17,796 nt of DNA. It comes from Planctomycetota bacterium. Lineage in GTDB: Bacteria; Planctomycetota; PUPC01; DSUN01. The stretch is from assembly GCA_016872875.1 (NCBI GenBank), contig VGYW01000154.1, forward strand, positions 1-17,796, written 5' to 3'. The notes below the pieces were generated by a model. It saw nothing but the letters and a program-made list of their open reading frames with translations, was not told the origin of the DNA and did no database searches. Position 1 is the first letter of the stretch, and every line of letters starts with the position of its first letter. Of the stretch, positions 1 through 17,796 are shown one piece after another. The translations under genes were made by a program, and so were the position numbers.

Positions 1-127
1 GGGCAACACCACGTAGTCTCCGCTTGGACCATTGAGGATTGGAGTTTGGGGCTTGTTTGGCGCTTGGTGCTTGTGGTTTGGTGGTTCCCGCATTTCTCAC
101 CAGCCGCTGGTGAGAAATGCGGGTTAG
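1..127 (-). repeat. Partial copy of MITE-like palindromic element, cut by the window edge
   Basis: Positions 1-122 are the reverse complement of 1971-2095, with a single 3-nt (ctc) difference as the only indel I can find. The copy ends in a 37-nt hairpin at 87-123 (18-bp arms CCCGCATTTCTCACCAGC, one-base loop) followed by TTAG, where the other copy has CTAG. The rest is low-complexity DNA rich in GCTTGGTGCTTG-like words. The element continues left of the window, so its other end cannot be seen. The two copies lie in opposite orientation and bracket the sugar transferase and PilZ genes. Confidence 0.85.
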
Positions 128-175
128 TGCCATTCTGTTGAGTATTGGATATTGGACTTTGGAACGAGGCGGGGG

Positions 176-859
176 TCAGGCATCGGTGCGCGGGGGGGCG
201 GGGGGGCGGGTGCGCAGGCCCAGCATGCGGGCGGCGGTGGCGACCATGATCCGGATGTCTATCCGCCAGCCCATCTTCTGGATATACTCGCGGTCGAGGT
301 CGAGCTTGCGCCGCACGTCGTCCAGCGACCGGTCGTAGGGGTGGTTGATCTGCGCCCAGCCGGTGATGCCTGGTCGGACGGCGAGGCGGGCGGCGTAGCC
401 GGGGATTTCGCCGCGGAACTTCTCGACGAACACCGGGCGCTCGGGCCGCGGGCCGATCAGGCTCATGTCGCCCCTCAGCACGTTCCAGAACTGGGGCAAC
501 TCGTCGAGGTGGGTGCGGCGCAGGAAGCGGCCGAGACGCGTCTCGCGCGGGTCGTCCAGCACCGCCCACACGGGGCCGGTGGCGGCCTCAGCGTCCGCCA
601 CCATCGTGCGCAGCTTGATGATCCTGAACACCCTGGCGTCCTTGCCCACCCGCTCCTGGCGGTAGAAGGCCGGGCCGCGGGAGGTCAGCTTGACCAGTGC
701 CGCAAGGAGCAGGGTGATGGGCGTGGCGATGAGGACGCCGGGAAGGGCGAACAGGATGTCAATGGCGCGCTTGAACTCGCCATAGCGCTTGCGGAAGAAG
801 CGCAGGTAGAGGACGCCTGCTCCGCTGCCGAGGACTAGAATCGTGGCCGGCTCTGGCAT
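176..859 (-). CDS. Bacterial sugar transferase (undecaprenyl-phosphate glycosyl-1-phosphate transferase, short form)
   Basis: Predicted to transfer a sugar-1-phosphate from a nucleotide sugar to undecaprenyl phosphate at the inner membrane, the first step of exopolysaccharide repeat-unit assembly. The 227-aa protein matches the bacterial sugar transferase family (PF02397): KRAIDILFALPGVL with a hydrophobic hairpin (about residues 30-56), FYRQERVGKD, FRIIKLRTM, the DE dyad at 119-120 in THLDELPQF, LRGDMSLIGPRPE, and VRPGITGWAQ near 161-170. A short hydrophobic stretch (residues 5-22) precedes the core; there is no CoA-binding-like N-terminal domain, so it is a PglC-like short form. ATG at 859 is preferred because AGAGG lies 10 nt upstream; an in-frame GTG at 868 has no usable spacing. 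It is the last visible gene of the minus-strand polysaccharide locus. The sugar used cannot be told from sequence. Confidence 0.93.
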   Translation of the reverse strand: MPEPATILVLGSGAGVLYLRFFRKRYGEFKRAIDILFALPGVLIATPITLLLAALVKLTSRGPAFYRQERVGKDARVFRIIKLRTMVADAEAATGPVWAVLDDPRETRLGRFLRRTHLDELPQFWNVLRGDMSLIGPRPERPVFVEKFRGEIPGYAARLAVRPGITGWAQINHPYDRSLDDVRRKLDLDREYIQKMGWRIDIRIMVATAARMLGLRTRPPAPPRTDA

Positions 860-868
860 TAGCCTCAC

Positions 869-1206
869 GCCTCTGGTTGGCCGCCTTTCACCATTTTGTG
901 CGCTTGCAACAATCGTGCCGCTCCGACTGAAAAGCGGGCGTTCCGCCGATCATCGAGCGGCGCGCCGTAAGGTGCTCGGGACTCGACACTTACGTCGAGC
1001 CGGCTCCGACCGTGCGGCTGCCGAATCGGTCGCGTCACAGGGCACGTGTCCACTCGCTTGCACTGGGCCGTCCGCTTTTCCAGAACCAGCGCCACAATCA
1101 ATGAGGCGGCATGGACTTATGAACGGGCGGTTTCGTCAGGAAACGCGGACGACGCGTCCCCCACGCAGGCGTTCTGCCGAGGGGCGGCTGGGGGTCCCGG
1201 AATGGC
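869..1206. other. Intergenic region without a convincing gene
   Basis: Between the PilZ stop and the sugar transferase start I find no ORF with plausible composition or family resemblance. The only structure is a 6-bp-arm hairpin, CTCGAC (982-987) with GTCGAG (994-999), loop ACTTAC. It could be a leader or termination structure, but there is no T-tract. No good promoter hexamer pair for the sugar transferase was found. Confidence 0.5.
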
Positions 1207-1608
1207 TCAGTGAGAAGCGAAGAGGAACTCCACGCTCGCAAGGTCCACTTTGGGACGGCTGGTGAACTGAGCGGCGACGCCCCAGGCGAGGTCGCCTGAG
1301 GGCGAGCCGGCTGGGGCCGCCAGGCGCTCGGCGCGCACGATGCGCGCCTCGCCCGACAGCGACACGGTGGCCTCCGACGGGCTGCCGCGGCGCGGGACGA
1401 TCAGGTTCACCGTAACCTCTTGCTGCGGATGGAGATCCTGCGCGGCGGCAGTGTGGAAATAGAGGCCCCCGGGGCTGACGTTTCGGGTGATGCCGGAGCG
1501 CGACACACTGGCGCCGGACCTGGTCCTGAAGGTGAAGACCAGGGGCACCGTGAGCTCAAGGCGTCGGTACTTGCGGCGCTCTTGGGAGGGCCGCGTCGGG
1601 GCACTCAT
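1207..1608 (-). CDS. PilZ-domain protein (putative c-di-GMP receptor)
   Basis: A 133-aa single-domain PilZ protein (PF07238). PilZ domains bind cyclic di-GMP through an N-terminal arginine motif and a [D/N]xSxxG motif on the barrel. Both are visible: RRKYRR at residues 11-16 and NVSPGG at 43-48 (N43, S45, G48). The rest reads as beta strands, including VTVNLIVPRR and LSGEARIVRAE, and the conserved GVAAQF near the end. ATG at 1608 is chosen because GGGAGAG sits about 7 nt upstream and homology starts just after it; the frame is open further upstream (to 1716) but that part looks non-coding. Its place between exosortase/EpsI and sugar transferase genes suggests c-di-GMP control of polysaccharide output, which is inference. 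Confidence 0.88.
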   Translation of the reverse strand: MSAPTRPSQERRKYRRLELTVPLVFTFRTRSGASVSRSGITRNVSPGGLYFHTAAAQDLHPQQEVTVNLIVPRRGSPSEATVSLSGEARIVRAERLAAPAGSPSGDLAWGVAAQFTSRPKVDLASVEFLFASH

Positions 1609-1966
1609 CGGGCGCTCTCCCGACGGGCCGCCGGGGGGGAACTGCCGGACAGGCTGCCTCTCCTTGTCCCGCCCCCCGTGTGCGACCCCGCATGGCGTTA
1701 TGGTGTTTGGATGCAATATTCATGCCGGACTGCCCGGACGCCGCGCGGCCACCCGCGAGCGCCGCTAAGCTCAGGAACGGTGGGCACTTGTGCACTGAAG
1801 CCGAGCACGCAGCGGGAGCGCGCACCTCGCCCGATCGCCGCGCCGGGGCGCCGCCTTGTCAACTTGTCCAGACGCCCCGGGTGCGCCGGCGGCCTCATGT
1901 CCTTGCCAGATGGGAAGATGCAGCTCTTTTCGCTTGCCGCAACTGCGTGTCCCCATGGCCTAACAG
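1609..1966. other. Intergenic region upstream of PilZ gene, with an inverted repeat
   Basis: No gene is supported here. It contains a perfect 8-bp inverted repeat, CCGGGGCG (1843-1850) and CGCCCCGG (1873-1880), with a 22-nt spacer holding TTGTCAACTTGTCC. This could be a regulatory or palindromic-repeat remnant. A minus-strand TTGACA occurs at 1857-1862, but no matching -10 hexamer follows at 16-18 nt. Confidence 0.4.
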
Positions 1967-2205
1967 CTAGCCCGCATTTCTCACCAGCGGCTGGTGAGAA
2001 ATGCGGGAACCACCAAACCACAAGCACCAAGCGCCAAACAAGCCCCAAACTCCTCAATCCTCAATGGTCCAAGCGGAGACTACGTGGTGTTGCCCGCGAC
2101 CCTGGGGGCTTGCTTTGGTCATTGAGTATTCCGGGCTTGGAGATTGTTTGGTGCTTGGCGTTTGGCTCTTGGGATTTCCCGCATTTCGTGAGAAATGCGG
2201 GCTAG
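1967..2205. repeat. MITE-like palindromic element with 18-bp terminal inverted repeats
   Basis: A 239-bp element bounded by perfect 18-bp terminal inverted repeats: CTAGCCCGCATTTCTCAC at 1967-1984 and its reverse complement at 2188-2205. Each end folds into a hairpin. The left one (1971-2007) has 18-bp arms and a one-base loop; the right one (2178-2201) is shortened to 10-bp arms with loop GTGA, as if 13 nt were deleted. The interior is an imperfect palindrome of CCAAGCACCAA-like words. The left half is repeated inverted at 1-127. No ORF encodes a transposase, so the element would be non-autonomous if mobile. Its right terminal CTAG supplies the TAG stop codon of the epsI gene. Confidence 0.85.
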
Positions 2206-2849
2206 GGTATCGCGGCGTTGGTGGCGGGGATGGCCTCGATGGCGAACTTCCGCAACTCCGCGAAGACCTCACCCGCGTAGTCCGGGTCCCTGAACTCTGA
2301 CCTCACCTGGACGAGGCTGCACGAGCAGGAGACTCCTTTGAGGCGCGCGACGAACGTGGCCCAGAAAAAGCCCCAGTAGCTCCGGTAGCTGGCAGGCCCG
2401 GCCTTGTACCAGTAGAGCACCCACATCAGCTCGCCCGTGCCGCGGGCGAACTGCCGCCTATTGAGTTCGTAGACCTCCTCGCCCACGGCCACGGGCACCG
2501 TGTCCCGCACCTTCTCCGTCCAGCCGCTCCCCTTGTAGCACAGCTCGGGCGGGTGGACGGCGTTGGGGTTGTCCTGCGCGTAGACGACGTTGAGCGTGCA
2601 GTCGGCCAGCCTGGCGCAGCGATAGGTGCGGTTCAGGATCGCATCAGTCTGGAGAATCTCCTCTTCTTGAGGGGTCCCACGGCCGTCTGGTCCTTCGGCC
2701 ACCCACTTGCCGAGGCGTCGGGGGATGGCCGCGGCCACGCTGTCTATCTTGGACGGCGGCGGGATGCTGTAGTTGAGGTAGAGCACCAGCGGCGCGCTGA
2801 GGGCGAGGAGCGCGATTGCGACGGCGTAACGTTGGTTGAGGGTGCGCAT
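2202..2849 (-). CDS. epsI: EpsI family protein (exosortase-associated, DUF3485)
   Basis: A 215-aa protein with an N-terminal membrane anchor (residues 8-28, AVAIALLALSAPLVLYLNYS) and an EpsI/DUF3485 domain (PF11984). Characteristic stretches are IPRRLGKWVAEG, LNRTYR and the family signature HPPELCYKGSGW with its cysteine. EpsI proteins are found next to, or fused to, exosortases in polysaccharide/PEP-CTERM loci; their biochemical role is not settled. ATG at 2849 lies 16 nt after the exosortase stop, with GGGAGAG at a normal distance. The stop TAG (2202-2204) lies in the terminal inverted repeat of the 1967-2205 element, so the last residues may have been altered by that insertion. The 12-nt string GGGAGAGCGCCC before this ATG is also found before the PilZ ATG. 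Confidence 0.9.
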   Translation of the reverse strand: MRTLNQRYAVAIALLALSAPLVLYLNYSIPPPSKIDSVAAAIPRRLGKWVAEGPDGRGTPQEEEILQTDAILNRTYRCARLADCTLNVVYAQDNPNAVHPPELCYKGSGWTEKVRDTVPVAVGEEVYELNRRQFARGTGELMWVLYWYKAGPASYRSYWGFFWATFVARLKGVSCSCSLVQVRSEFRDPDYAGEVFAELRKFAIEAIPATNAAIP

Positions 2850-2865
2850 GGGCGCTCTCCCAGCT

Positions 2866-4416
2866 TCAGGGCGCGGGGGCCGCGAGCGCGGTGGAGCCTT
2901 GCGGCTCGGGGGCCGACTCGAACTCGCGGAGGACCCGCTCGAAGGCGAAGAAGAGGACGAAGGCGACGGCGAAGATGCCCAGCCCGGTGGAGTCGTGGAC
3001 CCACGTGTCCGGCCGCGCGATCTCCGAGCTCCAGCGGCTGGCCACGAGGACGAGGGTGACGATGCGCCACATGTTCGCCAGGAGCGCCACCGGCACCCCC
3101 GCGGCGAACAGCACCAGCTTGTGCCGCCGCGAGAGCTTCGCAAGATAGGCCAGCAGGGCGCCAAAGGTCAAGAGCGCGATGAGCGACTTCAAGCCGCTGC
3201 AAGCCTCCGCCACCGTCAGCTTGTCAGGCTTCCCGTCCAGGCCCACCCATCCCACGTCGTTGCCGTCCTGGGCCACGGGCTGCCGCTGGAGCCCGGCCGC
3301 GTGCAGGGCGTTGACCACCCGCACCGTGCCCGCCGTGGCGAACGTCTTGAGCGGGAACGTGAGCGCGTCGAGCATCCACATCGAGAGGGGGATCATCGAG
3401 ACGGTGAACAGCAGCGGGAAGAGGAGCGCCCGCGTGACGGCGCGCCCGTAGAGGAAGAAGACGAGTCCGCACAGGATGACCAGGAGGCTCATGCCCTGGA
3501 TCGAGCCGCGGCGGAGATAGGCCCCCGCGAGGAGCATCAGCAGCCCGGCGGCGAGTGTGGCCAGCCCGACCGCGCGGAGGTCCCCCTGCGGCTTCAGCTT
3601 CGCAAGGCGCTGCCGGTTCGACCAGACGAGCCCCAGCGCCACGAACGGGATCAGGTAGCCGTGCGAGTAGTAGGAGCTCCCGCGGCTCCACTCCCACTCC
3701 ATCCAGTTGATCCCCGGAATGAACGCCACGCAGAACAAGGCGCACAAGAGCGCCGGGGCGAGGCGGCGGCCCAGGAGCCACACCTGAGCTCCCACGAGGA
3801 GCGGCAGCGCGAGCTCGCGGTACGGCGGATAAGGCCCGGCGTGGACCCGCAGGTGCTCCAACCTGCTCGCCACGGCCTCGAAGGTGGGGAGGAGGTAGAT
3901 GAGGACGACGATTGCCGCGGGCCAGTAGCGGAGCACGTAGCCGAGTGGCCCATCGGCGCGGAGGCCGAAGACCTCGGCGGGGGGCGCAGCGGCCATCTCT
4001 TGCGCCGCGGCCCCGGCCTTGCCGCCCCGGGCGGGCGGGGCCTCGGCGCCCTCCTCGGGCGGAGGGGCCGTGGTGCCCGGGGGCGCGGGAGGCCCCTCCC
4101 CCCCCTCCTTCTCGGGGGGGGCGAGCGGCTTCACGAAGAAGGTCAGATAGAGGTCGGCCGCGAGCGCGCACAGGGCGCCCACGATGAAGCCGGAGGGCTT
4201 CTGCCAGGCCTTCTGGACGGCTTCCGCCCAGTCGAGCTTCCTGGCCAGGAAGGGGAAGATCGCGGCCTGCACCGCGTAGCCGGGGAGCCAATAGGCCACG
4301 CCGACGGCGAGCGCCCAGCCGACCTCGTCGCGGCGCTTCCCTCTGGCCACGCGATAGGCCCAGACGCCGAACACCACGAGGAGCACGGCATCGAGGAGGG
4401 TCGCAAGCTCATCCAT
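2866..4416 (-). CDS. Exosortase with N-terminal membrane extension
   Basis: Multi-pass membrane transpeptidase-like enzyme (PF09721) thought to cleave C-terminal PEP-CTERM-type sorting signals of exported proteins. The 516-aa protein carries SYYSHGYLIPFVALGLVWS near residues 248-266 and the expected catalytic residues: C406 in VAEACSGLKSL, R451 in NMWRIV and H474 in VHDSTG. About eight hydrophobic segments follow residue 160. Residues 1-95 form an extra predicted membrane region, joined by a proline/glutamate/alanine-rich linker (about 96-150); this extension is longer than in typical exosortases of roughly 280-300 aa. ATG at 4416 is chosen over one at 4455 because GGAGG sits 8 nt upstream; it overlaps the deacetylase end as ATGGATGA, implying translational coupling. 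EpsI follows at 16 nt. The subtype cannot be assigned by eye. Confidence 0.92.
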   Translation of the reverse strand: MDELATLLDAVLLVVFGVWAYRVARGKRRDEVGWALAVGVAYWLPGYAVQAAIFPFLARKLDWAEAVQKAWQKPSGFIVGALCALAADLYLTFFVKPLAPPEKEGGEGPPAPPGTTAPPPEEGAEAPPARGGKAGAAAQEMAAAPPAEVFGLRADGPLGYVLRYWPAAIVVLIYLLPTFEAVASRLEHLRVHAGPYPPYRELALPLLVGAQVWLLGRRLAPALLCALFCVAFIPGINWMEWEWSRGSSYYSHGYLIPFVALGLVWSNRQRLAKLKPQGDLRAVGLATLAAGLLMLLAGAYLRRGSIQGMSLLVILCGLVFFLYGRAVTRALLFPLLFTVSMIPLSMWMLDALTFPLKTFATAGTVRVVNALHAAGLQRQPVAQDGNDVGWVGLDGKPDKLTVAEACSGLKSLIALLTFGALLAYLAKLSRRHKLVLFAAGVPVALLANMWRIVTLVLVASRWSSEIARPDTWVHDSTGLGIFAVAFVLFFAFERVLREFESAPEPQGSTALAAPAP

Positions 4417-5446
4417 CCACTTGTCCTCCGTGCTGGCCGGCGGCCCATTGGTCAACCACTGCGGCGGCGGTGGTGAAGCGGAGGCCGCGGAGAAGGAGCC
4501 GCAACTTGTCGGCCGCGCGCGCCAGGTTCACGTAGTGGCGGAAGCGGCTCAGCCCGCGCAGCGGCAGCCGCGGCTGACCGGGGTCGAGCTCCCAGGGATG
4601 AAAGTAGACGATTGCCGGGTGCCCGAGGCGGTTCACCCGCCGCAGCGCGGCGCGGATGAGCCGCGCGGGGAACAGCCTCAGATACCCGCCCCCCGCCACC
4701 GGCACGTTGCAGCCCAACACCCGCAGCGTTGTGGGAGGGAACTCCACGAGGGGCGAGGGACGAGGGGCGAGGGGCTCCTTCGTTGTCCCCTCTCGTCCTC
4801 GTCCTCGTCCCTCGTCCTCGTCCTCGATTCTCCCCTCTTGCGCCCCGTTCAACTCGTGGAGGAACCGCGGCGCGGAGGGGATGCCGTAGCGGTCGTGGCG
4901 GATGGGGAAGATGCTCGAGTCGTAGCGGTAGCCTGCCTCGGCGAGGATGGGCACCGCCCAGAGCGACCGGGCGGTTATCGAGAAGGTGGGCGCGCGGTAG
5001 CCCAGGACGGGTCGCCCCGCGAGGTCTTCGAGCAGCGCCTTGGCGTGGACGATGTCGGCCCGGAATTCCTCGGGGCTCTGGTCGAAGACCATGCGGTGCG
5101 CGTAGCCGTGGGAGGCCACCTCGTGGCCGCAAGCGGCGATGCGGCGCACCAGCGCGGGGCGCCGCTGCGCGTTCCAGCCCAGCACGAAAAACGTCGCCTT
5201 CACCCCGGCCTCATCGAGGAGTGCGAGCACCCTGTCCGTGCTCGCCTCGAGGCGCGAGGGCATGGCCGCCCACGCCTCGCGCGCCACCAGGCCCTCGCAG
5301 TCCTGCACCTGGAAGTAGTCCTCCAGGTCGCAGCTCAGGGCGTTGGCGATTTCGGATTTCGGATTTCGGATTTCGGATTTCAACCCGGGACCCCGAACGT
5401 CCAACCCGCGGACCTCGCAGTGCTGGGAATCGGCCGTGGCCGCCAT
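4409..5446 (-). CDS. Polysaccharide deacetylase, exosortase-associated type
   Basis: A 345-aa NodB-fold carbohydrate esterase resembling the XrtA/PEP-CTERM-locus polysaccharide deacetylase family. It would remove N-acetyl groups from the exported polysaccharide. Seen: ALSCDLEDYFQV (D40, D43), KATFFVLGWNA, SHGYAHRM with H113 and H117, GYRAPTFS with R151, YDSSIFPIRHDRYG, and VYFHPWELD with H283. Two segments are foreign to the family pattern. Residues 22-36 (KSEIRNPKSEI) come from a heptamer tandem repeat just before the conserved core; residues about 205-232 (IEDEDEGRGRGRE and a proline-rich tail) come from a purine-rich repeat between RFLHEL and VEFPPTTLRVLG. Both keep the frame. ATG at 5446 has a weak ribosome site (AAGAGA adjacent), so the true start is uncertain; an in-frame TTG exists at residue 22. 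Confidence 0.9.
   Translation of the reverse strand: MAATADSQHCEVRGLDVRGPGLKSEIRNPKSEIANALSCDLEDYFQVQDCEGLVAREAWAAMPSRLEASTDRVLALLDEAGVKATFFVLGWNAQRRPALVRRIAACGHEVASHGYAHRMVFDQSPEEFRADIVHAKALLEDLAGRPVLGYRAPTFSITARSLWAVPILAEAGYRYDSSIFPIRHDRYGIPSAPRFLHELNGAQEGRIEDEDEGRGRGREGTTKEPLAPRPSPLVEFPPTTLRVLGCNVPVAGGGYLRLFPARLIRAALRRVNRLGHPAIVYFHPWELDPGQPRLPLRGLSRFRHYVNLARAADKLRLLLRGLRFTTAAAVVDQWAAGQHGGQVDG
4746..4836. repeat. Purine/pyrimidine-rich simple repeat inserted in the deacetylase gene
   Basis: The plus strand reads repeated GAGGGGCGAGG-type words (4746-4773), a short spacer, then TCGTCCTCGTCC-type words (4789-4826). The two halves are partly complementary and could fold. The stretch encodes a charged, low-complexity insert of about 28 residues in a region where deacetylases of this family have only a short link. 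Similar GACGAGGACG words recur at 15350-15385 between other genes. Confidence 0.7.
5348..5381. repeat. Heptamer tandem repeat (GGATTTC)n
   Basis: Nearly five copies of GGATTTC lie in tandem. Being a 7-nt unit it can be read in any frame as a 7-residue period; on the minus strand it gives SEIRNPK-SEI at the N-terminus of the deacetylase, directly before the conserved NALSCDLEDYF core. Confidence 0.9.
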
Positions 5447-5505
5447 TCTCTTAATGTACTCCCGCTACGCCGCAGAGTCAACCACACTTCCGCTTGCGGG
5501 TCCCT

Positions 5506-5569
5506 GTGGCGACAAGCGTCCCGCTTGTCGAAGGGCGAGGAGGGGCGCAAGCGAGACGCTTGCGGCTAC
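5506..5569. repeat. Inverted pair of REP-like hairpins
   Basis: Two similar hairpin units face opposite ways. The plus unit (5506-5530) has head GTGG and stem CGACAAGCG/CGCTTGTCG with loop TCC. The minus unit (5546-5569) has head GTAG and stem CGCAAGCG/CGCTTGCG with loop TCT. Heads point outward, spacer is 15 nt. CGCTTGCGG also occurs alone at 5491-5499. The minus-unit head GTAG contains the TAG stop of the hydrolase remnant (5566-5568). Confidence 0.8.
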
Positions 5570-5904
5570 TCTCCCCGACGCGTGTGCTCGAGGATGAACT
5601 CGACGGCGGGGGCCGGGTCGTCGAGGCCATGGGGGTGGTGGCCCATGCCCTTCTTGGCCAGGAGCGCCAGGTCAATCTGCGGGAAGGCACCGAAGAACTC
5701 CGCCCGCCACACCCACGGCTTCCCCGCGGCGGTTTGCTTCGGCACCACCACAATCGTCTGGCACCCATCCACCACAAAGTCGCGCCGCTCATAGCCCCTG
5801 TAGTTCCCGACCTTCCCGGGCAGCGCCGCCTGCCCAGCCGCGGCGTGGACGCCGGCCGCAGCGACGATGAAGCCCAACGCAGGAAGCCACAGCTCGGCAG
5901 TCAT
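5566..5904 (-). pseudogene. Alpha/beta-hydrolase remnant with internal deletion
   Basis: The 112-aa product starts with a signal-like hydrophobic segment, then YRGYERRDFVVDG and KPWVWRAEFFGAFPQIDLAL, which I recognise as the start of secreted alpha/beta-hydrolase (prolyl-oligopeptidase-like) proteins. It then jumps from LLAKKG straight to GHHPHGLDDPAPAVEFIL, which resembles the C-terminal histidine motif and tail of the same family. The middle, about 150-200 residues with the nucleophile serine (GxSxG), is absent, so catalysis is not expected. The join keeps the frame and needs no frameshift. ATG at 5904 overlaps the HEPN stop as ATGA, with GGAG about 12 nt upstream. The stop codon falls in the head of a REP-like repeat. 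It may be a dead gene or a small secreted leftover; family assignment is from memory of the pattern. Confidence 0.65.
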
Positions 5905-6302
5905 TCGCTGGGTTGCTCCAAGGGCAGAAGCGGCTGCACAAGGTCCAGGAAGCGCCGCGCATCGGCGACGGCTTGCTGGGCATCGGCCATGGTCACGTGT
6001 TGGGACCCGCCATAATCGGCCAGGTCGCGTAGATCGTGTAGCCGTATGAGGGTTCTGCCAGCTTCCCTGGGCACGCGCCCCTCCTTGACGTAGTACCTGT
6101 GGAATGAGGCAATGACCCCACTATGCCTGCGGAACCGCCTGTCGTCAGATAGCAGCAGGGCGGACGCAGCGTAGAAGACCGCATAATAGGATCGTGCCGC
6201 AGCGAAGTCAGGGTCCCCGCTCGTCAGGTCCCTCTCCGCAACGGTGAGCGCCCTCGTGGCGCGCTGCCAGAGGTCGCTGATCTGCTGGAGACGCCGGTTC
6301 AT
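5901..6302 (-). CDS. HEPN domain protein (UPF0332-like), probable partner of the nucleotidyltransferase
   Basis: A 133-aa helical HEPN protein (PF05168-like), recognisable by ARSYYAVFYAASALLL (residues 36-51), RRHSGVIASFHRYYVKEG (58-75) and LRDLADYG (91-98). In MNT-HEPN toxin-antitoxin systems the HEPN partner is the toxin, often an RNase with an Rx4-6H motif, silenced by AMPylation by the nucleotidyltransferase. Here R92 is followed by DLADY and the next histidine is at 102, so the canonical motif is missing or altered; R92-x4-Y97 is the nearest match. Start ATG 6302 overlaps the nucleotidyltransferase stop as ATGA, and the hydrolase remnant follows with another ATGA. Toxicity is not shown by the sequence. 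Confidence 0.85.
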   Translation of the reverse strand: MNRRLQQISDLWQRATRALTVAERDLTSGDPDFAAARSYYAVFYAASALLLSDDRRFRRHSGVIASFHRYYVKEGRVPREAGRTLIRLHDLRDLADYGGSQHVTMADAQQAVADARRFLDLVQPLLPLEQPSE

Positions 6303-6883
6303 ACTGGCACGCCCTCATCGTGGATGTTCTGGTAGAGCATGGACTCCCCCCTCTCATAGCTCGCGGCGTCGGCGGGACGGATGGAGATGGCCCTATCGCA
6401 CTCGAGTTGCACCGGATAGAGTTCCTCCCAGATTCGGCGAATCTCCGCGCCGGCGTTCACGGGGCCGTCCAGGAGCACCAGCAGGTCAACGTCGCTCTCC
6501 GTCGTGTCCTCCCCACGCGCAGTGGAGCCGTACAAGATGACCGCTTTGAGTCGGTCGCCATACATGGCCTTCAGGACGGCCTTGCACTTCAGCAGGATCG
6601 GGTCATCGGCGCGCATCCGGCGGCGCGAGACGGTCCGAGGGGCAAGGCGCCCCACGGCGTGGTAACCGACGCGCTTGATGTAGAGGAAAGCGTTTGGGTG
6701 CTTCGCCCTCGCCCGCCGCATCGCCGCAAGCTTATCTGCATCCAGCTCATAGTCGCCCGTGGCAACGTCGAGGTACAGGTACTCCCCCTTGTGGTCCGGC
6801 TCCAGCTTCGCGCGGAGGACGCGGTCATAGTAGTCCTCGGCTCGGCGGGCGAATGCCTCGCGGTCTATAGCCACGCCGGCCAT
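6299..6883 (-). CDS. Nucleotidyltransferase (MNT-like) with fused N-terminal domain
   Basis: The 194-aa protein has two parts. Residues 95-194 form a minimal nucleotidyltransferase: LYGSTARGEDTTESDVDLLV fits GS-x10-DxD (G119, S120, D131, D133), with a likely third acidic residue D163 in LECDRAI. Such proteins AMPylate and silence a HEPN partner in MNT-HEPN systems. Residues 1-82 form a separate domain (LEPDHKGEYLYLDVATGDYE, ARAKHPNAFLYIKRVGYHAV) that resembles small stand-alone bacterial proteins of about 80 aa with no assigned function. They are joined by a basic linker (RTVSRRRMR). ATG 6883 has GAGGAG 8 nt upstream; the internal ATG at 6616 has no ribosome site, so the fusion is probably real. 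The HEPN gene overlaps its stop. It is probably cotranscribed with HEPN and the hydrolase remnant. Confidence 0.86.
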   Translation of the reverse strand: MAGVAIDREAFARRAEDYYDRVLRAKLEPDHKGEYLYLDVATGDYELDADKLAAMRRARAKHPNAFLYIKRVGYHAVGRLAPRTVSRRRMRADDPILLKCKAVLKAMYGDRLKAVILYGSTARGEDTTESDVDLLVLLDGPVNAGAEIRRIWEELYPVQLECDRAISIRPADAASYERGESMLYQNIHDEGVPV

Positions 6884-6908
6884 TGGGACAGCTCCTCACT
6901 CAAGACGC

Positions 6909-6942
6909 TCCCGGTAGGCATTATACAATGAGGACACCGGGA
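6909..6942 (-). promoter_or_regulatory. Candidate promoter -10 box inside an inverted repeat upstream of the MNT-HEPN unit
   Basis: On the minus strand TATAAT lies at 6920-6925, 37 nt before the nucleotidyltransferase ATG. No good -35 hexamer is seen. It is enclosed by a 7-bp inverted repeat, TCCCGGT (6909-6915) and ACCGGGA (6936-6942). The layout would suit an operator for autoregulation, but binding is not shown. Confidence 0.45.
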
Positions 6943-6965
6943 ACGCCAGCGCGCGACGAGGGCCG

Positions 6966-7010
6966 TTTTTTTTTCCCTCCTTGACAAGTGGGAAGTCACA
7001 GGGGTATAAT
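6966..7010 (+). promoter_or_regulatory. Near-consensus sigma-70 type promoter with upstream T tract
   Basis: TTGACA at 6981-6986 and TATAAT at 7005-7010 are separated by 18 nt, both perfect hexamers. A run of nine T (6966-6974) precedes the -35 box, where an UP element would lie; it stands out in this GC-rich DNA. The predicted transcript would start near 7017 and have a leader of about 60 nt before the pseudopilin ATG at 7077. Confidence 0.8.
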
Positions 7011-7076
7011 TAGGTGTCGGAAGGTGCGCTCAGTCACTGGCGGGAGCCACACGGCGCGTTTGGGGGTCATCAAGCC

Positions 7077-8483
7077 ATGCGTAACGGAGCAGTTCCGGGC
7101 TTCTGGGTGCCTCGGCCCTCGTGCCGGCGAGGGTTCACCCTCGTCGAACTCCTCGTCGTCATCGCGATCATCACGATCCTGGCCGGCCTGCTGTTGCCGG
7201 CTATCGTGTACGCGCTGGCCGTGGCCGACCTGAACCACTGCATCAACAACCTGCGCCAGATCGGCCAGGCGAACACGAGCTACACGACGAACTTCGACTC
7301 CTACATGGTCTCGTGCGGGAACCGGGCGATCCTGGCCCCTGGCAACGGCCCGTTCGTCGAGCCGCCGCTCGACTGGGACGTCGCGGTCAGGGTATGCCAG
7401 GGCACAACGCCGGCCGAGCAGCTCCAGGCGACCAAGTTCCCCTTCTGGTACGCTGCCCTCGCGACCTACATCAACCCCGCAGTCACCTGGAAGAACGCCG
7501 TAAAGTCGTACACCAACAGGACCGGCAAGGCGGAGAGCGACGCCGACAACACGTACTACCATATCGAGATGGCGCGCATGTGCATGCTCTTCGCGTGCCG
7601 GGCCAAGAGCCAGGCGGTGATCGGCTACGGCTACAACTATGCCGCCCCCTTCGGCGAGTCCATCCTCTACCCGTTCAACCAGAAGCTCTACGGGCGGGAC
7701 TTCCCGGCCACCGCGTGCAGCGGGTCAAGAATGGGGAATGCTGCAGACAAGCCTAATGCGCCGGACCAGTGGTGCTGGCCGTACGCCCCTGGGGGCGGAA
7801 CCGAGCCGCAGGGCTTCACCCCCTATCCGTGCTTCCAGGCGGGGCATCCCGCCGCGGTGCCCATCCTCTACTACGGCCAATCCGTCCACGCCAGCGCCCT
7901 CAACGACCCCAGCAACCAGATCGCGGTCTGCGACACCGGGCTGGTGACCAACAGCCCGACGTGGAACTACGACGGCTCGGGCTACTTCATGCCCACGAGC
8001 AACTACGCCCCGCCCACCGAGTGGCGCGAGCGCACGACGGGTCTCTCCGCCGAGAACTGGACCGGCTACGTCCGGTTCCCAATGTCCCGAGTCTATTCGG
8101 GCGCCAACATCACGTCCGGCTTCCCCGACTCCCTCTTCACCAGGGTCGGCCTCTACAAGCTCTACTACACGTCCTACAGCCCGTCCACCGACGCCGGGGA
8201 GGACATCTCGCTCAACCGCGGCTGGCGCCCCGTGCCGCGCCACAACAAGCGGACCGCCTGCATGTTCTTCGACGGCCGCGCGAGGGCGCTGAACATCATG
8301 GACATCGTGAGCTACGAGTGGGGCGACAGCAAGTGCCTCTTCGACAACAAGCCTACCACCAAGTCGCCCGCCCCCAAGTATGCCGTCCCCCCCGCACTCG
8401 ACGGCGGCGCCTCCGGCGGCGTCTACCAGAACTCCTGGCTCCCCATCCGCAAGGGCGACGGGTCGGTTGACACCACCCAATAG
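7077..8483 (+). CDS. Type II secretion/pilin-like protein with prepilin N-terminus and H-x9-DG motif
   Basis: A 468-aa protein starting with a prepilin leader: [19 protein letters not shown], with predicted prepilin-peptidase cleavage between G and F (residues 19-20) followed by the hydrophobic stalk. The C-terminal part contains [12 protein letters not shown], the H-x9-DG signature of a very large PVC-group family of pseudopilin-like proteins (DUF1559-related). The body is rich in Tyr, Asn, Pro and Gly and is probably an extracellular domain. Function is unknown; such proteins occur in dozens to hundreds of copies per genome. ATG 7077 is chosen because an in-frame GTG at 7014 lies at the expected transcription start; the ribosome site GGGGGT is weak. 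A convergent neighbour ends at 8582, with REP-like hairpins between the two. Confidence 0.9.
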
Positions 8484-8504
8484 CTGAAGATCAAGTGGGA
8501 GTTT

Positions 8505-8562
8505 GTAGTGCGGCCTTCAGGCCGTGTCTCAGGGTCCGGACACGGGTTGAAGCCCGCACTAC
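8505..8562. repeat. Inverted pair of REP-like units with GTAG heads
   Basis: Two 24-nt units, 8505-8528 (plus) and 8539-8562 (minus), are separated by 10 nt. Both start GTAGTGCGG and end GTGTC. Their central hairpins are CGGCC-TTCA-GGCCG and CGGGC-TTCA-ACCCG; the second base pair set changes on both sides, mostly preserving pairing. They sit between two converging genes, where they may act as a bidirectional transcription barrier. No T-tract is present. Confidence 0.82.
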
Positions 8563-8581
8563 CAACCCTTCCCCTCAGGTG

Positions 8582-9514
8582 TCACTGGCTCAGTGGCGCG
8601 AAGCGGCGGGCCAGGGCGGCGTCCTCCCCCGCCTGGTCCTGGTAGCGCGGGAACATCCCCACAATCACCGCGTCGCTCTTCTTGATGTTCGCGAAGGCGG
8701 ACTGGACGGCGGCCTCGACGTCTTGCGGGCGCTCGCAGCGGCGGCCCGCGGCAAGAATCTTGAACGCAAGGCAGGGACGCTTCACCTGGCGGATGAGCTC
8801 GCACATCCGCGCCGGGTCGCCGGACATGTAGGCGCCGCCCAGGGGCGCCTCGCCCATCCCGAACTCCTTCCTCAGCTCCTCAGCCGTGCGAGTCACGCGG
8901 TAGAAGCAGGTCATGTAGAGGTCGAGTTCCCAGCCCTGGTCCTCGGCGTTGCGGATGACGTCGGGGTTGTGGGCGGAGAGGCCGGCGAGGAGGCCCAGGT
9001 CCTTCACCCGCTTGGCGAAGTCGCGGGCCGCCGCGATCTTCCCCTCGCGCCAGAGAGAGTCGCTCAGGCCCCCGTGGTGGACGATTGCGATGGGCCTGTT
9101 GCGGCGGACGATCTCCTTGAGCGCCCCGGCGTCCTCCGTGTGCGCCTTGTGGGCGAGGAACACCCAGTGGATGTCGCGTCCCCCTTCGCGAAGGGTTCGG
9201 AGCGCGGCGTCCACCTTCTCGTGGGCCGAGGTCTGCCAGGCGTTGATTCGCACCTCCAGGCAGCGGAGCAGCAGCTTCTGGATGTTCTCCGCCGTGTAGT
9301 AGTCGGTCATGACGCGGCTCATGAGGCCGCTGAGGTGGGAGAAGCCCAGGATGGGGTTCGAGCCTACGATGAGGCGGCTCACGTCGTAAGGGCCGAGCTG
9401 CACCCGCGGCAGTTGCTCGTCGGGCGCCGCGCCCAGCACGATGCCCCCGCCGCCCAGAGCGGTCGTTCCGATGCCCACGGCTGCCTCCTTCAGAAACTCG
9501 CGTCGGCTGCGCAT
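8582..9514 (-). CDS. Tat-exported TIM-barrel oxidoreductase, aldo/keto-reductase-like
   Basis: A 310-aa protein with a twin-arginine signal, SRREFLKEAA at residues 3-12 followed by a hydrophobic glycine-rich stretch, so it is probably exported folded. The body looks like an (alpha/beta)8 barrel: VQLGPYDVSRLIVGSNPILG, HWVFLAHKAH, PIAIVHHGG, LLAGLSAHNPDVI, LDLYMTCFYRV, RPCLAFKILAAGR and SDAVIVGMFPRY. The opening and the LSAHNPDVI strand recall aldo/keto reductases, but I cannot place the full Asp-Tyr-Lys-His tetrad, so activity and substrate are open. ATG 9514 is chosen because AGGAGGT ends 6 nt before it; GTG at 9517 is too close. It follows the heparinase-like gene on the same strand after 106 nt that contains two hairpins. 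Confidence 0.75.
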   Translation of the reverse strand: MRSRREFLKEAAVGIGTTALGGGGIVLGAAPDEQLPRVQLGPYDVSRLIVGSNPILGFSHLSGLMSRVMTDYYTAENIQKLLLRCLEVRINAWQTSAHEKVDAALRTLREGGRDIHWVFLAHKAHTEDAGALKEIVRRNRPIAIVHHGGLSDSLWREGKIAAARDFAKRVKDLGLLAGLSAHNPDVIRNAEDQGWELDLYMTCFYRVTRTAEELRKEFGMGEAPLGGAYMSGDPARMCELIRQVKRPCLAFKILAAGRRCERPQDVEAAVQSAFANIKKSDAVIVGMFPRYQDQAGEDAALARRFAPLSQ

Positions 9515-9536
9515 CACACGACCTCCTCAGTCCAGT

Positions 9537-9601
9537 CACAGGCTGGAAGCCTGTGCCACCGCCCTTTCCCAGAAGGTGGCACAGGCATCTTGCCTGTGTC
9601 C
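9537..9601. repeat. Inverted pair of REP-like hairpins (CACAGGC family)
   Basis: Two hairpins: CACAGGCT/AGCCTGTG around GGA (9537-9555) and CACAGGCA/TGCCTGTG around TCT (9580-9598). Each has 8-bp arms and a 3-nt loop. With their GTGG heads they form a 12-bp inverted repeat, GCCTGTGCCACC (9549-9560) and GGTGGCACAGGC (9575-9586), heads facing inward. They lie between the heparinase-like and oxidoreductase genes. A related single copy sits inside the SBBP gene at 15741-15769. Confidence 0.85.
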
Positions 9602-9620
9602 CCACTTCCCGAAACAGGAG

Positions 9621-11573
9621 CTACTTTGGTGGCACGCCGTCCGGCGGCTCGGCGGGCCATTGCTTGAGGGGGGTCAGGCTCCGGCTCGCCGCCGGCGGCG
9701 CGGCGCCCCGGTAGGGCGTCAGGAGCACGGCCAGCCTGGCCTCCTTCACCCCCGGCAGGCGGATGAGGAGGCGCGTGATCCCTTCGTTCTGCGCCTGCGG
9801 CCTCGGCGGCGTGGCCGAGGCCGACTCGAACTTCGCTCCCGCGGGCTCGAGGAGCGTTGCCAGCAGGCAGCTCTCGCCAATCCTGAGCGTCGCCGCCGAG
9901 CCGTCCGCCTCCACCTTGGCCGCCGTGTGAAGGGTCCAGACCACCTCGGCGGGGGCCTTCAGCTCCACCTCGTCCTGGACGAGGACCTCCTTGCGGTCGA
10001 GGAGTGCGATGCCGCGCCACCAGCGGGCCGTGCCCTTGTTCGCGGCGGAGAGGTCGGCGACGCCGAAGGCCTTGGCGTCGGTGGAGCCGAAGGCGATGAT
10101 GGGCGCCTTCGCCGAGGGGTCCTGGTTCTCGCCCCCGAGTGTCAGGGTGTTGTGGCCCTCGGTCCGAAGGCGGTAGTAGGTCCAGCGCAGCTTCCCGAAG
10201 AAGCCGGGCAGGTTGTAGTCGTCGGCCCCCAGGTCGAGCGCCCAGCGTTGGCCCAGGGCGTCGAGGACGAACGTGCCCAGGTCCAGGTGCGAGTGGTTGG
10301 CCTTGTTGTCGCCCCCCTTGAAGCCCACGAAGATGGCGTCGCGGTCCTCCCACGCGGAGCGCAGGAAGACGACCTCGACTCCGCGGAAGCGGCGGTCGAG
10401 GGGCCATTGCTCTGTCTTCGGCCCCTGGCCGCGCGGGTCGAACCAGAGGAGGTCCAGGGCGTCGGGGCGGCCGTCGGACGCCCGCTCGTGCCAGGCATAG
10501 CGCGGCTTGTCGAGCGTGCGGGCGAGCCAGAACATCTCGGCGGCGCGGCCCGAGCGGTCGCCCGCGTCGGCGTAGTTGAACGTGCGGCCGATCGGGCCGC
10601 AAAAGTGGAGCCGGAAATCGCCCGCCTTCGTGAAGCCCGGCATCTCGGCCAGGAGGCCCAGGTCGGTGCCGAGCGCGCTCTGGAGGGCGGCGAGGTAGTA
10701 GACGTTGTAGCGGGTGGCGTAGTGCCAGTAGCCTGGGCCTTCGGCCCAGCCGCCCTCCGGCTCGTAGCTCCTCATCGCGCGGACGATGGAGGCGCGGGCC
10801 GCGGCGACGATTTCGGCGGCCAGCTCCGGCTTCTCATCGGCGATGGCCAGCGCCCCGATCGCGGTCCCCCCGTTGCACACCTGGTTCCAGTTGTGGACCG
10901 ACTTCGCCCACCAGCCGCCGCCGTCGTAGACCCTTTTCGCGGGGAGCAGCCCCTTCTGCACGATGGCCTCGACCACGGTGCGGCGTTGCTCGGGCGTCAG
11001 GCGGTCGTAGAGCCAGTCGTAGCCGATGGCCGCCGCGTGGGTCATCTCCGCCGTGTCGAGGAAATGGGGCGGATGCCAGTCCTGGAACCCGCACACGTTC
11101 ATCAGCTCACGCACGGCCCTGTCCGCAAACTCCCCGGGGTTGTAGGCGGGGCGCCCTTCTGTGGGCGGGGCCTCCGTGCCCCGCGTCTTCCCCTTCTCAT
11201 CGCGGGGGACAGAGCCCCCGCCCACATCTCCCCCCAGGCGATAGAGGAGGCCCAGGGTGTAGATGCGGTCGCAGGCGGCCCGGCTCACGTGCAGGAGCCT
11301 TGGGCCGACGAGCTTGTATTCCAGCAGCGGCTCCTTGAGGTAGCGCTCCGCCTGGGTCCGCAGCGCGTTGTAGTACTCCTTCGCCAGGGGTTCCTTCCTG
11401 ATCATCTCCCGCACCCGCTCCAGGTCGCCTTCGAGCGCGATGAGGCGGGGGTGGCCTTTGCGCAAGTTTTTGAGGATTGCCTGGTCGGGGGCCGCAGGTC
11501 CCCCCTCTCCCGCCACGGCACCCAAGGCCGCCAGCGCCACGCACAACACGGCAAGCAACGTCCCAGCGTCCAT
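9621..11573 (-). CDS. Heparinase II/III family protein (putative polysaccharide lyase)
   Basis: A 650-aa exported protein: signal peptide in residues 1-22 (TLLAVLCVALAALGAVAG), an alpha-helical toroid (about 30-400) and a beta-rich C-terminal heparinase II/III domain (PF07940). Markers are HPPHFLDTAEMTHA, IGYDWLYDRLTPEQ, VHNWNQVCNGG, EGGWAEGPGYWHYATRY and, at 419-450, KGGDNKANHSHLDLGTFVLD, with H427/H429 and later EGHNTLTLGG. The family cleaves uronate-containing polysaccharides by beta-elimination; the substrate here is unknown. Residues about 114-147 (GGDVGGGSVPRDEKGK onward) interrupt the conserved run between the helix ending TLGLLYRL and FADRAVRELMNV and are encoded largely by a palindromic repeat. 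ATG 11573 is chosen for GGAGG 7 nt upstream and the signal peptide. The adjoining oxidoreductase gene may be cotranscribed. Confidence 0.88.
   Translation of the reverse strand: MDAGTLLAVLCVALAALGAVAGEGGPAAPDQAILKNLRKGHPRLIALEGDLERVREMIRKEPLAKEYYNALRTQAERYLKEPLLEYKLVGPRLLHVSRAACDRIYTLGLLYRLGGDVGGGSVPRDEKGKTRGTEAPPTEGRPAYNPGEFADRAVRELMNVCGFQDWHPPHFLDTAEMTHAAAIGYDWLYDRLTPEQRRTVVEAIVQKGLLPAKRVYDGGGWWAKSVHNWNQVCNGGTAIGALAIADEKPELAAEIVAAARASIVRAMRSYEPEGGWAEGPGYWHYATRYNVYYLAALQSALGTDLGLLAEMPGFTKAGDFRLHFCGPIGRTFNYADAGDRSGRAAEMFWLARTLDKPRYAWHERASDGRPDALDLLWFDPRGQGPKTEQWPLDRRFRGVEVVFLRSAWEDRDAIFVGFKGGDNKANHSHLDLGTFVLDALGQRWALDLGADDYNLPGFFGKLRWTYYRLRTEGHNTLTLGGENQDPSAKAPIIAFGSTDAKAFGVADLSAANKGTARWWRGIALLDRKEVLVQDEVELKAPAEVVWTLHTAAKVEADGSAATLRIGESCLLATLLEPAGAKFESASATPPRPQAQNEGITRLLIRLPGVKEARLAVLLTPYRGAAPPAASRSLTPLKQWPAEPPDGVPPK
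11160..11226. repeat. Inverted pair of REP-like hairpins inside the heparinase-like gene
   Basis: A 67-nt palindrome with 11-bp outer arms, TGTGGGCGGGG (11160-11170) and CCCCGCCCACA (11216-11226). Each half is a hairpin with a GTGG head: GCGGGGC/GCCCCGC (loop CTCCGT) and, on the minus strand, GCGGGGG/CCCCCGC (loop CTCTGT). The halves differ by a compensatory C-G to G-C swap. It encodes about residues 116-138 of the protein without breaking the frame. The first half, 26 nt, is repeated exactly at 13051-13076. Confidence 0.87.
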
Positions 11574-11615
11574 GCTCGGCCTCCGAGTCCACTTGTGAAT
11601 GACTCTCCTCATCCC

Positions 11616-11644
11616 ACCATGCCTACTGAGGCAGGCGAAGTCAA
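11616..11644 (-). promoter_or_regulatory. Weak candidate promoter for the heparinase-like gene
   Basis: On the minus strand TTGACT (11639-11644) is followed after 17 nt by CATGGT (11616-11621), only three of six matching the -10 consensus. Position, 43 nt before the ATG at 11573, is reasonable. The evidence is weak. Confidence 0.3.
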
Positions 11645-11658
11645 GCGCGGATGCCACA

Positions 11659-11687
11659 TTGGACTTTGGCGATGCCGCGAGTATAAT
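11659..11687 (+). promoter_or_regulatory. Near-consensus sigma-70 type promoter for the oxidoreductase-GT-isomerase operon
   Basis: TTGGAC at 11659-11664 and a perfect TATAAT at 11682-11687 are separated by 17 nt. The predicted start near 11694 gives a leader of about 34 nt before the TTG start at 11728. No other promoter is obvious downstream until 15413, consistent with one transcript for three genes. Confidence 0.8.
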
Positions 11688-11727
11688 AGCGCCGCCACCT
11701 TTCAGGCGTTCCGGGAGAGGAGCTGCG

Positions 11728-13161
11728 TTGATAGTGATCCTCGGCGGCGGCATCGCGGGCCTGAGCGCGGCGGAGACGCTGCGCGGCCGGACCGAGCTGC
11801 CCATCAAGGTGCTCGAACGCGACGCCGTCCTCGGCGGGGCGAGCCGCACGGTGCGCTTCGGGGACTTCCGCTACGACCTCGGCGGCCACCGCTTCTACAC
11901 CAAGAAGGCGAACGTCCAGGCACTCGTCGAGCGGCTCATCGGCCCCGACCTTCTGACCGTGGACCGCGTGAGCCACATCTGCTTCCGCGGGAAGATGGTG
12001 GACTACCCGCTGACGGCGCTGAACGCGCTCTCGGCGCTCGGCTGGGGACGGGCATTCGCCGCCGGCTGCGGCTACCTGGCCAACCGCGTGAAGGAGGCAT
12101 TCCGCCCCTCCCCTGGCCTGACCTTCGAGCAGTGGGCCGTGAGCCGCTTCGGGCGGCCCCTCTACCGCGCCTACTTCAAGGGCTACACGGAGAAGCTCTG
12201 GGGCGTGCCCTGCGACTGCCTCTCCGCCGACTTCGCGGAGCAGCGGATCAAGGGCCTCTCGCTCCGCGAGGTCATCCGCGACGCCCTCTTCAAGCGGGGC
12301 AAGGCCACCACGCTGGTCCGCCACTTCCTCTATCCGCGCCTGGGCTTCGGCATGATCCCCGAAGCGATGGCCGCCGGCTGGCAACTGCCGAACGAGCTGC
12401 TCGTCAACTCCCCCGCCGAGAAGGTCATCCACGACGGCAAGCGGATCGTCGCCGTCGAATCGCGCGGCACCAGCTTCCCCGTCACCCACTGCGTCAGCTC
12501 CCTGCCGATGGACGACCTGGTGCGGCTGCTGGAGCCGCGGCCGGAGCCAGCGGTCCTCGCCGCCGCCGAGAAGCTGCGCTACCGCGACCTCGTGACCCTC
12601 TTCGTGACCTTCCGGCGCGAGCGCGTCACCCGCGACCACTGGATATACTTCCCGGACGCGGACTGCCCGTTCGCGCGCTTCCACGAGCCGAGGAACTGGA
12701 GCTCGGACATGGCCCCGCCCGGCCAGACCGGGCTGGTCATCGAGTTCTTCTGCCAGCGCGGCGACGCCACGTGGAACGCCCCGGCCGACGCGCTCTACGG
12801 CCAGGCCCTCGACTACCTGGAGCGCGCCCGGCTCGCCCGCCGCGCCGAGGCCGGCCCCTGCGACCTCCAGCGCGTCCCGAAGGCATACCCCGTCTACGAA
12901 CTCGGCTACCACGCCCACGTGGCCGCCATCCTCGGCTGCCTCGGCTCCTTCGAGAACCTCCACTCGGTCGGCCGCAACGCGCTCTTCCGCTACACGAGCG
13001 CCGACCACTACATCGACATGGGCATGAGCGCCGCCGAGAACATCCTGGCGTGTGGGCGGGGCCTCCGTGCCCCGCGGATTGACATCGCCCGCATCGGCAC
13101 CGAATCAGGCTACGCCGAAGATGGCGCATTCCACGCCCCAACGCATCCTCCAGCGGCTTGA
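11728..13161 (+). CDS. FAD-dependent oxidoreductase (amine oxidase / UDP-galactopyranose mutase-like)
   Basis: A 477-aa flavoprotein. The N-terminus is a dinucleotide-binding fold, IVILGGGIAGLSAAETL (residues 2-18), with VLERDAVLGGASRTV and the FAD motif YDLGGHRFYTK near 50-60. The middle has YFKGYTEKLWGVPC, the C-terminus DHYIDMGMSAAEN. Proteins of this pattern are encoded near glycosyltransferases and are annotated as protoporphyrinogen-oxidase- or UGM-like; the substrate is unknown. TTG 11728 is chosen because AGGAG lies 5 nt upstream and the Rossmann strand begins at once; GTG 11734 is the alternative. Residues 442-450 (CGRGLRAPR) come from a REP-like hairpin and interrupt the usual tail after AAENILA. 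The GT87 gene starts inside its last 41 nt in another frame. Confidence 0.85.
   Translation: MIVILGGGIAGLSAAETLRGRTELPIKVLERDAVLGGASRTVRFGDFRYDLGGHRFYTKKANVQALVERLIGPDLLTVDRVSHICFRGKMVDYPLTALNALSALGWGRAFAAGCGYLANRVKEAFRPSPGLTFEQWAVSRFGRPLYRAYFKGYTEKLWGVPCDCLSADFAEQRIKGLSLREVIRDALFKRGKATTLVRHFLYPRLGFGMIPEAMAAGWQLPNELLVNSPAEKVIHDGKRIVAVESRGTSFPVTHCVSSLPMDDLVRLLEPRPEPAVLAAAEKLRYRDLVTLFVTFRRERVTRDHWIYFPDADCPFARFHEPRNWSSDMAPPGQTGLVIEFFCQRGDATWNAPADALYGQALDYLERARLARRAEAGPCDLQRVPKAYPVYELGYHAHVAAILGCLGSFENLHSVGRNALFRYTSADHYIDMGMSAAENILACGRGLRAPRIDIARIGTESGYAEDGAFHAPTHPPAA
13052..13076 (+). repeat. Single REP-like hairpin inside the FAD oxidoreductase gene
   Basis: GTGG head with stem GCGGGGC/GCCCCGC and loop CTCCGT. 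Including one T before it, 13051-13076 is identical over 26 nt to 11160-11185 in the heparinase-like gene. It is read in frame near the protein's C-terminus. Confidence 0.85.
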
Positions 13162-14503
13162 GACCGCTCTCGGCCGCGTCGCCGCAAGCCGCATCTTCCA
13201 GTTCGCGCTGGCCCTGTCCGTCGGCGCGTTCGCCTGCAACGCCTGGCACCGCGCCACCCAGCTCAAGAAACACGCCCCCGAGGGAGCCAAGACCCCCGAC
13301 GAGGCCCGCCAGCTCCGCCACAGCTCGGAGTTCCTCGGCTTCCGCCGCATCGTGCAGGAGTCCATTCTCCGCGGGGCGGACCACTACTGGACAATCAGCC
13401 ACATCCGGGCCTACCCGCCGTTCTTCGCAATCGCCTTCGCACCCTTCGGGCTGCTCCCGCTGCGGCTGGGCGCCGCGCTCTTCGTCGCCCTCTCGCTGTT
13501 CTTTGGACTCTGGTCGGTCTGGCGCTGCGCGCGGGGCTCGCAGCCCGCGGCCAGCGTGCCGGGCCGGGCTTTCATCCTCTTCCTCGTCTCTGTCATCTTC
13601 ATCGGCAGCGTGGTGGCGCGCTGCGAGAGCGACATGCTGGTGCTCCTGCCCATCGTGGGGGCCTTCGCCCTCCTGCGGAAGCCCGCCTGGGACCGGTCGC
13701 TGGGCGCCGGCGCCCTCCTGGGCTTCGCCGCGGCGCTCAAGCTCACCCCGGCGCTCTTCGGCCTCTATCTCGTCGTCCAGCGCCGCTGGATGGCCCTCCT
13801 CGGCATGGCCGCGTCCGCCATCCTCCTCGTCGCCGGCCTCGGCTCGCTCGTCTGGGGACCCAAGGGCAACCTCGAACGCCACCTCTCCTGGTACAAGATC
13901 GTCGTCCAGCCCATCTCGCAGGGCGGACCTCAGGCCCCCAGCGGGCGCGGCGACGGGCAGCCCATCATCTCGCGGCCCTACCGCAACGTCAACCAGTCCC
14001 TCACCGCCGCCCTCTTCCGCTTCCTCTCCGGCAAGAGGGCCCACCGGGGCGAGGTCGAGCAGCCCTGGGAGCTCTACCTCAACGTTGCCAGCCTGGACGA
14101 CCGCACGATCTTCGCCATCGCCAACACCCTCAAGCTGCCCATCCTGGCGCTCCTGCTCTTCGCGTGGTGGCGCTCCGCGCGCAGCGGCCAGTGGCCGCCC
14201 AACGCCGCCGCCTTCGGCCTGGCCGTGCTCGGCTGCCTCCTCCTCAGCCCGGTCTCCCTCCACACCCACCACGCCGTCCTCATGATCCCCTTCGGCGTCG
14301 GCCTGGCCGCCATCTCGGGTGGCGAACAGCGCCACTCGAACCGCGTCGCTTGGGCTCTCCTCATCGCCCTGCTCCTCATGGGCGTCACCGCCCTCGAGCT
14401 CGGAAAAGTCCTCTCCTCGCTTGCCGTCGCAGACCTGCTCCTCTTCTACGTCCTCTTCAGAGTCGCCACCGCCCCTCAACCCTCAGCAGGAAACGTCCGA
14501 TGA
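13121..14503 (+). CDS. GT87-type membrane glycosyltransferase (DUF2029)
   Basis: A 460-aa multi-pass membrane protein resembling the glycosyltransferase 87 family (PF09594), which uses polyprenyl-phosphate sugars on the outer face of the membrane. Supporting stretches: YPPFFAIAFAPFGLLPL (98-114), RCESDMLVLLPIVGAFAL (168-184), GALLGFAAALKLTPALFGLYLVVQRRW (197-223), and RPYRNVNQSLTAALFRFL before a final set of membrane helices with LLSPVSLHTHHAVLMIPFG. About ten hydrophobic segments are visible. ATG 13121 overlaps the oxidoreductase gene by 41 nt and has only a weak ribosome site (GAAG), so translation may depend on coupling. It ends by ATGA overlap with the isomerase gene. The sugar and acceptor are not known; a role in glycan or glycolipid decoration with its neighbours is inferred. 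Confidence 0.85.
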   Translation: MAHSTPQRILQRLETALGRVAASRIFQFALALSVGAFACNAWHRATQLKKHAPEGAKTPDEARQLRHSSEFLGFRRIVQESILRGADHYWTISHIRAYPPFFAIAFAPFGLLPLRLGAALFVALSLFFGLWSVWRCARGSQPAASVPGRAFILFLVSVIFIGSVVARCESDMLVLLPIVGAFALLRKPAWDRSLGAGALLGFAAALKLTPALFGLYLVVQRRWMALLGMAASAILLVAGLGSLVWGPKGNLERHLSWYKIVVQPISQGGPQAPSGRGDGQPIISRPYRNVNQSLTAALFRFLSGKRAHRGEVEQPWELYLNVASLDDRTIFAIANTLKLPILALLLFAWWRSARSGQWPPNAAAFGLAVLGCLLLSPVSLHTHHAVLMIPFGVGLAAISGGEQRHSNRVAWALLIALLLMGVTALELGKVLSSLAVADLLLFYVLFRVATAPQPSAGNVR

Positions 14504-15297
14504 AGTTCAGCTTCATGACCTTCTCGTGTCCCAACCTCACCTGGGGCGAGGTCCTGGGCGTTGCGAAGCGCCTGGGCTACGACGGGGTGGAGCCGCGCGC
14601 GCAGTCGCGCCACGCCCACGGCATCGAGGTCGCCGCGACCTCCGGCCAGCGCGCCGCCATCCGCAAGCTGGCCGAGGACTCCGGCGTCGCCATCGCCTGC
14701 CTCGCCACCTCGTGCTCCTACACCGCGCCGACGCCCGGCGAGCTGAGCCGCATGATGGCCGACTCCCGCGCCCTCATCGCCCTCGCGCGCGACATTGGGG
14801 CGCCCGCCATGCGCGTCTTCGGCGGCAACATCCCCCAGGGCATGAGCCGCGAGGCCGCCGAGGGGCAGGTCGCCGACTGCCTCGCCAAGCTCGCCGAGGA
14901 CGCCCGCGCCGCCGCCGTCACCCTCTGCGTCGAGACCCACGACTCCTGGTGCAACGCCGCCCACCTCGCCCGCGTCCTCGACCGCGTGGGCCACCCAAGC
15001 GTCCGCGCGAACTGGGACATCATGCACCCTGTGAACGCCGCGGGCATGACGATGGACGAGGCGTTCGCCCACCTCCGCCCCCACGTCCGCCACGTCCACT
15101 TCCACGACGGCAAGCCGGGCGCGAAGGGGCTCGACCTCTGCCCCATCGGCCAGGGCATCGTTGACCACAAGCGCGCCGTCCAGCTCCTCAAGAGCATCGC
15201 CTACAAGGGCTTCCTCAGCGGCGAATGGATCAACTGGGAGCCGTGGCAGACCCACCTCCCCCGCGAACTCGCCACGATGAAAAGCTACCTGGCGTGA
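14500..15297 (+). CDS. Sugar phosphate isomerase/epimerase (xylose isomerase-like TIM barrel)
   Basis: A 265-aa single-domain TIM barrel of the AP-endonuclease-2/xylose isomerase-like family (PF01261). Visible: LGYDGVEPRA near the start, VAIACLATSCSY, RVFGGNIPQG, VTLCVETHDSW with E145, RANWDIMHP with D173 and H176, VRHVHFHDGK with H202, and GFLSGEWINWE with E242. These four metal-ligand positions are what this fold uses for a divalent metal, so it is probably an active isomerase or epimerase; the sugar is unknown. ATG 14500 overlaps the GT87 stop (ATGA) with CAGGA upstream. It is the last gene of the operon started at 11659; a GC-rich stem-loop follows. Confidence 0.9.
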   Translation: MKFSFMTFSCPNLTWGEVLGVAKRLGYDGVEPRAQSRHAHGIEVAATSGQRAAIRKLAEDSGVAIACLATSCSYTAPTPGELSRMMADSRALIALARDIGAPAMRVFGGNIPQGMSREAAEGQVADCLAKLAEDARAAAVTLCVETHDSWCNAAHLARVLDRVGHPSVRANWDIMHPVNAAGMTMDEAFAHLRPHVRHVHFHDGKPGAKGLDLCPIGQGIVDHKRAVQLLKSIAYKGFLSGEWINWEPWQTHLPRELATMKSYLA

Positions 15298-15305
15298 CGT
15301 GCCCA

Positions 15306-15362
15306 GTCGTCGTCGTCAAATGCTCTTGCCAGGAGGAAGCCAGCGGACTCGACGACGACGAC
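15306..15362. repeat. Trinucleotide inverted repeat downstream of the isomerase gene
   Basis: GTCGTCGTCGTC (15306-15317) and GACGACGACGAC (15351-15362) form a 12-bp stem with a 33-nt loop; the GAC/GAG-rich run continues to about 15390. It may end transcription of the operon, though there is no T tract. Similar GACGAGG words occur inside the deacetylase gene at 4746-4836. Confidence 0.6.
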
Positions 15363-15412
15363 GAGGACGACGACGAGGACGAGAAGATAGGAGGACGCGC
15401 GCGACAATGCCC

Positions 15413-15441
15413 TTGACAACGGGGCGGCCACGTGTCATGAT
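15413..15441 (+). promoter_or_regulatory. Candidate promoter for the SBBP-repeat protein gene
   Basis: TTGACA at 15413-15418, 17-nt spacer, CATGAT at 15436-15441 (four of six -10 positions). The start would be near 15448, giving a leader of about 36 nt before ATG 15484. Confidence 0.6.
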
Positions 15442-15483
15442 GCCCACGCCGTACCGAAGCTGTTTCTCTTGAGGAGTCGAAGC

Positions 15484-17796
15484 ATGGTCGCACGGAACCG
15501 GCGGTTCGTCGGAGCGGAGAGGCCCACGAGGAGGGGCGAGCGCCTGGCCCTCGAGCCGCTCGAGCCGCGGGTGCTGCTCGCGGCGGGCGCGGCCGTCGAG
15601 GTCCTCAATGCCTCGCCCGCGCTCTTCGCGGCCAACCTGGGGCAGTGGGCGGACCCCGCGGTGCGCTACGCCTTCCAGACCTCCGGCGGCAACGTGCTCC
15701 ACACCGACGCCGGCCCCGTCTTCCAGCTCTTCCAGAGCGAGGACACAGCCGAGGGCGGCTGTGCCACACAATTCTCAGTGACCTTCGAGGGGGCGAGCAC
15801 CGTGGCCCCAAGCGGCCAGGACGCCTCGCAGGCGGTCTACAACTACTACGTGGGCGACCCCTCCAGTTGGCGCACCGGCGTGCCAACGTTCCAGACCGTC
15901 GCCTACGAGGACCTCTGGTCGGGGATTGACCTGCTGACCTGGGGGCGGCGCGACGGGCTGAAATACGAGTTCCACGTCGCCCCCGGCGCCGACCCTGCGC
16001 AGATTCGCCTCCGCTACGACGGCATCGAGGGCCTCTCGCTCGATGATAGCGGCGCGCTCCGCATCGCGACCGCGCTCGGCGAGGTCACTGATGACGCCCC
16101 AATCATCTACCAGGAGGTCGGCGGCCAGCGCGTCCAGGTGGCGGGCGCCTTCTCCCTCATTGACGCCACGACCTACGGCTTCGCCATCACCGGCTCCTAC
16201 GACCCGCAGGCCGAGCTCGTGATTGACCCGCTGTTGGGCTGGTCAACGTATCTCGGTGGCGCTTCCGCCGACGATGGTTACGCCATCGCGTTGGATGGCT
16301 CGGGGGCCGTGTTCGTTACAGGCGTGACGGCCTCGGGGGACTTCCCGACCCCCGGTGGCTTCGACACGACGCTGGGCGGCACCCAGGACGCCTTCGTGAC
16401 GAAACTGAACCCCACAGGCACCCTGCTCTGGTCGAGCTTCCTTGGGGGCTCGGGACTGGAGGGAGGTTACGCCATCGCGGTGGACGGCTCGGGGGCGGCC
16501 CTCGTCACGGGCATGACCGAGTCCCCGGATTTCCCGACGGCTGGGGGCTTCGACACAACGCTGGGGGGCACGCGGGACGCCTTCGTGGCGAAGGTCAGCG
16601 GGGCGGGCGCCCTCCTCTGGTCGAGCTACCTCGGCGGGGCGGGCGCGGACGCAGGCTACGGGATCGCGCGGGACGGCTCAGGAGCGGCCATGCTCACGGG
16701 ATCGACCGAGTCCGCGGATTTCCCGACTGCCGGCGGCTTCGACGCGACCCTGGGCGGCACCGAAGACGCCTTCGTGACCAAGGTGAGCGGAACAGGCGTC
16801 CTCCTCTGGTCAAGCTATCTGGGCGGTGCGGCGGGCACGGACAGGGGCTACGGCATCGCGGTGGACAATTGGGGAGCTGCCTTCCTCACCGGCGCGACGT
16901 CCTCCACGGATTTCCCGGTCCCTGGTGCGCTGGACACGAGCCTGGGGGGGCCTGAAGACGCCTTCGTGGCCCAAGTGAGTGGGGCAGGGGGCCTTCTGTG
17001 GGCGACCTACCTCGGCGGGTCGAACGCCGACTCGGGCTACGGCATTGCCGTGGACGGCTCAGGGAATGCGGTCGTCACGGGGTCCACGCAGTCGCCGGAC
17101 TTCCCAACGCCCGTGGGCTTCGACACGCTGCTTGGGGGCGGGCAGGACGCCTTCGTGACCAAACTCACCCCGACGGCCTACATCTGGTCGAGCTACCTGG
17201 GCGGCTCAGCCGGCGACACCGGCTATGCCATCGCGCTGGATGCGGCGGGCAACGCTCTCATCACGGGCGTCACGGGCTCGCCGGACCTCGCGACGCCCGG
17301 CGTCTTCGACACCACGCTGGGCGGGAGCCTGGACGCGTTCGTGGCAAGGGTGGGCGTGGGTGGGGCGCTCCTGTTCGCAAGCTACCTGGGCGGGTCGGGC
17401 ACGGACCTCGGGTCCGGCATCGCTGTGGATGGCTCGGGGAACGCCTTCGTCGCCGGAATGACCTCGTCGCCGGACTTCCCGACGCCCGGAGGGATCGACA
17501 CGACGCTCGGCGGCACGGGCGACGCGTTCGTGACCAAGATCGTGAACTCGCCGCCGACCCTCACCGCTGTGGCGCCGCTGCCGGGCGCGACGGAGGACCA
17601 GCCCTTCACAATCCCCTATGCCACCCTGGCCGGAGCCGCCGACGATGCGGACTCCGACGGCGACACGTTGAGCTTCCGCATCGAGGCCGTGACCACCGGC
17701 ACCCTGACCGAGGGCGGCGTGCCCGTGGTCCCAGGCACCACCCTGCTCTCCCCGGGCGAGAGCCTGGTGTGGACTCCCGCCGCGAACGCCAACGGA
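15484..17796 (+). CDS. Secreted SBBP-repeat beta-propeller protein with cadherin-like domain (3' end outside window)
   Basis: Open through the window end: 771 residues, no stop. ATG 15484 has GAGGAG 7 nt upstream. Residues 23-34, LEPLEPRVLLAA, match the LEPR-LL signature at the N-terminus of giant exported proteins in Planctomycetota. Residues about 38-250 form the domain that usually precedes SBBP repeats (FAANLGQWADPAVRYAF, GLKYEFHVAPGADP, LVIDPLLGWSTYLGG). Seven SBBP repeats (PF06739) of 62-64 aa follow, residues 253 to about 686. From about 690 a cadherin-like/Ig-like domain begins (ATEDQPFTIPYATLAG, DADSDGDTLSFRIEAV). Probably a large extracellular adhesin or structural protein; whether it ends in an exosortase sorting signal cannot be seen. 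Residues 86-96 (EDTAEGGCATQ) derive from a REP-like hairpin. Confidence 0.9.
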   Translation, partial: MVARNRRFVGAERPTRRGERLALEPLEPRVLLAAGAAVEVLNASPALFAANLGQWADPAVRYAFQTSGGNVLHTDAGPVFQLFQSEDTAEGGCATQFSVTFEGASTVAPSGQDASQAVYNYYVGDPSSWRTGVPTFQTVAYEDLWSGIDLLTWGRRDGLKYEFHVAPGADPAQIRLRYDGIEGLSLDDSGALRIATALGEVTDDAPIIYQEVGGQRVQVAGAFSLIDATTYGFAITGSYDPQAELVIDPLLGWSTYLGGASADDGYAIALDGSGAVFVTGVTASGDFPTPGGFDTTLGGTQDAFVTKLNPTGTLLWSSFLGGSGLEGGYAIAVDGSGAALVTGMTESPDFPTAGGFDTTLGGTRDAFVAKVSGAGALLWSSYLGGAGADAGYGIARDGSGAAMLTGSTESADFPTAGGFDATLGGTEDAFVTKVSGTGVLLWSSYLGGAAGTDRGYGIAVDNWGAAFLTGATSSTDFPVPGALDTSLGGPEDAFVAQVSGAGGLLWATYLGGSNADSGYGIAVDGSGNAVVTGSTQSPDFPTPVGFDTLLGGGQDAFVTKLTPTAYIWSSYLGGSAGDTGYAIALDAAGNALITGVTGSPDLATPGVFDTTLGGSLDAFVARVGVGGALLFASYLGGSGTDLGSGIAVDGSGNAFVAGMTSSPDFPTPGGIDTTLGGTGDAFVTKIVNSPPTLTAVAPLPGATEDQPFTIPYATLAGAADDADSDGDTLSFRIEAVTTGTLTEGGVPVVPGTTLLSPGESLVWTPAANANG
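15741..15769 (-). repeat. Single REP-like hairpin inside the SBBP gene
   Basis: Stem CACAGCCG (15744-15751) and CGGCTGTG (15756-15763), loop AGGG. The flanks GGACACAG and CTGTGCCAC match the intergenic copy at 9575-9601, showing the same family. It is read in frame as DTAEGGCAT in a region where related proteins have a short loop before QFSVTFEGA. Confidence 0.75.
16240..17541 (+). repeat. Seven tandem SBBP repeats (about 189 bp each)
   Basis: Units begin with the W/F-[SA]-[ST]-[YF]-L-G-G motif at 16240, 16429, 16618, 16807, 16999, 17185 and 17374; spacing is 189, 189, 189, 192, 186 and 189 nt. Each unit carries YLGG, GYxIAxDGSG, VTGxTxSxDFPTxGGFDTTLGG and DAFVxK. Units differ at many codons, so the array is diverged rather than freshly duplicated. 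The last unit varies (FASYLGG, GIDTTLGG). Confidence 0.93.

Follow-up and report, generated by a model that had tools for sequence, protein, structure and literature searches.

REP-like GTRG-headed hairpins, between and within genes, in a planctomycete DNA stretch and its relative

Results

Ten hairpin units of one plan

A 17,796-nucleotide stretch of DNA from a Planctomycetota bacterium (hereafter the window) carries ten hairpin units that combine a GTGG (seven units) or GTAG (three units) head with a GC-rich stem and a short loop, and that include four inverted pairs, A to D. The unit families occur at high copy number in a relative genome, G151, where a RAYT gene lies amid units of family D, and some units sit in frame within genes whose compared homologues lack the encoded residues. 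We consider it very probable that these are GTRG-headed REPs moved mostly as REPINs/BIMEs by RAYTs, that families C and D insert widely, and that the copies now found in genes are tolerated survivors.

Pair A consists of a plus-strand unit at 5506-5530 (GTGG head, stem CGACAAGCG, loop TCC) and a minus-strand unit at 5546-5569 (GTAG head, stem CGCAAGCG, loop TCT), with the TAG of the latter head doubling as stop codon for the minus-strand gene 5566-5904. Pair B (8505-8562) sits between convergent genes, and its plus-strand unit at 8505-8524 has a GTAG head and the short stem CGGCC(T)/(A)GGCCG, while its minus-strand partner at 8543-8562 joins a GTAG head to an imperfect stem. Pair C is formed by units at 9537-9559 on the minus strand (GTGG head, stem CACAGGCT, loop TCC) and 9576-9598 on the plus strand (GTGG head, stem CACAGGCA, loop TCT). 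Pair D lies within a heparinase II/III-like gene (9621-11573, minus strand) and comprises 11161-11184 on the plus strand (GTGG head, stem GCGGGGC, loop CTCCGT) and 11202-11225 on the minus strand (GTGG head, stem GCGGGGG, loop CTCTGT). The heads lie outside in pairs A, B and D and inside in pair C. Two units are single: unit E of the D family (13052-13075, plus strand, GTGG head), identical in sequence to 11161-11184 and located near the C-terminus of an amine oxidoreductase-like gene (11728-13161, plus strand), and the C-like unit F (GTGGCACAG...CTGTG; 15744-15767, head on the minus strand), located within a DUF7948/SBBP repeat gene (15484-17796, plus strand) that continues past the window end.

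The preliminary description of this DNA had recognised at least ten units of one plan in a planctomycete-like host; the units were confirmed, and its reading of the host was correct. Scanning the window for a GTRG head, a stem of at least 7 bp (a threshold that both the short and the imperfect B stem miss) and TC in the loop gave eight matches, against a mean of 0.065 and a maximum of 1 in 200 order-1 Markov sequences. One match, at 10728-10749 inside a conserved coding motif, is probably due to chance. GTGG was the most frequent tetranucleotide adjoining hairpins in the window (10 cases), and the heads stand 0-2 nt ahead of a short-loop stem, as is characteristic of GTAG REPs. A search of the window with Rfam returned five weak miRNA-family matches, all below gathering scores and none at the units.

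Copy number and pairing in related genomes

The 80 loci found via the oxidoreductase (closest 56% identity) held at most 3.6 GTRG-headed hairpins per 10 kb, compared with 6.2 in the window, and those listed contained none of families A to D; a relative was therefore sought by pattern instead. Across 392 genomes of the phylum, the D pattern had 326 exact copies in G151, five in its family-mate G166 and zero in the remaining 390, and the C pattern occurred in 10 genomes, with 68 exact copies in G151 and 20 in G314; reversed-pattern controls for C and D gave 0. G151 shares 82% DNA identity with the window over one common gene, and it is through this relative that the high copy number typical of GTAG REPs is seen.

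Complete pairs of the window are found again in G151 (D at 10, A at 13, B at 3 and C at 1 of the 46 places listed, with 40 of 1274 candidates scored), and close neighbours of families A to D in 800 kb of that genome have their heads outside in 23 of 33 cases, in keeping with the mostly inverted BIME/REPIN pairing of GTAG REPs. Over 400 kb of G151, GTAG was enriched 7.0-fold (20 cases) and GTGG 4.3-fold (27 cases) beside hairpins; ATAG stood higher at 10.8-fold, but with 8 cases. The preliminary description had called the units REP-like and their pairs BIME-like, and had held that scarcity per genome or unenriched heads would tell against this; instead, copies are numerous in the relative, both heads are enriched, and the four window pairs are matched by whole pairs in G151. 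A T precedes 96% of 31 D units, as would be expected if cutting were at C|T (PMC8266576).

A RAYT gene amid D units

The RAYT gene of G151 (L157:6044-6775, minus strand) matches NF047646 at 98.4 bits (cut-off 80), encodes the motifs PDHVHW and YVHQNP, and has no IS200 match at E 0.001. D-family arrays lie on either side of it, and four D units fall within its own reading frame, so that the Y1-type RAYT gene flanked by units of its own family, which the preliminary description had proposed to look for, was found for D, in the relative. Given this gene and the high copy number of the same families in G151, the units are best classed as RAYT-type REPs/REPINs, and we infer that this RAYT moves the D units. 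None of the scanned window genes is a RAYT, and the RAYT link is thus drawn from G151.

Flanking units of the A or C family were absent from the 26 inspected Y1 genes of G151 (19 + 7, with a weak C32 match left out). An A-like GCT-loop family lies at least 694 nt from one G151 Y1 gene, and the B family is represented by a single unit adjoining a RAYT fragment of 49.3 bits, below the cut-off. In another genome, G147, TCC-loop units flank a RAYT-like piece on both sides (76.6 bits, cut-off 80). Two Y1 genes of G151 (C54 and C552) are IS200 transposases, and the GTAG hairpins near them have GAA/AA or GTGA loops and do not belong to A to D.

Position of the families relative to genes

Genes were called with a hexamer scorer made for this analysis. 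Of 50 C/D sites in 1.2 Mb of G151, 39 lay entirely within genes, compared with 16 of 43 A/B sites (A 10/25, B 6/18; Fisher p 1.1e-4). Another family, R1, had initially been pooled with A and B as RAYT-type; since one R1 unit adjoins an IS200 gene, A/B alone serves as the principal contrast. The difference was less marked in a second sample (C/D 15/21 against A/B/R1/A2 6/16, p 0.052). The pooled in-gene fraction of C/D, 0.78, is slightly under the coding density of 0.887 (p 0.024). These two families in G151 depart from the extragenic location typical of GTAG REPs. In-gene units with at least 90 nt on both sides (first 800 kb of G151) had the same best coding frame on each side in 50 of 50 cases; with shorter flanks, six of nine failed this two-sided test. 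Overall, 51 of 884 predicted proteins in the 1.2-Mb sample (~6%; families A to D and K counted jointly) carry REP-encoded segments.

In G314, sampled as 20 stretches of which seven were picked for C matches, C-family sites within genes numbered 0/7 and A-type sites 0/8, which indicates that lineage matters for family C. The same C units are GTGG-headed, and the head alone was accordingly rejected as the cause of in-gene location. Stop-free frames alone were also rejected, given that five of six frames are likewise open in the consensus sequences of A and R1, families that are more intergenic; the B consensus is open in four. There was no convincing three-base bias in pair length (7 of 11 in-gene C/D spans with several units).

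Insertions in proteins of the window

The heparinase-like protein gains 30 residues from the D pair, complete in the query, partial (20) in P0126 and lacking in the remaining 118 of the 120 compared. They are placed between two predicted helices, H94-113 and H146-161, where the two lowest ten-residue blocks have a pLDDT of 37-38. Unit E adds seven residues to the oxidoreductase, complete in the query only, with two residues in one other of the 120 compared; they come directly after helix H425-443, the last one predicted, where the tail is of low confidence, and the net gain of 21 nt is smaller than the 24-nt unit. Three in-gene sites had been claimed to add residues, and homologues that encode the same residues with no repeat had been named as what would overturn this. 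At D and E the homologues are without the extra residues. Unit F sits in a linker that varies in length and composition; the claim of added residues holds for two of the three sites.

In G151, two pairs in a glycosyltransferase add residues missing from 15 aligned homologues. No empty site at the DNA level was obtained from G151 orthologues, as the only one covering an in-gene unit, that of the heparinase, already has the pair. This D pair, common to the window and G151, has been kept across ~18% DNA divergence.

Covariation of the stem arms

Units were gathered with no pairing requirement, and the match to their own 3' arm was compared with 2000 shuffles of the arms. No shuffle equalled the observed match for A (130 candidates, of which 23 were perfect and 14 had a single mismatch) or for D (90 candidates, 43 perfect), and 16 did for C (42 candidates, 15 perfect), where the signal is weak. 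The remaining A candidates were mostly chance matches. In the G151 orthologue of the 11202-11225 unit, the stem reads GCGGCGG in place of GCGGGGG, with both arms changed at pair 5 (G-C to C-G). The compensatory stem changes noted in the preliminary description are thereby upheld for A and D and, weakly, for C.

Discussion

A coherent sequence of events can be proposed for these elements. REP-associated tyrosine transposases would move the units, mostly as inverted pairs, by recognising single-stranded hairpins through head and loop, cutting beside a T and joining them into new sites. In the lineage to which the window and G151 belong, C and D would insert widely, and insertions in genes would persist if they keep the frame and are located in loops, linkers or tails; survival so limited would leave proteins with short, tolerated extra segments, which we take to be neutral. 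A further possibility, which we regard as doubtful, is that C and D are here intragenic elements, whose GTGG head and six-frame stop-free sequence let RAYT-driven spread proceed within genes almost as easily as in intergenic space, affecting ~6% of proteins and the RAYT itself.

The in-gene units might instead be kept as useful, through surface-loop diversification or mRNA control with selected folding. The joint change of both arms at pair 5, the persistence of the common D pair over ~18% divergence and the covariation of A and D would fit such a role; yet the host proteins are unrelated to each other, the two modelled inserts fall in predicted low-confidence loops or tails, and the C family lies outside genes in G314 (0/7 sites). 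Template-switch repair at hairpins could restore or keep matched arms with no selection, so that matched arms need not mean, as the preliminary description had it, that folding is selected; we consider usefulness unlikely. Fortuitous palindromes in GC-rich coding DNA, or errors of assembly, would explain one chance-like scan match of eight, but for A, C and D they are refuted by the shuffle controls, the copies in the relative and the reversed-pattern controls, and their likelihood is negligible.

The remaining alternatives concern the moving enzyme. The IS200 transposases beside other GTAG hairpins in G151 raise the question of whether the units derive from IS200/IS605 elements, as their ends or as MITEs, but those hairpins belong to other families, the shared end hairpins of MITEs were not found, and the gene amid the D units, which a curated model assigns to the REP-type transposases, gave no IS200 match at the threshold used; we judge this origin very improbable. 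Similarly improbable are intragenic palindromes of the Rickettsia RPE kind, with no dedicated transposase: PMC3733652 relates in-frame insertion into unrelated genes for RPEs as well, which speaks for them, but the heads are GTRG and not CGTC, and the RAYT surrounded by D units refutes them for D. RAYT-driven movement with tolerated in-gene survivors thus remains our preferred account.

By definition REPs are extragenic, a confinement usually put down to the cost of landing in genes. Families whose share in genes comes close to that of the available space, next to families of like build that do not reach it, allow one to ask what limits a mobile repeat, the candidates being its own sequence, the target choice of the transposase and the strength of host selection. 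The sampled 1.2 Mb also provides natural in-frame insertions, in 51 host genes, that map tolerant protein loops.

Comparison with known systems

Rickettsia RPEs are likewise palindromes inserted in frame in unrelated genes; according to PMC3733652, RPE-4 and RPE-6 belong to a CGTC class with no dedicated transposase, and neither the CGTC tag nor that absence applies here, where heads are GTRG and D has a RAYT. Pseudomonas REPINs (Bertels and Rainey 2011, PMC3116915) share the inverted doublets that recur as a unit and the tie to a RAYT, but are described there in extragenic space, unlike C and D. Some members of RAYT/TnpA_REP subclass 2.8 are reported to carry a REP insertion, as does the G151 RAYT with its four units; that subclass is cyanobacterial in the sample of PMC6006769, and the likeness is drawn on the insertion.

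A further likeness, drawn from described traits, is to the REPs of the GTAG superfamily, including Opitutus terrae GTAG-20 (Di Nocera et al. 2013, PMC3733652), which share the GTAG/GTGG head, stems mostly of 6-9 bp, short and often TY loops, head-outside dimers, several families per genome, RAYT association and a head TAG that doubles as the stop codon of a flanking ORF. As described there, most REPs are intergenic, but GTAG members lie inside ORFs in several species. Opitutus terrae, with one family chiefly GTGG-headed, accounts for most of these, and in-ORF dimers or groups encode 20-30 residues. The preliminary description had held an intragenic REP class to be notable; the in-frame position in genes stands, but the combination is not new, as PMC3733652 already reports intragenic GTAG/GTGG REPs. 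What is new is the host, an uncultured planctomycete, and the scale, with two families mostly in genes in the G151 sample.

Hairpin units and their distribution in the phylum

The window contains ten hairpin units, four inverted pairs and two singles, which share the plan of GTGG (seven units) or GTAG (three) head, stem and short loop that the preliminary description had proposed, at positions that differ from its own by a few bases at most. Families A (5506-5569), B (8505-8562) and C (9537-9598) each form an inverted pair, family D comprises a pair (11161-11225) and the single unit E (13052-13075), and unit F (15744-15767) is a C-like single. TC is present in the loops of A to E, and the F loop is CCCT. 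Hairpins with a GTRG head, TC within the loop and a stem no shorter than 7 bp numbered 8 in the window, against a mean of 0.065 and a maximum of 1 in 200 order-1 Markov sequences. A list of 13 GTRG-headed hairpins compares with a local-shuffle average of 1.4 and a maximum of 3 (30 shuffles); among the 13 are an unrelated palindrome (x2), a stem counted once on each strand and two matches that are probably due to chance.

The top-ranked named protein matches of the window were planctomycetes. Across 392 genomes of the phylum, the C pattern matched in 10, with 68 copies in G151 and 20 in G314, and a reversed C-pattern control gave none. The D family is more narrowly distributed: G151 has 326 copies, its family-mate G166 has 5 and the other 390 of the 392 genomes have none; units are thus many per genome in G151 (68 C, 326 D), not few. 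Judged on sequence, G151 is a true relative, because window genes match it at the DNA level (69-82% identity along stretches of at least 800 nt) and its heparinase-like orthologue is 82% identical across 1837 nt; no close orthologue of the oxidoreductase was found there (best 29%). Whole window pairs recur in G151 at least 10 times for D, 13 for A, 3 for B and once for C (46 places listed), lower bounds since scoring covered just 40 of the 1274 first-look candidates.

The pairing of the stems was examined by gathering units without requiring a stem and comparing each unit's own 3' arm with shuffled arms. None of 2000 shuffles reached the own-arm match for A or D, and 16 of 2000 did for C, a weak result; chance accounts for most of the 130 A candidates, and the 37 that have no more than one mismatch carry the signal. 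These results support paired change, and with it the compensatory changes first suggested, for A and D and weakly for C. Hairpin template switching could be a mutational route to matched arms, as an alternative to selection.

REP-associated transposases and a proposed mechanism

Pfam searches returned 19 matches to Y1 transposases in G151. The preliminary description had proposed looking for a RAYT gene flanked by units of its own family, and one was found for D in G151, at L157:6044-6775(-) (NCBIfam REP-associated tyrosine transposase, 98.4 bits, cut-off 80; motifs PDHVHW and YVHQNP). Beside it lie D arrays of six units (5715-5990) and four units (6807-6982), four D units in a row lie in its own reading frame (6446-6604), and a further array occupies 3116-3426. 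This protein has 24 matches in G151, part of them falling on D units themselves. Three RAYTs above the cut-off in G314 are each flanked on both sides by GTAG units, with TC or TT loops and a B-like build on C153 and C4 and GCT loops on C168. TCC-loop GTRG units flank a RAYT-like piece of G147 (L190 1226-1948; 76.6 bits, below the cut-off) on either side; the piece sits inside a very long open frame. Two G151 Y1 genes beside other GTAG hairpins turned out to be IS200 transposases; no A or C units flanked Y1 genes among the 26 inspected in G151.

TnpA_REP is described as acting on single-stranded hairpins via head and hairpin features and cutting at C|T (PMC8266576). The base before D units is T in 96% (n = 31), consistent with the element starting at that T. 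We propose that RAYT would copy or move REPINs, the inverted REP pairs, to sites with little preference between genes and gaps, and that selection would afterwards purge insertions breaking a frame or domain.

Units inside genes

The location of units was investigated in 60 G151 stretches of 20 kb, a non-random sample taken from the starts of the longest contigs, with genes called by a hexamer scorer whose training set was the first 40 stretches; an earlier scorer, trained on the first 20, had recovered the expected window genes. Units at most 150 nt apart were merged into a site, counted when wholly inside a gene. In the first 800 kb, 24 of 29 C/D sites lay in genes against 10 of 36 for A, B and the further families R1 and A2; the next 400 kb gave 15/21 against 6/16 (p 0.052), and the pooled 1.2 Mb 39/50 against 16/52. 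A (10/25) and B (6/18) together (16/43) differ from C/D with Fisher p 1.1e-4, and 4 of 7 sites of family K were in genes. Coding density was 0.887, to which the pooled C/D share is slightly inferior (p 0.024), and random insertion with survival of the in-frame third predicts about 0.72, which over the first 800 kb fits C/D (p 0.22) and not A/B/R1/A2 (p 4.9e-8). By these comparisons, C/D look like near-random, well-tolerated insertions and A/B look partly kept out of genes, for which RAYT target choice, family age and the cost of the encoded peptide are candidate causes. By head, 59 of 74 GTGG and 23 of 66 GTAG units (A-D, G151) were in genes; the GTGG head as sole cause was rejected, since none of 7 GTGG-headed C sites in G314 (coding 0.758) lay in genes.

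Over the first 800 kb, the best coding frame was identical to the left and right of the unit for all 50 in-gene units with flanks of at least 90 nt; of 9 more with a shorter flank, 6 failed this test. Of 884 predicted G151 genes, 51 host one or more units of families A, B, C, D or K.

Insertions in individual proteins

Three in-gene sites had been proposed to add residues, and in alignments of 120 proteins those of D and E are missing from nearly all. Unit E adds 7 residues close to the oxidoreductase end, complete in the query only (one other protein has 2 there); the model sets them in a tail of low confidence that follows the last helix. The heparinase-like protein gains 30 residues from the D pair, of which P0126, a protein of the G151 orthologue's type, has 20; in the model these residues lie between two helices (lowest blocks pLDDT 37-38). 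Between the window and G151, one stem of this pair has exchanged G-C for C-G at pair 5, a change in both arms, and the spacers differ by 12 nt. The claim does not extend to F, which lies in a linker of widely varying length with no clean insertion seen in the homologue alignment; it may serve as a place where repeats land, because two homologues carry GGASLPR- or GAASVPR-like residues there that resemble a translated D unit. A G151 glycosyltransferase carries two pairs that contribute about 18 and about 15 residues, which are absent from 15 aligned homologues of other genomes (those with long matches among 29 other loci).

Other features of the window and its relatives

Positions 1-127 and 1967-2095 form an inverted repeat some 128 nt long (arms 87 + 41 nt, 99-100% complementary), which contains a 37-nt palindrome (87-123, 1971-2007) and TTGGTGCTTGG-type repeats; nearby, 2100-2204 is 99% identical to G151:C560:7-111, against 69-82% in long shared stretches. 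Genes at 176-5446 (sugar transferase, PilZ, DUF3485, exosortase, DUF3473/deacetylase) form what we take to be an exopolysaccharide/exosortase cluster. The polysaccharide deacetylase gene (4409-5446; KSEIRNPKSEIAN) carries a GATTTCGGATTTC repeat (5346-5382) in frame close to its start, and comparable peptides of the IRNPQSAIRN type are encoded by 3 of the 884 predicted G151 genes. The short minus-strand gene 5566-5904 may have lost an internal piece, because its match in G151:C146 is split into two, with about 490 nt between the parts. Adjacent HEPN and nucleotidyltransferase genes (5901-6883) presumably represent the usual MNT/HEPN toxin-antitoxin arrangement. A GTCGTC/GACGAC-rich repeat past the TIM-barrel gene (15311-15387) matches two G151 places at 86-94%. 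Proteins at G151 L126 1689-3236 and 6220-8181 carry the in-frame repeat-like peptides CPERSRR and SPGAGEK. Each peptide occurs in a single one of the 884 predicted genes, and they may represent additional classes of short repeat within the genes of this lineage.

Comparison with known systems

REPINs were described from extragenic space (PMC3116915), and some subclass 2.8 transposases carry REP insertions (PMC6006769). PMC3733652 describes 24 families of GTAG REPs, often with TY loops, among them Opitutus terrae GTAG-20 with GTGG in most units, and reports REP families in R. baltica; it places the majority of REPs between genes. A head TAG serving as stop codon is already known there, as in the window, where the TAG in the head of the second A unit (5566-5569) ends gene 5566-5904. 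The combined in-gene class expected to be notable is likewise partly anticipated in that source, with in-ORF GTAG cases chiefly in O. terrae and in-ORF dimers or groups encoding 20-30 residues. Open-licence literature on REPs/REPINs, planctomycetes and in-frame or coding palindromic elements yielded no description of this lineage. The kind of element is already known, and its strongly intragenic variant in this lineage is new.
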